Assembly: GCA_030539395.1 (NCBI GenBank)
Contig: JAUNSC010000004.1
Location: 6,361-70,360 of the forward strand
Origin: Eubacteriales bacterium
GTDB taxonomy: Bacteria > Bacillota > Clostridia > Lachnospirales > Lachnospiraceae
Length of the DNA stretch: 64,000 nucleotides
Reading direction: 5' to 3'
The notes beneath the pieces are model-generated. The model was not told the DNA's origin. It made no database searches and saw only the letters and a list, made by a program, of their open reading frames with translations. Below are positions 1 to 64,000 of the stretch, piece after piece. The position numbers were made by a program, and so were the translations under genes. Position 1 is the stretch's first letter; every line of letters begins with the position of its first letter.

Positions 1-647
1 TGGCAAAACTTGCATGGGATAAAACCGGCGAGCGTCTCTACGAAACTGGTGTGGACAGAGGCGTGCTGTATCCGTTTTTGGAGGGAGCATATGCGGCAGG
101 AGTTGCCTGGAATGGTCTTACCGCAGTAAATGAAAGTCCCTCTGGGGCAGAACCCACTGCTTTGTGGGCTAACAACAATAAATATGTAACTTTGATGTCA
201 GCAGAGGAACTTGGACTGACAATTGAAGCCTATACCTATCCGGAAGAGTTTGAACCGTGCGATGGTTCGGCGGAGCTTTCAGAAGGCGTTACAATCGGCC
301 AGCAGGATCGAGAACACTTCGGATTTAGTTACCGTTCTTTGATTGGTAATGATGAAAGTGGAAACAATCATGGCTACAAGATTCATCTGGTGTATGATTG
401 TCTTGCTTCACCAACAGAGAAGAACCGAAGTAGTGTAAACGATTCACCGGATGTATCACCTTTCTCGTGGGAAGTAAGCACAACGCCGGTGCCGGTAGAA
501 GGTCATAAATCAACAGCCATGCTGACAATTGACTCTACGAAAATCCCGGCAGCTAAATTGGCTACGATTGAAGAAAAACTGTATGGAACCGCCGCATCAG
601 AGCCGACACTCCCGTTACCGGATGAGATTATTGAGCTTTTGAAATAA
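1..647 (+). CDS. Phage major tail tube protein, copy 1 (first base outside window)
   Basis: The reading frame is open from the window edge; the first base of the window is the T of an ATG whose A lies just outside, so the protein begins MAKLAWDKTGER like the next gene. It is a siphophage tail-tube subunit by resemblance to copy 2 and by position just before tail chaperones and the tape measure. The core carries the family signatures SPSGAEP, EELGLTIEAYTYP and GVTIGQQDREHFGFSYR, with ...HLVYDCLASPTEK following. The C-terminus (about residues 170-215) is short and unlike copy 2. Blocks of 50-55 nt are identical to the downstream paralogue, separated by diverged stretches. Start and family are seen; the tube role is inferred from family and synteny. 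Confidence 0.8.
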   Translation, partial: AKLAWDKTGERLYETGVDRGVLYPFLEGAYAAGVAWNGLTAVNESPSGAEPTALWANNNKYVTLMSAEELGLTIEAYTYPEEFEPCDGSAELSEGVTIGQQDREHFGFSYRSLIGNDESGNNHGYKIHLVYDCLASPTEKNRSSVNDSPDVSPFSWEVSTTPVPVEGHKSTAMLTIDSTKIPAAKLATIEEKLYGTAASEPTLPLPDEIIELLK

Positions 648-660
648 AGGGGTGTTGTAA

Positions 661-1389
661 ATGGCAAAACTTGCATGGGATAAAACCGGCGAGCGTCTCT
701 ACGAAACTGGTGTGGATCGTGTGGTTTTGTATAAAAGTCGAACAAAGGGTGTGCCGTGGAATGGAGTGACCTCAATAAACGAAAGTCCCTCTGGGGCAGA
801 ACCAACATCCCTCTGGGCAAATAATGGGAAATACATGGTGCTTCTTTCTGTGGAAGAACTTGGCTTGACTATAGAAGCTTACACTTATCCGGATAATTTT
901 ATGAAATGCCTAGGGAAAGAGGAAATATCCCCAGGCGTTACAATCGGCCAGCAGGATCGTGAACATTTCGGTTTCAGTTATCGAACACTTATTGGTAACG
1001 ATGAGAATGGACAAGGCTACGGCTACAAGATTCATCTGGTGTATGATTGTCTTGCTTCACCAACAGAGAAAGAAAACGCTACGGTAAACGATTCACCGGA
1101 TGTATCACCTTTCTCGTGGGAAGTAAGCACAACGCCTGTATTTATTGAAGACCGAAAGCCAACTGCAATGATCACGCTCGATTCAACCAAGTTCAAAAAA
1201 GCAGGTCTCATGAATGCATTAAAAGGTATTGAGGACGCTTTATACGGAACCGAAAAAGGAAATGCATGGCTCCCGTTGTTTTCTGAAATTGAAGAACTGA
1301 TAGAATTTCACAGATATATGAGAGATTCTAAAGGAGATTTATTAATGGACAGTGCGGGGAAACCATTACAATCGAACACTTATGAATAA
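661..1389 (+). CDS. Phage major tail tube protein, copy 2
   Basis: This 242-residue paralogue of the preceding gene starts 13 nt after it, with a GGGGTG ribosome site. Both begin with the same residues, share the SPSGAEP, GVTIGQQDREHFGFSYR and NDSPDVSPFSWEVSTTPV blocks, and should adopt the tail-tube fold that polymerises around the tape measure. It is longer at the C-terminus, which ends with a short Asp/Ser/Gly-rich peptide (DSKGDLLMDSAGKPL) that reappears in two other virion proteins of this prophage. A terminator-like hairpin lies just behind it, as often seen after highly expressed tail-tube genes. The copies may form a mixed tube, or one may be a decoration subunit; sequence cannot tell. 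Confidence 0.82.
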   Translation: MAKLAWDKTGERLYETGVDRVVLYKSRTKGVPWNGVTSINESPSGAEPTSLWANNGKYMVLLSVEELGLTIEAYTYPDNFMKCLGKEEISPGVTIGQQDREHFGFSYRTLIGNDENGQGYGYKIHLVYDCLASPTEKENATVNDSPDVSPFSWEVSTTPVFIEDRKPTAMITLDSTKFKKAGLMNALKGIEDALYGTEKGNAWLPLFSEIEELIEFHRYMRDSKGDLLMDSAGKPLQSNTYE

Positions 1390-1405
1390 CTACATAATGT
1401 TTTGG

Positions 1406-1440
1406 AAGAGCGGTATTCAGGAATGGCTGGCCGCTCTTTT
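1406..1440 (+). terminator. Attenuating hairpin after tail-tube genes
   Basis: AAGAGCGG (1406-1413) pairs with CCGCTCTT (1431-1438), closing a 17-nt loop and followed by T residues. It probably lowers readthrough from the abundant tube protein into the chaperone genes. Confidence 0.55.
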
Positions 1441-1462
1441 ATGTTAAAAGGAGAAAAAGAAG

Positions 1463-1891
1463 ATGTTAAAGAGAACAATAACGTATCCAGACTACAACAA
1501 AATGAAAAGAACGGAAGATTTCTATTTCAACATTACTCAGGCAGAACTTATTGAAATGGAGTATACGACAACAGGCGGCTTTTCGGTGATGATCGATAAA
1601 TTAATTTCTGCTGTTGATCTTCCGGCAATTATTAAGATTATGAAAGAACTGATTCTTAAGGCATATGGAGAGAAAAGTCCGGATGGTCGCAGATTTATTA
1701 AATCACCTGAACTTTCAGAAGCGTTTTCACAGACGGAAGCGTATTCGCAATTGTTTATGGAATTGGCAACAAACTCGCAGGCAGCTTCCGATTTTATTAA
1801 TGGAATCCTACCCACTCCGAATCCGCAGCAGCAGGCAGAGATCAAAGCAGTTCTTGAAGCAAAAGGATTGCCGGGCAGATCAAATACTTAA
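1463..1891 (+). CDS. Phage tail assembly chaperone-like protein (gpG position)
   Basis: A 142-residue protein with a good AAAGGAG site, between the tail tube and the tape measure, where siphophages encode the tail assembly chaperone that coats the tape measure during tube assembly. It is alpha/beta with an acidic helical C-terminal half (ELSEAFSQTEAYSQLFMELATN) ending in a Pro/Gln-rich tail, as usual for this class. It ends before the next gene, which is in the same frame 27 nt downstream, so the classical -1 frameshift fusion is not obvious here. Function is inferred from position and size. Confidence 0.6.
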   Translation: MLKRTITYPDYNKMKRTEDFYFNITQAELIEMEYTTTGGFSVMIDKLISAVDLPAIIKIMKELILKAYGEKSPDGRRFIKSPELSEAFSQTEAYSQLFMELATNSQAASDFINGILPTPNPQQQAEIKAVLEAKGLPGRSNT

Positions 1892-1918
1892 TGACGAAAA
1901 TAATTGGAGGGACGATGG

Positions 1919-2467
1919 ATGCTGCAAATAACACTACCTGTAATCGAGGGGTGGGATGAAGAAAAGGAAGAATTTGTCATACTGGCAAAGGAACAGAAGC
2001 TGACATTAGAGCATTCTCTCGTCTCTCTTTCAAAATGGGAAATGAAATGGCATAAACCTTTTCTGACAAAGGAATCAAAGACCATTGAAGAAACCCTGGA
2101 TTATATCAGATGTATGACACTGACTCAGAATGTAAATCCGGAAGTATATAACCGTATTCAGAACGAGCACATAGATCAGGTGAATAAATATATTGAAGAT
2201 TCGATGACGGCTACGTGGTTTCGTGAAGATGAAAGGGGGACGCGGAATAGAGAGACAATCACAAGCGAAGTTATTTATTACTGGATGATTGCTTTAAATA
2301 TTCCGGTAAATTTTGAAAAGTGGCATTTGAATAGATTGCTGACCCTGATTCGGGTATGCAATGAAAATAACAAACCGAAGAAAAAGAAAACCGGCGGAAG
2401 AGAATTCCTCAGTCGGCGTCGGGCTTTGAATAATGCCCGGAAGAAAAAGTTGAATACGAAAGGATGA
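1919..2467 (+). CDS. Phage tail chaperone / minor tail protein (gpGT position)
   Basis: About 182 residues from ATG 1919, which sits 8 nt behind GGAGG (1906-1910); an upstream in-frame TTG at 1904 overlaps that site and is less likely. The protein has a mixed N-terminal part (ITLPVIEGWDEEKEEFVIL), then a helical segment (YYWMIALNIPVNFEKWHLNR) and a very basic tail (KPKKKKTGG, RRRALNNARKKK). It resembles the second product of the tail chaperone pair in Gram-positive siphophages. Its stop overlaps the region of the next start, so the two are translationally coupled. Confidence 0.55.
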   Translation: MLQITLPVIEGWDEEKEEFVILAKEQKLTLEHSLVSLSKWEMKWHKPFLTKESKTIEETLDYIRCMTLTQNVNPEVYNRIQNEHIDQVNKYIEDSMTATWFREDERGTRNRETITSEVIYYWMIALNIPVNFEKWHLNRLLTLIRVCNENNKPKKKKTGGREFLSRRRALNNARKKKLNTKG

Positions 2468-2472
2468 TGAAT

Positions 2473-3915
2473 ATGGATAAAACATCATTGGCGATTCTTA
2501 CAAATATTATCGGTGCAGTAGAATCTGGCGGACAGGTATATGGTAAGCGGAATTATGCTGCCTATGCTGGGAAAAATCAGAATTCTTCTAATGAGAAAAC
2601 GTGTACACTCGGATGGGCACAGAACTATGGTAATGAAGGAAGAACTCTTTGCAAAATGATTCTGAAAAAAGATCCGGCTGCTTTTCGGAAAGCTGATACA
2701 GCGGGTATAGAGAAAAAACTTTCTGTTGATTGGGAGAAAACGGGGTGGAATCCGACATCCAAGGAAAAGAAAGCTCTGATCTCTATCATTACAACTTCGG
2801 CGGGAAAGGAATGCCAGGATGCTCTTTTTGAGGAACTGATGGCGGCTTACATAAAAGCGGCGGAAAAATTTGGCGTTACTGACGTAAAGGCACAGATGAT
2901 GTGGTGCGAAATTGAGCATCTTGGCGGTTTGAAGCCGGTACAGAGAATTTTCAAAAGAGCTGCAAAACCGTATACTCCGGAAACAATTTATGCGTCGTTG
3001 CTGTTAGATCAGAAAGATACCAGCAATAACAATCAGGTGGGGGATAAGAAGTTTCAGAGCAGACATCAGTGCTGCGTGAAGTGGATCAACCAATATGTGA
3101 AAACAGCGACACAGATTCAAAATGGAACGGGAAGAACGGCAGAAACTCTTTTAAAAGTTTTGCGTTCATGGGTTGGATACGGCAGATCAAACGGAAAACA
3201 GAAGATCATTATTGATATTTACAATAATGATGATCCGAAGAACCTTCCTCGCGGCTACAAAGTTCAGTATGACGATTCATATTGCGACGTCACCGTATCA
3301 GCGGCAGGAATTAAAGCAAAGATGAAAGATCTGATTGGTAAAGAATGCGGCTGCGAAGAACATGTAAAGATTTTTAAGAAAATGAGTATCTGGCAGGAAA
3401 ACGGCAAGGTGGTTCCGAAAGCAGGATGGCCGATTGTATACAATTGGGATGACGCAACGCAGCCAAATGATGGGTATTCCGATCACATTGGGGTTGTGGA
3501 ATCCGTAAAAGATAACACCATCGTTGCAATCGAGGGAAATTATGGCGGAGAAGTGAAGCGTCGTTCTATTCCGGTTGGATGGGGTTACATCAGAGGATAT
3601 GCAATACCCAAATTTGAATCGAGCAGCGGACAGAACGAAGGAATTTCCAATAACGGTGGTACAACAACCTCTGGAACGACCTCTCTTTCAAGAACACCGA
3701 AATGGGTGGGAGTTGTTACTGCAAGTTCATTGAATGTCCGTAAATGGGCGGGTACAGAATATGCAAATATTAAGTCTTGGCCTATATTGGCAAAAGGAAA
3801 TCTGGTAGATGTCTGCGACAAAATCTATGATAGCAGGAATGAGATTTGGTATTATGTGCGAATTGACGGCAGAATCTATGGATTTGTGCATTCCGATTAT
3901 ATTCGGAAGAAATAA
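2473..3915 (+). CDS. Phage peptidoglycan hydrolase: lysozyme-like + CHAP + SH3
   Basis: The start is taken at ATG 2473 because AAAGG is 9-10 nt upstream; ATGs at 2464 and 2467 sit too close. Three parts are visible. Residues 1-160 look like a lysozyme/chitosanase-like hydrolase (AVESGGQVYGKRNYAAY, TLGWAQNYG) with a candidate acidic catalytic Glu in AVESGG. Residues about 260-380 form a CHAP amidase/endopeptidase with Cys in DSYCDVT, His in YSDHIGVVES and a following IEGNY. The last 70 residues are a bacterial SH3 domain (SLNVRKWAG, YGFVHSDYIRKK) that binds the wall. Its location inside the tail operon suggests a tail lysin for wall penetration or a displaced endolysin; a holin is 15 kb downstream. 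Confidence 0.8.
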   Translation: MDKTSLAILTNIIGAVESGGQVYGKRNYAAYAGKNQNSSNEKTCTLGWAQNYGNEGRTLCKMILKKDPAAFRKADTAGIEKKLSVDWEKTGWNPTSKEKKALISIITTSAGKECQDALFEELMAAYIKAAEKFGVTDVKAQMMWCEIEHLGGLKPVQRIFKRAAKPYTPETIYASLLLDQKDTSNNNQVGDKKFQSRHQCCVKWINQYVKTATQIQNGTGRTAETLLKVLRSWVGYGRSNGKQKIIIDIYNNDDPKNLPRGYKVQYDDSYCDVTVSAAGIKAKMKDLIGKECGCEEHVKIFKKMSIWQENGKVVPKAGWPIVYNWDDATQPNDGYSDHIGVVESVKDNTIVAIEGNYGGEVKRRSIPVGWGYIRGYAIPKFESSSGQNEGISNNGGTTTSGTTSLSRTPKWVGVVTASSLNVRKWAGTEYANIKSWPILAKGNLVDVCDKIYDSRNEIWYYVRIDGRIYGFVHSDYIRKK

Positions 3916-3926
3916 GGAGCAATAAA

Positions 3927-4304
3927 ATGATCACATTCAGACAAAAGGGTAATTTTTCCAAGACCACACAGTATTTTGAGCGATTGAAAGAGGTTATGAA
4001 GCTTGGGATTCTTGATAAGTATGGAAGGGAAGGAGTGGCTGCCCTTTCGTCTGCGACGCCAGTCGAATCTGGAGTAACAGCCGCATCCTGGTATTATGAA
4101 ATAGAACATTCCAAGGGTTCAGCGACTATAACTTTTTCAAATTCACATGTGAATCAAGGTGTACCGATTGCAATTATTTTACAATACGGGCATGGTACTG
4201 GAACCGGAGGCTGGGTACAGGGACGAGATTATATCAACCCTGCGATCCAGCCTATTTTTGACAAAATTGCAGAGGAAGCATGGAAGGAGGTTACGAGGCT
4301 ATGA
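3927..4304 (+). CDS. HK97 gp10-like tail completion protein
   Basis: A 125-residue protein with the usual gp10-family layout: an N-terminal helix, a central ATPVESGVTAASWYYEI segment, the beta hairpin ATITFSNSHVNQGVPIAIILQYGHGTGTGGWVQG (key residues Q-Y-G-H-G) and a C-terminal helix (INPAIQPIFDKIAEEAW). Members act in head-tail joining or tail completion. The usual place is before the tail tube gene; here it lies between the lysin and the tape measure, an unusual order. Its stop overlaps the tape-measure ATG in an ATGA arrangement. Confidence 0.65.
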   Translation: MITFRQKGNFSKTTQYFERLKEVMKLGILDKYGREGVAALSSATPVESGVTAASWYYEIEHSKGSATITFSNSHVNQGVPIAIILQYGHGTGTGGWVQGRDYINPAIQPIFDKIAEEAWKEVTRL

Positions 4305-7300
4305 GTAAGACAATTGACGAGCGAGTCGTCGAGATGCGGTTTGACAATAAGCAGTTCGAGAGCAATGTTCAGACAAGCTTATCAACAATTGATAAGTTAA
4401 AACAGAGTTTAAATTTATCCGGAGCATCGAAAGGGCTGGAAAATGTCAGCGCGGCGGCTAAGAACGTGAATATGTCAGGTCTTACTGGAGCCGTTGAAAC
4501 CGTTCATGCAAGATTTTCAGCATTTGAAGTAATGGCGGTCACTGCACTTGCCAACATTACAAATTCAGCGGTCAACGCCGGCAAACAGATACTGTCAGCA
4601 CTGACGATCGAACCAGTTAAGTCGGGGTTTGAAGAATATGAAACGCAGATCAATGCTATTCAGACAATTTTGGCTAATACGGAGAGCAAAGGCAGTACAT
4701 TAAGAGATGTAAGTCAGGCACTTGATGAGTTGAATCACTATGCCGATATGACCATTTACAATTTCACAGAAATGACCCGTAATATCGGTACTTTTACCGC
4801 GGCAGGCGTAGATTTGGAGACTTCTGTTTCGGCAATCAAGGGTATTGCGAACCTGGCGGCTGTTTCCGGCTCCACCTCTCAGCAAGCCAGCACTGCTATG
4901 TATCAGCTTTCTCAGGCACTTGCCGCTGGTACAGTGAAATTACAGGATTGGAATTCTGTTGTCAATGCAGGTATGGGCGGTCAGGTATTTCAAGATGCTT
5001 TAAAGGAAACAGCCCGTGTTCATGATATCGCAATTGACGATATGATTGAAAAAGAAGGAAGCTTTCGAGAAACGCTTAGTAAAGGATGGCTTACTTCAGA
5101 AATCCTTACGGAGACGCTTTCGAAATTTACCGGAGATTTATCTGAAGCGCAGTTACAATCAATGGGCTATACGGAAGAACAGATTGCTTCTATCATCAAA
5201 ATGGGGCAGACTGCCAATGATGCTGCCACCAAAGTAAAGACTCTTACACAGCTATTTGACACGTTAAAAGAAGCGGCTCAGTCCGGGTGGACAAAAACCT
5301 GGGAACTGATTGTCGGAGACTTTGATGAATCAAAAGAACTGTTTACAGGTATATCGGATGCTCTCAGCAAATTTATTAACGTTTCGGCTGACCGGAGAAA
5401 TAATTTACTGGAAGGAGCGTTATCCAATAACTGGGATAAATTAATTTCTAAAATTAATGAGGCTGGAATCGAAACAACTGATTTTGAGGAGAAGCTAAAA
5501 AGTATGGTTTCTTCCCATGGATTTGATGTTGATAAGCTGATTGAAGAATATGGTTCACTGGAAAAAGCTTTTCAGAGCGGCGCTGTTTCTTCGGATATTT
5601 TAAAAGAAGCCGTTAATGGGCTGAAATCCGAAATGATAGATTTGAATTCTATACAAAGAGAACTGCGAAAAGGAGATGCTGGTGAAGATGTAAAAAGAGC
5701 TCAGGAAGCTCTGGAAAAATTGGGGTTCGATATAGGAAAAACCGGGGTTGATGGAATACTTGGTTCAGCTACAGAAGAAGCAATCAAAGCTTTTCAGGAA
5801 TTGAATGGCATTGAGATCACTGGCATTATTGATGAAAATACGTTGAATGCTTTGAAAGAAGCAACGACTACTACTGAAACATTAGTCGGAAATGTGGACG
5901 AATTTATTGATGGTATTACAGAACTTGGCGGACGAGAGAAGATTATCGAATCTTTCAAAAATATTCTGAAAACGCTTGGCGATACGGTAAAACCAGTAAA
6001 GGATGCTTTTAAAGAAATATTTCCACCGGTAACTGTAGATCAGGTCGGAAATGCAATTGACAAGTTTCATTCTTTTACAGAAAAACTTAAGCTCAGCGAG
6101 GAGACAGCAGATAAACTTAAACGGACATTTAAAGGTGCATTTTCTATTCTTGATCTTTTTGGAAAAGGCATAAAAGCGTTGATATCCCCTATTGGGGATT
6201 TTTTTGGTTCAGGAGGAGTCAATGGTATTGTTGATGCTTTCCTTGGCATTACGGCATCAATTGGCGATTTCTTTACATCTCTTAACGAGGGTGCTGGAAC
6301 GGGCGCCTTCTTTAGTGTTTTGTCAGATGGTATTTCTAATTTCTTTGGGGAAATCGCTGAGGTTATAAATCCGGCAGTAGATGGGATAGAAACGTTTGGG
6401 GATGTCTTTTCTTATGTTGGAACAGTTGTTTCCAATGGGGCTGGAAAAATTGGAGAAGGAATAAAAAGTGTCTTTACGTGGATTTCAGACAACGTTTCTG
6501 CGGGCGATATTTTCGCAGGTTTGGCTGGTGGTGGCATATTTGTTTTAGCAAAAAAGATTTCTGGTGTTTTTGATACGATTCGTGAAGCTTTGGATAAACT
6601 TTTCAAAAAAGGTGAGAGCGGAAAAATAAAGGAACAGTTTTCTGATATTTTAGGCTCAGTAAAAGATTCGATTGCGGCTTTCACTTCTGGAATTAAAGTG
6701 GCTTCTCTTATAGGAATTGCGGCTGCAATCGGAATTTTATCAGTTGCCCTTAATTCGATATCGAAACTAGAACCAGGAAAACTGACAAATTCATTAGGTG
6801 CAATCGGCGTAATGTTTGCCATGTTGAGTTTGACACTGAAATCAGTCACAAAGACCTTAACGAAATTTGATTCTAAAGGTTTAATAAAAGCTGGTGTGTC
6901 TTTGGTTCTTATTGCCACAGCGGTAAACATATTTGCGGGGGCTTTAAAAGATTTATCTGGTATGTCTGCCGCTGATATGGGAAAGGGACTTGTAGGACTT
7001 GGCGTAGGTTTGGTTGAACTGTCGGCGGCACTTAAAATCATTAATAATTCAAAAATATCTCTTTCGACAAGCGTTGCGATCGTAGCGCTGGCGCAAGGAT
7101 GTAAAATGCTTGCGGATGCTCTTTCTAAGTTCAGCGTCCTTTCATGGGATGAAATCGCAAGAGGTCTTACTGCGATGGGCGGTGCATTAGCCGAGCTTAC
7201 TGCCTCTCTCGCCGTTCTTAGTAAAGCTGGCGGTTTTGGCTCTTTGCTCGGAGCTACAGGAATGTTAGTAGCTGTTCAATCCCTTGACGAGATATCCGAA

Positions 7301-9847
7301 AATCTTGAAAAACTCGGAAAGATGACATGGGATGAAATCGGAAGAGGTCTTACTGCGATGGGTGGTGCATTAGCGGAATTTTCTATTGCGTTAGGCGCTC
7401 TCAGCAAAATTGGCGGTTTTGGTTCTCTGCTTGGCGGTACAGGAATATTAATCGCTGCGCAATCGCTTGATCCAATCGCTTCTGCCCTTTCAAGCATTAG
7501 CGGATTATCATGGAGCGAGATAGCAAGAGGTCTTACTGGAATGGGAAGCGCCCTCGCTGAATTTGGAATAGTTCTTGGAACGCTTGGAAAAATTGCTGGT
7601 TTCTCCAGTGTATTAGGTGCCGTTTCTGTTTTGATAGCGGCACAGTCACTGGAGCCAATAGGAAACGCTTTGGCAAGCATTGGAAACCTATCATGGGATG
7701 AGATCACCAGAGGTCTTGTCGGAATGGGAGGCGCACTTGCTGAACTGGCAGTTGTCATTGGGGCACTTGGTTCTGTGGCAGGCATTAGCGGTGTTTTAGG
7801 GGGCGGCGCTATTCTGCTCGGTGTACAGGGATTAGGCGATCTTGCGGATGCTTTTAAAAAGTTTGGCGGAATGACATGGGATGAAATTACAACCGGTCTT
7901 GTTGGAATGGGAGGCGCACTTACAGAGGTAAGCGTTATAACCGGACTTCTTGGAAATCTTGGCGGTTTGGGATCGCTGATTGGGGGCGGTTCGATTCTGC
8001 TTGGTGTACAGGGATTAGGCGATCTTGCGGATGCGCTTAAGAAATTCGGTCAGATGAATTGGGACGAGATAGGAACCGGACTTGTTGCTATGGGCGGTGC
8101 TCTCGGAGAGACAGCCCTCGGAGGCTTGTTAAATACTTTTTCAGGCTTTGGAGCCTCGGCAATTGCTGAGATGGCAGAGCCTCTCGGAGCATTAGCAGAT
8201 TCCGTTAAGAAATGGTCTGGAGTTTCTGTTCCGGAAGGGTTATCTACGCAGCTTGGCTCCCTTGCTGATGGAGTGAAGGCATTTAATTTCAGCGGATGGG
8301 GAGCGGATGCTATGGCAGCGATAGCGACACCGCTTGGTAATATGGCGACCTCCATTTCAAAATGGAGCGGTGTTTCTGTACCAGAAAACATTCAAACTGG
8401 TCTGGAAGGACTTGCCGGAGGAGTGAAGGCATTTAATTTCAGCGGATGGGGAGCTGACGCCATGGCGGCTGTTTCTGTTCCGCTTGGCGATATGGCTGGC
8501 GCCCTTGGAAAATGGTCTAATGTGACAGTACCCGAAAATATTCAAACCAGCTTGGAGGGCTTGGCAAGTGGTGTAGGCGCATGGGCTTATATAGATACCT
8601 ATAATATAGGAACAATAACTGAACCGTTAGAAAATCTTGCCGGCGCCGTTGCAACATGGAACAATATTACCATACCGGCAAATATCCAAACAGGCTTGGA
8701 AGGCTTGGCAAATGGTATAAGCGCGTGCAACAATGTCTCAGGAAGCGATTTATCTGGCGTATGCGACGGGATAAGAGCAATCGGAATAGCAGCCACGGAT
8801 ATCTCAACCATTGATTTTAGCGGGATTTCTTCGCAATTGACAAGTTTCGCTTCATCAATCAGCAACATCAATGTCTCAACGAATTCATTCTCAAATCTTG
8901 GATCGACCATTGTTAGTAAGTTTGCAAGTGCTATAAGCAGTGGAACCGGTACAATGTCCAGTGCAGGTGCAAAATTAACAAACGCAGTCGCTTCCGGAAT
9001 GAAGTCTGGGTTGGGGTCTTTGACATCGGTTATTACTTCAATCATAAATTCTGCCAGCACGAATGTCAGAAATAAGAGAAGTAATTTTGTTTCAGCAGGT
9101 ACCTATCTTATTTCGGGTTTGGCCTCCGGTATCAGATCGAATCTGTCGTCGGTTTCTAGTGCTGCTGGTTCGGCAGCTTCTTCCGGTGCAAGTGCTTCAA
9201 GAGGATATTATGGAAGTTTTTACGGTTCGGGTGCATATCTTGTCTCTGGTTTTGCAGCCGGAATTAGAGCTAATATCGGTGCGGCAGCAAGTGCGGCAGC
9301 ATCAATGGCAGCAGCAGCGTCAAGTGCTGCAAGAAGCAACCTTAAAATCAAATCACCGTCAAGAGTATTTTATGAAATCGGCGATTTCACCGGACAGGGC
9401 TTTATTAATGCTCTTTCTGATTATGGGAAAGCATCATACGAAGCTGGAGCCGGCATTGCAGTTTCAGCACGGGAAGGCTTGAGAAAAGCGATTTCCAAAA
9501 CGACAGATATTATTGAAAATGGGATTGATGGTACACCAACAATTCGTCCGGTTCTTGATTTGAGCGCTGTGGAGGCCGGAGCGGGGAAGATTAACGGTAT
9601 TCTCGGAATGGGACGTTCAATCGGAATAACTGACAACATAGGTGCGATTACCACAATGATGAATAATCGTCAAAATGCGGCAAGTAATGATGATGTTATA
9701 TCTGCTATTGGAAAACTGCAAAAAGCACTTGGAAACCGTTCAGGCGATTCATACGTTATCAATGGCGTTACATATGATGACGGAAGCAATGTTGCCAGCG
9801 CTGTGAAATCATTAATCAGAGCAGCAAAAGTAGGAGGGAGGGTGTAA
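4301..9847 (+). CDS. Tail tape measure protein
   Basis: This 1848-residue protein sets tail length and is ejected into the cell at infection. The start is ATG 4301, 10 nt after AAGGAGG (4284-4290); a longer upstream start at 4280 lies before that site. Domains seen: an N-terminal TMP region (FESNVQTSLSTIDKLKQSL) with a Ser/Ala-rich segment, a peptidoglycan-binding type 1 domain at about residues 452-525 (LRKGDAGEDVKRAQEALEKLG, VDGILGSATEEAIKAFQ), hydrophobic Gly-rich segments, seven copies of a 61-residue repeat, a second repeat family (FNFSGWGADAMAA), and a C-terminal Ser/Ala helix region (NLKIKSPSRVFYEIG), the hallmark of the phage tail tape measure family. Strong evidence. Confidence 0.93.
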   Translation: MSKTIDERVVEMRFDNKQFESNVQTSLSTIDKLKQSLNLSGASKGLENVSAAAKNVNMSGLTGAVETVHARFSAFEVMAVTALANITNSAVNAGKQILSALTIEPVKSGFEEYETQINAIQTILANTESKGSTLRDVSQALDELNHYADMTIYNFTEMTRNIGTFTAAGVDLETSVSAIKGIANLAAVSGSTSQQASTAMYQLSQALAAGTVKLQDWNSVVNAGMGGQVFQDALKETARVHDIAIDDMIEKEGSFRETLSKGWLTSEILTETLSKFTGDLSEAQLQSMGYTEEQIASIIKMGQTANDAATKVKTLTQLFDTLKEAAQSGWTKTWELIVGDFDESKELFTGISDALSKFINVSADRRNNLLEGALSNNWDKLISKINEAGIETTDFEEKLKSMVSSHGFDVDKLIEEYGSLEKAFQSGAVSSDILKEAVNGLKSEMIDLNSIQRELRKGDAGEDVKRAQEALEKLGFDIGKTGVDGILGSATEEAIKAFQELNGIEITGIIDENTLNALKEATTTTETLVGNVDEFIDGITELGGREKIIESFKNILKTLGDTVKPVKDAFKEIFPPVTVDQVGNAIDKFHSFTEKLKLSEETADKLKRTFKGAFSILDLFGKGIKALISPIGDFFGSGGVNGIVDAFLGITASIGDFFTSLNEGAGTGAFFSVLSDGISNFFGEIAEVINPAVDGIETFGDVFSYVGTVVSNGAGKIGEGIKSVFTWISDNVSAGDIFAGLAGGGIFVLAKKISGVFDTIREALDKLFKKGESGKIKEQFSDILGSVKDSIAAFTSGIKVASLIGIAAAIGILSVALNSISKLEPGKLTNSLGAIGVMFAMLSLTLKSVTKTLTKFDSKGLIKAGVSLVLIATAVNIFAGALKDLSGMSAADMGKGLVGLGVGLVELSAALKIINNSKISLSTSVAIVALAQGCKMLADALSKFSVLSWDEIARGLTAMGGALAELTASLAVLSKAGGFGSLLGATGMLVAVQSLDEISENLEKLGKMTWDEIGRGLTAMGGALAEFSIALGALSKIGGFGSLLGGTGILIAAQSLDPIASALSSISGLSWSEIARGLTGMGSALAEFGIVLGTLGKIAGFSSVLGAVSVLIAAQSLEPIGNALASIGNLSWDEITRGLVGMGGALAELAVVIGALGSVAGISGVLGGGAILLGVQGLGDLADAFKKFGGMTWDEITTGLVGMGGALTEVSVITGLLGNLGGLGSLIGGGSILLGVQGLGDLADALKKFGQMNWDEIGTGLVAMGGALGETALGGLLNTFSGFGASAIAEMAEPLGALADSVKKWSGVSVPEGLSTQLGSLADGVKAFNFSGWGADAMAAIATPLGNMATSISKWSGVSVPENIQTGLEGLAGGVKAFNFSGWGADAMAAVSVPLGDMAGALGKWSNVTVPENIQTSLEGLASGVGAWAYIDTYNIGTITEPLENLAGAVATWNNITIPANIQTGLEGLANGISACNNVSGSDLSGVCDGIRAIGIAATDISTIDFSGISSQLTSFASSISNINVSTNSFSNLGSTIVSKFASAISSGTGTMSSAGAKLTNAVASGMKSGLGSLTSVITSIINSASTNVRNKRSNFVSAGTYLISGLASGIRSNLSSVSSAAGSAASSGASASRGYYGSFYGSGAYLVSGFAAGIRANIGAAASAAASMAAAASSAARSNLKIKSPSRVFYEIGDFTGQGFINALSDYGKASYEAGAGIAVSAREGLRKAISKTTDIIENGIDGTPTIRPVLDLSAVEAGAGKINGILGMGRSIGITDNIGAITTMMNNRQNAASNDDVISAIGKLQKALGNRSGDSYVINGVTYDDGSNVASAVKSLIRAAKVGGRV
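6959..8150 (+). repeat. Seven 183-bp (61-residue) tandem repeats inside the tape measure gene
   Basis: Copies begin at motifs of the type SWDEIxRGLxxMGGALAE, which fall at protein residues 947, 1008, 1069, 1130, 1191 and 1252, exactly 61 apart, with a more degenerate first copy near residue 886. Each unit has an amphipathic helix, a GFGSLLGG-type hydrophobic turn and a second helix. Unit number in tape measure proteins is expected to scale tail length. Confidence 0.85.
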
Positions 9848-9849
9848 AG

Positions 9850-12384
9850 ATGGCTGCCAAAAAGAAGAAAGCAACGAAAGTTGTTGTAAAACTTCAGAAT
9901 AATACTGACCGTACAGTCTATGCTACATGGACATGGAACGGTAAAAATACAGATCATTACAAGGTGATTTGGAAGTATGCAACTGGGAATGGAGTTGCTT
10001 TTATTGGTAGTGAAACTACAACAACCGCAAAGCAGAGTGTCTGGACGGCACCCTCCAATGCCACAAAAGTATCGTTTACGGTAAAGCCGATCTCCAAAAC
10101 TTATAAGAAGAATAAAAAGAATGTCTCTTATTGGACCTGTGATTGGTCTACCAGTGTAACCTATACTTTTAAAGTCGACACGAAGCCGGAAACACCGTCA
10201 GTTCCGAAAGTTTCGATTAACAAATTCCAACTTACTGCGGAAGTTGATGTGTACGATAAGAATACTGCAAATGTAGAATTCTATGTCGTAAAAAACGATA
10301 AATCAAAATTTAAAAGCGGCGAAGCGGCTGTGAAAACAAATCACGCTGCTTTTTCCTGTACTGTAGCCGCAGGTGCGGAATATAAAGTTCGTGCCCGTGG
10401 AATTCGAGTTTATACGGTTACTGTAAAACAGGCATACAAATCCAAAGGGAAAACAAAGTATAAGAACGTTAAACAAACCAAAAAGGAATATGGAGCATGG
10501 TCGGAATATTCTGATGGAGTGGGAACGATTCCAGCAACGCCAGCAAAAATCAATACAATCAAAGCTATTTCAGCGACTGGCGTTCAGCTTACATGGAGTA
10601 AGGTTTCTAATGCAACTGGTTACGACGTGGAATATACCACAAAAAAGGGATATTTTGATAGTTCCAAGGAAACACAAACAATTTCTGTGACATCGGCCGT
10701 TGCCCATGCTGAGGTTACGGGTTTGGAGTCCGGACGGGAGTGGTTTTTCCGAATCAGAGCAACAAATTCGCAGGGTGAATCTGGTTGGTGTACCCCTATT
10801 TCTATTGTATTGGGTAAACCGCCGGCAGCACCAACCACGTGGTCGTCTACAACGACCGCTGTAGTAGGCGAACGACTTGGTTTATATTGGGTACATAATT
10901 CAGAAGACGGTTCCAGTCAGACGTATGCACAGATTGAAATTATAGTGAATGGTGTAAAAAGAACGGAAACCATTAAGAACAGTACCGATGAAGATGAAAA
11001 GGATTTGACCAGTTCGTATTTCATAGATACATCTAAGTATAACGAAGGTGCTGTTATTCAATGGCGTGTTCGAACAAGAGGTGTACTCGCAACCTATGGT
11101 GACTGGTCCATTCAAAGAACTGTTGATATATACGCCCCTCCAACATTAGAACTGGGAACCAGCGGCATAAATAACTGGTGCTGGGATACATTTAATTTCC
11201 TGACCGATACAATTTATACGGCTTATGGAATTGGAGGAGAGTTATCAGAAGCGATAACCTCATTTCCATATTACATTACGGCTACAGCCGGACCAATAAC
11301 GCAGACTCCCATTGGATACCACGTTACAATTAGCACAAATGAGGGCTATGAAGCGTTGGACTATAATGGTAAAGAAAAATGGGTAAATGCCGGAGAAGAA
11401 GTTTATTCAAAATACTTTGATGCAGTTACCGGACACAGTTTGTTTGTTGTTATTAATGCATCAGATGTTGATTTGGAGAACAACATTTCTTATACAATTC
11501 ATTGTACAGTTAGCATGGATTCCGGATTGACTGCGGAGGCTACGGCAGAGTTTATTGTCGCATGGTCGGATGAGGAATATGTTCCAGATGCTGAAATTGG
11601 GATTAATGAAGAAACCCTTAGCGCTTATATTCGTCCCTATTGTGAGGATGAAGATGGCTTTCTAATTGATGATATTATTCTTTCTGTTTATCGACGTGAA
11701 TTTGACGGAACTTATACAGAACTGGCAAGTGGAATTGAAAATCAACACATAGAACAGGACGAATTGCTGGACTCCAATGGCGATTTCGTTCTTGATAGTT
11801 CTGGAAAAGAATTAATAGGAAGGAATGTTAATTCAAGGGCAATTTTCATCACAGATCCGCATCCGGCGTTGGATTATGCCAGATATCGGATTGTTGCCAT
11901 GTCCACTATTACAGGAGCAATTAGCTATAGTGATATTCCTGGATATCCGATTGGAGAAGACGCTGCTGTAATTCAGTGGGATGAAGAATGGTCAGAATTT
12001 GATACTTTTACAGATGAAGAAGGAGATGAAATGGAGGAGCCTCCGTGGACGGGGTCCATGCTTAAACTTCCTTATAATTTAGATGTATCAGACGAAGGAA
12101 ACACTGACGTGTCTTTTGCAAAATATATAGGTAGGAAACATCCGGTTGCGTATTACGGAACCCAAGTGGGAGAGACTTCTACCTGGAATCTCGAAATTAT
12201 AAAAGATGATACAGAAACATTGTATGCTTTGCGAAGATTAAAAGCATATATGGGAGACGTATATGTCCGAGAACCATCTGGAAGCGGATACTGGGCAAAC
12301 GTACAGGTTTCGTTTAGTCAGAAACATTGCGAGGTTACAATTCCGGTTACTTTAAAGATTACAAGAGTGGATGGGGGTGCTTAA
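9850..12384 (+). CDS. Phage distal tail protein with fibronectin type III domain
   Basis: 844 residues, starting 2 nt after the tape-measure stop with an AGGAGGGAGGG site. The basic N-terminus (MAAKKKKATKVVVKL) leads into several beta-sandwich segments; the clearest is an Fn3 domain at about residues 226-325 (ATGVQLTWSKVSNATGYDVEY, GREWFFRIRATNSQGESGW). The C-terminal 120 residues (KLPYNLDVSDEGN, KYIGRKHPVAYYGTQ, VTIPVTLKITRVD) resemble tail-tip proteins of Gram-positive siphophages. The peptide LDSNGDFVLDSSGKELIG near residue 645 recurs in two other virion proteins here. Likely part of the tail tip that contacts the host. Confidence 0.7.
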   Translation: MAAKKKKATKVVVKLQNNTDRTVYATWTWNGKNTDHYKVIWKYATGNGVAFIGSETTTTAKQSVWTAPSNATKVSFTVKPISKTYKKNKKNVSYWTCDWSTSVTYTFKVDTKPETPSVPKVSINKFQLTAEVDVYDKNTANVEFYVVKNDKSKFKSGEAAVKTNHAAFSCTVAAGAEYKVRARGIRVYTVTVKQAYKSKGKTKYKNVKQTKKEYGAWSEYSDGVGTIPATPAKINTIKAISATGVQLTWSKVSNATGYDVEYTTKKGYFDSSKETQTISVTSAVAHAEVTGLESGREWFFRIRATNSQGESGWCTPISIVLGKPPAAPTTWSSTTTAVVGERLGLYWVHNSEDGSSQTYAQIEIIVNGVKRTETIKNSTDEDEKDLTSSYFIDTSKYNEGAVIQWRVRTRGVLATYGDWSIQRTVDIYAPPTLELGTSGINNWCWDTFNFLTDTIYTAYGIGGELSEAITSFPYYITATAGPITQTPIGYHVTISTNEGYEALDYNGKEKWVNAGEEVYSKYFDAVTGHSLFVVINASDVDLENNISYTIHCTVSMDSGLTAEATAEFIVAWSDEEYVPDAEIGINEETLSAYIRPYCEDEDGFLIDDIILSVYRREFDGTYTELASGIENQHIEQDELLDSNGDFVLDSSGKELIGRNVNSRAIFITDPHPALDYARYRIVAMSTITGAISYSDIPGYPIGEDAAVIQWDEEWSEFDTFTDEEGDEMEEPPWTGSMLKLPYNLDVSDEGNTDVSFAKYIGRKHPVAYYGTQVGETSTWNLEIIKDDTETLYALRRLKAYMGDVYVREPSGSGYWANVQVSFSQKHCEVTIPVTLKITRVDGGA

Positions 12385-13443
12385 ATGCCAGATTGGACTT
12401 CTGCCATGCAGCAGACATTTGAGTATTATGTTGTCGATCCAGGGACATGGAAAGATGTATCTAAACTTGACAAGATAAAAACCTCAACAATAAACAGGAA
12501 TGTAGAGGAAAGTACGCTTGGTTCGGCTGCTATAGACTGTACAGATTCACTCGGCGAATGCTACGTGAGAGTTTATCTTATTACAATTCAAAATGGAGTA
12601 AGAGAGAAACACCCATTAGCTACAGTGCTTATTCAGTCTCCAAGAGTTGGATTTGATGGAAGAACTCGAAATATCTCTCTTGACGCTTACACACCATTGA
12701 TGGAGTTAAAAGAGAAGCTTCCCGGGATAGGGTACTCTATACGGAAAGAAGAAAACATCATGGATATAGCGTCAAGATTGACAAGAGAAAATGTACGTGC
12801 TCCGGTGGTTCCAAGCAGTAGCGAAAGAAAGTTACATAACGATTTTGTTTCTAATTTGAACGATACATGGTTATCGTTTCTATCAGATTTAATTGCCAAT
12901 GCAAAATTCCAGTTTGATCTTGATGAAATGGGGCGGATATTATTTGCTCCTGTCCAGGACGTGGCTTCTTTACAGCCGGTTTGGACATATACAGATGATA
13001 ACAGTTCTATACTTTATCCGGAAATTGATATGGAACGGGATATGTACGGTTTACCTAATGTGGTTGAAATTGTTTATTCTACAGATTCTGGATATTTTTA
13101 TTCGAGAGCAGTAAACGATGATGAAAACAGCCCAATATCTACATTAAATCGTGGAAGAGAAATTGTGTATCGTGTCTCGGATCCGGATATAATCGGAAAT
13201 CCATCACAGGAGATTATAGATGAATATGCAAAACAACTTTTGCGGGATCTGTCCTGTTTGGAATACAAGCTGACCTACACGCATGGATATTGTCCTGTCA
13301 GACCAGGAGATTGTGTCCGTTTGAACTATGAACGGGCTGGGATCGTTGACATAAAAGCAAAAGTGACAAGCCAGTCCATCAAATGTGAAGCTGGTTGTCC
13401 AGTTTCGGAAACCGCCGTTTTTTCTACAAAATTATGGGGGTGA
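12385..13443 (+). CDS. Tail-associated baseplate hub protein (Tal/gp27-like)
   Basis: 352 residues, starting on the base after the previous stop. The N-terminal beta-rich part (TINRNVEESTLGSAAIDCTD, RNISLDAYTPLMELKEKLPG) and the DIASRLTRENV segment match the siphophage tail-hub fold that closes the tube below the distal tail protein. The middle (GLPNVVEIVYSTDSGYFYSRAVND) and end (YTHGYCPVRPGDCVRLNYERAG) are typical of this hub family in Clostridia prophages. No hydrolase domain is attached. Assignment rests on family resemblance and position. Confidence 0.65.
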   Translation: MPDWTSAMQQTFEYYVVDPGTWKDVSKLDKIKTSTINRNVEESTLGSAAIDCTDSLGECYVRVYLITIQNGVREKHPLATVLIQSPRVGFDGRTRNISLDAYTPLMELKEKLPGIGYSIRKEENIMDIASRLTRENVRAPVVPSSSERKLHNDFVSNLNDTWLSFLSDLIANAKFQFDLDEMGRILFAPVQDVASLQPVWTYTDDNSSILYPEIDMERDMYGLPNVVEIVYSTDSGYFYSRAVNDDENSPISTLNRGREIVYRVSDPDIIGNPSQEIIDEYAKQLLRDLSCLEYKLTYTHGYCPVRPGDCVRLNYERAGIVDIKAKVTSQSIKCEAGCPVSETAVFSTKLWG

Positions 13444-13447
13444 TCTT

Positions 13448-14650
13448 ATGGAATTAGACGCCGGGTTACTGAAGCAGTTTGCAGAGATTGCGAATGGAAG
13501 TAATAAAGAAAAGTCAACGGAGGTCACAGCTTACGGAACAGTGGTGAAAAACGGAGATAATACTTATGTCCGGTTGGATGGGACAGACTCATTGACTCCG
13601 GTTTCTATGGCAATGGACGCAGAACATGGCGACCGGGTTATAGTCACAGTTAAAAATCATACGGCAACGATTACAGGTAATATATCTTCACCGGCCTCTG
13701 CTAGAACTGCTACTAAATTCATGAAATTGACAGACGATGGACTTGTGATTGGGGAACTGGATGAGGACGGAAATCCTGTTGGCAGTCACACTCTTACGGG
13801 TTCTAATTCTTACAATATTGTTGATGAAAATGGAACTGTAGTGGGAACCTTTTCCGGAACCATGATAAATCTTGGAAACGGGATGGCAGTCATGACGGTT
13901 AATGAGATAAATCTTGGGAAAGGGAAAGCAATTTTTGCAACTGACCATGCGGAGTTGGCTAGTGGCGCAGCATATTTATCTCCGAAGCTGTTGAAATTAG
14001 GGAACAGTGATGAGACAGAAATACAAATGTGCAACGGCAAGGGAAACATCAAAATGGATGGCGATGTTCTTATGATTAATGGCACTAAAGCGATAGGACT
14101 TCGTAATCTTTTCAGGCAGAATGCCGCAAATCGGTATTACGCAGAAATTGTGTGTAGGGCTGATTCCACCAATCCAACGGCTGCTATCCAGGCATACAAA
14201 GCGGGAGGAGTAGCATCTTCGGTGATTGCAGATCTTAACGGTGTCCGAGTTAATGTACCAAGTGGAAAGAAAATGAGTGTAAACGGAATAGAAGTATTGC
14301 TGTCAAATTCGCTTATGGTAGTGGGAACAGTCAGTGCGAAAGGCTCCATTGAAAGTGGCAAAACTGCTTCTATTACTGCAAAGGTGCCGGTTCCATCGGG
14401 ATACACTCTGGCAGGTATCAGAGAAATTAAAACGAATCACAACAACGCCTGTAAAATGTCTCAGTTTTATACTAATCCCAGCACAAATCAGGTTGGAGCG
14501 TCATTTGTAAATACCTCGGGAACCGATTTTACAAGTAATGATATGAGTAAAAGTAATAGAAAGCTGAAAGTGGATATTGAGTGGTTCGCTTTCCGCTGTT
14601 CAGCTCCTACTGTAACGGGAGAGAATATTGTTGAATGGGTAGATAGTTAG
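13448..14650 (+). CDS. Phage baseplate / tail tip protein
   Basis: 400 residues from ATG 13448, placed 6-8 nt behind GGGGGTGAT; the open frame extends upstream inside the hub gene but without a better site. The N-terminus (MELDAGLLKQFAEIANGSNK) is followed by an OB-like beta barrel (TAYGTVVKNGDNTYVRLDGTD, DRVIVTVKNHTATITGNIS), then repeated beta strands (GNGMAVMTVNEINLGKGK) and a C-terminal receptor-like region. The order OB barrel then fibre-like repeats is common in baseplate proteins. The exact role is not recognised. Confidence 0.55.
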   Translation: MELDAGLLKQFAEIANGSNKEKSTEVTAYGTVVKNGDNTYVRLDGTDSLTPVSMAMDAEHGDRVIVTVKNHTATITGNISSPASARTATKFMKLTDDGLVIGELDEDGNPVGSHTLTGSNSYNIVDENGTVVGTFSGTMINLGNGMAVMTVNEINLGKGKAIFATDHAELASGAAYLSPKLLKLGNSDETEIQMCNGKGNIKMDGDVLMINGTKAIGLRNLFRQNAANRYYAEIVCRADSTNPTAAIQAYKAGGVASSVIADLNGVRVNVPSGKKMSVNGIEVLLSNSLMVVGTVSAKGSIESGKTASITAKVPVPSGYTLAGIREIKTNHNNACKMSQFYTNPSTNQVGASFVNTSGTDFTSNDMSKSNRKLKVDIEWFAFRCSAPTVTGENIVEWVDS

Positions 14651-14670
14651 GACGGAGGTGAGAAAATGTA

Positions 14671-15183
14671 ATGGCGGCAATATCTACATATTTATCACGA
14701 ATTAAATCCGCAGTATTAGGCGAAGAGGTTCGTGGCTCAATTCACGATGCGATTAAAGCGATTAATGATGAAAATGTTACCGTGCTCCAAAACTGTACTA
14801 CAGCACAAAACACAGCAGAAACGGCAAGAGATGGTGCAGTTACAGCTAAAAAGGCAGCGGAAATCGCAAAGGCTGATGCGGATGCCGCAAAAAAAGCAGC
14901 AAACGTATCAGAAGGAAATGCGGCAAAGTCTGCTCAAACAGCTAAGACAGCAGAAGATAATATTGATTCGAAGATAGCTGTTGTTACCGAAGTAAAAGAT
15001 AATCTTATGAGTAGCTATCAAATTACAGATAATCTTTTGGATTCTTCAGGGGATACTCTCCAGGACAGTTCAGGAAGAAATATTATCGGAAAGGTTGTAT
15101 TGGCGGAGGCGGGAAATATTGAGGCTCTTACCAAAAGAGTAGCCTCATTAGAAATCATTATTAAGACGATGGCAACAAAATAA
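14671..15183 (+). CDS. Baseplate fibre linker with coiled coil (BppU-like N-terminus)
   Basis: 170 residues behind a GGAGGTGAG site. The N-terminus LGEEVRGSIHDAIKAINDE is the conserved start found in baseplate and tail-fibre proteins of Gram-positive phages. Residues 45-105 are an Ala/Lys/Glu heptad coiled coil (AETARDGAVTAKKAAEIAKA). Then comes the short motif LLDSSGDTLQDSSGRNIIG, shared with two other virion proteins, and a final helix. It sits directly before the DGR target, so it may be the trimeric stalk that presents the variable receptor-binding protein. Confidence 0.6.
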   Translation: MAAISTYLSRIKSAVLGEEVRGSIHDAIKAINDENVTVLQNCTTAQNTAETARDGAVTAKKAAEIAKADADAAKKAANVSEGNAAKSAQTAKTAEDNIDSKIAVVTEVKDNLMSSYQITDNLLDSSGDTLQDSSGRNIIGKVVLAEAGNIEALTKRVASLEIIIKTMATK

Positions 15184-15207
15184 CACATATTCGGGAGGAA
15201 AATCAAA

Positions 15208-16032
15208 ATGAGTAAACTTACTGACTACTCGGCGGTTGCAAGATTTGACAGCGGAGATATTTTAATCAAAGATGGTACGAACGGTACAAAGAAGATTACG
15301 GTTCAGAAAGCAGCAATAGAATTTGCCGGGCTTGTATCGGTACAGAACCATCGGAATATTTGGGGCGGAAGAAATCTCGGAAGCTCTGTGAGCGCAGAAC
15401 AGAGAGCAGCTATTCAGGCTGGAACTTTTGATAATCTGTTTGTCGGGGATTATTGGGTAATTAACGGTATCACATGGCGGATCTGGGATATGGATTATTT
15501 TTACAGATGCGGCGATACAGATTTTACAACCCATCATCTGGTAGTTGTTCCGGATTCAGCTCTGTACAATCACGTTATGAATGATACCAATACAACGGGA
15601 GGCGCTTATGTTGGATCGAAAATGTATACGGAAGGATTGGAACAGGCAAAGACCGCTTTCAAGGCTGCTTTTGGTGATATGGTTCTTACGCATCGTGAAT
15701 ACCTGACCAATGCAGTTACAAATGGTTATCCGTCTGCCGGTGCATGGTTTGATTCGGAAGTTGAACTGATGAATGAAATCATGGTGTATGGTTGCCATGT
15801 TTATGCTCCAATGGGGAATGGTTCAACGATCCCTAATAGGTATACTATGGGAAAGCAGCAGTTTGCGGCGGCAATGTTAAATCCTTCTATTGTCAATCGT
15901 AGATTTACATACTGGTTAAGAGATGTCGTGTCTTCGGCTTACTTCGCCCGTGTGTTCTACTTTGGCAATGCGGACTACTACGTCGCTTCGGACTCTTTTG
16001 GGGTTCGTCCGTATTCCGTGATTGGTGGTTAG
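15208..16032 (+). CDS. DGR target protein: variable phage receptor-binding protein
   Basis: 274 residues, start ATG 15208 behind GGGAGG. The N-terminal 45 residues look like a tail-attachment region, then comes a beta-rich domain (GDYWVINGITWRIWDMDYFYR, HHLVVVPDSALYNHVM) of the kind seen in clostridial prophage surface proteins. The last 36 codons contain the variable repeat, encoding SSAYFARVFYFGNADYYVAS and a constant GVRP turn, as in C-type-lectin-fold DGR targets. Ten residues of this segment differ from those coded by the template repeat, all at AAY codons. The gene ends 21 nt after the VR. It probably sits at the tail tip and binds the bacterial surface; the lectin fold is inferred, not seen. 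Confidence 0.9.
   Translation: MSKLTDYSAVARFDSGDILIKDGTNGTKKITVQKAAIEFAGLVSVQNHRNIWGGRNLGSSVSAEQRAAIQAGTFDNLFVGDYWVINGITWRIWDMDYFYRCGDTDFTTHHLVVVPDSALYNHVMNDTNTTGGAYVGSKMYTEGLEQAKTAFKAAFGDMVLTHREYLTNAVTNGYPSAGAWFDSEVELMNEIMVYGCHVYAPMGNGSTIPNRYTMGKQQFAAAMLNPSIVNRRFTYWLRDVVSSAYFARVFYFGNADYYVASDSFGVRPYSVIGG
15927..16011 (+). repeat. DGR variable repeat (VR), 85 bp
   Basis: Matches the 85-bp template repeat at 17091-17175 without gaps. There are 15 mismatches, and at all 15 the template has A (to T, G or C here); 8 template adenines are unchanged. Homology stops sharply at 16011, where template and VR flanks begin to differ (G to T, then T to C, C to G), as expected around the mutagenic-homing initiation site. 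It lies in frame in the last codons of the target gene. Confidence 0.96.
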
Positions 16033-16069
16033 GGAAATTAAGGGGCCTTGTGCCCCGTTTCAAATTTCC
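16032..16069 (+). other. Hairpin just after VR (candidate DGR homing structure)
   Basis: An inner stem GGGGC (16042-16046) / GCCCC (16052-16056) with a 5-nt loop is nested in an outer stem GGGAAATT (16032-16039) / AATTTCC (16063-16069). It starts 20 nt after the VR. DGRs of phage BPP-1 need a DNA hairpin or cruciform at this place for target recognition. A transcription terminator is the alternative, but no T run follows. Confidence 0.6.
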
Positions 16070-16126
16070 GTACACAGGTGACAACCGCTTTTGGTATAAA
16101 GAATAAAACAAACAGGAGATTTCAAA

Positions 16127-16435
16127 ATGGAAAATAAAATTTACAGTATCACACTTTCGGATGGAAGTGTTATCGAAAATTTAAAGCTTAATGGAAATAA
16201 TTTCATTTCAGAGGTTCCGGTTTCTTCGGAATCGTTTGCGGACAACTGTTCTCCGGTGATCATCAGCGATGGCGAAACAGAAGAAGTCCATGCGAATATG
16301 GAACTGGTTCAGATTACAGAAATGGGCGATCAGTATTGGTTTGTTCTCCGGGATATTTCTGAAGCTGAAATGGAAAAAATCAAGATGCAGTCAGATATCG
16401 AATATATTGCGATGATGGCTGGCGTAGAACTTTAA
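16127..16435 (+). CDS. Small phage protein between DGR target and XkdX
   Basis: 102 residues behind an AGGAG site. It is acidic and beta-rich at the start (KIYSITLSDGSVIENLKLNG) with a C-terminal helix (DISEAEMEKIKMQSDIEYIAMM). No catalytic motif is visible and no family is recognised with confidence. Similar small genes sit after the last fibre gene in Lachnospiraceae prophages. Its place between the diversified gene and the DGR machinery makes an accessory tail or chaperone role possible, but this is a guess. Confidence 0.6.
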   Translation: MENKIYSITLSDGSVIENLKLNGNNFISEVPVSSESFADNCSPVIISDGETEEVHANMELVQITEMGDQYWFVLRDISEAEMEKIKMQSDIEYIAMMAGVEL

Positions 16436-16454
16436 GAAAAGGGGGAATACCGTG

Positions 16455-16592
16455 ATGCATAGTGAAAAGTTTGAAAAGGTAAAGCGTTTTTATATGCTGA
16501 AAGTATGGAATGAAATTCGCGTCCGTAACGCTGTAAAGATGAGCTGGATTACTGAAGAAGAGTTTACAGAAATTACAGGAAAGGAATTCTGA
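16455..16592 (+). CDS. XkdX-family small phage protein
   Basis: A 45-codon gene, ATG 16455 (or GTG 16452) behind GGGGGAA. The product has the XkdX pattern: FEKVKRFYMLKVWNEIRVRN, then a short bridge, then WITEEEFTEITGKEF. XkdX proteins are about 45-50 residues long and lie at the end of tail-fibre modules in Gram-positive phages; function unknown. The TGA overlaps the next gene's ATG (TGATG at 16590-16594), so it is coupled to avd. Confidence 0.8.
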   Translation: MHSEKFEKVKRFYMLKVWNEIRVRNAVKMSWITEEEFTEITGKEF

Positions 16593-17077
16593 TGAGCGTA
16601 CTTGCGGCTAAGCGAAAAGAATCGAAAAACGAGGCAATCACTTTTTCAGTAGAGCTGCACAATATGTTGATAGAACTCATGCAGCGAAGCTTCGGGATAA
16701 AGGACGTTGATCAGGTCGTTAGAATTCGTTATGCATATGGCATGGATCCTGTAGAGGACTTTGCAAAATATCGTTATTTGATGACGGAATCTAAAACGCA
16801 GATTAACCATATCGCTACATTACTGACGTGTAATCTGAGGGCGGCGAAATCTTTGTATCCTACTTCCATGCATGAATATGAAAAGAGACGAGATTACCAG
16901 AATGCCGGAATTGTAAATTGCAACCAGCTTATCGATCAATTACAGCATGTCGTAGAAGTTTTTAACGTTGACTTGAATGTCTACGGCAGATATATCAAAG
17001 CTATCGACCGAGAAATCGAGTTGATAAAGAAATGGCGTCAAAGAGACAACAAAATCAAATCGTATGTTTCAGGGTAA
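16592..17077 (+). CDS. avd: Avd: DGR accessory variability protein
   Basis: 161 residues, overlapping the XkdX stop. The protein is almost wholly helical, basic and lacks catalytic motifs (ELHNMLIELMQRSFGIKD, SKTQINHIATLLTCNLRAAK, CNQLIDQLQHVVEVFNVDLNVYGRY). This agrees with the four-helix Avd barrel that binds the DGR reverse transcriptase and template RNA and is needed for mutagenic homing. It lies directly before the template repeat and reverse transcriptase, the standard order. Somewhat longer than the BPP-1 protein. Identification is by context plus helical pattern. Confidence 0.82.
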   Translation: MSVLAAKRKESKNEAITFSVELHNMLIELMQRSFGIKDVDQVVRIRYAYGMDPVEDFAKYRYLMTESKTQINHIATLLTCNLRAAKSLYPTSMHEYEKRRDYQNAGIVNCNQLIDQLQHVVEVFNVDLNVYGRYIKAIDREIELIKKWRQRDNKIKSYVSG

Positions 17078-17090
17078 CGTCTGATTAATG

Positions 17091-17175
17091 CGTGTCTTCG
17101 GCTAACTTCGCCAATGTGAACAACAATGGCAATGCGAACTACAACAACGCTTCGAACTCTAATGGGGTTCGTCCG
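17091..17175 (+). repeat. DGR template repeat (TR), 85 bp, in the avd-RT spacer RNA
   Basis: An 85-bp copy of the VR holding 23 adenines, most in eleven AAC/AAT codons. AAY codons can be mutated at both adenines without creating a stop. The spacer between avd and the RT (17078-17285) should be transcribed as the template RNA; downstream flanking sequence 17176-17285 probably folds with the RT and Avd, as in other DGRs. No protein gene is evident in the spacer. Confidence 0.95.
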
Positions 17176-17285
17176 GATTCTCTGCCTAACCAACAGGGAA
17201 GGAGATGTTATCCGTTCCACCAAGGATAAATGACAAAGCCGGACGCAATTTACTACGGTAAATATTGCTATCACGGTGAATAATT

Positions 17286-18503
17286 ATGACATACGAGGAG
17301 ATTCTCTGCGACGCCAATAATCTTTATACGGCCTACAAAGCCTCTGTAAAAGGCAGTAAATGGAAAGAATCCACACAGAAATTTATGTTGAATTTTCTGA
17401 GGTATATTTTCGAGATCCAAGATGATTTGATCAACCGAACCCTCAAAAATGGTCCGATTGATGAATTCGAACTGCATGAGCGGGGGCGTATCAGGCCGAT
17501 CACAAGTATTGCGGTAAAAGACCGTATCATTCGCCATGCTCTTTGCGATGAATTATTACTTCCAGCAGTCAAAAATAAAATCATATATGATAATTGTGCT
17601 TCTATAAAAGGCCGTGGCATGTCCATGCAGAGAAAACGCTTCGAAGTACATCTCAGAAAATATTATCGTCTCTATGGAAATGACGGTTATATTTTGTTTG
17701 GTGATTTCACGAAGTTTTATGACAATATCATACATGAAATTGCAAAACGGGAATTATTGGAGCTATTTGATGATGACGAATTTATTGATTGGCTTCTTAC
17801 CCTTATATTTGATGGATTTAAAATAGACGTTTCATATATGACAGATGAAGAATATGAATCCTGTATGGGTGATGTATTCAACAAATTGGACTATCGACAG
17901 ATTCCGAAGGAGAAGTTGACTGGCGAAAAGTTCATGCGAAAGTCTGTGAATATTGGCGATCAGTTATCTCAGGTAATTGGTATATATTATCCATATCGTA
18001 TTGACAATTACGTGAAATATGTACGAAGTCAAAAATTTTACGGGCGTTATATGGATGATTGGTATATCATGAATCCATCGAAAGAAGAGTTGATTGATTT
18101 ATTGGAAAATATAAAAGCGATTGCGAAGGGGCTTGGTATTCATATTAATGAAAAGAAAACGCGGATTGTCAAGATCAGTGGTACATACAAATTTCTTCAG
18201 ATTAAGTACACGCTTACTGGCTCGGGAAAAATTATCAAACGAATCAATCCAAAGCGTGTAACAACAATGAGAAGGAAATTGAAAAAACTTGCCGTTAAGG
18301 TGGAAAACGGTGAAATCCCATATGAGAACGTTGAGGGGATGTTTCGCGGTTGGATGGGAGACTTCTATAAATTATTGTCAAAGCAGCAAAGGAAAAATTT
18401 AATAACACTTTATGAAGACCTATTTAATAAGGTAATCACTGTAGTCAATAAAAAGCTGGTTATAAACGATAGGTCACCACAAGAAATATTACAGGAGGTA
18501 TGA
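17286..18503 (+). CDS. DGR reverse transcriptase
   Basis: 405 residues, ATG 17286, with a weak ribosome site. Motifs follow in order: motif 2 RPITSIAVKDRIIRHAL, motif 2a SIKGRGMSMQRKRFEVHL, motif A YILFGDFTKFYDNI, motif B NIGDQLSQVIG, motif C YGRYMDDWYIM with the catalytic YMDD, and motif D HINEKKTRIVK. The IGDQLSQ motif marks DGR enzymes; group II intron RTs have a different residue pattern and maturase and endonuclease domains, which are absent. The enzyme copies the template RNA with errors opposite adenine. The stop overlaps the next gene. Confidence 0.95.
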   Translation: MTYEEILCDANNLYTAYKASVKGSKWKESTQKFMLNFLRYIFEIQDDLINRTLKNGPIDEFELHERGRIRPITSIAVKDRIIRHALCDELLLPAVKNKIIYDNCASIKGRGMSMQRKRFEVHLRKYYRLYGNDGYILFGDFTKFYDNIIHEIAKRELLELFDDDEFIDWLLTLIFDGFKIDVSYMTDEEYESCMGDVFNKLDYRQIPKEKLTGEKFMRKSVNIGDQLSQVIGIYYPYRIDNYVKYVRSQKFYGRYMDDWYIMNPSKEELIDLLENIKAIAKGLGIHINEKKTRIVKISGTYKFLQIKYTLTGSGKIIKRINPKRVTTMRRKLKKLAVKVENGEIPYENVEGMFRGWMGDFYKLLSKQQRKNLITLYEDLFNKVITVVNKKLVINDRSPQEILQEV

Positions 18504-18505
18504 TG

Positions 18506-18844
18506 ATGGAACCGTGGTTTCAGATATTACTTACCGTTTTCAGCTCAGTTCTTGCGTCTTCTGGGCTGTGGGCCTATATAACGAAGCGGCTTGAGAAAAA
18601 AGATGTGAAATCAGAAATGCTTGTAGGGCTCGCACATGACAGAATCATGTATCTTGGGATGTCATACATTGAGAGAGGGTATATCACCTACGATGAATAT
18701 GAAAATCTCTATGAGTATCTCTATAAACCCTATAAAAAAATGGGTGGCAATGGATCAGCAAAGCATGTGATGGGTGAGGTAAATAAACTGCCAATTCACA
18801 AATCAAAGTATGAGGAGGAACATAACCATGAATATGACAAATAA
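18506..18844 (+). CDS. Membrane-anchored phage protein upstream of holin
   Basis: 113 residues from ATG 18506, which is 7 nt after AGGAGG (18493-18498); ATGs at 18500 and 18503 are in the same frame. One N-terminal membrane helix (FQILLTVFSSVLASSGLWAYI) is followed by a charged cytoplasmic part with a His/Glu-rich end. Genes of this kind are placed just before holins in clostridial prophages; a holin-like or holin-regulating role is plausible. It overlaps the holin start by 17 nt. Confidence 0.6.
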   Translation: MEPWFQILLTVFSSVLASSGLWAYITKRLEKKDVKSEMLVGLAHDRIMYLGMSYIERGYITYDEYENLYEYLYKPYKKMGGNGSAKHVMGEVNKLPIHKSKYEEEHNHEYDK

Positions 18845-19046
18845 AACATACGACATTCTTAAATGGATTGCAATGTATCTGCTTCCGGCTTTGGGGACTT
18901 TATATTTCGCTTTAGCTGGCATATGGGGATTCCCTTACGGAGAGCAGGTTGTCGGGACGATTACGGCAATCGACACATTCCTTGGAGTTATTCTTGGAAT
19001 CAGTACGACGCAATATAATAAAGTCGAAAAATCCAATACAAAATAA
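18828..19046 (+). CDS. Phage holin
   Basis: 72 residues from ATG 18828, behind GAGGAGG (18811-18817). Two membrane helices are visible (WIAMYLLPALGTLYFALAGIWG and GTITAIDTFLGVILGIS) with short charged ends, as in the small two-helix phage holin families of Firmicutes that permeabilise the membrane at lysis. The nearest lysin in this window is the CHAP protein far upstream, so the pair is split. Confidence 0.8.
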   Translation: MNMTNKTYDILKWIAMYLLPALGTLYFALAGIWGFPYGEQVVGTITAIDTFLGVILGISTTQYNKVEKSNTK

Positions 19047-19056
19047 TTATGAATGG

Positions 19057-19101
19057 TGCGGGGTAATATGTAGGAATATATGTTATTCCGCATTTTTTTT
19101 T
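19057..19101 (+). terminator. Rho-independent terminator of the late operon
   Basis: TGCGGGGTAATAT (19057-19069) pairs with ATGTTATTCCGCA (19080-19092), with a few G-U pairs, followed by nine T. Confidence 0.85.
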
Positions 19102-19207
19102 GATAGTACGCTTTAAAAACATCTTCTCTTCGTTTTTGCCGATTCTTTTCCGTATCCAGGTTACGACCGAAAAAGATATGATGATATTTGAAATGGAGGT
19201 GATTTGG

Positions 19208-19390
19208 ATGCAGGAAAAACTTTTACTTTCAATAACAGAAGCGTCTCGTTTATTCGGAATTGGACAAAACAGATTACGCGAGATTGTCCGTGATGATTAT
19301 GATGGAGTATATCATTTGACTGTCGGCCGCGTGATCAAGATAAAACGCAAACCATTTGAAGAATATATAAACAAAGTGCAAGAGATATAA
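19208..19390 (+). CDS. xis: Excisionase (Tn916 Xis-like)
   Basis: 60 residues from ATG 19208, 5 nt after GGAGGTGAT (19195-19203); a longer open frame upstream has no such site. It has the winged-helix Xis pattern of Tn916-type elements: LLSITEASRLFGIGQNRLRE, then a short loop, then RVIKIKRKPFEEYINKVQEI. Xis bends DNA at the att sites and steers the integrase to excision. It lies 77 nt before int, the normal order. The presence of both genes suggests excision is still possible, although the left end is outside the window. Confidence 0.85.
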   Translation: MQEKLLLSITEASRLFGIGQNRLREIVRDDYDGVYHLTVGRVIKIKRKPFEEYINKVQEI

Positions 19391-19467
19391 TATCGACAAA
19401 ATGCCTTGAATGTGCTAGAATCACAATGGACGCATTCGAGGCTCTTTTGTTTTTGGAGGGCTGAGAA

Positions 19468-20703
19468 ATGGCAAACAAGACGGCTAGTAATAAAAATAAA
19501 CCATCAAGAAAAACATTACGGGCAAACGAATTCTACAATCCGAAGACAAAACGGTATGAGTATCGTTATAAGGATGTATTCGGAAAAAACCGTGTTGTGA
19601 GTTCTTATAAATTAGAACCCACAGACCAGGTTCCAAAGGGAAAAAAATCTGGTCAGAGTTTACGAGAAAAGGAAGCAGAGATAAATGCTCTTCTTGTAAA
19701 CAATATTGATATAGACGGCGCAAAACTGACATTGCTTGAGGTGGTTGAGAGATATCTTGAACATCTATATAACCGGAAAGATTTAAGCCATAATACCAAA
19801 ACTGGATATAATGTGACAGTGAATACACTGAAGCAGTATAAACTCGGTTACATGGAAATAGGAAAGATTAAACCGGAGCATTGCGAAGAATGGCTTGCAG
19901 ATATGAAGAAAAAGTATCGCGGCTCATCTATACAAAGCCAAATCAGTTTAATTAAGCGCACGTTTGAGTATGCTATTGATTATGATTATATCGCTAAAAA
20001 TCCGTTTAGGAGAATCACAACGGACAGAAGAGATAGCAAACCTATGGAGGCTATTCCAGTTGATGAGATGAATAGATTCCTTGATTTCTGCCAGGCGGAT
20101 TCCCACAGTAAGCATTGCTATGAGATGATATACATTTTGTTCTGGACTGGATTGAGGGTATCTGAACTATGCGGATTGACAATAGATAACATAGATATGG
20201 AGAACCATCTGATTAAGGTGGAAAAACAGTTACAGTGTCTTAATCATAAGCATGTTGTCATGAAGCCCAAAACATCTAATGGCGTGCGGTATGTTCCGAT
20301 GACGGATGGGGTTTACGAATGCTTTGAAGCAGTCCTAAGGAACAGATATTTAAAAGGCGATATTGAACCCGTGTGCTATGATGAACGGGGAAATTCGTAT
20401 GAAGGATTTGTATTCCTTGCCACCAGAAGCCGGAAAACCATAGTGAGAGCGCATGTTGAGGAATATCTGCAAAATTGTATTAAGCGATACAATCTGGCAA
20501 ACCCTTCAGATCCAATCCGCAAGTTTGAGCCGCATATATGTAGGCATACGTTTGCAACGAATATGCAGGGGCTTCCGCTGAAAACATTACAGTCTATTTT
20601 GGGACATGGCAATGTAAGAACAACAATGAATCACTATGTGGATGTGAAACCTGCTGAAAGCCAATTGGCAGAAATCAACGCAGTAGCAAGCTCAATCAGC
20701 TAA
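19468..20703 (+). CDS. int: Tyrosine recombinase integrase (Tn916/phage type)
   Basis: 411 residues, ATG 19468 behind GGAGGG. The N-terminal part is an AP2-like arm-binding domain (NEFYNPKTKRYEYRYKDVFG), then a SAM-like core-binding domain (about 85-170), then the catalytic domain with Arg in LFWTGLRVSELCGL, Lys in VVMKPKTSNG, the His-Arg box HICRHTFATNM, the second His in LGHGNVRTT and the nucleophile Tyr in MNHYVDV. All catalytic residues are present. It inserts the prophage and marks its right end; the attachment site should be within about 150 nt downstream. Confidence 0.92.
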   Translation: MANKTASNKNKPSRKTLRANEFYNPKTKRYEYRYKDVFGKNRVVSSYKLEPTDQVPKGKKSGQSLREKEAEINALLVNNIDIDGAKLTLLEVVERYLEHLYNRKDLSHNTKTGYNVTVNTLKQYKLGYMEIGKIKPEHCEEWLADMKKKYRGSSIQSQISLIKRTFEYAIDYDYIAKNPFRRITTDRRDSKPMEAIPVDEMNRFLDFCQADSHSKHCYEMIYILFWTGLRVSELCGLTIDNIDMENHLIKVEKQLQCLNHKHVVMKPKTSNGVRYVPMTDGVYECFEAVLRNRYLKGDIEPVCYDERGNSYEGFVFLATRSRKTIVRAHVEEYLQNCIKRYNLANPSDPIRKFEPHICRHTFATNMQGLPLKTLQSILGHGNVRTTMNHYVDVKPAESQLAEINAVASSIS

Positions 20704-20740
20704 TTCGTAAAAATATATCCATGCGAATTATTTACGAATT
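20702..20740. repeat. Inverted repeat at the prophage right end (candidate Int site / attR zone)
   Basis: AATTCGTAAA (20702-20711) and TTTACGAATT (20731-20740) are a perfect 10-bp inverted repeat starting inside the int stop. This and the following AT-rich stretch to hisH (20741-20857) are where attR should lie. The core cannot be fixed because the left end is not in the window. Confidence 0.45.
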
Positions 20741-20857
20741 ATGTTGTCGAATGAGATGTAATGAAATATGATGAAACGTAACGAAACAGACGTAATATAT
20801 TTAAAAGGAATTGTTATAAATTCACAAAAAGCGCCTGTTTGTGGGAGGTATGGACAT

Positions 20858-21475
20858 ATGATAGCAATCATTGATTATGATGCAGGAAATTTGAAAAGTG
20901 TATATAAAGCTCTGCAGTTTTTAGGGCAGGAATCGGTGATTACCAGAGATATAGAAGAAATCAGACGGGCGGATAAAGTAATTCTTCCGGGAGTTGGAGC
21001 ATTTGGAGATGCGATGAGAAAACTGGAAGAATTTAAACTTGTAGAGATCATTAAAGAGACAGCCTGTGAAGGAAATCCGTTTCTTGGAATCTGTCTTGGC
21101 CTGCAGCTCCTGTTTGAAGAAAGCGATGAGAGTCCGGGAGTAAAGGGACTTGGAATATTAAAAGGAAAGATACTGAAAATTCCGGAGGACCGTGGTCTGA
21201 AAGTGCCCCATATAGGGTGGAATTCCCTGGAGTATGAGACAAAAGGCAGGATTTTTGCAGGAATACCGGAGCAGTCCTATGTGTATTTTGTCCATTCGTA
21301 CTATCTTAAGGCTGAAAATCCGGATATCGTGACGGCATCCACTGAATATGGCGTGCATATCCATGCATCTGTGGAGAAAGACAATGTATTTGCATGTCAG
21401 TTCCATCCGGAGAAAAGCGGGGAAACCGGACTTGCAATCTTAAGAAATTTTGCTATGATCGGGGAGGAAGGATAA
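20858..21475 (+). CDS. hisH: Imidazole glycerol phosphate synthase, glutaminase subunit
   Basis: 205 residues from ATG 20858, 9 nt after GGGAGG; an in-frame ATG 90 nt upstream lacks a site. HisH hydrolyses glutamine and channels ammonia to HisF in histidine synthesis. The class I amidotransferase triad is visible: nucleophile Cys in [12 protein letters not shown] and His-Glu in [10 protein letters not shown]. Length is normal. The stop overlaps the hisF start (TAATG), so the subunits are coupled. The prophage is inserted just in front, so any upstream his genes would lie beyond it. Confidence 0.95.
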
Positions 21476-22236
21476 TGTTTACAAAGAGAATCATTCCCTG
21501 TCTGGACGTACATGGCGGACGTGTGGTAAAAGGTATAAATTTTGTGAATCTGCGCGATGCCGGTGATCCGGTGGAAATTGCTGCAGCTTATGACAAAGCC
21601 GGCGCGGATGAACTTGTTTTTTTAGATATCACAGCATCATCAGATGCCAGAAATACCGTAGTGGATATGGTGCGCAAAGTGGCTGAAAAAGTCTTTATTC
21701 CGTTTACTGTGGGCGGGGGAATCCGCACGGTAGATGATTTTAAAGTACTCTTAAGAGAAGGCGCAGATAAAATATCGATTAATTCTTCCGCAATAAACAG
21801 ACCGGAGCTGATCAGTGAGGCAGCTGATAAATTTGGAAGTCAATGTGTAGTCGTAGCCATTGATGCCAGAAAAAGAGAAGATGGAAGCGGATGGAATATT
21901 TATAAAAATGGCGGCAGGGTTGACGTTGGGATCGATGCGCTAGAGTGGGCTGAAAAGGTCTGCCACATGGGAGCAGGAGAAATCCTTCTGACCAGCATGG
22001 ACTGTGACGGCACAAAAGCCGGATATGATCTGGAACTGACACGGGCCATCTCAGAAGTAGTATCGGTACCTGTGATCGCTTCCGGAGGGGCCGGAACAAT
22101 GGAACATTTTTATGATGCGTTGACGGCAGGGCAGGCAGATGCGGCTCTTGCCGCATCCCTGTTTCATTATAAGGAACTGGAAATTATGGAAGTTAAGAAA
22201 TATTTGAGAGAAAAAGGTGTTTCTGTGAGATTATAG
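21475..22236 (+). CDS. hisF: Imidazole glycerol phosphate synthase, cyclase subunit
   Basis: 253 residues, a beta-alpha barrel that makes imidazole glycerol phosphate and AICAR from PRFAR with ammonia from HisH. Catalytic Asp near the N-terminus ([15 protein letters not shown]) and the second Asp (VVAIDARK) are present, with phosphate-binding loops GGGIRTVDD and [11 protein letters not shown]. The ribosome site GGGGAGGAAGG lies inside the hisH end. No hisI or hisE follows; ung is next. Confidence 0.96.
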
Positions 22237-22248
22237 GGAGGATGGATT

Positions 22249-22923
22249 ATGCCGCCGATTTCAAATGACTGGCTTGCTCCGCTTAAGCCGGAGTTTTCCA
22301 AACCATATTATAAAAAACTGTATCAGAAAGTAAATGAGGAATATCGGACTCATTTAATATTTCCGCCGGCAGATGATATTTTTAATGCATTTGCATTTAC
22401 GCCGCTTGAAAAAGTGAAAGTGGTAATACTGGGGCAGGACCCTTATCATGGAGACGGACAGGCCCACGGACTTTGCTTTTCGGTCAAGCCGGATGTGGAA
22501 ATACCGCCGTCTCTTGTAAATATTTACAAAGAATTGCAGGATGACTGCGGATGCTATATTCCCAATAACGGATATCTGACAAAATGGGCAAAACAGGGAG
22601 TGCTTCTTTTAAATACAGTACTTACGGTGAGAGCACATCAGGCGAACTCACACAGAGGGATCGGATGGGAGGAATTTACGGATGCTGCCATCAGGATTTT
22701 AAATCAGCAGGACAGGCCAATGGTATTTATTTTGTGGGGGAAGCCCGCACAAATGAAAAAGGCCATGCTGAATAACCCGAAGCATCTGATTCTGGAAGCG
22801 CCGCATCCAAGTCCATTGTCTGCGTACAGAGGATTTTTTGGAAGCAGGCCATTCAGCAGGACAAACAAATATCTGAAACAAAACGGCCTGGAGCCGATTG
22901 ACTGGCAGATAGAGAATATATAG
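22249..22923 (+). CDS. ung: Uracil-DNA glycosylase, family 1
   Basis: 224 residues that remove uracil from DNA in base excision repair. The family 1 water-activating loop VVILGQDPYHGDGQAHGL (catalytic Asp in GQDPYH) and the minor-groove loop HPSPLSAYRGFFGS with the catalytic His are present, as is the uracil-pocket LLLNTVLTVR. The start is ATG 22249 behind GGGAGG, 12 nt after hisF. Full length. Confidence 0.96.
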   Translation: MPPISNDWLAPLKPEFSKPYYKKLYQKVNEEYRTHLIFPPADDIFNAFAFTPLEKVKVVILGQDPYHGDGQAHGLCFSVKPDVEIPPSLVNIYKELQDDCGCYIPNNGYLTKWAKQGVLLLNTVLTVRAHQANSHRGIGWEEFTDAAIRILNQQDRPMVFILWGKPAQMKKAMLNNPKHLILEAPHPSPLSAYRGFFGSRPFSRTNKYLKQNGLEPIDWQIENI

Positions 22924-22946
22924 AAGCTACAAAGGGGGAAAAAGAA

Positions 22947-24578
22947 GTGAGAAAAGTTTTTGACAAACTGCTGCTGTTTCTGGTGGCTGCCGGATGTGCA
23001 GCATTGACTATATTTGTGGGACAGAATTCACTGGATACAACAATATACAATCTGGCTTTTCTGGCAGTGATGGTCATATTATGTATCGCCGGTATGATAG
23101 CCGGACACGGAAAAATGAGCAGCCTTGAGCAGGCGCTTGGCCGGGCAGGTGATGATATTGAAAATACATTTGACGGTATTGATGCTGCAGAAGGAGAAAC
23201 GCCCGCACTTCCGGAGAACCTTTTTAATCAGGAAGAACTGGATGAACGATATGGGGAATTTACGAATTTTATTAAAAAGAGCCAGAGCGGAATCGGTGAT
23301 ATAGAGGACTATATCAATTCAGGAGAAGTGGATGGTATCATCCGTAAACGTCTTCTTGAACTGATACCGGATGTTCTTACGAGCCTTGGTATTTTGGGCA
23401 CATTCATTGGTCTTGTGTTTGGCCTTAAGAATTTTGAACCTTCCAACTATGAAGCGATGACAGCGTCTGTATCTTCCCTTGTGAATGGTATCAAGGTAGC
23501 GTTTTTAACATCAATTTATGGTCTTTCTCTTTCACTGGTATTTGCATATGGAACAAAAACTGCATATGGCGACCTGATGGAAAGTCTCAGACAGTTTTTG
23601 GATAAATTCCATCGTTATGTGATCCCTTCTGCGGAAGCGGAAGCCAGAAATATCATGGTAAATTATCAGGAAACACAGACGGCTGCTATTGAGAAAATGA
23701 CGGAACAGTTTTCTGAACATCTTGCAACAAGTTTTGAGAGAGTCATTACGCCTTCTTTCCGTAAAATGAATCAGTCTATGGATATATTGACGGAGACCAT
23801 GGCCAAGGGCCAGGAGGAAATGATGCAGGGCCTTCTGGATGATTTTCTCGTAAAAATGCGCTCATCCTTTCAGCTTCAGTTTAACAATTTCAATCAGGCT
23901 CTGGAAGAGATGACTGCTGCTCAGATCGATATGACGGAAAAGACGAAAAGTCTGTATAATGATATGGCAGAAGAACTGCACAAATCATTTGAGCGCGAAG
24001 ATACCAGTATGCGGTCAGCCGTTCGTGAAATGGGAGCTATGCATAAGGAATACCTTACCAGCACCCAGCAGACAGTAGATACGTATCAGAAATATTCAGA
24101 AGGACTGGAGCAAAATTACCGTCAGGTTGTGGACTATCTGCAGGATGCACAGCAGAGTTCGGCAAAGTTCTGGGTTGCCTGCAATCAGGCTATGCAAAGA
24201 TATGTCAGTGCCGCAAGTGCCGGCGTAGAGGGGTTTGCTGCTGCCAGCCAGCATAACAGCAATCTCTATGAGGCAAACGAGCGTCTGGTGGAAAGCTACA
24301 ACCAGCGCATGCAGGAGTTTGTACAATATCAGAAGCTGACAGCCCAGACGATGGAGCAGGTTCAGAACCTGCTTTACAATATTGTGACCTCCCCGGATGA
24401 GACGCACAGAACCAATATCCGTAAGATGGCAGTCAATAACAGCAACCGCGATATGCTGATGCAGATACAGAAAACACTGGAGGAGCAGGGAGCCCGTCAG
24501 GAGGAACTTCTTGAGACGATGGTTTCCTATATGAAAGAAGAGAGCAGAAGCAAGAAGAGCAGAGGATTTTTCCGATAA
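22947..24578 (+). CDS. ZorA/MotA-like proton-channel protein with long coiled-coil tail
   Basis: 543 residues, GTG start behind AAGGGGGAA. Four membrane helices fit the MotA/TolQ/ExbB layout: about residues 8-25, 33-52, 140-162 (VLTSLGILGTFIGLVFGL) and 182-204 (GIKVAFLTSIYGLSLSLVF). Beyond them is a 330-residue helical cytoplasmic tail, as in ZorA of Zorya defence, not as in flagellar MotA. It forms a pair with the following OmpA/MotB-like gene 20 nt away. No ZorC, ZorD or ZorE gene is beside them and no flagellar genes either. A stator of unknown use, possibly defence or cell-envelope work. The fold is fairly sure; the job is not. Confidence 0.72.
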   Translation: MRKVFDKLLLFLVAAGCAALTIFVGQNSLDTTIYNLAFLAVMVILCIAGMIAGHGKMSSLEQALGRAGDDIENTFDGIDAAEGETPALPENLFNQEELDERYGEFTNFIKKSQSGIGDIEDYINSGEVDGIIRKRLLELIPDVLTSLGILGTFIGLVFGLKNFEPSNYEAMTASVSSLVNGIKVAFLTSIYGLSLSLVFAYGTKTAYGDLMESLRQFLDKFHRYVIPSAEAEARNIMVNYQETQTAAIEKMTEQFSEHLATSFERVITPSFRKMNQSMDILTETMAKGQEEMMQGLLDDFLVKMRSSFQLQFNNFNQALEEMTAAQIDMTEKTKSLYNDMAEELHKSFEREDTSMRSAVREMGAMHKEYLTSTQQTVDTYQKYSEGLEQNYRQVVDYLQDAQQSSAKFWVACNQAMQRYVSAASAGVEGFAAASQHNSNLYEANERLVESYNQRMQEFVQYQKLTAQTMEQVQNLLYNIVTSPDETHRTNIRKMAVNNSNRDMLMQIQKTLEEQGARQEELLETMVSYMKEESRSKKSRGFFR

Positions 24579-24598
24579 GTTTTTTCAGGAGAGAAGAT

Positions 24599-25561
24599 AT
24601 GCGTAAACATAGAGAAAAAGAGAACAGTGACTTTAATGTCTGGCGTTCTTATTCAGACATGATGGCAGGTGTATTGCTTTTGTTCGTGCTTATCATGTGT
24701 GTGACATTGTTTCAATCGCAGATTAATTATGAACAGAGCATTAAAGAGCGGGATGAGAAGCTTTTTCTGCAGGAAGAATATACAAAAGAGATTATGAGCC
24801 AGAAAAATATTGTAGAAAACCAGCAGAATCAGCTGTCAGCTCAGGATGAGCAGCTGGCAACACAGGATGAACTGCTGGCTGCCCAGAAGAAGCAGCTGGA
24901 CGAACTGGCAGCAAAACTGGCAGCACAGCAGGAGAAGCTGGATGCCCAGAGTGTCACACTGGCCAGTCAGCAAAGCGCGCTGGATGAAAAGACGACTCAG
25001 CTGGCAGACCAGCAGGCAAGAATCGATAAGATCATTGGCGTAAAAGCCGATGTAATAGAAGCGCTGAGGCAGGAATTTGCCAATAATAATGTAAATGTGG
25101 CAATTGATGCATCTAACGGATCTCTTGTGATGGATTCCAGTGTATTGTTTGCCTATGATGAAACGGAGCTTACAGAAGAAGGACAGATGGTTCTGGGAAC
25201 GGTACTTCCGACCTATTGCAATGTATTGCTTCAGGAAGAATATTTCCCTTACGTAGCAGAAATTATCATTGACGGATACACGGACAGCAGCGGCGGATAT
25301 GAGTATAATCTGGAACTTTCCCAGAGACGATCCCTTGCCGTTGCGGAATATCTGTTAAATCTTTCCCAGAGCTTTTTGAGCGGGGAAAATCAGGAAAGCC
25401 TGCGAAATAAGCTGACAGTAAACGGTCATTCGAGCAGCAATCCGATTCTTGATGAGGATGGAAACGAAGATGCGGATGCATCCAGGCGGGTGGAAGTGAA
25501 ATTCCGATTGAAGGATGAAGAAATGATAGAAGAACTCAGGTCAATACTTGACAGTGATTAA
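24599..25561 (+). CDS. ZorB/MotB-like stator protein with OmpA peptidoglycan-binding domain
   Basis: 320 residues. The N-terminal membrane helix follows a conserved Asp (WRSYSDMMAGVLLLFVLIM, Asp20), the proton-carrying position in MotB and ZorB. Residues 50-145 are a Gln/Leu-rich coiled coil built on repeats such as LAAQQEKLDAQ. Residues about 165-310 are the OmpA-like wall-binding domain (IDGYTDSSGGYEYNLELSQR, ASRRVEVKFRLK). Partner of the upstream MotA/ZorA-like protein; together they should form a membrane motor anchored to the wall. The long periplasm-side coiled coil is unusual for a ZorB. Confidence 0.75.
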   Translation: MRKHREKENSDFNVWRSYSDMMAGVLLLFVLIMCVTLFQSQINYEQSIKERDEKLFLQEEYTKEIMSQKNIVENQQNQLSAQDEQLATQDELLAAQKKQLDELAAKLAAQQEKLDAQSVTLASQQSALDEKTTQLADQQARIDKIIGVKADVIEALRQEFANNNVNVAIDASNGSLVMDSSVLFAYDETELTEEGQMVLGTVLPTYCNVLLQEEYFPYVAEIIIDGYTDSSGGYEYNLELSQRRSLAVAEYLLNLSQSFLSGENQESLRNKLTVNGHSSSNPILDEDGNEDADASRRVEVKFRLKDEEMIEELRSILDSD

Positions 25562-25582
25562 TGAATATCTTGAACCAGACAG

Positions 25583-25618
25583 GGCAGGTAATTATTTTAC
25601 CTGCCTCTTATTTAAGTT
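25583..25618 (+). terminator. Terminator after the ZorAB-like pair
   Basis: A perfect 9-bp stem GGCAGGTAA (25583-25591) / TTACCTGCC (25597-25605) with a 5-nt loop is followed by a T-rich run. Confidence 0.85.
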
Positions 25619-25639
25619 TTATTTTTATTCACTAAACAA

Positions 25640-25668
25640 TTGAAATAATTCCCATATCTTGTTAAAAT
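25640..25668 (+). promoter_or_regulatory. Sigma-A promoter of the giant Rhs gene
   Basis: TTGAAA (25640-25645), a 17-nt spacer, then TAAAAT (25663-25668), 50 nt before the AGAGGG ribosome site of the Rhs gene. Near-consensus spacing in an AT-rich gap. Confidence 0.7.
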
Positions 25669-25720
25669 AGAATAAAAAATATTTAAATATTAATAAAAAT
25701 AATAAGAGGGTATGGGAAAA

Positions 25721-28700
25721 ATGAACAAAACGAGAAAAAGATTATTAAGCGCCGGGATGGCACTGCTCCTTGCCATCCAGCCGTGCCTGCTGACAGCAGC
25801 GCAGACAGAGGAACAGACGGTAACAGAAACTGAAGAATTCACCCTGCGCTCCAACGTGGACGGAACAAAGACGGTCACCTTCCATGCCCAGCTGGAAGGG
25901 TCATCGGGGGAGGAGGGGAATTCGACCGGAGCGGCAGGCAGCAGGAAATCCCCGTCACCCGAAGTATGGATGGAGGCGGCAGAGGGGCCGGAGCTTTCGG
26001 CGGAAGGGGAAGAGTCGCAGACAGAAACGGCCCCGCAGCTTGAGATGGAGGTTTCCGGGACCGGGGAAGACGCAGAGGTCACCATGGAGTACGGCGGCAC
26101 AGGGCTGGTCTTTACCCCCGAAATCTTTGAGGCGGAGCAGGAGACGGCTGCTCCCGCGCAGGATGGGGAGGAGGCGGTCCCGGAGACAGCCGGGACCGCG
26201 GCAGTGCAGACGGAGGTCCATCTGGCGGCTGCGGAAGGAGATGCAGAGACCCGGGCAGCAGAAGAATGCCCACAGCCGGCAGGAGCGGCCCCGCAGCCGC
26301 CGCAGGAAAACACGCAGCCGGAAGAAGCTGCTCCGGCGGAGACGGCGCAGGAGACCGGCGCTCCGGATGCGGAAGAGACACAGGGACAGGAGCAGGCCCC
26401 CGAAACAGGGCAGCCGGAAACAGAGGCCGGGCAGATGACAGAAGGCCCATCCGACAGCTGGGACACCGAAGGGGAGGAGACTGCAGCTGAGACCGGAGAG
26501 GGAACAGATACAGAACCGGCAACCGCTGCGGGGCCAGAAGCTGCCGCTGATACGGAAACCGCTGCGGACACAGAACCGGAAACGGTTTCAGATACAGAAT
26601 CAGAAACTGGCACGGAATCAGAAACGGACACGGAACCGGAAACGGAAACGGAAGGGCCTGCCCCGGAAATCCCGGATTCCGAGATCCGGTACCGGGAGCT
26701 GGAAAACGGAATTAAGGAAGAAATGGTGATGTACGGATACCGAAAGGAGCGCAGGGTGGAATACCGGTTCTCCCTTGACGGCTTGTCCCCGGTGCGGGAA
26801 GGGAACGCCTTTAAGCTTGTGAACGGGGAGGGAGAGGCTCTTTTTACCATTGATGCACCGTACATGTACGATGCGGCGGGAAGGCAGAGCCGGGACATCA
26901 CCGTTGCGATGGAACATCTGGGCGGGAGTGATTACCTCCTGTCCTATGTACCGGATGATGGGTGGCTGGCGGATGAGGGACGCACCTGGCCGGTGGTGCT
27001 GGATCCCACCATAACGATCACAGGCACCTTAAAGATCGAAGACAATTACGTGGGAGACGCAGGTCAGGCGGGCAACAACTTTGATTACGGGAAATCCACC
27101 CTGCTGGCAGGGAACAAAGGCGGGATAAACTATACCGCCTTCATCCGCCCCGCGCTGCCGGAAAGCCTGAAAAATATCGCATCAAAGGTAATCATCCAGA
27201 GCGCCAGCGTACGGCTCAATGCAGGCACGGTGGAAGGGGAGGACACGGCCTACGGCCTGTACCTGGTGAAGGGAAGCTGGACCAGCCAGAGTATCACGGG
27301 GAAAAACCAGCCGGACCTTTCCGCAGCTCCATATGTGGATGTGTCCTTCAAAAAAGGCTGGAACACCGTTGACATCAAGAGCATCGTGTCGGAGTGGTTC
27401 AACTGCCTTGCCCAGAAGGAGAACTGTGGTTTTGCCATAAAGGCCGAAAAGAAAAGGAACAATTATGTAAGTATTTATTCCTCCGATTCCGCGGCGAGTA
27501 AGGATGTGGAATTCTCCATTACCTATAAGGAGATCCCTGAAAGCACGGATGCCGGGATCCGGGCAAAGGTATACGGAAATGCGGCAAACAGCGGGACGGG
27601 GTATGTGGAACTTTCCTGGAACCGGGTGGCCGGAGCGGAAGGCTATTATGTAGGCATCTTTGACGGGAAAGACTATGAGTATTTTCTGGTCGGGAACGTA
27701 ACGAAATATACCACAAAAGGGAAGGGCATCTGGCCCACGGCGGAAGAGATCAGAAAAGGCAGATACCGGCTCCACGGAGACGGGACTGGGGCGGAGCTGC
27801 CATGCATCCCTGCGGATTCCTATGGAAACGTGGAGAACGGGACCCACGGGAAGGATCTGAAATACTACTTCTGCGTCGTCCCATGCAACGAATACGGGCA
27901 GGCCATCGACCCGGGAACCTTCGATTCTGTCAGTGCAGTGCTGCCGGACCGCATCTCTCCGTCCCAGGCGGCGGCAGTGACGGTCATTCCTTCCACTGCA
28001 ACCAATAAGGCTGCGGTAAAGGTGGGATGGAATGGAATACGGGATTTTAATACCACCTCCGCGTCCATCACAAACGGAGTCGGGAAAGGGAAGATTCAGT
28101 TCAGCGTGGACGGGACATCCAACTGGAAAGACACAGACCAGAACGGGGCGTCGGGGAGTTATACGGTGGATGTCTCCGGTCTTGAGGACGGCACCCATAC
28201 CATATATATCCGCGGAAAGGACGGAGAGGGAAATACCGGGGCTGCAAAAGGAACATATCTTTATATAGACCGGACCGGGCCCCAGGGGCAGACGGTATCC
28301 GTGGAGCCGAAAGGCTGGAGTGCGGTGAAAAAAGGAATCCTGTCCTGGAGCGGGATGTGGGATCTGTACGGGATAGGGAAGATTGAGTATGCTTTCGATA
28401 ACGGTCCCTGGAAGGATACCGGAAAGCAGGCGGAGGCGTATGCCGGGCTTCCACTGGACTTTTCAGGGCTCTCCGACGGCATCCATACCCTTTCCCTGCG
28501 GGGGACGGACACCGTGGGGAACACGGGAAAGGCATCCTCGGCAAAGGTAAGGATGGACCGGACAGCGCCGGAAGCAGGAAGCATCCGCCTGGAACCGGAA
28601 GGCTGGAGCGCCGGAGACACCTTCCTGCTGAAGTGGGAGGGCATTTCGGATGCCGCCAGCGGGATCGGGCGGATCGAGTACGCACTGGACGGCAAGTGGG

Positions 28701-31700
28701 AAAAGGCGGACAGTACGGAAGGAAGCGGGGAAGTGACAGTCCCGGCAAAAGGGTTGGCAGAGGGGGAACACGAAGTACTGCTGCGGGCTTTTGACCGCGC
28801 GGGGAATGTGTCCGATACACTGGAGACGGTCCTGAAAAGGGACACCATAAGCCCGCAGGCAGAAATCACAGCCCCTGCAGACGGAGCAATCCTGGACGGA
28901 CAGGTAAAGATAGAGGGATACGCAGAGGATGAGAACCTCGCCGGCTGGGAGCTGACGGCCAGGGACAGCAGCGGGAATGAAAAACAGCTGGCATCCTGGA
29001 AAAAGACGGAAGAAGGAGACGGAGAAGGAGAAGGGACAGAGGTGCCGGGGACCATTGACCTGGCGGATTACCCCGACGGGGAGAACGTAACGCTCACTCT
29101 GCGGGCAGAGGATGAGGCCGGGAATGTGACGGAAAAGAGCCTGCGCATTATCCGTGTGGGCGGTTCCATGGAGCCATTTGCAGCGGAAGTGGGACTGGAT
29201 CTGCCCCGGCGCATGACAAAGGCCAGGGAATACGGGACATACCAGGTAGCAGAAGGGGAACAGGAGACCGTTCTTTACATAGACGGCATACCTGCAGCCT
29301 TGCTCAGCGGCGGAACTGCGGCAGTGGATGCCGTATGTTATGAAGAAGAAAGCACCCACACGGCCAGTATTATAACAGTCCTCTCTGACGGAAGCCTGTC
29401 CTACGGAAAGGGGTTCGGCGGCCAGCAGCTGATGGAAGAACTCTGGGAACAGGGAGCCCCCGGGGAGAGAGGCATCTGGAGAAGCGGGGAGCTGTCCGCC
29501 GCAGGCCCCATGATGGCCTTAAGGCTGGACGTGACGGATTATGCCCCGGGAAGCAGCAGCATCCGGTATGAATGCTCCGCAGACGGGCAGGAATGGCAGG
29601 AGATATGTCCGGGGAAGGACCTGCTGTTCGACCGCCCGGCAGATCGTGTGGAGGTGCGGGCATGCTTTTCATCCGGGGACGGAAAAGAGGAACCGGAGTT
29701 GTACCGCCTGAGCCTTCAGGGCGTGATTGAGATGGACCCCTCCGTATTTTCCGTACATCTGGCGGACACGGCAGGGAACATCTCCGTCAGAGGACCCCAT
29801 ACCGTTTCAAAGGCCCTGACGGAGATCACCTTTGACGGAACCGGCGGGCTGCCGGTGCAGTGGTACCTGAACGGGAAAAAGACGGAATTTTCAGAAAACC
29901 GGTTCGACGCGCGGTTCGTGGAAGAGGGAAAGAACGCGGCCCTTTTCGGAGCAGTCCTGGGAGAAAACGGGGAACTGCGCCTGTCGGGGGCGGGGAGCAG
30001 CACCCTCTTAAGGGAGAACGTGCACGCTTCCGGCACGGTCATAAGCGGGCCAATCCGGTGCCCGGAAGGGACAACGGCCATAAAACTGAAGGCTGCCTCA
30101 GGGGACGGGACGGAATACTTCATTTCGACAGACGGGCAGGAGAGCTGGATCCCCCTGGAGGAAGGGCGGCCTATGCTGCTTGCGGAGCAGGCGGAGAATA
30201 TTGTCCTGCGGGCAGAGACGGGAGAGAGTGATCTGGCAGGCTGGCATTTGCAGGGATATACGGCAGGCGCATATACTGTGCGGGCACAACTGGTATTCCC
30301 ACCCAGGCAGATAACGGCATGGGATTACGGCGATTTTGAAGAGCAGAGGTATGAGCTGAAGTGGAGTGATACACAGGAAGAGGACGGAACGGCAGAGTAT
30401 GAGACCCTGTATCGGATATACCGGAACGGGGAACCGGTCGGGACATCGGAAAACTGCATCCATACAGACGAAGACTATCAGAAAGACGCATCGTACAGCG
30501 TCAGCAAGGTGAGAAAGTACCGGGAAGTCCCCGAGGCGGAATATGCCATCAGGGAAAGCAGCGCGGCAGAAGCGTCTCTTCTGAAAATGAACCTTCCTGC
30601 AGAAGAGGAACCGGAAGAAAAGGAGGAAGCGACCCCGGTAAAAAGGCCGGTGAACATCCGGCTGGAAGAGACGGCCCAGGATGAGGCCCTGTCCTCCCTG
30701 TACGGAGGGGACCGGACGTTCTCCTTAAAGGAGGATCCGCCCTCGGCAGAGCGGGCACTGGACCAGTCCCTTCTGGGAAAGAGCAGACACTGCGCGCTGG
30801 GTTTTGAGCCTGTGAATTTTAACACCGGGAACTTCCTGCTGGAGGCCAGGGACGGCCTGCTGGAATGTGCGGACGGCACATCCTTTGACCTTACAAGGAT
30901 ATACAACGCCCGGTCGGAGGATACGGACGGGCCGTTCGGGGCACGGTGGTCCAGCGAATACAGCCAGTATCTGCAAGTCTATCAGGACGGGACCACAGGA
31001 TACCGGAAAGCGGATGGGGCTCTGATCCTGTATACTCCTTCGGGACAGGGATACCAGACCAGTACATCGGATGGCTGTGTGCTGGAAAAGACCCCGGACG
31101 GGTATGAGGTCACATCCCCGGAGGGGAAAATCTACGGATTCGGGAAGGACGGACTTTTAAAGAACATCACGGAGAAAGGCCGCAGGACAGAGCTTATCAG
31201 GGACGGAAGGAAGGTCCTAAGTGAAGTGCGTCTTGCGGACGGAAGGACCATTGAAGTCCGGACGGATGAGAAGGGGCACATCACCCGGCTGACCTGGCCG
31301 GGCGGGGCCGCGGTGAGCTATGGATACAGCGGCAATGACCTGGTGGAAGTGACGGATGAGCTGGGAAACAGCGTGCGTTATGTGTATGACGAAAAGGGGC
31401 GGATGACGGAGTGGTACGATAAGGCCGGGAACCGTCAGGTCCGCAATGAGTACGATGAGCAGGACCGGGTCATCTTCCAGGAGGATGCAAGGGAAGGCAG
31501 ATATACACTGGAATACTTTGAAGACCACACCGTCACAACGGATGCGGAGGGCGTAAAGTGTGAGGTATGGTTTGACAGCCGAAAGCGTACCGTAAAAGAA
31601 GTGGACGGAAACGGCGGAGAAATTTCCTATACCTATGATGATGCAGGAAATCTTTCGGGGATTCTGGATGCAGAAGGACGGCTGACGACTTATGAATATG

Positions 31701-34700
31701 ATGAGAACGGAAATCAGACAGGCACGATACTGCCGGACGGCACAAACAGGTTCAGTGAATATGATGAGAATGGAAATCTGCTGAGCGAGACAGACGGAAA
31801 CGGTAATAAAACCACATATGAATATGATTCTGATAATCGTCTGATTAAAATTGTTTATGCAGACGGTGCACAGGAGAGCTATGTTTATGATGCAGAGGGA
31901 AATATCACATCACAAACAGATACACTCGGAAATACCATTACATATACATATAGAGACAGTCAGATAACATCAATAACGGACGCCCTTGGAAATGTGACTG
32001 CCTGTGAATATGATGATGCCGGAAATCTGATAAAAGAAATTGCGGCAGACGGCGGCGTAAATACATATGAATATGATAAATCAGGAAACTGTGTCCGGGA
32101 GAACTATCCGGATGGCACATCCATATCGTATGAGTATGATGTATTGGGAAATCTGGTTAAAGAAACAAATCCTCTGGGACAGACTGTTACGTATGAATAT
32201 GATGTGCTGTCCAACTGCATTAAAACAATATTTGCTGACGGTTCCTCAGAAGAAAAAGAATATTCTCCCAATGGGGATATTCTGTCAGAAACAGATTGTA
32301 ACGGCAATGTTACACGATATACTTATGATGCCAACGGAAATATGCTGACAGAAACGGATGCCCTTGGAAATACCACTACTTATAAATACAATACCGATGA
32401 TCTGATGACGGAAATGGTACTGCCAAACGGCGCCAGGGCAAGTTATGAGTACGACGAAAGCAGCGGACTTCTCATAAAGAGCACAGATATTGACGGTGAG
32501 GAAAATACTTTTGAATATGATGCAGAGGGCAATGTTACAGCAAATTATCAGAATGGTGAACTGGTTTACGCCAGAACTTATGATAACCGAAACCGTCTGG
32601 CAAGCCAGACTTATGGAGATGGCAGCAGTGAATATTATGAGTATGACGCGGCAGGAAATCTTATAAAAATAATCGATGCGCTGGGAGGAATAACAAGTTA
32701 TAATTATAATGAAAACAATAATTTATTGTTTTTGACAGATGCCATGGGTAACACAACGGAATATGCCTATGACTGTATGGGGAATATTTCTTATGAAAAA
32801 GATGCCAGAGGAGCGGTGACGGAATATACTTACGACAGTGTAGGAAATCTGATATCGGAAACGGATGCCCTTGGAAATGTAACTACATGGGAATATGACG
32901 GTAATGACCAGCCGGTAAAAGAAATTGATGCCGCGGGCAATGAAACTCTGTTCCGGTATGACACAGATGGGAACCTGGTAGAGACTACATTTGCAGATGG
33001 AGGAAAGAATCGTTTCACTTACGACAGGAATGGAAATCTGTTGACAGAGACAGATGCCATGGGAGGGACTAACACCTGTGTCTATGATGCAGCAGGAAAT
33101 CTGGTACAGATGACAGATGCTCTGGGACGGACAGCGAATATGGACTACGATCCGGCAGGCAATCTTTTGAGAACCAAAATGCCGGATATCGAAGAAAAAT
33201 TCGAGTACAATGCAGGAGGTCTTCTGACAGCAGAAACAGACCCCACGGGTGGGCGAAAGGAATACTGTTATGATGACGGCGGCAGACTTGTCAGCCAGAG
33301 CATGAATGGCGGAGAAATCTCTTATGAATATGATCTGCGGGGCAATATCTCCAAATTGACGGATGCGGCGGGAGATTCCATAGAGTTCATTTACGATATC
33401 TATGGCCGGGTGAAAGAGACATGCTATCCTGATGGGACATCAGATTTTTACAGTTATGATGCACTGGGCCGTCTTGAATTACTGGAAGAGAGAGATGGTT
33501 CCCGGACAGAGTATTTTTATGATGAATGTGGAAATCTGATTCTGGAATTGACAGATGAGTCGGAGATTTACTATGAGTACGACCTGTTGGGCCGCGTGAC
33601 ATCTGTGGATGAGAATGGTGCTGTCACAAAGTACACGTATGACAATATAGGAAACCTGTTAACAGAAACCGATCCTGAGGGATTTGTCATGGGATATGAA
33701 TACAACTGCATGGGTGATGTAACCGCAGTGAATTATCCGGACGGAAGCCGTTCCACAGCTTCATACGACTTGGGAGGCCGGATGACGAAGGAGACTGATA
33801 CACAGGGAAATACGGTTTACTACCGGTATGATGCACTAAGCCATCTGGTGGGGCTGACAGACGCCCTGGGAGGAGAATTTTCCTATGTCTATAACGGGAA
33901 GGATGAGATAGAGCAGGTGACAGATGCTCTCGGACACAGCACATATTATACCTGTGACGGAGCAGGGAACGTGATTTCCGAGAAAGATGCCCTTGGAAAT
34001 GTGACGGAGTATTCCTACACACCGGAGGGATGGCTTTCAGGGACAAAAGAGGCAGACGGCAGTGTACGCATTTACATCTACGATGAGGTGGGCAATCTTC
34101 TGGAAGAACACTGTGACGGACAGCTTGTCAGGAAAAACACATGGGATTCCATGGGAAACCTGCTCGCCAGTGAGGATGAAAAAGGCCGCATGGAATTTAC
34201 GGTGGATGCTTTTGGGAGCGTTACAGCTGTGACCTGGCCGGACGGCAGAAAGGTGTCTTACGCTTATGATGAGAACGGCAGGCTTGCCGTTCTGACATAT
34301 CCGGACGGGACATCTGTATCTTATGAATATGACGACTGCGGCCGTATGGTCAGTGTAACAGATCAGGCGGGTATTGCCACATCCTATACGTATGATCTGT
34401 CGGGAAACCTGACAGGTGAGAAGAGCGCGGGAGTGGACATCGCTTACACTTATGACGGGTTTGGGGAAATCCTGCGGATCGAAGTGACCGGGACAAAAGA
34501 ACTGACGTTAGAGTATGAGAGGGACAGAAACGGAAATATCATCAAAGAAACCCGCAGGGAAAAAGATGGTATCAGTGAGAGCCGCTACACCTATGATGCA
34601 CTGAACAGGCTTACAGGTTTTGACACGGAAAACGTATCCGAGAAGTATGTGTATGACGCAGCCGGAAATATGACAGAGCATACAAGATGTGCAGACGGCG

Positions 34701-36751
34701 TTACTACAACGACGGTCAGTGTCTACAATGAAGCCAATCAGCTTACAGAGCAGACGGACGGAGAGGGTACGACCTCTTTCCGTTATAATGCGAAAGGCGA
34801 CCTTGTGGAAAAAGAACGGGATGGAAAGAAGGCCGTTTATACCTATAACGCGGACGGAATGCTGAGCGGTTACACAGACTTTGAAGGGAACAGGACGGAG
34901 CTTTATTATACACCATCCGGAAGTCTTATGGAAAAACGGACTACGCCAGCGGGAGAAACACAGGCCAGGGTGACGCAATACCTTTATAACGTAATGATGG
35001 AAGACTGTCAGATATTGTCCGAGACAATAGACGGCAGTACTATCAGCTATGCGTACGGAGTAGGAAAACTGGGCACATATACGGAGGGAAAGACAAGCCG
35101 TTATCTCTATGATGCCCGGGGCAGCATCATAGCGGACATCACCGGAGACAAGGCAGAGGAATACCGTTATTATCCCTATGGAGAGTTTCTGACCGGAGCT
35201 GCTGCAGAGGAGGAAACCACACAGGCGGAAACGGCAGACATCCACGGCTACAACGGGGAGGCGTACCATGCCGACCTGGGAATGATCTATCTGCGAGCCC
35301 GCTGGTATGACCCGGCACAGATGAGGTTCTCACAAAAGGACATTGTGCAGGGAGAAGCAGAGGAACCCCAGTCCCTGAACCGGTATGCTTATGCGTGCGA
35401 CAATCCGGTAAGCTATGGAGATCCCAGCGGGGAATACTGTCTTCCCAGTATCAGGCGGAATACACCTTCCTTTGGCAGCCTGGCACGGAAAAGCTACAGT
35501 CCCGGAACCCCGGCCAGGAGGACAACGAGTACCAGTACAAACCGAAGCAGTTACAGCAGGACAACGGGCGCCAACCGTGTAAAGTACAGACGTGTAAACT
35601 TAAAAAGCACGTACAGCCAGACAATGAAAGCGGCGGCAAAGAAAAGCTCCGGAACGAAAAAGACAACCGTCAGGAAATATTCCGCAAAGAAAACGTCAGC
35701 CGGAACCAGTACACGGAAGGTGAAAAGCTCCGGGCGGACGACGGTAAGGACCCCGTCCAGCGGGAAGACGTATGGAGGAGGAAACGGCCGGTCATCTGGA
35801 ACGGCAAACAGTAATTCGAAGACAACCGGGGTAAAATCAAAATATCAAAAAAAGGCATCCGGAAACCGTATAACTGTGAAAACGTCTGCAAACAGTAAAA
35901 AGACCACAGTAAAGAACGACAGAATAAGAACCATACAAAAAACAGCCCGGAAGAAGAAAACGGAAAAAGCGGTTCCGGCGGTGCATAAAACAACAAAGAT
36001 AAAAGGGGCATGTACTTCAGAGAAAAACGGCCAGACGGTCAAAAAGGGTTCAGCCAAACCGCCAGCCGTAACAGCAACGCCGACATCAATAGGCGCAGCC
36101 TATGCGTACTGGTTGGACTATTTTATTTATGGGGCAGCAGGAGCAGGAGCCTCAGGTGCGTTCGGCAATCGAAGTAAAAAAAATACAGATGAGGCCGACT
36201 GGTCAAATGCTGACCTGTGGAGACATGTTTTAGGCGGAGCAAAGAAAGGGGGAAAAATAAAAAGCATCAATCCGGGGCTTGAAGCTTTAGCGAAAAAGGT
36301 TGTCAAGGCAGATAAGGCGGTACAGAAATGGGCAAAGAATAATGCAGGAAAGATAGCCATAATGGCAGGAGTGGGTGTCACGGCGCTGACATATCCAGGG
36401 ATTGCAGGAACGATTACCGGAAAAGGGATTACACAAAGCAGCAAGAGTGGCAATAAGTCTAAGAAAAAAGTATCCAATCAAAATGGTGAGGAAAGTGTTG
36501 AAGATGAGAATTTTAATCCTGATAAGCCAAGTAAATTGCAAGAGGAAATAAAAAGAGGAAAAGCTCCGAGAGATGTTAAAAGAGTGGATGATAAGAATGA
36601 AGGAGGTGCGGAAAAACCGCATGTTCATTTTAAAGATGGAACGTCATTGAATAACGATGGAACAATACATGACAAAGGTAAAGGGATACCGAAGCCGTCA
36701 AAGAACGTAAGAAAATGGTTAGAAAAACATGGATGGAAGGTGAATAATTAA
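25721..36751 (+). CDS. Giant secreted Rhs/YD-repeat polymorphic toxin
   Basis: 3676 residues from ATG 25721, 10 nt after AGAGGG; ATG 25712 is too close. Domains in order: signal peptide (KTRKRLLSAGMALLLAIQPC); Glu/Thr/Pro-rich low-complexity stretch to about 320; DNRLRE-like beta domain about 430-600; Ig-like repeats about 790-1050; DUF6531-type start of the shell about 1690; several dozen YD repeats about 1860-3135; Rhs core motif about 3173-3239 (YLRARWYDPAQMRFSQKD, NRYAYACDNPVSYGDPSG); then a Lys/Ser/Thr-rich linker, two hydrophobic segments and a tip about 3600-3676 with KPHVHFKDGTSLNNDGT and WLEKHGW. The shell should enclose the toxin until delivery to a neighbouring cell. The tip's activity is not known to me. 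Intact frame throughout. Confidence 0.93.
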   Translation: MNKTRKRLLSAGMALLLAIQPCLLTAAQTEEQTVTETEEFTLRSNVDGTKTVTFHAQLEGSSGEEGNSTGAAGSRKSPSPEVWMEAAEGPELSAEGEESQTETAPQLEMEVSGTGEDAEVTMEYGGTGLVFTPEIFEAEQETAAPAQDGEEAVPETAGTAAVQTEVHLAAAEGDAETRAAEECPQPAGAAPQPPQENTQPEEAAPAETAQETGAPDAEETQGQEQAPETGQPETEAGQMTEGPSDSWDTEGEETAAETGEGTDTEPATAAGPEAAADTETAADTEPETVSDTESETGTESETDTEPETETEGPAPEIPDSEIRYRELENGIKEEMVMYGYRKERRVEYRFSLDGLSPVREGNAFKLVNGEGEALFTIDAPYMYDAAGRQSRDITVAMEHLGGSDYLLSYVPDDGWLADEGRTWPVVLDPTITITGTLKIEDNYVGDAGQAGNNFDYGKSTLLAGNKGGINYTAFIRPALPESLKNIASKVIIQSASVRLNAGTVEGEDTAYGLYLVKGSWTSQSITGKNQPDLSAAPYVDVSFKKGWNTVDIKSIVSEWFNCLAQKENCGFAIKAEKKRNNYVSIYSSDSAASKDVEFSITYKEIPESTDAGIRAKVYGNAANSGTGYVELSWNRVAGAEGYYVGIFDGKDYEYFLVGNVTKYTTKGKGIWPTAEEIRKGRYRLHGDGTGAELPCIPADSYGNVENGTHGKDLKYYFCVVPCNEYGQAIDPGTFDSVSAVLPDRISPSQAAAVTVIPSTATNKAAVKVGWNGIRDFNTTSASITNGVGKGKIQFSVDGTSNWKDTDQNGASGSYTVDVSGLEDGTHTIYIRGKDGEGNTGAAKGTYLYIDRTGPQGQTVSVEPKGWSAVKKGILSWSGMWDLYGIGKIEYAFDNGPWKDTGKQAEAYAGLPLDFSGLSDGIHTLSLRGTDTVGNTGKASSAKVRMDRTAPEAGSIRLEPEGWSAGDTFLLKWEGISDAASGIGRIEYALDGKWEKADSTEGSGEVTVPAKGLAEGEHEVLLRAFDRAGNVSDTLETVLKRDTISPQAEITAPADGAILDGQVKIEGYAEDENLAGWELTARDSSGNEKQLASWKKTEEGDGEGEGTEVPGTIDLADYPDGENVTLTLRAEDEAGNVTEKSLRIIRVGGSMEPFAAEVGLDLPRRMTKAREYGTYQVAEGEQETVLYIDGIPAALLSGGTAAVDAVCYEEESTHTASIITVLSDGSLSYGKGFGGQQLMEELWEQGAPGERGIWRSGELSAAGPMMALRLDVTDYAPGSSSIRYECSADGQEWQEICPGKDLLFDRPADRVEVRACFSSGDGKEEPELYRLSLQGVIEMDPSVFSVHLADTAGNISVRGPHTVSKALTEITFDGTGGLPVQWYLNGKKTEFSENRFDARFVEEGKNAALFGAVLGENGELRLSGAGSSTLLRENVHASGTVISGPIRCPEGTTAIKLKAASGDGTEYFISTDGQESWIPLEEGRPMLLAEQAENIVLRAETGESDLAGWHLQGYTAGAYTVRAQLVFPPRQITAWDYGDFEEQRYELKWSDTQEEDGTAEYETLYRIYRNGEPVGTSENCIHTDEDYQKDASYSVSKVRKYREVPEAEYAIRESSAAEASLLKMNLPAEEEPEEKEEATPVKRPVNIRLEETAQDEALSSLYGGDRTFSLKEDPPSAERALDQSLLGKSRHCALGFEPVNFNTGNFLLEARDGLLECADGTSFDLTRIYNARSEDTDGPFGARWSSEYSQYLQVYQDGTTGYRKADGALILYTPSGQGYQTSTSDGCVLEKTPDGYEVTSPEGKIYGFGKDGLLKNITEKGRRTELIRDGRKVLSEVRLADGRTIEVRTDEKGHITRLTWPGGAAVSYGYSGNDLVEVTDELGNSVRYVYDEKGRMTEWYDKAGNRQVRNEYDEQDRVIFQEDAREGRYTLEYFEDHTVTTDAEGVKCEVWFDSRKRTVKEVDGNGGEISYTYDDAGNLSGILDAEGRLTTYEYDENGNQTGTILPDGTNRFSEYDENGNLLSETDGNGNKTTYEYDSDNRLIKIVYADGAQESYVYDAEGNITSQTDTLGNTITYTYRDSQITSITDALGNVTACEYDDAGNLIKEIAADGGVNTYEYDKSGNCVRENYPDGTSISYEYDVLGNLVKETNPLGQTVTYEYDVLSNCIKTIFADGSSEEKEYSPNGDILSETDCNGNVTRYTYDANGNMLTETDALGNTTTYKYNTDDLMTEMVLPNGARASYEYDESSGLLIKSTDIDGEENTFEYDAEGNVTANYQNGELVYARTYDNRNRLASQTYGDGSSEYYEYDAAGNLIKIIDALGGITSYNYNENNNLLFLTDAMGNTTEYAYDCMGNISYEKDARGAVTEYTYDSVGNLISETDALGNVTTWEYDGNDQPVKEIDAAGNETLFRYDTDGNLVETTFADGGKNRFTYDRNGNLLTETDAMGGTNTCVYDAAGNLVQMTDALGRTANMDYDPAGNLLRTKMPDIEEKFEYNAGGLLTAETDPTGGRKEYCYDDGGRLVSQSMNGGEISYEYDLRGNISKLTDAAGDSIEFIYDIYGRVKETCYPDGTSDFYSYDALGRLELLEERDGSRTEYFYDECGNLILELTDESEIYYEYDLLGRVTSVDENGAVTKYTYDNIGNLLTETDPEGFVMGYEYNCMGDVTAVNYPDGSRSTASYDLGGRMTKETDTQGNTVYYRYDALSHLVGLTDALGGEFSYVYNGKDEIEQVTDALGHSTYYTCDGAGNVISEKDALGNVTEYSYTPEGWLSGTKEADGSVRIYIYDEVGNLLEEHCDGQLVRKNTWDSMGNLLASEDEKGRMEFTVDAFGSVTAVTWPDGRKVSYAYDENGRLAVLTYPDGTSVSYEYDDCGRMVSVTDQAGIATSYTYDLSGNLTGEKSAGVDIAYTYDGFGEILRIEVTGTKELTLEYERDRNGNIIKETRREKDGISESRYTYDALNRLTGFDTENVSEKYVYDAAGNMTEHTRCADGVTTTTVSVYNEANQLTEQTDGEGTTSFRYNAKGDLVEKERDGKKAVYTYNADGMLSGYTDFEGNRTELYYTPSGSLMEKRTTPAGETQARVTQYLYNVMMEDCQILSETIDGSTISYAYGVGKLGTYTEGKTSRYLYDARGSIIADITGDKAEEYRYYPYGEFLTGAAAEEETTQAETADIHGYNGEAYHADLGMIYLRARWYDPAQMRFSQKDIVQGEAEEPQSLNRYAYACDNPVSYGDPSGEYCLPSIRRNTPSFGSLARKSYSPGTPARRTTSTSTNRSSYSRTTGANRVKYRRVNLKSTYSQTMKAAAKKSSGTKKTTVRKYSAKKTSAGTSTRKVKSSGRTTVRTPSSGKTYGGGNGRSSGTANSNSKTTGVKSKYQKKASGNRITVKTSANSKKTTVKNDRIRTIQKTARKKKTEKAVPAVHKTTKIKGACTSEKNGQTVKKGSAKPPAVTATPTSIGAAYAYWLDYFIYGAAGAGASGAFGNRSKKNTDEADWSNADLWRHVLGGAKKGGKIKSINPGLEALAKKVVKADKAVQKWAKNNAGKIAIMAGVGVTALTYPGIAGTITGKGITQSSKSGNKSKKKVSNQNGEESVEDENFNPDKPSKLQEEIKRGKAPRDVKRVDDKNEGGAEKPHVHFKDGTSLNNDGTIHDKGKGIPKPSKNVRKWLEKHGWKVNN
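26230..26660 (+). repeat. Low-complexity Glu/Thr/Ala/Pro coding repeats in the Rhs N-terminus
   Basis: Degenerate short repeats, clearest at 26550-26660 where units coding for TETDTEPET-like peptides recur. They encode a flexible acidic wall-spanning stretch after the signal peptide. Very GC-rich compared with the surroundings. Confidence 0.7.
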
Positions 36752-36993
36752 TGGAAATATACTGCTCAGAGGGAAACAAAAGTATTAAATTAAAAGAAAT
36801 CACTATGATATGCACTACAGAAGAAATTAAGAAGTTGGAAAATTTCTTTAGAATAACGTGGGAGAGACACAGGAAATTCTCGGATCTGGATTCTGATGAG
36901 GTGTATCATACTCATTATCAGGATTGGGATAAGGAATGGGATGAAGAACATGATATTATTGTTGTGACACCGCCTTGTGAACAGAGTGAGTGA
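36751..36993 (+). CDS. Immunity protein for the intact Rhs tip
   Basis: 80 residues. The ATG overlaps the Rhs stop codon (TAATG), the closest possible toxin-immunity coupling. The product is small and acidic (HTHYQDWDKEWDEEHDIIVV), a common property of immunity proteins that mask nuclease surfaces. I do not recognise a named family. It is the only immunity gene next to a full-length toxin in the window and so should be essential while that toxin is made. Confidence 0.7.
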   Translation: MEIYCSEGNKSIKLKEITMICTTEEIKKLENFFRITWERHRKFSDLDSDEVYHTHYQDWDKEWDEEHDIIVVTPPCEQSE

Positions 36994-37007
36994 TTGGAGG
37001 AAGGAAT

Positions 37008-37598
37008 GTGGGATATAGTTTGGAGATACTTGTTATCGGACAAAAAGAGCATAGTGAAATTCCGTTTAAAAGTCCGCTGAAAATAGAGTGGGAGAATGGG
37101 GGGCTGGGAGATATACGGCTTAGAAAGATATGTCCGATTATGTCAAGTATGAATGGAATCTGGTATAATGTCCTGATAAGGGATGAGGTATATTTTTATA
37201 ATACATCCCTTTTAATAGAAACAGATTTTGATGAAACAGAAATTGACGTGGGGAAAGACTATTGTATGGAAGAAGATGTGGGAGGTCACACGCAATTCAT
37301 TATCACGGAAAAATATTTTGAAGAACTGAAACAATTGATTGGATATCTAATGAATCAGTCACCGATAAAAACAATTATGATATTGCCGCTTTATGAAAAA
37401 ATGAACAGAGAAGTCATTCGTGGAACAGTTAGCTTTACAAGATACTTTGAAATGGTTAAAGAGAGAAAGATACCGTTCAATGTGTGTACAATTGTACAGG
37501 GAGATAATTATTATCAGGAGAAACAGCCCAAACGGGATGATGAGAGTTTCATACGAAGTTGCTGGTATAACCCGATGAGCTGTATGGCAAAAGAGTAA
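37008..37598 (+). CDS. Second immunity-like protein after the intact Rhs gene
   Basis: 196 residues, using GTG 37008 behind GGAGGAAGG (36996-37004); a GTG at 36990 overlaps that site. Soluble alpha/beta protein (YSLEILVIGQKEHSEIPF, YFEELKQLIGYLMN) with no enzyme motifs. Its position, 15 nt after a probable immunity gene and before an orphan toxin tip, suggests an orphan immunity protein whose toxin has been lost or replaced. Family not recognised. Confidence 0.5.
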   Translation: MGYSLEILVIGQKEHSEIPFKSPLKIEWENGGLGDIRLRKICPIMSSMNGIWYNVLIRDEVYFYNTSLLIETDFDETEIDVGKDYCMEEDVGGHTQFIITEKYFEELKQLIGYLMNQSPIKTIMILPLYEKMNREVIRGTVSFTRYFEMVKERKIPFNVCTIVQGDNYYQEKQPKRDDESFIRSCWYNPMSCMAKE

Positions 37599-37658
37599 GA
37601 ATAGTTTAACAGATTGGGTGTAGAAACAGACTTTGATATGTATGTATATTGAATGTGG

Positions 37659-38268
37659 CAATGAACATGAACAGAAACCCGTATACTTTAGACCGGGAGA
37701 CACTGGAAGCCCTCAAGAACCGGCATGACGCAAATGCCTGGAAATCGTTCAATCACTGGCTTGAGAATGGAGGAACAGAGATCATCCTTAGAGTGATGAT
37801 ATTGGGGACAGCTACAGGAGTAAGAATCCACAGTGATATCCAGGCAAAGAAGGAAACGGCAGGAGCACAGGAAAGTGGCGGAGCGGGTTAGGGTGGCAGT
37901 ACAACTATCAATCCAAATGAAATAAGATATAGCCAATCATCGGTAAATGGTTCAAATGATATCATACAGAGTATGAAAAAAATGGATGGAAAGGAGAACC
38001 TATTGATGTTGTAAAAATGCCGGATGGTATGTATACAACAATAGATAATACTCGTGTTGTGGCAGCCAGAGAAGTAGGGATTAGTGTCCAGGCGAATGTG
38101 CATGCATATAATGATCCATTGCCAAGCAATTATATTAAGCGGTTTTCAACGGCAAAGGGAGTTCCAAAGACATGGGGTGAGGCAATAGAGTTAAGAATTG
38201 GAAAACAAAAAGCGTCTTTTAGAAATGAGAATCCGTATGGAAGTTTTGATATGAAAATAATAAAGTAA
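37659..38268 (+). pseudogene. Displaced Rhs linker with broken ParB/Srx-like toxin tip
   Basis: The first 213 nt (37659-37871) are about 95% identical to 41226-41438 in another displaced Rhs piece. The frame then meets TAG (37889-37891), and continues through INPNEIRYSQSSVNGSNDII to a run of seven A (37976-37982). One more A there restores the frame into NGWKGEPIDVVKMPDGMYTT, DNTRVVAAREVG, PKTWGEAIELRIGKQ and ...NPYGSF. The pattern with GW-G-PIDVV then DNTR-AA recalls ParB/sulfiredoxin-fold toxin domains, an inference. It has both a nonsense and a frameshift lesion and no start, so it can act only as a recombination donor. An immunity gene follows. Confidence 0.72.
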
Positions 38269-38287
38269 AAAATGGAGGATAAAATAA

Positions 38288-38644
38288 ATGGAAATATTTA
38301 ATGTTCAAAAAATATATGAGGGGTATAATTATCCAGAAGAATTTTTGAGAATTGTGGATTTGAATTTAGTAAATTTAGATTTTTGGTATTTGATGACGAG
38401 GGAAGAAGTAGAAATTCGAATAGAAGGATTAAAAATCAGGTATGCTGAAAGAAGCTTAATACCTTTTGCAAGAAGAGATGATTGTGATGATATAGCCTGT
38501 TTTGAGGTTGGAAAGGGTAATAAAGTACAAATTGTTCATGATTTTGCCAGTGCGGGATATGAGCAAAGAAAAGAATATAGTTGTTTTTGGGACTGGTTTA
38601 AGGATGCTATTGAAGAGATGATACAGGGAGAAGACCAGCTATGA
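38288..38644 (+). CDS. SUKH (SMI1/KNR4)-like immunity protein
   Basis: 118 residues behind GGAGG. Pattern YPEEFLRIVDLNLVNLDFWY, then LIPFARRDDCDDIACFEVGK, then VQIVHDFASAGYE and FWDWFKDAIEEMI fits the SUKH superfamily, the commonest immunity fold in bacterial toxin loci. It directly follows the broken ParB-like tip, its probable former partner. The gene is intact although the toxin is not, as usual for orphan cassettes kept for protection against sisters. Confidence 0.65.
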   Translation: MEIFNVQKIYEGYNYPEEFLRIVDLNLVNLDFWYLMTREEVEIRIEGLKIRYAERSLIPFARRDDCDDIACFEVGKGNKVQIVHDFASAGYEQRKEYSCFWDWFKDAIEEMIQGEDQL

Positions 38645-38648
38645 AAAG

Positions 38649-39662
38649 TCAAGCATAAATTAGGCAAAAATTTATTTTTGTTATCGAATGAGCCGCATTC
38701 ATGAGGACATAACGAAGTACACGTGAGCCTCGTTTGGACATACGTGTCCTCCTGGCCTGAAAATTACCAGACTGATAAACAGACGGATCCAATCCGGCAA
38801 ATGCAAGTAATTTACCTGGTGTAGAGAAGCGGTGAATGTCACCGATTTCACCAGGTATCATTCCGCCATTGGTAGAGCCAATACCCGGAATGGTCATAAT
38901 TACAGAGTGCAGGCAGGTGACGATATTTGCCATTTCAGGCTCTGTATGGAATAACTGCCTGTCAAATGACTCAATCTATTCAATGGTCTGAGTTATTTGA
39001 ATAGATAAAGAACTGTCACTTACACCGACAGACTTCTGTGCAAGAACTCTTAATTCTCGGGCTTTATCTTTACCAAAATGACCGTGGGAAGCCTCTTGGA
39101 GAAGATAGGCAAGATGAGTCATATGCATGGAAGAGATAGCGTTCGGTGTCGGAGACTCCTTAAGGATGGTATAGACAGAATTTTGATGCACACCGGACTA
39201 AAGAAGTACTGGAGTTTCGGGAAGACCTGATCAATGTAAGAAGTGAGCTGTATTTTTAAACGGGTACGCTGCTTCACAGTCTTTTGAGGGAACCTGCCGA
39301 GTTCTTTGAGTTCGATGTAATCCAGATCCTTTAAGGTTACAATCAATCAGAAACGTGCCGACTTTATCAGTCTTCGTCCTGCGTACATTATTTTTGCGCA
39401 AGGCTGAAGTCTTGACAGGGTTTAGAACACGTACTTTAAAATCTTTGCTTAAAAGAAAACGAACAAGGTTGTCACTGTAGTGTGCCGTTGACTCAAGACC
39501 TGTGATGATGCTGTTCTGGTCAAGTGGAGCCAGATAAGAAAGCAGCAGATAGAAGCCATCACAGTTATTTGTAAATTTGAACGGCTCGATGAGTATTGCC
39601 GTCGGAAGAAAGCGCGGCGGCAAAATGGTTGAGTTTGCAATATCAATGCCTAAGTAAATCAT
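38649..39662 (-). pseudogene. Degenerate IS110-family transposase
   Basis: On the minus strand the N-terminus MIYLGIDIA (start near 39662) with its DEDD-type first acidic residue, then ITGLESTAHYSDNLVRFLLS and VRRTKTDKV, and, in another frame, the transposase_20 part IMTIPGIGSTNGGMIPGEIG, FAGLDPSVYQSGNFQAR, MSKRGSRVLRYVLMNAAH are visible. The pieces lie in at least three frames, there is a local double shift after GIDIA, and the C-terminal end is missing. No active transposase can be made. It inserted in or beside the toxin-tip array. Confidence 0.82.
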
Positions 39663-39713
39663 GAGGCTGTGCTTCCCTTTCATAAAATCTGATACCGTGA
39701 TATCCACCAACAA

Positions 39714-39936
39714 TTATCATCGCAGACTTGATAGAAATAAGTACTTTGAAAACACTCCGGTAACATCCGGCTAATAAGCAATTCAGATAAAGGCAGCGGC
39801 AATACACTCCTGTTGAGTAGTCAAGCTACAGAATGAAAATCAATAGTCCACAGTATCTGAATGTATTAAACCACGGATTAAGAAAAATGAAAGGAATATG
39901 TTGTTTTTGCTTCTATAAACATCATGCAGGAATGTA
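39714..39936 (-). other. Non-coding flank of the IS110 remnant
   Basis: 223 nt upstream of the transposase start on its own strand. In the IS110 group this end carries the bridge RNA. I see no gene in it; part may instead be the leader of the kptA-like gene on the + strand. Confidence 0.3.
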
Positions 39937-40479
39937 ATGGATAAATTAACGGAACTAAGTAAAGAAATATCTTATGCGCTTCGTCATGCTCCATGGGAAT
40001 ATGAATTGGAAATGGATGAAGAAGGATGGGTGCCGGTAGAGCAATTATTGGATGCTTTGCATAAGGATGAGAAGTGGAAAAAGGTTACTGAAAGTGATTT
40101 GATGAAAATGATTGAGAAATCGGAAAAGAAAAGACATGAGATTTTAAACGGGAAAATAAAAGCTTATTATGGGCACTCTATTCCAATGAGAATCATAAAA
40201 GTACAAAAAATACCGCCTAAAGTATTGTATCACGGAACAGCCGGAAGATTTTTAGATTCAATTAAAGAAAATGGTTTATTGCCTAAAGGCCGGCAATATG
40301 TTCATTTGTCACAGGATGTTGAAACAGCGTATAGTGTCGGCATGCGGCATGACAGGAAGCCATGTATATTGAAAATTGATGCTGATCAGGCATGGAAAGA
40401 TGGTATAATTTTTTATTATGGGAATGAAAAAGTCTGGTTGGCTGATGAAATTCCAAGCAAGTATATAGTGAAAATGTAA
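39937..40479 (+). CDS. kptA: RNA 2'-phosphotransferase-like protein (KptA/Tpt1)
   Basis: 180 residues. KptA moves the splice-junction 2'-phosphate of RNA to NAD. Family motifs are in order: LSKEISYALRHAPW (catalytic Arg-His pair at about 16-17), EEGWVPVEQLL, IKAYYGHSIP, VLYHGTAGRFLDSIKENGL, YVHLSQD and RHDRKPCILKIDA. In the GHS motif the usual catalytic Arg (IRA) is Lys here (IKA), so activity may be changed. It stands alone between an IS110 remnant and Rhs fragments. The ADP-ribosyl-transfer fold is shared with several toxins, so it could be a cargo or repair gene. Family assignment is strong; role in this place is unknown. Confidence 0.85.
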   Translation: MDKLTELSKEISYALRHAPWEYELEMDEEGWVPVEQLLDALHKDEKWKKVTESDLMKMIEKSEKKRHEILNGKIKAYYGHSIPMRIIKVQKIPPKVLYHGTAGRFLDSIKENGLLPKGRQYVHLSQDVETAYSVGMRHDRKPCILKIDADQAWKDGIIFYYGNEKVWLADEIPSKYIVKM

Positions 40480-40496
40480 GAGCGGTTACAACTTTA

Positions 40497-40821
40497 ACGG
40501 AGAATATTATGATGCGGCATCAAAACTTACCGGAACAGCAGCTACCGGAATATGGGGCACTGGACCAGCAATTACCGGACATACCATTATGACCGGAGTA
40601 AGACCCATTACCGGACCGGGGATTACCGCACTGTCAACTATGCCGATACATACAACAGCAGCACTTACAGGACAGGCAGCTACCGTACGGTCAATACCGC
40701 ACCGGTGAGAAAATGTGTTACGGTGGCGGACTCCAGGGGCCTGCGCGAAGCCTTAAAGAAACTGGGAAAAGGAAAAAGCTATGATTATCTGATGATAAAA
40801 ACCCGGGGGGACGGTCATTAA
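40497..40821 (+). pseudogene. Displaced Rhs core/linker fragment (Tyr-Arg-Thr-Gly repeats)
   Basis: Begins with YNFNGEYYDAA, an Rhs core remnant, jumps to a linker of YRTGNYRTYHYDRS-type repeats and ends TVADSRGLREALKKLGKGK, then MIKTRG. It matches 45290-45760 closely but lacks the central core. The frame is lost at a run of six G (40805-40810); five would keep it open into the next piece. Confidence 0.75.
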
Positions 40822-40822
40822 A

Positions 40823-41854
40823 GTGCGCAACGAAACGGAGACAAAAGCGGCGCTGAAGGCGCTGGAGGTCTTCGAGAGCCTGCCGGATACGGATTCCCTG
40901 AGCATCCGGGAGAAAAACAGGATCCTGAACCAGGCATGCCGGAGCTATGCGGGGATGGCAGCAAGGGAGAAGGAGTACCAGTTATTCTGGCAGCAGAAGA
41001 ACGGATATTTTGACGGGCACTGGTGGCAGGACAAAAAGAAGCGTGACGAAGCGATAAAGATGCTGAGGTATGAGATCAGGGATAAGGGAACGATCGACCT
41101 GAGACAGCCGGGCTTCAGCGGACAGACCCGTAAGATCGAGCTGCTGGAAGAACTGGTCAATATAGGGAGCAAGACGGGAGAGTGGGGGAACCCGCTGCTG
41201 ACAGGGATGGAAAACTCACTGGCAGCAATGAACATGAACAGAAACCCGTATACTTTAGACCGGGAGACACTGGAAGCCCTCAAGAACCGGCATGACGCCA
41301 ATGCCTGGAAAGCGTTCAATCACTGGCTTGAGAATGGAGGAACAGAGATCATCCTCGGAGCAATGATACTGGGGACGGCTACAGGGGTAAGAATCCACAG
41401 TGATATCCAGGCAAAGAAGGAAACAGCAGGAGCACAGGGAGTTAGTGAGGCTGGGATAGCTAAAGATATTAAGTATTCACCAGTTAATCCCGGACCATTG
41501 AAAGAAAGTGTTGCCAATTCTTTTAATGGTGCTACATACACTCAAAAAGTTTTAACAGAAGATACAGTTATGTATCGAGTGCATGGTGGACAAGCAGGCG
41601 AAGTAGGCTCTTATCTATCTAGAACACCACAAGGAGGTGGTCTTCAATCACAGCTTGATTTAGCACTGAATCCATCATGGGGAAATACAACAGAAAATGT
41701 TTCTAAGGTTATAGTCCCAAAAGGAACAGTTATTTATGAAGGTATAGCTGCACCGCAGAATATATTTGACAGCATGGGCAATGTGATAGGTACGTTACCG
41801 GGTGGGGGCAATCAAATTTATATTCCAAAAGTAGATTCGGGGTGGTTTAAATGA
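40823..41854 (+). CDS. Orphan Rhs C-terminal piece with TNT/ADP-ribosyltransferase-like tip
   Basis: 343 residues readable from GTG 40823. Residues 1-205 are Rhs linker (VRNETETKAALKALEVFESL, NRNPYTLDRETLEALKNRHD). From about 206 a distinct tip follows: FNGATYTQKVLTEDTVMYRV, GSYLSRTPQ, ALNPSWGNTTENVSKVIVPK, GTVIYEGIAAPQ and GGGNQIYIPKVDSGWF. An early Tyr-Arg, a Ser in YLS and a late GGG-Q strand resemble ADP-ribosyltransferase or TNT-type NAD hydrolases (inference). It has no signal or shell and is separated from the upstream Rhs core by a G-run shift, so it is a cassette, perhaps expressed internally. The stop overlaps its immunity gene (ATGA). Confidence 0.7.
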   Translation: MRNETETKAALKALEVFESLPDTDSLSIREKNRILNQACRSYAGMAAREKEYQLFWQQKNGYFDGHWWQDKKKRDEAIKMLRYEIRDKGTIDLRQPGFSGQTRKIELLEELVNIGSKTGEWGNPLLTGMENSLAAMNMNRNPYTLDRETLEALKNRHDANAWKAFNHWLENGGTEIILGAMILGTATGVRIHSDIQAKKETAGAQGVSEAGIAKDIKYSPVNPGPLKESVANSFNGATYTQKVLTEDTVMYRVHGGQAGEVGSYLSRTPQGGGLQSQLDLALNPSWGNTTENVSKVIVPKGTVIYEGIAAPQNIFDSMGNVIGTLPGGGNQIYIPKVDSGWFK

Positions 41855-42153
41855 TAAAATGTGATTGTAAAGAAAGAATTGGGATAGAGATAAAGTCTTA
41901 TAGAATGTTTGATGAATTGAAAGATTTTTTTGAAAAAAGGGTAACAGAGGGTATATTTGAAGATATACCTGTGGAAGCACCCCATTACATAGGTTATGAT
42001 AGTACTGGGAAAGCAATGAAATGGTATGCTAATAAATGGTATAGATGCAAAGTGTGTGGAGTATTGTGGGAGTTTGATTATCCAGATTTCCCTGCTATAG
42101 GATTTGTACGTAAATTTGAAGATGGAGTCTATGGTTCGAAAGGATGTGAGTAA
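41851..42153 (+). CDS. Immunity protein of the TNT/ART-like tip
   Basis: 100 residues, start overlapping the toxin stop by 4 nt. It has two Cys clusters, CDCKE at the N-terminus and CKVCG in the middle (YRCKVCGVLWEFDYPDFPA), possibly a zinc knuckle. Small, aromatic-rich and acidic. Tight overlap with the tip is the main evidence for an immunity role. Family name not recognised. Confidence 0.62.
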   Translation: MIKCDCKERIGIEIKSYRMFDELKDFFEKRVTEGIFEDIPVEAPHYIGYDSTGKAMKWYANKWYRCKVCGVLWEFDYPDFPAIGFVRKFEDGVYGSKGCE

Positions 42154-42155
42154 AG

Positions 42156-42900
42156 ATGGATATCAATCAGCCAATAACAAATCCAGAACTACTTAATGCA
42201 ATTCATGCAATGAGGCTGGACGGTACAAAGGAAGATATATTTTTTGACGTATTATTTCAATCAAAATTACTTTGTCGAGCTAAAGTAGAATTTAAAAATT
42301 CTAGAGAAAGTATTTTGGGCCGATTTACAGTTGGAGAAGGAAGTACTATGGCTCTAAGAAGTATAGAAAATCAGCAAGGAGAGCGTTTTCTCATAGCATT
42401 TACTGATTGGAAAGAAGTAAAAAATGGACACATGAAAAAAACAACAAATGCTAGTATTAACTTATGCTGATTATCAGACGATAATAGTTAAAACTGATTC
42501 TTTGTATGAAGGATTTGTAATAAATCCATATGGAGATAACATTGTAATAAATAAGAATATACTTAATAATGTCTATCCACGTAAATATGAAGTTAAAAAG
42601 AACGAATCCGTAATGATAGGAATTCCTAAAGATTATCCTATCCAGATGGTTAAAAAATTAAAGACAGCTTTTAAAAGCATAGTAGACGTAAAAAAAGCGT
42701 ATTTATTGTGGATGGCAAGAAATCAAGAAATGAGTTATCTCTTAGTATTAGATACAAGTGGTAATGAAAAAGAGGTGTTTCCTTTAGTTGGAGAGATATG
42801 TGAGCCATATTTAGGCGGGAAGCCATTAGATATGGTAACTTTAAAGTCAAAATTTGGACAAGATGCAGTTGAAAATCAGAAACCTTTTTATCAGAAGTAG
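42156..42900 (+). pseudogene. SseB-like protein split by a frameshift
   Basis: The first part (42156-42470) reads as an SseB N-terminal domain: NPELLNAIHAMRLDGTKEDI, FFDVLFQSKLLCRAKVEF, NQQGERFLIAFTDWKEV. The second (42448-42900) is the SseB C-terminal domain: MLVLTYADYQTIIVKTDSLY, VINPYGDNIVINK, VKKAYLLWMARNQEMSYLLV. Normal SseB proteins hold both in one chain. Removing one A from the seven at 42435-42441 joins them (KKQQMLVLTY), so this is a single-base insertion. SseB-like genes recur beside Rhs and CDI immunity genes in Firmicutes. Confidence 0.75.
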
Positions 42901-43386
42901 CTTAAAAATATATAAATAATGTTTTAAAATATTGTAATTTATTTACGAGATTAAATGCAAAGTTTCACAATAAAAGTAGTAAACTAATATTACCCCTCAG
43001 GAGAGTTATAAATTTTATAGTGTAAGGGTAAGGAAGAAGTAGTAATACAATATTAGAAAATTTGTTGCTTTACCCCAAAATGGAAGGATATTTGTTGTTA
43101 AGAACTTACCGCACAGTGGTGTGTAGTATTCTTTACAGGAAATGTCCTTTTTTGTAGTATTCAATAACAAAAATTAAGTATTAAATGTAAACGCCAAAAC
43201 AGATTATCTATTAGCAAGCCATGCCGGGCACGAAGTGCGGTAGGTGATGGCTTGGTGGGTTCGAGCGGAGCGAGAAGCCTGTAAGGGCGCATAAGTAACA
43301 CCGCCCTACGCATACACAAAAAAAACAGCGCAAATATAAGGAAAACTGCCAATTTTTCGATGTAGAAAAAATGCCGGGTAAAGGGG
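42901..43386. other. AT-rich gap with two hairpins, probable remnant of an integrative element
   Basis: No gene is seen. At 43215-43254 CAAGCCAT / ATGGCTTG encloses GCAC-GAA-GTGC, and AGGGCG / CGCCCT (43284-43289 and 43302-43307) forms a second stem. Structured non-coding DNA of this kind precedes replication or transfer genes of Tn916-like elements, which fits the small remnant that follows. Confidence 0.4.
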
Positions 43387-43530
43387 GTGAAAATTATAGC
43401 AAAACGAGATGGCTTGAGCATTAAAATTGATTATTTAAGCGTTGTATTTGAAACGATAGTTGCCAGGGATTTGATAGAGTATATTATAGATATGCCTCTT
43501 TTCTTTGTGATATTGATTATATCTTATTAG
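43387..43530 (+). pseudogene. Truncated replication-initiator/relaxase N-terminus (ICE remnant)
   Basis: GTG 43387 behind GGGGG gives 47 residues: KIIAKRDGLSIKIDYLSVVF, ETIVARDLIEYIIDMP, then a hydrophobic run and stop. The SIKIDYLSVVF start resembles Rep_trans-type initiators of conjugative elements, whose proteins are over 300 residues long. Only the N-terminus is left. Low-to-moderate confidence because the match is short. Confidence 0.4.
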
Positions 43531-43678
43531 CCACTCTTGTTACAACTTTATTATAGCACTTCAAAGGCTTGTAAATATCATATACAGCATGATGAAAAAG
43601 AAAACAGCGTATGTAATGCCGGCAATAAAAAGCACACAAACCAATGAAAAAGTAAAGCGAATTTCATAGGGAAATATG

Positions 43679-43707
43679 TTGAAGAAAGTAGAAGAATATG
43701 GTAAAAT
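43679..43707 (+). promoter_or_regulatory. Promoter of the holin-like toxin
   Basis: TTGAAG (43679-43684), a 17-nt spacer and TAAAAT (43702-43707) lie 55 nt before the GGGAGGTGAT ribosome site. Confidence 0.6.
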
Positions 43708-43774
43708 TTTCATAGGAGCAATCGTGTATAAGGTGTGTCGGCCTTTCATCTTACATAGATGGGAGGTGATGTGA

Positions 43775-43867
43775 ATGAATAAAAAACATTTTGACTTCAA
43801 AGATTTGATGCAATTTGGGATGTTCATCATCGCATTACTGACCTTCATTTATTTGATAAGTCAGTAA
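43775..43867 (+). CDS. Holin-like type I toxin peptide
   Basis: 30 residues, ATG 43775 behind a strong GGGAGGTGAT site. The peptide has a charged start, then LMQFGMFIIALLTFIYLIS, the conserved segment of the putative holin-like toxins of Firmicutes (TxpA/Hol_Tox type), which damage the membrane and are held down by an antisense RNA. The stable hairpin directly downstream and the conserved-looking tail to about 43960 fit an overlapping antisense gene. It is separate from the Rhs cassettes and belongs with mobile-element baggage. Confidence 0.65.
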   Translation: MNKKHFDFKDLMQFGMFIIALLTFIYLISQ

Positions 43868-43878
43868 AACTAATATAA

Positions 43879-43915
43879 GAAAACACCCTTATACTTTGGC
43901 GAGTAGGGTGTTTTC
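43879..43915. terminator. Terminator of the holin-like toxin locus
   Basis: A perfect 11-bp stem GAAAACACCCT (43879-43889) / AGGGTGTTTTC (43905-43915). It can serve transcripts on either strand. The antisense antitoxin RNA probably starts near 43960 on the minus strand. Confidence 0.7.
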
Positions 43916-44086
43916 TAAAAACTATTCTAGGCCAACCACTTTTGGCGATTGCTCTTTTTTATATGTTTATAATAACAATATAAGCGAGAAAAGTCAATAT
44001 ATTCAGTAAAAAAATATAGAGTAAAAAACACGGAAATGAAAGTATTTCCATAAAAATAAGAAGTTAATTCCAGCCCGCAGGGAGTT

Positions 44087-44356
44087 GGAAATCCGGTTAA
44101 AATTGAGGGGAAAGGAAGTACTGGAAGAACTATTCCAAATTCATTAAATGAACAGATGGCGATGAATCAAGTGCAATCGAATCCACTGGAAGGTGCCACA
44201 GATATGAGTCAATTGCGAAAACCATTTATAATGACTGATCCAAGATGGCCGGCATCAGAGGGGTGGGTAAAAATGAGCAATAATGTAAATGGCATAGAAA
44301 TACATTTTGTTTATAATAAAATAACGGGTATGTTTGATGATTTTAAGTTTAAATAG
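44087..44356 (+). pseudogene. Orphan toxin tip (DDFKFK type)
   Basis: The frame reads GNPVKIEGKGSTGRTIPNSL, NEQMAMNQVQSNPLEGATDM, FIMTDPRWPASEGWVKMSNN and ends IHFVYNKITGMFDDFKFK. This is the style of a short Rhs/WapA C-terminal toxin domain; activity not known to me. No Rhs shell or signal precedes it and internal Met codons lack a good ribosome site, so it is likely silent. A truncated second copy of its start is at 48142-48230. Confidence 0.6.
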
Positions 44357-44863
44357 TAGTCTGCAAATAGAAAGTTAAGCAGAAATTGATGAACCTTAAA
44401 ATTTTATAATACAGGTTGAATATAAAGTACAAAAAAGACTGCCATAGGACGCCGGGCTAATGCAGAGACTGGAGCCTGATTAAATTTCTTCGTTTTCCGG
44501 TAGTGTGGCAACAGTATTATTCATTTTCCTATGGTTGCAGATGCAGTATTCAGTATCGCAACGACCTGCTGAATCAGCATTTTAGTGTTGTCATCTTTCG
44601 GGAATACAGCAATCAGGTCAGAAGAGAGATAATAGATTTTCTCCGCTTTATTTGCGTTGAAATGTTTGTTCAAGGTTTGAGTTGGTTGAATGTAAAACGA
44701 ATGCTGTGAATGAGAGTTGGCTGACTATTTAACGGACGCTAAGCTACAGAAGGGGAAGGCCGGACCTGTTGTTTTACTTATTCAACAGCTTAAACAAAAA
44801 GATGGATAATTCCTCGTTTTGCATAACAGATATTAACTATAAATATTTTTAGAAGGAGAAAGT
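44357..44863. other. Gap without a convincing gene
   Basis: Short open frames on + do not have ribosome sites. A trace ending in GKAGPVVLLIQQLKQKDG (up to about 44808) looks like the tail of a lost coding region that I cannot identify. Confidence 0.4.
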
Positions 44864-45241
44864 ATGGATGGCAAAGTGATTTTTCAAGACAATGGCAGTG
44901 GAATATCTATTCAGTCATTATATTGTATAGGCGGATATATCACTTATGAAGTATCAAGTTGGACTTGTGGATTTTCAGGAATATGCAATTTTTGTATTGA
45001 GGAAAATAAACTTAAAGAATATATAAAAATGATAGATTCTATGATTAAAATTTTGGGTGGAGAACTTGAAATTAGAGACTGCGAAAGTGATGCATATTTA
45101 AAAATATATTTTGAAGATAGTATGAATTTTTATGTATCAGGACAAATAGGAGGAAGTTATGAAGATAACATATTAAGATTTAAATTAAAGGCCGATCAGA
45201 CCTTATTATATGGTCTAAAAAGAAATCTTCTTGATTATTAA
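44864..45241 (+). CDS. WapI-like immunity protein
   Basis: 125 residues behind AAGGAG. The segments GYITYEVSSWTCGFSGICNF, LEIRDCESDAYLKIYFEDS and VSGQIGGSYEDNILRFKLKA match the WapI-type immunity family that protects against WapA/Rhs tRNA-attacking tips. The toxin it once matched is either the DDFKFK tip upstream or has been lost. Intact frame. Confidence 0.65.
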   Translation: MDGKVIFQDNGSGISIQSLYCIGGYITYEVSSWTCGFSGICNFCIEENKLKEYIKMIDSMIKILGGELEIRDCESDAYLKIYFEDSMNFYVSGQIGGSYEDNILRFKLKADQTLLYGLKRNLLDY

Positions 45242-45289
45242 GAATAATTTCTTCTATAGCAGATAGGATTTCTAAGAACTGTATCTATA

Positions 45290-46015
45290 ACGGAGAATAT
45301 TATGATGCGGCACCAAATATGCAGTATCTGCGGGCACGCTGGTACGAGCCTGCAATGATGCGCTTTGGCCAGCAGGATCTTCTTGCGGGGGACATGCATC
45401 AGCCCGCGACCATCAACCGCTATGCGTATGTCATAGACAACCCGGTTGCATATGTGGATCCCGGCGGAGAGGCGGGAGGAAGATACCGCACAGGAAATTA
45501 CCGGACATACCATTATGACCGGAGTGAGACCCATTACCGGACCGGGGATTACCGCACTGTCAACTATGCCGGTACATACAACAGCAGCACTTACAGGACA
45601 GGCAGCTACCGTACGGTCAATACCGCACCGGTGAGAAAATATGTTACGGTGGCGGACTCCAGGGCTCTTCGCAAAGCCTTAAAGAAGCTGGGAAAAGGAA
45701 AAAGCTATGATTATCTGATGATAAAAACCCGGGGACGGTCATTAAAGTGCGCAACGGAACGGAGGCCAGTGTGGAGTTTTCAGAGGAGATGCTCAAACAA
45801 TTATTGAAGATGCCTGGGCTGATAGAGCAAGTGCAAAAGTAGTTTCGGATGGTATTATTTATAATATACCATATCAAAACGTTGGTTATAATACGGGGTT
45901 TATTAATTGGGGACAGCAAATGAATTATGTAGCGATTGTTGTTCAAGAAGGAACATCAACAGTTTGGACAGCTTTTCCATCATTTGGTGATTATGGAATG
46001 AAAACGTCATATTAG
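45290..46015 (+). pseudogene. Displaced Rhs core, linker and BECR-like RNase tip
   Basis: Contains a nearly complete Rhs core end (YLRARWYEPAMMRFGQQDLL, NRYAYVIDNPVAYVDPGG), the YRTG-repeat linker, and TVADSRALRKALKKLGKGK. At a run of four G (45731-45734) the frame shifts; five would keep it open. From about 45773 another frame encodes a tip: GDAQTIIEDAWADRASAKVV, YNIPYQNVGYNTGFINWGQQ, MNYVAIVVQEGTSTVWTAFP and stop at 46015. The late T-x-FP strand recalls EndoU/BECR RNase tips (inference). Core and tip are out of frame with each other, and there is no start. Confidence 0.7.
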
Positions 46016-46034
46016 AAGAGGGGGGTGAATATAT

Positions 46035-46259
46035 TTGGAAGAGATATTTTATGTTGGGCAGTGTCCAATTTGTCGTGAATATGGTAGATTGGAAATTGAT
46101 AAGGATGTTACAAATAATGAATACCTGATAATATGTGAAGAATGTCTTGTAGAGTGGAAAAATCCACAGGATGCGTTAAAAAATATAAATGGTTGGAGAC
46201 GTTTTGGAAAAGGAGAAATTAGAAGTGCAACATTCAATGAAATAAAAAGTTTGGGTTGA
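46035..46259 (+). CDS. Zinc-ribbon immunity protein
   Basis: 74 residues from TTG 46035, 10 nt after GAGGGGGGTG, directly after the BECR-like tip. Two Cys pairs (CPICREYG and CEECLVEWKNP) should bind zinc; the rest is GWRRFGKGEIRSATFNEIKS. Position and size indicate the immunity partner of that tip. The TTG start is chosen because no ATG is available. Confidence 0.6.
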   Translation: MEEIFYVGQCPICREYGRLEIDKDVTNNEYLIICEECLVEWKNPQDALKNINGWRRFGKGEIRSATFNEIKSLG

Positions 46260-46448
46260 GATAAATTTATTGTCAATATTAAATAGATTATATTATGTAT
46301 TTGTATAAAAACTTTTTAATAGAGGATTTGGTTAATATTAATTATTAAATTTATTATTTTTAAACTTATCTGATTACAAAATTCGCTTCATAATAGGAGG
46401 ACATAAAATGTTTATGAAATATGATCAGGAGTCATAATATTTATAAAG

Positions 46449-46691
46449 GTACGCCCCGGTCTTGAGGAACTGGCAGAACCAAAACATCCGGCAGAAAGTG
46501 CATTGGGAGGTATGGCTGGTGGACTGCTTGTGTAATTTCTGACAGGGACACCGGGAGGGCCAGCAGTAAAAATTGGAGGAAAGATAGGCACTACGATTGT
46601 CGGGCCTCAGCTTTCTACAATAGTGGCATGCATGTTAACTGGAACAGTCGCGGCAGGTACTGCGGCGGAAGGTGACAAGCTTCTTGTATAA
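46449..46691 (+). pseudogene. Fragment of another polymorphic toxin linker
   Basis: One frame reads RPGLEELAEPKHPAESALGG, a TAA, then FLTGTPGGPAVKIGGKIGTT and VACMLTGTVAAGTAAEGDK. Gly/Ala-rich hydrophobic linkers like this precede toxin tips. No start and one internal stop. The sequence between 46260 and 46448 is AT-rich with no gene. Confidence 0.45.
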
Positions 46692-46795
46692 CCATGTATG
46701 GGAAATGAGAGATTCATACAGGTTTCTTCAAAAAATAAAGGGGGATTATAAGGTTCGTTAAGAAATCCAACCCTATATGGAGGTATAAATTGACG

Positions 46796-47206
46796 ATGTC
46801 TGAAAAAAAAATAAAAGATATATATAATTGTGAATATATTGTTTCTGATGAAGAGCTATATCCATTACAAAAATGGCATAATATATTAATTGATAAAACA
46901 GTCAGCCAAATTTCGATAGCGGATGTTTTGAGAATGTTGCGACAAAAAGAGCTGCCTGATCTCGCAATGTCACTTGCAATAAAATTTTTAAGGGATGACA
47001 TATTTGCCGGGGAGTTATGGGAAGGAGAAATGCTTGAACAAATATCGAAAATGGATAGTTCATTTTTGAAAGAATATAAAAAAGATTTAAAATTAATAAT
47101 TGAAGATGCATTAATTAAAAGTTCAGTGCACGAATGGACATATGATGGGGAAGAAAAAGAGTTTAGAAAGGTAATGGATGATATATTAATCAAAATAGGA
47201 CAATGA
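46796..47206 (+). CDS. CdiI-like contact-inhibition immunity protein
   Basis: 136 residues from ATG 46796, 12 nt behind GGAGG; TTG 46790 with better spacing is an alternative. The all-helical product (DEELYPLQKWHNILIDKTVS, IADVLRMLRQKELPDLAMSL, FAGELWEGEMLEQISKMDSS, LKEYKKDLKLIIEDALIKS) fits the contact-dependent growth-inhibition immunity family seen in Firmicutes Rhs loci. Its toxin partner is not next to it; only linker debris lies upstream. Confidence 0.65.
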   Translation: MSEKKIKDIYNCEYIVSDEELYPLQKWHNILIDKTVSQISIADVLRMLRQKELPDLAMSLAIKFLRDDIFAGELWEGEMLEQISKMDSSFLKEYKKDLKLIIEDALIKSSVHEWTYDGEEKEFRKVMDDILIKIGQ

Positions 47207-47290
47207 TTTTTAAATAGACATATATGAAATAGGAATACAGATTTTAGTTTTAGACAGAGACTGTAACATGAACGACCACTGCCTGTACCT

Positions 47291-47488
47291 ATGGGACGAA
47301 GCCCATACGGATACAGGGGCAATGACCTGGTGGAAGTGACGGATGAGATGGGAAACAGCATGCGTTATGTGTATGACGAAAAGGGGCGGATAGCGGAGTG
47401 GTACGATAAGGCCGGGAACCGTCAGGTCTGCAATGAATACGATGAGCAGGACTGGGTCATCTTCCAGGAGGATGCAAGGGAAGGCTGA
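47291..47488 (+). pseudogene. YD-repeat fragment with internal deletion
   Basis: 47310-47487 is about 95% identical to 31321-31498 of the intact Rhs gene (GNDLVEVTDEMGNSMRYVYD). Right after EDAREG the sequence jumps to the equivalent of 31681 onward (ACTTATGAATATGATGAGAA), so about 180 nt are missing. It shows that the array contains shell DNA as well as tips. Confidence 0.8.
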
Positions 47489-47494
47489 CCACTT

Positions 47495-47704
47495 ATGAAT
47501 ATGATGAGAAAGGAAATCAGACAGGCACTATACTTTAAAGGTATACCTTTTGAAGAGGGCGGTGGTTTTAAAGTAAATTGGGGTGGAGATAGAATCATAC
47601 AATATCATCCAGTAAATCTTAGTCATCATGGGGTGTATTTTAAAATATCATCTGGTGAAACAGGGACTATCAGAATTGATTTAGATGGAAATGTGATTGA
47701 TTAG
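47495..47704 (+). CDS. Orphan toxin tip (NWGGDR type)
   Basis: 69 codons. The C-terminal 50 residues, EEGGGFKVNWGGDRIIQYHP then NLSHHGVYFKISSGETGTIR, form a compact domain seen as a C-terminal tip of Rhs and WapA proteins; I do not know its activity, though the His-His pair is a candidate active site. The first residues come from YD sequence read in the wrong frame, so the natural N-terminus is lost and the tip is joined out of frame to the shell. An immunity gene follows 12 nt later. Confidence 0.55.
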   Translation: MNMMRKEIRQALYFKGIPFEEGGGFKVNWGGDRIIQYHPVNLSHHGVYFKISSGETGTIRIDLDGNVID

Positions 47705-47716
47705 TGGAAGAAAAAT

Positions 47717-48001
47717 ATGGATAAAAAAAGATTTTTAATAAAAGTGGAAGAAGTTTTTATAAATAATGGATTTGAGCCTGCTATAATAAATGGCGTAAAG
47801 TTTATGAGGCATAAAGAATGCTATTGCAAATTGACATATATAAAAGATTGGTCTGCATTTGTAATAGAGAGTGCTGATAATATTCAAGATGCGGAAAAGG
47901 GAGTCCTTGAAGATAGCGATTTGTATTATACAGATGTTTCTGAAAATGAACTATTATGTAAACTTGAGTCAGATTTAATAAGAGATTATTTAGATAATTA
48001 G
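47717..48001 (+). CDS. Immunity protein for the NWGGDR-type tip
   Basis: 94 residues (KKRFLIKVEEVFINNGFEPA, EKGVLEDSDLYYTDVSENEL), acidic, beta then alpha, with no enzyme motif. It begins 12 nt after the tip stop, which is the sole evidence for pairing. Intact frame, moderate ribosome site. Confidence 0.6.
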   Translation: MDKKRFLIKVEEVFINNGFEPAIINGVKFMRHKECYCKLTYIKDWSAFVIESADNIQDAEKGVLEDSDLYYTDVSENELLCKLESDLIRDYLDN

Positions 48002-48083
48002 AAATAGGTTATGTTTGATACTAGTGAAATATTACACCGTGTCCTTGAACTAATATTAACAATGTTTAAGTAAGAAGTTATCC

Positions 48084-48439
48084 ACCTGAGACAGCCGGGT
48101 TTCAGTGGACAGACCCGTAAGAGCGAGCTGCTGGAAGAACTGGTCCAAATTCATTAAATGAACAGATGGCGATGCATCAAGTGCAATCGAATTCACTGGA
48201 AGGTGCAATGAAAGTACCGATAAAAATGACTGATCCCAACTTGAAGATAAAAATTTCGAGAGATATAAGGAAAAGCGCCCAGAAATAACAAAGATCAAAA
48301 TGAACAAATTACGGCTGTTTGTAAGTTGCTTCAATTGACAGAAAAACAAAGGCGGCAATTACATGATGTAGTTTCGCGCCAAGGATATGGCTTTCAGGAA
48401 ATTTTTCAGACAGCCATCGATATGATTATGACCAGGTAA
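48084..48439 (+). pseudogene. Chimaera of Rhs linker, truncated DDFKFK tip and QRRQLHD tip
   Basis: 48084-48141 matches the Rhs linker at 41097-41154. At CTGGAAGAACT it switches to the toxin start also found at 44132 (CCAAATTCATTAAATGAACA), which breaks off after the codons for KMTDP. From 48269 a third piece reads GKAPRNNKDQNEQITAVCKL, LQLTEKQRRQLHDVVSRQGY, GFQEIF, ending at 48439, a widespread Rhs C-terminal tip of unknown activity to me. None of the joints is in frame. Confidence 0.75.
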
Positions 48440-48461
48440 TGAAAATGGGAGGGGCAGATGT

Positions 48462-48944
48462 ATGCGATTAGAAGATTTGCAGGGAAAGAAAATTGGTTCA
48501 ATCGGAAGATGGAGTAATATGTGCTGGATAACATTTGGCAGGGAGGTAGAAATATTAAATTATAAGGGTGAAAAATGTAAGGATAGAGAATATTCTTTGC
48601 ATATACAATGTCCATGGCGAATCCGGGATGAAAAGGGTGAGATACTGCTTGGTTTAAATGATATGTATGAACCGGCAACAACGATAGAGTGGAGCGAAGA
48701 ATTTGACTGGGATCAGCAGGGAAATAATCTTTTTGATGAAAAATGCAGTACAATCTTTGTTGGGGAAGTCCATGTGGAGCAGGTTGAATTATCTCCGATG
48801 AATGATTTGACGATCCTTTTTTCCAACCGGTTAAGACTGGAATGTTTTGTTACAATATCAGCACGTGAAGAGGGCTGGAGAGTATTTAAACGTGGAGAAG
48901 ATTATGATCTGGTATTCGGCGGGAATTTTTGGGAAAAACAGTAA
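48462..48944 (+). CDS. Immunity protein for the QRRQLHD-type tip
   Basis: 160 residues behind GGGAGGGG, 22 nt after the tip. Segments IGSIGRWSNMCWITFGREVE, YSLHIQCPWRIRD, EFDWDQQGNNLFDEKCSTIF and FSNRLRLECFVTISAREEGW match a protein type regularly found after Rhs tips in Firmicutes. Beta-rich and acidic. Intact. Confidence 0.65.
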   Translation: MRLEDLQGKKIGSIGRWSNMCWITFGREVEILNYKGEKCKDREYSLHIQCPWRIRDEKGEILLGLNDMYEPATTIEWSEEFDWDQQGNNLFDEKCSTIFVGEVHVEQVELSPMNDLTILFSNRLRLECFVTISAREEGWRVFKRGEDYDLVFGGNFWEKQ

Positions 48945-49141
48945 TCTTCAGTAACTTTTTCAGAAAAATGTCAACATTGTATCAGGGACAGGTTTTGAGG
49001 GATTCAATCCTGGAATCCGTCTCTGCTTTTATTTTTTTATTAACTTTTCATTCTCGAGTATGATAATAAGCAATGCTTGCAATTGCAAGCAAAAGCGAAT
49101 ATAAAATGCCGGATGAAATTTGATAATAATGAGAAGGATAA

Positions 49142-49315
49142 CAGTGCACTTTCCTTAAATGGGACAAATTTGGAAATAACATAACTTATCAAGAGTTTGA
49201 TGTGAACAATAAAATTTGGGTCCCAAAGAGAGATAGACAAAGATTTATTAAAAGTTCTGACGGTTTTGTTTATTATTCAGATAACTATTATTATACATTC
49301 ACAAAAATAAAATAG
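49142..49315 (+). pseudogene. Barnase-type ribonuclease tip, truncated and lacking catalytic His
   Basis: The frame 49142-49315 gives KWDKFGNNITYQEFDVNNKI, then RDRQRFIKSSDGFVYYSDNY and TFTKIK. This is the C-terminal half of a barnase-like guanyl RNase: Glu in YQEFDV matches the general base, Arg in RFI matches the phosphate-binding Arg, and the end is the family's TFTKI strand. The expected TDHY box with the general-acid His reads SDNYY. No start and no N-terminal half, so it is inactive. A barstar-type gene follows, which supports the family call. The stretch 48945-49141 has no gene. Confidence 0.72.
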
Positions 49316-49328
49316 GAGAAGGTGTAAA

Positions 49329-49736
49329 ATGAAAAACAGTATATATTATGTAAATGAGGAACAATTTGAAAAAGCATATGCAGACTGGAAGGAACGGCAA
49401 GATACTTATAGTGTTGTTTTGGACGGAAAGGAACTGAGTACATGGGATCAATTCTATAAAGCAATGATCAAAGAATTTAAGCTGCCGATGGATGAATCAG
49501 GTCCGGTTGATTCATATCTTGACTGGATGAGGGACTTGGAGTGGCTTGAAAGCGAGGCTTATGTGTTGGCGGTAGTAAATTATGATATGCTTTTGTGTGA
49601 GGAAATGGAGTTGAAAAATGATCTGATTAGTGATTTTGCGGATTATATTTTACCATATTGGGAAAAACATGTTATAAAAAATTGTGTAGGTGGTTATCCC
49701 AAACCATTCAATGTATATTTTGTATCAGACAAATAA
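49329..49736 (+). CDS. Barstar-family RNase inhibitor (immunity)
   Basis: 135 residues behind AGGAGAAGGTG. The barstar motif VVLDGKELSTWDQFYKAMIK, EFKLPMDESGPVDSYLDWM and RDLEWL matches the helix and loop that plug barnase-type active sites. It starts 13 nt after the barnase-like tip, the standard pairing. Longer than classical barstar, with a C-terminal extension (FADYILPYWEKHVIKNCVGG). Intact although its toxin is not. Confidence 0.85.
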   Translation: MKNSIYYVNEEQFEKAYADWKERQDTYSVVLDGKELSTWDQFYKAMIKEFKLPMDESGPVDSYLDWMRDLEWLESEAYVLAVVNYDMLLCEEMELKNDLISDFADYILPYWEKHVIKNCVGGYPKPFNVYFVSDK

Positions 49737-49741
49737 TTGCT

Positions 49742-49861
49742 GACTGGAACAGATCATCCACAACAGAGAAGACAGCTGACGGGATTAAGGCCGGAGCCTA
49801 TGCAGGAAGCGTCATCGGCGCGGCAGGTGGAGCCGTTCTGGGAGCATTGGTCGGATATTGA
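49742..49861 (+). pseudogene. Glycine-zipper linker fragment of a polymorphic toxin
   Basis: One frame reads STTEKTADGIKAGAYAGSVI then GAAGGAVLGALVGY and a stop. Gly-zipper segments like this lie before Rhs/LXG tips. No start. Confidence 0.4.
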
Positions 49862-49944
49862 GCTGGAGTATATCCTTGAGTCAATTGGTGCAACGGCAGC
49901 CTTTTTGAAGGTTAGTGCGGTAAGACAAGAGGTGGATTATAGAG

Positions 49945-50158
49945 ATGCAAAACAGAACGAGAATAGAATTAGAAGAAGGAATATTCAAAAGTTGAGAATG
50001 AGTTGGTGCCAGGTGACTTTGAAGAAGGAAATGTGATATTTAACGATAATAGTATTAATTGTACATATTTCAAAGCATTACTGTATTCTAATGGCGCAAA
50101 AATAGTTTTATCAGATAAGCATGAGATAGATTGGGTAAGAATTATTTTTTCTTATTGA
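49945..50158 (+). pseudogene. Frameshifted small immunity-like protein
   Basis: ATG 49945 behind AGAGGTGG reads QNRTRIELEEGIFK, then a stop; removing one A of the four at about 49989-49992 continues to VENELVPGDFEEGNVIFNDN, TYFKALLYSNGAKIVLSDKH and EIDWVRIIFSY with stop at 50156-50158. The result is a 70-residue acidic beta protein of immunity style. Another single-base homopolymer lesion in the array. Confidence 0.5.
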
Positions 50159-50167
50159 TGGTAAGGT

Positions 50168-50391
50168 CAATAACGCATCGGTGCGAAAATATGTTACGGT
50201 GGCGGACTCCAGGACTCTCCGCAAAGCCTTAAAGTAACCGGGAAAAGGAAAAAGCTATGATTATCTGATGATAAAAACCCGGAGGACGGTCATTAAAGTG
50301 CGCAACGAAACGGAGACAAAAGCGGCGCTGAATACGCTGGAGGTCCTCGAGAGCCTGCCTGATACGGATTCCCTGAGCATCCGGGAGAACA
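50168..50391 (+). pseudogene. Displaced Rhs linker fragment at the right end of the array
   Basis: Matches 40700-40918 (VRKYVTVADSRTLRKAL, then MIKTRRTVIKVRNETETKAA). Here the site of the G run reads GGAGG (50281-50285) and stays in frame, but a TAA upstream (50234-50236) replaces the Lys codon found in the other copies. At about 50391 it is joined to minus-strand integrative-element DNA. Confidence 0.75.
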
Positions 50392-50540
50392 ATTCCGGCG
50401 GGGCGTTCTGGCTGCCCGCTTATCCGGGCGGCATACCGTATGTAACCTTTGTAATGCTGCAACACAAGGTTTACCGCTTCCGGCTCGCCGGTGGTTGCCT
50501 GTACGATTGTTTCATAGGGCAGAAGCCTGCTATTCCTCAT
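50392..50540 (-). pseudogene. Truncated helix-turn-helix protein of a Tn916-like element
   Basis: On the minus strand, ATG at 50540 gives MRNSRLLPYETIVQATTGEP, then EAVNLVLQHYKGYIRYAARI and SGQPERPAGI before the sequence runs into Rhs linker. This is the N-terminal part of the short HTH regulator carried by many Tn916/CTn-type elements. The C-terminus is lost at the junction near 50391. Confidence 0.65.
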
Positions 50541-50654
50541 TGCTTGCTAACTCATCAGTGATTGTTTTTGCCAGTTTACTTAAAAAAATGTAGAACCTCT
50601 ACCATTTGCATTACGATATAACTGGTAATCTTGCGGATTCCATTCTTTTTTCAT
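50530..50654 (-). pseudogene. Small frameshifted gene upstream of the HTH remnant
   Basis: Minus strand: KKEWNPQDYQLYRNANGRGS, TFF, then stop; one more T in the run of seven (50582-50588) would join it to LSKLAKTITDELASNEE, whose stop overlaps the HTH start. Family not recognised; overlap and order suggest the regulatory block of an integrative element. Confidence 0.4.
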
Positions 50655-51049
50655 GGCAGGTAACATTTTTTGAAGAATAGACAGGCTTCTATTCTTATCT
50701 TTTTTTTACAAGAGCAAGCTGCAAATGGGCATTGTAGCACATCCACTCTGAAAAACGAAACTGTCGGGTAACGGCTTCATACATATCTGCGAAAAAGTCT
50801 GCATCATTTTCCCGTTTTTCCTGTAATGCGATTTCCAGCATATTTGCTAAAGCAGTCTGTATCTCGGTTACACCTTTAAGTACCCGATGTTCCCAGATTT
50901 TTTCACAAGTGGGATATTCATGTATTTTGTTGATTGCTTTTTGGAAAGCGGTATCATAGCCCTGCTCTTGGACTGTCTTATCGACTTCATTAACAAAATT
51001 TTCAATCTCTATATCTGTTAAATCGTAAGCGCTTAATTTTGTTATTACC
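50651..51049 (-). pseudogene. 5'-truncated gene of an integrative element next to the activase
   Basis: Minus-strand frame without a start reads KVITKLSAYDLTDIEIENFV, DTAFQKAINKIHEYPTCEKI, LKGVTEIQTALANMLEIALQ and FADMYEAVTRQFRFSEWMCY. It begins directly behind the stop of the activase gene, so its 5' end was probably lost at the insertion or deletion junction. Helical protein, not recognised; its TGA overlaps the next small gene. Confidence 0.45.
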
Positions 51050-51052
51050 TTT

Positions 51053-54000
51053 TTAATTATCAGACTTTTTTTTCTGATTTGCCGTTCTTAAATTTTTCTG
51101 CGCAGTGCTGAGCATCAGCTTGATCCGGTTCAGCTGATTAACCTCACTTGCACCGGGGTCGTAATCGATAGCTACAATGTTTGACAGAGGGTATTGTTTT
51201 CGGATTTCTTTAATAACGCCTTTTCCCACAACGTGATTCGGAAGACATCCGAAAGGCTGGGTGCAGACGATATTATTGACCCCGCTGTGTATCAGTTCCA
51301 TCATTTCCCCTGTCAGGAACCATCCTTCTCCGGTCTGATTGCCCAGAGAGACAATTGGTTCAGCATATTTTGCCAGATCCGTGATTTTGGCAGGAGCCGT
51401 AAAATGTTTACTCTTTTCAAACTCTTTAACTGATGTGCTTCGTATAAATTCAAGGAACTTAATTCCGGCATTACACAGGAACGCGGTTCGCTTGCTCATG
51501 CCAAGTTCATTTGCTTTGAAATTAGAGTTGTAGAAGCAATAGAACAGGAAGTCCAGAAGGTCAGGAACCACAGCTTCCGCACCTTCTGATTCCAGCAGTT
51601 CTACCAGATGATTATTGGCGGCCGGCATAAACTTGACAAGAATTTCACCTACAATACCTACACGGGGTTTTTGAATGCCGCGGACAGGGAGTTTGTCAAA
51701 ATCCTGGATAATAGCGCGGCAGAGTTTTGTAAATCCACGGTAAGTAGGATTTGAAGATTCAAGAAAAGCAATACATTCTTTTTTCCACTTTTGGTGCATT
51801 TCGTTTGCAGAGCCGGGTGTCACCTCGTAAGGCCGCATACGGTACAGACACCGCATGAAAATATCGCCAAAGACAACGGCATACATTCCTTTTGTTACCA
51901 GAGGGAGCGTAATCTTAAATCCGGGCTGTTTTTCGAGACCACTGACATTTAAGGATATAACAGGGATTTCCGGGTGTCCTGCTTTTTCCAGCGCTCTGCG
52001 TATAAAGCCGACATAGTTTGTAGCACGGCATCCCCCGCCTGTCTGGGTCATAATAACAGCGGTTTTGGACAAATCGTATTTTCCGGACAGGACAGCATCC
52101 ATAATCTGCCCCACAACTATCAAAGAAGGATAGCAGGCATCATTATTTACATACTTCAGTCCCATGTCCACAGCGCTTTTTCCGTCATTATGAAGAAGTT
52201 CAATATGATAACCACATGTGCGGAAGGCAGGCTCCAGAAGATCAAAATGGATAGGAGACATCTGCGGACAGAGAATCGTGTAATCCTTTCTCATCTCGGG
52301 TGTAAATACCGTTTTGTTAATATTGGACGGATTTATCGCCCGCTGTTCATGGCGCTCGTCTTTCACACGAAGTGCCGCAATCAGAGAACGGATACGGATA
52401 CGGGCGGCTCCCAGATTATTTACCTCGTCAATTTTCAGACAGGTATAGATTTTTCCGGAACCGGAGAGGATGTCGTTTACCTGGTCGGTAGTCACTGCAT
52501 CCAGACCGCATCCAAAGGAATTTAACTGGATCAGATCCAGAAAATCCGTAGTTTTTACATAATTTGCCGCTGCGTACAGACGGCTGTGGTACATCCACTG
52601 GTCACTTACAATCAGAGGACGCTCCGGCTGATGTAAGTGAGAAACACTGTCTTCTGTTAATACGGCAATTCCATAAGAGGTGATCAGTTCGGGGATCCCG
52701 TGATTAATTTCATTATCAATATGATAGGGGCGGCCGGCAAGAACAATTCCATGTTTGTTGTTTGCTTTCAGCCACTCAATAGTTTCTTCGCCCTTTTTCC
52801 ACATGGCGCGGCGCACATTTTCAAGCTCTGTCCAGCCGGCAGCAGCAGCAGCCTTAATTTCATTTGACGGAATTTCCGGAAATGCTTTAACAAGCTGCGT
52901 GGTAACTGTTTCAAGGCTGGTGAATGCCATAAACGGATTGCGGAAATCAATATTTTCTGCGCAAAGACCTTCCACATTATTTTTAATGTTTTCCGCATAG
53001 GAAGTTACAATCGGACAGTTGTAATGGTTATTCGCGTCAGGGAATTCATTTCTTTCATAAGGAATACACGGATAAAAGATAAATTGTACTCCCTGATGAA
53101 GAAGCCATTCAATGTGTCCGTGAGCAAGTTTGGCAGGATAACATTCTGATTCGCTTGGGATGGACTCAATACCCAGTTCATAAATTTTTCTGCTTGACGG
53201 CGGAGAAAGAACTACACGATAACCAAGCTGTGTGAAAAATTTGTGCCAGAAGGGGTAGTTTTCATACATGTTCAGTACACGGGGGATTCCTACTGTTCCA
53301 CGTTTTGCTTCGTTTATCTCCAAAGACTCATAAGAGAAGAGGAGTTTATTTTTATAAGCAAAAAGATTCGGGATATCCGTGTTCTTTTTTTCTTTTCCAA
53401 GGCCGCGTTCACAGCGGTTTCCACTGACAAATTGACGGCCGCCGGTAAAGCGGTTGATAGTCAGACGGCACTGGTTGGTACATCCTTTGCACTTTGCCAT
53501 ATGGGTTGTGAACTGCAGTTTGTTTATCTTATCAATGGTGAGCATGGTGGTCGGTTCGCCATTATAACGTTCCCTCGCTATCAAAGCAGCCCCAAAAGCT
53601 CCCATAATACCGGCAATATCCGGACGAATGGCCTCACAGTCAGCAATTCTTTCGAAGCTGCGCAGGACTGCATCATTATAGAAAGTACCGCCCTGAACAA
53701 CAATATGCTTTCCTAAAGAAGAAGCATCTGACACTTTAATAACTTTATAAAGTGCATTTTTTATTACGGAATAAGCAAGTCCGGCAGAGATATCTGCAAC
53801 AGAGGCGCCTTCTTTCTGGGCCTGTTTTACTTTTGAATTCATAAATACAGTACAGCGTGTTCCAAGATCAATAGGGTGTTCGGCAAAAAGCGCTTCGTGG
53901 GCAAAATCACTGACCGTATAATTCAGAGATTTTGCAAATGTTTCAATGAAAGAACCGCAGCCGGAGGAGCAGGCCTCGTTCAGCTGCACACTGTCAACCG

Positions 54001-55309
54001 TATGATTTTTGATTTTGATGCATTTCATATCCTGACCGCCAATGTCCAGAATACAATCTACGTCCGGGTCAAAGAATGCAGCGGCGTAGTAATGGGAAAC
54101 TGTTTCAACTTCCCCTTCATCCAGCATCAGCGCGGCTTTGATCAGCGCCTCACCGTAACCGGTGGAACAGGACCAGGCAATATGGGCGCTTTCCGGAAGA
54201 AGAGAATAAATCTCCTGGATTGCACTTATGGTGGTTTTCAGAGGGCTTCCGTTATTATTACTGTAAAAAGAATATAACAGAGAACCGTCTTCACCGACAA
54301 GAGCGGCCTTTGTTGTAGTAGAGCCTGCATCAATGCCAAGAAAACATAATCCTTCATATGTACTCAGATCATCTGTGATGACGTTGTACTGATTCTGGCG
54401 TTCATTAAATTCATCATAATCTATCTGACTTGCAAAAAGAGGCTCCAGGCGGGCAACCTCAAATTCCAGGTGGATATTTCCTGAAAGCCGTTCGATCAGA
54501 GCGGCTGAAGTTGTTTTCACATCCGGGCTATTGTTCAGCGCGGAACCAATAGCTGCGAAAAGATGTGAGTTTTCCGGTGTAATAGCATGCTCATCATCCA
54601 GATTCAATGTGCGGATAAAAGCAGCTTTTAATTCGGACAGAAAATGAAGCGGACCTCCAAGAAAAGCAACATGGCCGCGTATGGGCTTTCCGCATGCAAG
54701 ACCGCTGATGGTCTGGTTTACTACTGCCTGAAAAATAGAGGCAGACAGATCTTCTTTTGTAGCCCCCTCATTGATCAGCGGCTGGATATCAGATTTTGCA
54801 AAAACACCGCATCGCGCCGCGATAGAATAAAGAGACTGATAATTTTTGGCGTATTCATTCAGACCGCTGGCATCTGTTTGAAGAAGAGATGCCATCTGGT
54901 CAATAAAAGAACCGGTACCGCCGGCGCAGATGCCGTTCATACGCTGTTCGACACTGCCGCCTTCAAAATAAATGATCTTTGCATCTTCACCGCCAAGCTC
55001 AATAGCCACATCTGTCTGAGGAGCGTAGTGAGAAAGGGCGGAAGAGACAGCAATTACTTCCTGTACAAACGGAACTTCCAAATGTTTGGCAAGTGAAAGG
55101 CCGCCGGAACCTGTGATGACCGGTGAAACATTCATGATTCCCAGTTTTGCCTCCGCTTTTTCCAAAAGGGAAGCGAGTGTTTCCTGTATATTTGCATAAT
55201 GCCTTTCATAGTCGGAAAACAGAAGTTCGTTTCGGGAGTCCAGCACAGCTATTTTTACTGTGGTAGAACCAATGTCTATTCCAAGACGATATAAATTTTG
55301 ACTACTCAT
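51053..55309 (-). CDS. Double-BadF acyl-CoA dehydratase activase-related protein
   Basis: 1418 residues, ATG 55309 behind AAAGGAGGT. Two ASKHA ATPase domains of the BadF/HgdC type: residues 1-300 ([45 protein letters not shown]) and about 320-580 ([44 protein letters not shown] with the Cys that would hold an Fe-S cluster). Then a four-Cys cluster ([16 protein letters not shown]), a DUF2229-type region ([20 protein letters not shown]) and a HgdB-like C-terminal region ([33 protein letters not shown]). Such fusions are widespread in Clostridia and probably drive ATP-dependent electron transfer, but the substrate is unknown. Divergent from tgt. Confidence 0.9.
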
Positions 55310-55370
55310 AAAGTCAGGAAGACCTCCTTTATAAACACTAAATATTGTATTCCCTTATTTTTCAGCCTAC

Positions 55371-55399
55371 AGTATACGACACTTTTCGCACAAGCGCAA
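55371..55399 (-). promoter_or_regulatory. Promoter of the activase gene
   Basis: On the minus strand TTGCGC (55394-55399), a 17-nt spacer and TATACT (55371-55376), about 62 nt before the start codon. Confidence 0.7.
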
Positions 55400-55441
55400 G
55401 TTGAAGATATCGACCAAATTCATTAAAATTTGGTAAATTTA

Positions 55442-55470
55442 TTGCAAAAAAAGTATTTTTATTTTATGCT
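55442..55470 (+). promoter_or_regulatory. Promoter of tgt
   Basis: TTGCAA (55442-55447), 17-nt spacer, TATGCT (55465-55470). Transcription would start near 55477, so the in-frame ATG at 55480 is too close and the ATG at 55513 is favoured as the tgt start. Confidence 0.65.
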
Positions 55471-55512
55471 TAGGAAAATATGTCATCTGACAAAAAAATA
55501 TATGAGGTTGTT

Positions 55513-56643
55513 ATGTATAAAATTAAGAAGATAGAGGGAAAAGCAAAACGGGCTGAATTTGTGACGGTACATGGAACAATCCAGACTCCGGTATTTATGA
55601 ATGTTGGAACAGCTGCAGCAATAAAGGGTGCAGTCTCTACTATGGATCTGCAGGAAATAGGAACCCAGGTGGAGCTGTCAAACACCTATCATCTTCATGT
55701 GCGTCCGGGAGATGATGTGGTAAAAGCCATGGGCGGCCTGCACAAATTTATGGTCTGGGACAAACCAATCCTTACGGATTCCGGCGGATTTCAGGTATTC
55801 TCCCTTGCGGGACTCCGAAAGATCAAAGAGGAAGGAGTGTATTTTCACTCTCATGTGGACGGAAGGAAGATTTTTATGGGGCCGGAGGAGAGTATGCAGA
55901 TTCAGTCCAATCTGGCTTCCACAATCGCAATGGCATTTGATGAATGTCCTTCCAGCGTGGCTTCACGGGAATATGTGCAGGCATCTGTAGAGAGGACTAC
56001 GCGATGGCTGGTACGATGCAAAAACGAGATGGAGAGGCTTAACAGTCTTCCGGATACGATTAATAAACATCAATTGCTTTTTGGAATCAATCAGGGGGCC
56101 GTCTATGAGGATATCCGGATTGCTCATGCGCAGGAGATTTCAAAACTTGATCTTGACGGATATGCTGTAGGAGGGTTGGCTGTGGGAGAGACTCATGAGG
56201 AGATGTACCGCATTCTGGATGCTGTAGTACCGCATCTTCCGCAGAATAAGCCGACTTATCTGATGGGAGTGGGGACACCGGCTAATATTCTTGAGGCAGT
56301 CGATCGCGGAATTGATTTTTTCGATTGCGTGTACCCAGGCAGAAACGGTCGTCATGGCCATGTGTATACTGCAAACGGTAAACTCAATCTGTTTAATGAA
56401 AAATTCAAACTTGATGAAAAGCCGATTGAAGAAGGCTGCCAGTGCCCGGCCTGTCGCCATTACAGCAGAGCATATATCCGCCATCTGCTGAAGGCCGGGG
56501 AAATGCTGGGTATGCGGTTATGCGTGCTTCATAACCTGTATTTCTACAATCATTTAATGGAAGAAATACGTAATGCACTGGATGCCGGATGCTATAAAGA
56601 ATTTAAAGAACAGAAATTATCCCAAATGGAAAAAACCTCTTGA
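55513..56643 (+). CDS. tgt: tRNA-guanine transglycosylase
   Basis: 376 residues from ATG 55513, matching the family start MYKIKKIEGKAKRAEF and lying behind a TGAGG site. The enzyme swaps guanine 34 of GUN anticodon tRNAs for preQ1. Catalytic and binding motifs are present: TDSGGFQVFSL, the nucleophile Asp in DCVYPGRNGRHG, GGLAVGE, and the zinc site CQCPACRHYSRAYIRHL with the late His in LHNLYFY. Usual length. Followed by yajC, a common gene pair. Confidence 0.95.
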   Translation: MYKIKKIEGKAKRAEFVTVHGTIQTPVFMNVGTAAAIKGAVSTMDLQEIGTQVELSNTYHLHVRPGDDVVKAMGGLHKFMVWDKPILTDSGGFQVFSLAGLRKIKEEGVYFHSHVDGRKIFMGPEESMQIQSNLASTIAMAFDECPSSVASREYVQASVERTTRWLVRCKNEMERLNSLPDTINKHQLLFGINQGAVYEDIRIAHAQEISKLDLDGYAVGGLAVGETHEEMYRILDAVVPHLPQNKPTYLMGVGTPANILEAVDRGIDFFDCVYPGRNGRHGHVYTANGKLNLFNEKFKLDEKPIEEGCQCPACRHYSRAYIRHLLKAGEMLGMRLCVLHNLYFYNHLMEEIRNALDAGCYKEFKEQKLSQMEKTS

Positions 56644-56711
56644 TGAATTGCAGGTTTTTGTGTATTATGTATATGTTATGTATTTGAGAACGAAAAATGG
56701 AGGAATTTGAG

Positions 56712-57035
56712 ATGAATTTTTTATTATCAGGTGATGCAGCAGCTTCCGGCGGAGCAGGCGGCGGAATGGCATTATTGTTATTTTATGTGGTGATCATCGG
56801 TGCTATGATGTATTTTATGGCGATTCGCCCGCAGAAAAAAGAGCAGAAGAGAGTGACTGCCATGCTGGCAGATCTTGCGGTAGGAGATACGATTGTTACA
56901 ACAAGCGGTTTTTATGGTGTTGTGATTGACATTACAGATGAAGATGTGATTGTTGAATTCGGAAGCAATAAAAATTGTAGAATTCCGATGAGGAAATCTG
57001 CCATTGCAGAAGTTGAAAAGGCAGACGCAGAATAA
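56712..57035 (+). CDS. yajC: Preprotein translocase subunit YajC
   Basis: 107 residues from ATG 56712, 8 nt after GGAGG (56699-56703). One membrane helix (MALLLFYVVIIGAMMYFMA) followed by the family motif IRPQKKEQKR and a small beta domain (VGDTIVTTSGFYGVV). YajC joins the SecDF accessory complex of protein export. A Gly/Ala-rich stretch precedes the helix. Standard place after tgt. Confidence 0.93.
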   Translation: MNFLLSGDAAASGGAGGGMALLLFYVVIIGAMMYFMAIRPQKKEQKRVTAMLADLAVGDTIVTTSGFYGVVIDITDEDVIVEFGSNKNCRIPMRKSAIAEVEKADAE

Positions 57036-57061
57036 TCACAGCTGAACTGGAAAATAAAGAG

Positions 57062-57109
57062 GGGACATAGCGTTTTTACGCTGTGTCCCTCGTTTAGCAA
57101 AAGAGGGAC
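57062..57109 (+). promoter_or_regulatory. leuB leader with two mutually exclusive hairpins
   Basis: Stem 1: GGGACATAGCG (57062-57072) / CGCTGTGTCCC (57079-57089). Stem 2: GTCCCTC (57085-57091) / GAGGGAC (57103-57109), the latter covering the leuB ribosome site. The stems share 57085-57089, so only one can form. No T-box features are seen. Confidence 0.5.
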
Positions 57110-57114
57110 AGGAT

Positions 57115-58197
57115 ATGAATTATAAAATTGCATTGATTCCTGGAGATGGAATCGGACCGGAAATTGTAAAAGAGGCTGTAAAAGTTCTTGATAAGGCAGG
57201 GGAAAAATATGGTTTTACTCTGGAGTATGAAAAGCTGCTTATGGGCGGAGCATCCATTGATGTACACGGCATTCCGCTGACAGATGAGACAATTGCTGCA
57301 GCAAAAGCAAGTGATGCTGTTTTGATGGGATCTATTGGCGGAGATGCCAGAACTTCTCCGTGGTATAAACTGGAACCATCCAAAAGACCGGAAGCCGGAC
57401 TGTTAAAGATCAGGAAAGAGCTGAATCTGTTTGCAAATCTGCGCCCGGCATATCTTTATGAGGAACTGAAAGAGGCGTGCCCCCTCAGAGATGATATTAT
57501 CGGCGACGGATTTGATATGATGATCATGCGTGAGCTTACAGGCGGACTTTACTTCGGTGAAAGAAAAACGGTAGAAGAAAACGGTATCAGAAAAGCAATT
57601 GATACCCTTACATATGACGAAAATGAAATCCGCAGAATTGCTAAAAGAGGATTTGATATTGCAAGAAAAAGAAGAAAGAAAGTTACCAGCGTAGATAAAG
57701 CCAATGTTCTGGATTCCTCCCGTCTGTGGAGGGCCGTTGTAGAAGAAGTGGCAAAGGATTATCCGGATGTGGAGCTTTCCCATATGCTGGTTGACAACTG
57801 TGCAATGCAGCTTGTGAGAGATCCGAAACAGTTTGATGTCATTCTTACAGAGAATATGTTTGGCGATATTCTTTCTGACGAGGCCAGCATGGTGACCGGG
57901 TCTATCGGAATGCTTTCATCTGCCAGCCTGAATGAGACAAAATTCGGACTTTATGAACCAAGCCATGGCTCTGCTCCGGATATTGCGGGTATGGATATTG
58001 CAAATCCGATTGCAACGATTCTTTCAGCCGCTATGATGCTCAGGTTTTCACTTGATCTTGACGAAGCGGCAGATGCCATTGAAAATGCGGTGAAACAGGT
58101 GCTGAAAGATGGATACCGCACAGGCGATATCATGTCAGAGGGCTGCAAAAAAGTCGGATGCAGAGAAATGGGCGATCTGATCGCACAGCGGGTATAG
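57115..58197 (+). CDS. leuB: 3-isopropylmalate dehydrogenase
   Basis: 360 residues. LeuB oxidises and decarboxylates 3-isopropylmalate in leucine synthesis with NAD. Family motifs: [51 protein letters not shown] with the metal-binding Asp residues, and [19 protein letters not shown]. Full length. leuA, leuC and leuD are not in the window. It leads a branched-chain and serine cluster. Confidence 0.96.
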
Positions 58198-58207
58198 AAG
58201 AAATACA

Positions 58208-58304
58208 GGTATACCATAATGCGCTGAAAACATGCGCAAGAAGGAGGAAATACCCGGAGGGTATACCATTATGCGCTGAAAACATGCGCAAGAAGGAGGA
58301 AATT
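58208..58304 (+). repeat. Tandem duplication of the ilvD ribosome-binding leader
   Basis: 58208-58252 and 58260-58304 are 45-nt direct repeats with two differences, spaced 52 nt apart. Each has a minimal ATGCGCTGA frame and the site AAGAAGGAGGAAAT. Only the second copy is placed for ilvD ATG 58305. Confidence 0.9.
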
Positions 58305-59966
58305 ATGAGAAGTGATGCGGTAAAAAAAGGAATGCAGCAGGCACCTCACAGATCTCTGTTTAATGCATTGGGACTGACTGAGGAAGAAATGGATAAGCCG
58401 TTAATCGGTATTGTCAATTCATATAACGAAATTGTTCCGGGACATATGAACCTGGATAAGATCACGGAAGCCGTTAAAATGGGAGTTGCTCTTGCGGGCG
58501 GTGTGCCGAGAGAGTTTCCTGCCATTGCAGTCTGTGACGGTATAGCGATGGGGCATGTGGGAATGAAATATTCTCTGGTGACAAGAGATTTGATTGCAGA
58601 CTCTACGGAATGTATGGCAATGGCTCATCAGTTTGATGCTCTTGTCTGCATCCCGAACTGTGATAAAAATGTACCTGGACTTTTGATGGCAGCAGCCAGA
58701 CTGAATATTCCGACTATTTTTGTAAGCGGCGGTCCTATGATGGCTGGTCATGTAAAAGGACAGAAACGCAGTCTTTCCAGTATGTTTGAGGCTGTGGGTT
58801 CTTATGCTGCAGGGACTATGACGGAAGAGGATGTACACGAGTTTGAATGCAATGTATGTCCGACATGTGGTTCCTGTTCCGGTATGTACACAGCAAACAG
58901 TATGAACTGTCTGACAGAGGCACTTGGTATGGGACTGCGCGGAAACGGTACAATTCCGGCTGTTTACTCTGAGAGAATCAAACTTGCAAAACATGCAGGT
59001 ATGAAGATTGTAGAACTTGTTGAAAAAAATATTCGTCCAAGAGACATTATGACAGAGGCGGCTTTCAGAAATGCACTTACTGTAGATATGGCACTTGGAT
59101 GTTCGACGAACAGTATGCTTCATCTTCCGGCAATCGCTCATGAGGCCGGCGTTGAACTGAATGTGGATATTGCAAATGAAATCAGCGCAAGGACTCCAAA
59201 TCTGTGTCATCTGGCACCGGCAGGTCCGACTTATATGGAAGACTTAAATGCTGCCGGAGGTGTATATGCAGTCATGAACGAATTGGATAAGAAAGGTCTG
59301 TTGAACACAGATCTGATTACTGTTACAGGTAAGACAATAAAAGAAAACATCAGCGGATGCGTCAATTTAAATCCGGAAGTTATCCGCCCAATTGATAATC
59401 CGTACAGCCAGACTGGCGGTATCGCTGTTCTGAAAGGTAATCTTGCTCCGGATTCCGGTGTGGTAAAACGTTCTGCAGTTGTTCCGGAAATGATGGTCCA
59501 TGAAGGTCCGGCAAGAGTATTTGACTGTGAAGAAGATGCGATTGAAGCCATCAAAAGCGGCAGGATTGTTGCAGGAGATGTTGTCGTTATTCGTTACGAA
59601 GGTCCGAAAGGCGGCCCTGGTATGCGTGAAATGTTGAACCCGACATCTGCAATTGCAGGTATGGGACTGGGGTCTTCTGTGGCGCTGATTACAGACGGGC
59701 GTTTCAGCGGAGCCTCCAGGGGAGCTTCCATCGGCCATGTATCACCGGAAGCGGCAGTTGGCGGACCGATCGCACTGGTTGAGGAAGGCGATATTATTAA
59801 GATTAATATTCCGGAGAATAAACTGGATTTTGTTATTTCGGATGAAGAGCTTGCGGCAAGAAAAGCTAAATGGCAGCCAAGAGAACCGAAGGTGACAACG
59901 GGATATCTGGCACGTTACGCGAAAATGGTTACATCTGGAAATCGCGGCGCCGTTTTGGAACTGTAA
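58305..59966 (+). CDS. ilvD: Dihydroxy-acid dehydratase
   Basis: 553 residues from ATG 58305 behind AAGGAGG; the frame is open upstream into the leuB end, but only this start fits the family ([20 protein letters not shown]). IlvD makes the 2-keto acids of valine and isoleucine and holds an Fe-S cluster: Cys in [11 protein letters not shown] and [18 protein letters not shown]. Other motifs: [42 protein letters not shown] and [12 protein letters not shown]. Full length. Confidence 0.96.
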
Positions 59967-59994
59967 GCTGCAGGGAAAGTTTGAGGAGGTAAAT

Positions 59995-61668
59995 ATGAAA
60001 TTAAACGGTTCACAAATTGTGATAGAATGTCTGAAAGAGCAGGGCGTGGATACCATTTTCGGGTATCCGGGCGGAGCCATTTTGAATATTTATGATGAAT
60101 TATATAAGCACAGCGATGAAATTACCCATATTCTTACATCCCATGAGCAGGGAGCCTCTCATGCTGCTGATGGATATGCGAGAGCAACCGGAAAAGTCGG
60201 TGTGTGCCTTGCTACCAGCGGACCGGGAGCAACAAATCTTGTAACTGGTATAGCGACTGCCTATATGGATTCCATACCGATCGTAGCAATCACTGCAAAT
60301 GTAGGTGTTCCGCTTCTGGGGCGGGACAGTTTCCAGGAAATTGATATTGCCGGTGTAACGATGCCGATCACAAAGCATAATTATATTGTGAAGGATGTTA
60401 ATAAACTGGCAGATACGATCCGCAATGCTTTCCGTATTGCAAAGGAGGGAAGACCAGGACCGGTTCTTGTGGATATTCCGAAAGACGTAACGGCTGCAAT
60501 GGCTGATTATCATAAAGTGGATCCTGAACCGATTGAACGTCAGACAGATTATATTTATGAAGCTGATCTTCAGGAAGCAGTGCGGCTTATAAACCATTGC
60601 AAACGGCCTTTCGTGTTTGTCGGAGGCGGTGCGGTTCTGTCCGATGCATCTGCGGAGTTAAAGGAATTTGTGGATAAAGTACACGCGCCGGTTGGAGATT
60701 CTCTGATGGGAAAAGGAGCCTTTGACGGACACAGTGAGTTTTATACCGGTATGGTAGGCATGCATGGAACAAAATGCTCTAACCTGGGAATTACCCAGTG
60801 CGATCTTCTGATCGCCATCGGAACAAGATTCAGTGATCGTGTGCTTGGAAATCCAAAACGTTTTGCAAAAAAAGCAAAGATTATTCATATTGATATTGAT
60901 CCGGCAGAAATTAATAAAAATGTACGGGTCGACTGCAGTATTCAGGGAGATATCCGTGAAGTGCTCAAACGCCTGAATCCGATGATTGAAGATCATAATC
61001 ATGATGAGTGGCTTGAAAATATCAAAGAGATGAATGAAAAATATCCGCTTAAATATGATCACGATCATCTCACAGGCCCGGCTGTAGTGGAAGAAATTTA
61101 TAAGGTTACTGACGGAGATGCTATCATTGTAACAGATGTAGGACAGCATCAGATGTGGGCAGCACAGTATTATAAATATAAAGAGCCGCATACTTTGCTG
61201 ACATCCGGCGGACTTGGTACCATGGGATATGGTCTCGGCGCGGCAATCGGTGCAAAAATGGGACGCCCGGAGAAAACAGTGATCAATATTGCGGGAGACG
61301 GATGCTTCCGTATGAATATGAATGAAGTGGCCACAGCTGTCAGGCATAATATCCCGGTTATTGAAGTTGTCATTAACAACCATGTTCTGGGAATGGTTCG
61401 CCAGTGGCAGACATTGTTCTATAAAGAGCGTTATTCAGCAACAATTCTCAATGACGGAGTAGATTTTGTAAAACTTGCGGAAGCTATGGGCGCGGTTGGT
61501 ATCCGCGTTACAGAAAAATCCGAACTGAGACCGGCACTTGAAAAAGCCGTTTCACTTGGACGTCCGGTGGTTATTGACTGTCAGATTGACAGAGATGACA
61601 AAGTATTTCCGATGGTTCCGGCAGGAGCGCCTATTGAGGAAGTATTTGATCAGGATGATCTGCAATAA
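59995..61668 (+). CDS. ilvB: Acetolactate synthase, large subunit
   Basis: 557 residues behind GAGGAGG. A ThDP enzyme that condenses pyruvate in branched-chain synthesis. N-terminal FGYPGGAILNIYDEL and the activating Glu in TSHEQGASHAADGYARATG; FAD-binding middle (GTRFSDRVLGNPKRF); C-terminal ThDP motif GDGCFRMNMNEVATA then INNHVLGMVRQWQ. The final IDRDDKVFPMVPAGA is typical of biosynthetic, not catabolic, enzymes. The small regulatory subunit ilvN is not next to it. Confidence 0.95.
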   Translation: MKLNGSQIVIECLKEQGVDTIFGYPGGAILNIYDELYKHSDEITHILTSHEQGASHAADGYARATGKVGVCLATSGPGATNLVTGIATAYMDSIPIVAITANVGVPLLGRDSFQEIDIAGVTMPITKHNYIVKDVNKLADTIRNAFRIAKEGRPGPVLVDIPKDVTAAMADYHKVDPEPIERQTDYIYEADLQEAVRLINHCKRPFVFVGGGAVLSDASAELKEFVDKVHAPVGDSLMGKGAFDGHSEFYTGMVGMHGTKCSNLGITQCDLLIAIGTRFSDRVLGNPKRFAKKAKIIHIDIDPAEINKNVRVDCSIQGDIREVLKRLNPMIEDHNHDEWLENIKEMNEKYPLKYDHDHLTGPAVVEEIYKVTDGDAIIVTDVGQHQMWAAQYYKYKEPHTLLTSGGLGTMGYGLGAAIGAKMGRPEKTVINIAGDGCFRMNMNEVATAVRHNIPVIEVVINNHVLGMVRQWQTLFYKERYSATILNDGVDFVKLAEAMGAVGIRVTEKSELRPALEKAVSLGRPVVIDCQIDRDDKVFPMVPAGAPIEEVFDQDDLQ

Positions 61669-61690
61669 GGCAGATTAGAGGAGGATAATT

Positions 61691-62773
61691 ATGAGCAGAG
61701 TTTATAATTTTTCGGCTGGACCGGCGGTATTGCCGGAGGAAGTATTAAAAGAAGCAGCGGCTGAGATGCTGGATTATCAGGGCTGCGGCATGGGCGTAAT
61801 GGAGATGAGCCATCGCGGGGAAGTGTTTGACGGAATCATCAAAGAGGCAGAGAAGGATCTGCGGGAATTGATGAATATTCCGGATAATTATAAGGTTTTG
61901 TTTCTGCAGGGCGGTGCATCCCAGCAGTTTGCCATGATTCCCATGAATCTGATGAAAAATAAAGTTGCAGATTACATTGTAACAGGCCAGTGGGCGAAGA
62001 AAGCTTACCAGGAAGCACAGAAATACGGAAAAGCAAATAAAATTGCTTCTTCCGAGGATAAGACATTTTCTTATATTCCGGATTGTTCTGATCTTCCTGT
62101 CAGTGAGGACGCAGATTATGTGTATATCTGTGAGAATAATACGATTTATGGTACTAAATTTAAAGAACTTCCTGATACAAAAGGAAAAATCCTTGTCGCT
62201 GATGTATCATCCTGCTTTTTGTCAGAACCGGTAGATGTGACAAAGTATGGGCTTATCTATGGCGGAGTACAGAAAAATATCGGACCGGCAGGTATGGTGA
62301 TCGTTATTATCCGGGAAGACCTGATCAGCGAAGATGTCCTTCCGGGAACACCGACTATGCTGACATATAAAACCCATTCGGATGCAGGTTCACTTTATAA
62401 CACACCTAACAGCTATTGTATTTATATCTGCGGTAAGGTGTTTAAGTGGATCAAAAAGATGGGCGGTCTGCAGGCGATGAAAGAACATAATGAGAAAAAA
62501 GCAGCTGTTCTTTATGATTTCCTTGACCAGAGCAGGCTTTTCCATGGAACTGTGGAGAAAAAGGACCGTTCCCTGATGAATGTTCCTTTTGTTACAGGGG
62601 ATAAAGAGATGGACGCAAAATTTGTGAAAGAGGCAAAAGCGGCCGGTTTCGAAAACCTGAAAGGACACAGAAGTGTGGGCGGAATGCGCGCAAGTATTTA
62701 TAATGCCATGCCCATTGAGGGCGTGGAAGCTCTTGTGGAGTTTATGAAGAAATTCGAAAAGGAGAACAGTTAA
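61691..62773 (+). CDS. serC: Phosphoserine aminotransferase
   Basis: 360 residues behind AGAGGAGG. SerC converts 3-phosphohydroxypyruvate to phosphoserine with PLP. N-terminus VYNFSAGPAVLPEEVLKEAA, GGASQQFAMIPMNL, and the PLP lysine in YGGVQKNIGPAGM; C-terminal GHRSVGGMRASIYNA. Full length. One base separates its stop from serA, so both serine enzymes are co-translated. Confidence 0.96.
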   Translation: MSRVYNFSAGPAVLPEEVLKEAAAEMLDYQGCGMGVMEMSHRGEVFDGIIKEAEKDLRELMNIPDNYKVLFLQGGASQQFAMIPMNLMKNKVADYIVTGQWAKKAYQEAQKYGKANKIASSEDKTFSYIPDCSDLPVSEDADYVYICENNTIYGTKFKELPDTKGKILVADVSSCFLSEPVDVTKYGLIYGGVQKNIGPAGMVIVIIREDLISEDVLPGTPTMLTYKTHSDAGSLYNTPNSYCIYICGKVFKWIKKMGGLQAMKEHNEKKAAVLYDFLDQSRLFHGTVEKKDRSLMNVPFVTGDKEMDAKFVKEAKAAGFENLKGHRSVGGMRASIYNAMPIEGVEALVEFMKKFEKENS

Positions 62774-62774
62774 T

Positions 62775-63938
62775 ATGTACCAGTATCATTGCCTGAATGC
62801 AATATCAAAAGTCGGACTGGAAGGATTTAACACCCAGTATGTGCAGACTGATACGATGGATGAAGCTGATGCAGTGCTTGTCAGAAGCGCTGCAATGCAT
62901 GATATTGAGTTCACAAATAAACTGCAGGCCATTGCGAGGGCCGGAGCGGGTGTGAATAATATTCCTCTTGGAAAGTGTGCAGAACATGGAATCGTTGTAT
63001 TTAATACGCCGGGAGCGAACGCAAACGGTGTAAAAGAAGCCGTTCTTGCAGGCCTTTTACTTGCATCCAGAGATATCGTCGGCGGTATCAACTGGGTACA
63101 GTCAGAACGCCAGAACGAGCTGATTGCAAAAGCAGCTGAGAAAGAGAAAAAGAATTTTGCCGGTAATGAAATCAAAGGCAAAAAGCTTGGAATTATCGGA
63201 CTTGGAGCAATCGGTGTACTGGTTGCAAATGCTGCAGCCCGGCTTGGTATGGAAGTGTATGGATATGATCCATATATTTCGGTAGATGCGGCATGGAATC
63301 TTTCAAGAGACATCCGTCATATCAAGGAAGTGGATGCCATTTATGAGCAGTGTGATTATATCACTATCCATGTTCCGCTGCTTGACAGTACGAAGAAAAT
63401 GATAAACAGAGAAGCCATCTCCAAAATGAAGGATGGCGTGGTAATCCTTAATTATGCAAGAGATCTTCTGGTAGATGAAGAGGCCGTAATTGATTCTCTC
63501 CGCACCGGAAAAGTTAAACGCTATGTGAGTGATTTCCCGAATCATACTACAGCAGGAGTAAAAGGCTGTATCGTAACGCCTCATCTTGGCGCGTCCACAG
63601 TGGAATCGGAAGATAACTGTGCAATGATGGCAGTGAAAGAAATCGTGGATTATCTGGAAAACGGAAATATTCATAATTCTGTTAACTATCCGACCTGTGA
63701 TATGGGCATCTGCAGCAGCGTATGCAGAATTGCGATCAATCATAAAAATATCAAGAATATGATCGGTCAGTTTACAACCATACTCGGTGAGGCTGATATG
63801 AATATTGCACATATGGCAAACCAGAGCAAGGGAGAATATGCGTATACTCTTATCGATCTTGACACACCGGTAACACAGGGTGTGGTTGATCGGATGAAAG
63901 CAGTAGAAGGTGTATTAAAAATCCGTGTATTGAAATAA
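62775..63938 (+). CDS. serA: D-3-phosphoglycerate dehydrogenase
   Basis: 387 residues, starting 2 nt after the serC stop with a GGAG site inside serC. It makes 3-phosphohydroxypyruvate, the SerC substrate. NAD-binding motif GIIGLGAIGVLVANAAA, catalytic Arg in NYARDLLVDEEA and the late His in VTPHLGASTVESEDN are visible. A C-terminal ACT-like domain (ILGEADMNIAHMANQSKGEY) would sense serine. This short form is common in Clostridia. Confidence 0.95.
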   Translation: MYQYHCLNAISKVGLEGFNTQYVQTDTMDEADAVLVRSAAMHDIEFTNKLQAIARAGAGVNNIPLGKCAEHGIVVFNTPGANANGVKEAVLAGLLLASRDIVGGINWVQSERQNELIAKAAEKEKKNFAGNEIKGKKLGIIGLGAIGVLVANAAARLGMEVYGYDPYISVDAAWNLSRDIRHIKEVDAIYEQCDYITIHVPLLDSTKKMINREAISKMKDGVVILNYARDLLVDEEAVIDSLRTGKVKRYVSDFPNHTTAGVKGCIVTPHLGASTVESEDNCAMMAVKEIVDYLENGNIHNSVNYPTCDMGICSSVCRIAINHKNIKNMIGQFTTILGEADMNIAHMANQSKGEYAYTLIDLDTPVTQGVVDRMKAVEGVLKIRVLK

Positions 63939-63956
63939 CATGAAAAGATAAAAGAA

Positions 63957-63999
63957 GTTCCGCAAAGGCTTTAAAATAACTGCGGAACCTCTTTTTTTT
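63957..63999 (+). terminator. Terminator after serA
   Basis: GTTCCGCA (63957-63964) pairs with TGCGGAAC (63981-63988), followed by CCTC and eight T. Confidence 0.85.
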
Positions 64000-64000
64000 C

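Follow-up and report, generated by a model that had tools for sequence, protein, structure and literature searches.

In the diversity-generating retroelement (DGR) of Bordetella phage BPP-1, the target gene with its variable repeat (VR) is followed by avd, the template repeat (TR) and the reverse transcriptase (RT); changes are found at adenines only, and the diversified protein has a C-type lectin fold. RTs of the DGR type, including that of BPP-1, bear the signature motifs IGxxxSQ and YxDD. The available text of PMC3240598 describes a hairpin after the BPP-1 VR with a four-nucleotide GRNA loop, and gives as the consensus of BPP-1-type target hairpins a GC stem of 7-10 bp closed by a GRNA tetraloop; that of PMC12875486 describes the BPP-1 spacer and the start of the cDNA. 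In gut prophages of four species, a second VR lies distal from the RT, in the neighborhood of genes for counter-defence, for example a DNA methyltransferase (PMC12629997, in its accessible part). For a large metagenome survey, remote targets were beyond the detection method, according to the available portion of PMC8144416.

The window, i.e., the whole 64,000-nt stretch of DNA analysed, very probably harbors a phage-borne avd-TR-RT DGR serving two target genes within a single prophage of ~60 kb: a tail protein with a C-type lectin fold (through VR1) and an early DUF6273 protein (through VR2). That the DGR is complete and sits in the tail module of a prophage, as the sequence-only reading had claimed, is supported; its parts are all present, with tail-module genes around them (Table 1).

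Table 1. Features of the DGR, of its two targets and of the neighboring prophage genes (window positions, unless preceded by contig C31).
Feature	Position	Strand	Basis or remark
Tail target gene, 274 aa, predicted C-type lectin domain, VR1 at its end	15208..16032	+	open ORF
VR1, variable repeat	15927..16011	+	ungapped alignment to TR
Common 3' end of VR1/TR, GGGGTTCGTCCG	16000..16011	+	identity stops at 16011
Post-VR1 hairpin, core GGGGC-CTTGT-GCCCC at 16042-16056 plus outer arms	16033..16069		core repeated after VR2
Tail-module gene, 102 aa, between target and avd, no family	16127..16435	+	present in 84/92 related loci
XkdX (PF09693), overlapping avd start	16455..16592	+	E 1.6e-16
avd (accessory variability determinant)	16592..17077	+	phrog_3206; in 84/92 related loci
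TR, template repeat, 23 A, 11 AAY codons	17091..17175	+	ungapped alignment to VR1
RNA spacer separating TR from RT, its predicted fold conserved and with compensatory pairs	17176..17285	+	family alignment
DGR reverse transcriptase, 405 aa, IGDQLSQ and YMDD	17286..18503	+	PF00078, phrog_1423
phrog_4105 protein after RT	18500..18844	+	homolog in 69/92 related loci
Holin, PF16938 Dp-1 type	18828..19046	+	family match
Tn916-Xis-like excisionase	19205..19390	+	family match
Tyrosine integrase	19468..20703	+	family match
Right attachment core, 19 bp	20724..20742	+	one other exact genome copy, C31:20134-20152
Early-module DUF6273 gene carrying VR2 at its end	C31:25803-26669		DUF6273 E 3e-9

VR1 and TR align without gaps over 85 nt at an offset of 1164, and each of the 15 differences falls on a template adenine (10 A>T, 4 A>G and 1 A>C relative to TR), as the sequence-only reading had it to the base. 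For 15/15 mismatches on 23 of 85 sites the hypergeometric p is 2.7e-11, and a chance origin of the adenine-only pattern is ruled out (p ~3e-11). The stop-proof codon layout proposed earlier is also borne out: next to a single TAC, the template holds AAY codons, 10/11 of which are altered in VR1, the AAT at 15967 being unchanged. Adenine changes in VR1 cannot truncate the target protein, because Y-ending codons never mutate to stops. The shared 3' block resembles the initiation-of-mutagenic-homing block of BPP-1, whose role it may share.

The RT matches PF00078 (E 6e-16) and phrog_1423 (E 2e-62), and its motifs align with the IGSLTSQ and YMDD of 8ub7_A, its best match in the PDB; the motifs, this alignment and phrog_1423 mark it as an RT of the DGR type. 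It is the one RVT_1 match at E <= 0.001 in the 3.37-Mb genome. Assignment to the group II intron, retron or DRT types was rejected, the six NCBIfam matches all lying far under their cut-offs (54 bits for the group II model, against 300). Avd has one family match, at E 4e-5 to phrog_3206 (annotated "Avd protein of DGR"), Pfam and NCBIfam giving none, and it is from this single match that an Avd adjoining TR and RT, as in other DGRs, is recognized. Both ORFs are open, and the Avd and RT reported earlier as intact have these family matches. The hairpin core of VR1 recurs after VR2 and is absent after TR. Across the family of related loci, the stem reads GGGGC/GCCCC or CCGCCC/GGGCGG with the loop CTTGT retained; post-VR core stems are mostly of 5-6 bp, with CTTGT, CTCGT or CCTGT loops. 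These hairpins may work as the BPP-1-type hairpin does, though they lie outside its consensus as given in the available text of PMC3240598. Between TR and RT, the RNA is predicted to form the structured spacer expected of a DGR, in which four of five helices vary, three of them with compensatory changes. Such changes affect 8/27 pairs, and 98.9% of cells are paired versus 35-56% when slid, in counts for which the structure was derived from the very alignment on which it was scored. The helix connecting TR and spacer is invariant, hence without covariation support. Rfam returned no family at gathering scores.

Structural comparison assigns to the modelled tail target a C-type lectin fold, one of the two folds (with Ig) looked for in DGR targets, which adds to the sequence-only reading. 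A bacterial IgA peptidase matches best in structure, through its N-terminal part; Foldseek gave no match at E <= 0.001, and PDB sequence searches with profiles of the tail and early targets gave none at E <= 1. Host-range switching is a plausible use of VR1, fitting both the tail operon and the lectin fold. It is rather unlikely that the protein is diversified instead to bind a non-receptor ligand such as mucus, a food glycan or particles, a role that would suit the resemblance to an IgA peptidase and a fold accepting ligands of many kinds. The gene directly precedes the 102-aa gene and XkdX within the tail operon, however, a usual location of receptor-binding genes, which argues against such a role.

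Searching the genome with the TR pattern, adenines left free, yielded three matches, versus none for a reversed-pattern control. The second VR in the genome, VR2, has 18/18 of its changes at adenines over 83 nt; with 15/15 in VR1, both repeats form with TR the (almost) adenine-only pair that marks a DGR. The tail target claimed earlier is confirmed, and the earlier account was incomplete, a second, non-tail target lying ~50 kb off in the lysogen. With a non-tail gene also served, tail tropism cannot explain the DGR fully. The 19-bp attachment core has only two exact copies in the genome, at the outer ends, that on C31 being 6.4 kb from VR2, and contig C24 of a sister shows collinearity with the VR1/RT contig as well as with C31. 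By this att pair and sister, VR2 and the RT are placed in one ~60-kb prophage. That VR2 is part of another mobile element on C31, served in trans, is suggested by its position on a different assembly contig; with a collinear sister and an att core confined to the two outer ends, this is highly improbable and largely refuted. In the single prophage, VR2 is expected ~9 kb from the RT on circularisation, versus ~50 kb in the lysogen, because VR2 is close to the end opposite to that of RT and integrase; the gap of ~7 kb separating the contigs is estimated from the sister alone. An N6-methyltransferase gene lies ~10 kb from VR2.

Early targets matching their own TR occur in 21/43 related genomes or records. 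None was seen in 18/43, and in 4 of the 25 records with an early target no VR fits the TR of that record; many records are fragments. Scanned without adenine-favoring ends, L120 gives 12 A/18 and L146 15 A/20 over 96 nt including flank, and L121 was counted over 59 nt. The one indication of a lectin fold in the early target is the DUF6273 match (E 3e-9), its model being poor; the predicted model of the L151 early target has a pLDDT of 60.5. A relation of the N-terminal arm to phage DNA polymerase (YCxxDVxxT, by eye) was dropped, the best BLASTP E being 2.2.

The family tally covers 81 of 93 loci (92 related loci and the window), with 72 distinct TR/VR1 pairs; the 12 omitted loci are without RT 5' end or TR stretch, or yielded no VR (L009, L044, L047, L050, L052, L066, L077, L079, L082, L090, L091, L093). 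Variation at non-adenine VR positions had been named as grounds for refuting the DGR. Among the relatives such variation occurs, at 72/4,627 non-A sites versus 1,034/1,628 A sites; four loci with a TR depleted of most adenines account for 44 of these 72 sites, and 49/72 distinct pairs have no non-adenine change. Tally windows were trimmed to the repeat, dropping flank extensions with non-A mismatches (e.g., L002, L003, L014, L042, L053, L085, L092 and the window); the tail VR was used for L048, though its early VR scored higher, and only 63 nt were counted for L061 and L083, owing to an indel. Some repeat scans, among them scans for early targets, favor adenine mismatches when setting match ends.

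Sister loci were compared in 27 chosen pairs. With 0/600 differences upstream, the VRs differ at 15/25 A versus 0/64 other sites in L075/L076, 18/19 versus 0/65 in L034/L036, and 18/21 versus 3/67 in L068/L069; L005/L058, with 1/600 upstream, gives 18/25 versus 1/64. Six other close pairs with 0/600 upstream have VRs identical or one site apart (L002/L053, L017/L018, L017/L046, L038/L041, L023/L024, L048/L049). Between the window and its nearest sister, L092, a MAG, TR is identical over 85 nt and VR1 differs at 14/23 A versus 0/62 other sites. These comparisons give good support to past activity of the DGR within the family. The "apparently active" of the sequence-only reading stands for the family, and the DGR of this strain may still be active. 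In L092, ~360 nt of the RT including both motifs are missing while diversified VRs are kept, a loss which suggests that the DGR may be dispensable. The strain's VRs could likewise have been written before its RT, or RT expression, was switched off; the accessible part of PMC11792537 reports reads without variation for some Faecalibacterium phage DGRs. Such recent silencing is unlikely: RT, Avd and TR with all 11 AAY codons are intact in the window, the spacer matches the family fold, and TR is the same as in the sister although the target upstream of VR differs at 113/600.

Templates themselves are eroded in some relatives. Four of 47 distinct TRs are heavily so, with 3-10 adenines remaining, and nine or ten further ones have changes at the 3' end, an adenine loss which suggests that the DGR may rewrite its own TR. 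Chimaeric assembly, or plain gene conversion with a VR as donor, is a serious possibility, if somewhat short of an even one: the heavily eroded TRs come from one MAG and three IMG contigs, which we take from their numbers to be metagenomes, and conversion from a VR would give identical letters. Moreover, in the 43 less eroded TRs adenine columns change at 7.7% versus 7.0% for others, and the close pair L027/L074 has 8 TR differences, 4 of them involving A. Against both, partial TR changes also occur in strain-titled records (L062, [Ruminococcus] torques ATCC 27756; L061, strain 526-35), are commonest at the TR 3' end, where the cDNA starts, and identical flanks are possible (L034/L035, 0/480 in avd and 0/105 in the spacer). 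Over 21 close pairs, 25/30 TR differences involve A, 11 of those 25 from one pair. It is tentatively proposed, at close to even chances, that homing extends to the TR itself, mutated cDNA being copied back into it, 3' end first, so that adenines are lost for good, the template drifts and the element burns out. In the same proposal, one TR would meanwhile diversify the protein by which the virion binds, together with a small early protein or two, and would couple outside binding with intracellular encounters.

By analogy with BPP-1, the TR RNA would fold together with Avd and RT, the cDNA would initiate at the TR 3' end with errors arising at adenines, and it would replace the VR at the 3' block adjoining the hairpin. 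VR1 would alter what the virion binds, be it a receptor on the host or a different glycan or protein. VR2 might alter the surface with which a small early protein binds, its likeliest partners being factors of the host or of rival phages inside the infected cell; this is the least certain step.

The element is a DGR, an already known kind; new are the second target, the tail-target fold, predicted as C-type lectin, and the eroded templates in relatives. The family offers a recurrent case of one template serving a target in the tail plus one or two others, early and non-structural, which would come close to the RT after circularisation, and the reason for a phage's second diversified protein can be tested in gut strains grown in culture. 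If the eroded templates are real, they would reveal how well a TR is shielded from the machinery it serves and how a DGR comes to its end.

Compared with BPP-1, as far as the available sources describe it, the order target-VR, hairpin, avd, TR, spacer and RT, the adenine-only changes, the RT motifs and the predicted C-type lectin target are alike. The hairpin loop differs, with five nucleotides (CTTGT) instead of the four of GRNA (PMC3240598, available text), as do the presence of two targets and of XkdX and the 102-aa gene between VR and avd; the RT has 405 aa versus 328 aa for 8ub7_A. A more distant relative is Acutalibacter phage Fontainebleau (ON453893.1), whose homologous target (41%) and RT (40%) are close together in a tail-holin context; a literature search on this phage found nothing. 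The nd4/nd12 tentaclin DGRs also have two DUF6273/C-type lectin targets for one TR and differ in that the VR of one target sits close to the 5' end, with Ig-like domains after it, and both targets lie inside the DGR cassette (PMC10743442, accessible part). The distal second VR recalls the prophages of PMC12629997, here with the N6-methyltransferase nearby; compared with the four species in the part of that paper available, this family has up to two early DUF6273 targets and named hosts that are mostly Lachnospiraceae and relatives. The DGRs of Faecalibacterium phage Lelie and prophage CP11 similarly possess two VRs, in a large and a small target, both DUF6273 proteins with a C-terminal VR (PMC11792537, in the portion available); they belong to other phage lineages, the RT of phage Lelie being 26% identical to the RT described here.

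The diversity-generating retroelement (DGR) of the window combines a template repeat (TR), a variable repeat (VR1) closing a tail gene (the tail target), an accessory variability determinant gene (avd) and a reverse transcriptase (RT). The sequence-only reading had aligned TR and VR1 over 85 bases without gaps and had placed their mismatches at adenines only; the alignment is exact, and all 15 mismatches fall among the 23 template adenines, a pattern with a chance of ~3 in 10^11. Its 11 AAY codons are found in the target frame, 10 of them changed, and the RT (405 aa, RVT_1 domain) does hold the reported IGDQLSQ and YMDD motifs. Among solved structures the RT is closest to 8ub7_A (E 1.3e-8), presumably the BPP-1 enzyme, where IGSLTSQ and YMDD are aligned. 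Avd is identified solely via phrog_3206 (E 4e-5). Checked by eye, the holin-to-integrase interval shows no endolysin.

Features of the DGR, its targets and the neighbouring genes (window positions unless a contig, C31 or C34, or L114, the C31 stretch bearing the early target, is named)
Feature	Coordinates	Remark
Endolysin-like gene	2464-3915	inside tail module; phrog_5182, weak CHAP and SH3 matches
Tape measure protein	4280-9847	1855 aa, internal peptidoglycan-binding domain
Tail target	15208-16032	VR1 at 3' end
VR1	15927-16011	
TR	17091-17175	
XkdX (PF09693)		domain match; overlaps start of avd
phrog_4105 protein		downstream of RT
Holin, Dp-1-type		downstream of RT
Excisionase, Tn916-Xis-like		downstream of RT
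Tyrosine integrase		downstream of RT
ZorA-like MotA/ExbB protein	within 22947-36751	beside prophage; PADLOC E 5e-26
ZorB-like OmpA protein, then 3679-aa RHS-repeat protein	within 22947-36751	ZorB-like: PADLOC E 2e-66
19-bp direct repeat CGAATTATTTACGAATTAT	C31:20134; C34:27084 (window 20724)	exactly 2 copies in genome
Early target gene with VR2	C31:25803-26669 (L114:17804-18670)	flanked by two DUF6353 genes, small ORF between
VR2	C31:26568-26648	

A second target is found on C31, another contig of the same assembly. Searching the genome with the TR, its adenines left free and up to 3 mismatches permitted, returned the TR, VR1 and one further site (VR2), which has 0 mismatches at the fixed TR positions; a reversed control pattern gave 0 matches in this genome. 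Extended, the VR2 match spans 83 bases; its 18 differences from the TR are confined to adenines, 11 being A>G and 7 A>T. VR2 encodes the C-terminus of a 288-aa protein, the early target, in the reading register of VR1. This protein harbors DUF6273 (PF19789, E 3e-9) and matches phrog_21980 (E 8e-91). A Pfam search gives no match for the window's tail target, homologs of which carry DUF6273 in 12/46 cases and phrog_21980 in 43/46. The tail-target and early-target profiles align by hhalign over the lectin core and the VR, with a probability of 98.7%.

Visual inspection of its ORFs assigns the start of C31 to the host; phage genes follow (DUF6353 proteins, DNA polymerase/primase phrog_4210, helicase, N6-methyltransferase), and C34, which bears the window, begins with terminase and portal genes plus a reading frame with a weak prohead-protease match. 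At L094:3698-5554, a single 618-aa frame joins a weak PF04586 match (prohead protease, below cut-off) to a major capsid protein recognized by eye. C31:20037-45658 and C34:47-29278 align in order, ~7 kb apart, to L092, the nearest sister prophage, carried on a single 325-kb contig. Because of this collinearity and the 19-bp repeat pair, both contigs are assigned to one predicted prophage of ~60 kb. The distance to the nearer prophage border is 6.4 kb for VR2 (left) and 2.2 kb for the RT (right), and the coordinates separate them by ~50 kb in the lysogen and ~9 kb in the circular phage. Contig coordinates reveal both layouts among relatives: RT and early target occupy opposite contig ends in L002, L010 and L030, and the early target lies ~9.5 kb downstream of the RT in L024 and L026, and closer in L027 and L048.

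RT matches at E <= 1e-60 occur in 12 of 397 genomes of the host's bacterial family, its own included. In 92 related RT loci, tblastn finds the target in 82, avd in 84 and a 102-aa gene in 84, loci lacking any of these including cut contigs. Among 72 distinct TR/VR1 pairs, 49 are without any non-adenine mismatch; changes affect 1,034/1,628 adenine and 72/4,627 other sites, and the VR letters facing template adenines are A 594, G 507, T 300 and C 227. Early targets are present in 25 of the 43 genomes or records searched (a 44th, L056, was left out), 21 of these 25 having a VR that fits their own TR (<=4 non-A mismatches). By locus, an own-TR-matching VR is found in 26 of the 30 fetched, the others being L128, L135, L136 and L141; 18 of 25 distinct early VRs are free of non-A mismatches. 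Two early targets, each with a VR, are found in the genomes or records of L092, L002, L048 and L080. Virus contigs L153, L155 and L156 likewise harbor two early DUF6273-type targets apiece, one in L156 adjoining a gene that resembles a methyltransferase by eye.

VRs were compared across 27 pairs, and RT, avd and the spacer (the RNA stretch between TR and RT) separately. L075 and L076 do not differ in RT, Avd or TR, nor in the 600 bases preceding the VR; the VR itself is changed at 15/25 adenine and 0/64 other sites. The corresponding values are 18/19 and 0/65 for L034/L036, 18/21 and 3/67 for L068/L069, and 18/25 and 1/64 for L005/L058 (upstream 1/600). The VRs of L002/L053, L017/L018, L017/L046, L038/L041, L023/L024 and L048/L049 are the same or show one difference, such pairs being perhaps one phage sampled twice; further close pairs differ upstream of the VR too. 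Between the window and L092, the TR is identical (85 bases), and VR1 differs at 14/23 adenine and 0/62 other sites (upstream 113/600). In L092 (8001-8828, a MAG), the RT is ~360 nt shorter, one 278-aa frame without IGDQLSQ and YMDD, and its three VRs are diversified despite this shortening.

Some templates are eroded. The TR repeat retains 6 adenines in L021, 10 in L022, 7 in L035 and 3 in L088, and the majority of TR/VR differences there lie outside TR adenines. All 12 sites at which the L035 TR differs from that of L034 involve A, with no difference in 480 bases of avd or 105 of spacer; so do 14/14 differences between L022 and L024 (spacer identical, avd 40/480). Milder changes are located at the TR 3' end: among the 43 distinct TRs with less erosion, the last AAT codon is non-consensus in 10, in L067 probably through an alignment shift. 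Three adenines present at the TR 3' end of L013 are missing from that of L062 ([Ruminococcus] torques ATCC 27756). Its VR1 conflicts with the new letters and thus looks older than the TR change. One of the early VRs in this genome (L123) matches them and thus looks the younger, as though the altered TR had stayed in use as template. One study places the start of the cDNA at the TR 3' end (PMC12875486), so that rewriting by the element of its own TR fits the 3' bias.

The eroded TRs may reflect such rewriting; they might instead stem from conversion from a VR, or from mis-assembly in metagenomes. Against rewriting, adenine columns are not more variable than the rest (7.7% against 7.0%, 43 distinct TRs), and the L027 and L074 TRs differ at 8 sites, of which 4 involve A. 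TR adenines are therefore retained over long times, and eroded templates would be dead ends. For BPP-1, the 3' block has reportedly been exchanged in a laboratory experiment, which bears on the novelty of TR rewriting. Wording for TR self-mutagenesis or self-targeting is absent from the accessible portions of the DGR literature surveyed, PMC12875486 included, which is no proof of novelty.

Points that deserve follow-up are the recurrent tail-plus-early layout, the short distance between its parts once the genome is circular, and the template erosion. Published accounts describe two DUF6273 targets served by one TR in Faecalibacterium phages (PMC11792537) and in nd4/nd12 (PMC10743442). For four species of gut prophage, a second VR lying far from the RT has been reported, with a DNA methyltransferase gene as one example of its neighbours (PMC12629997). 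A C. clostridioforme prophage carrying Avd and RT has also been noted, its repeats being unmentioned in the part available (PMC11318856). Since two-target and distal-VR DGRs are already in print, the DGR of the window belongs to a known kind.
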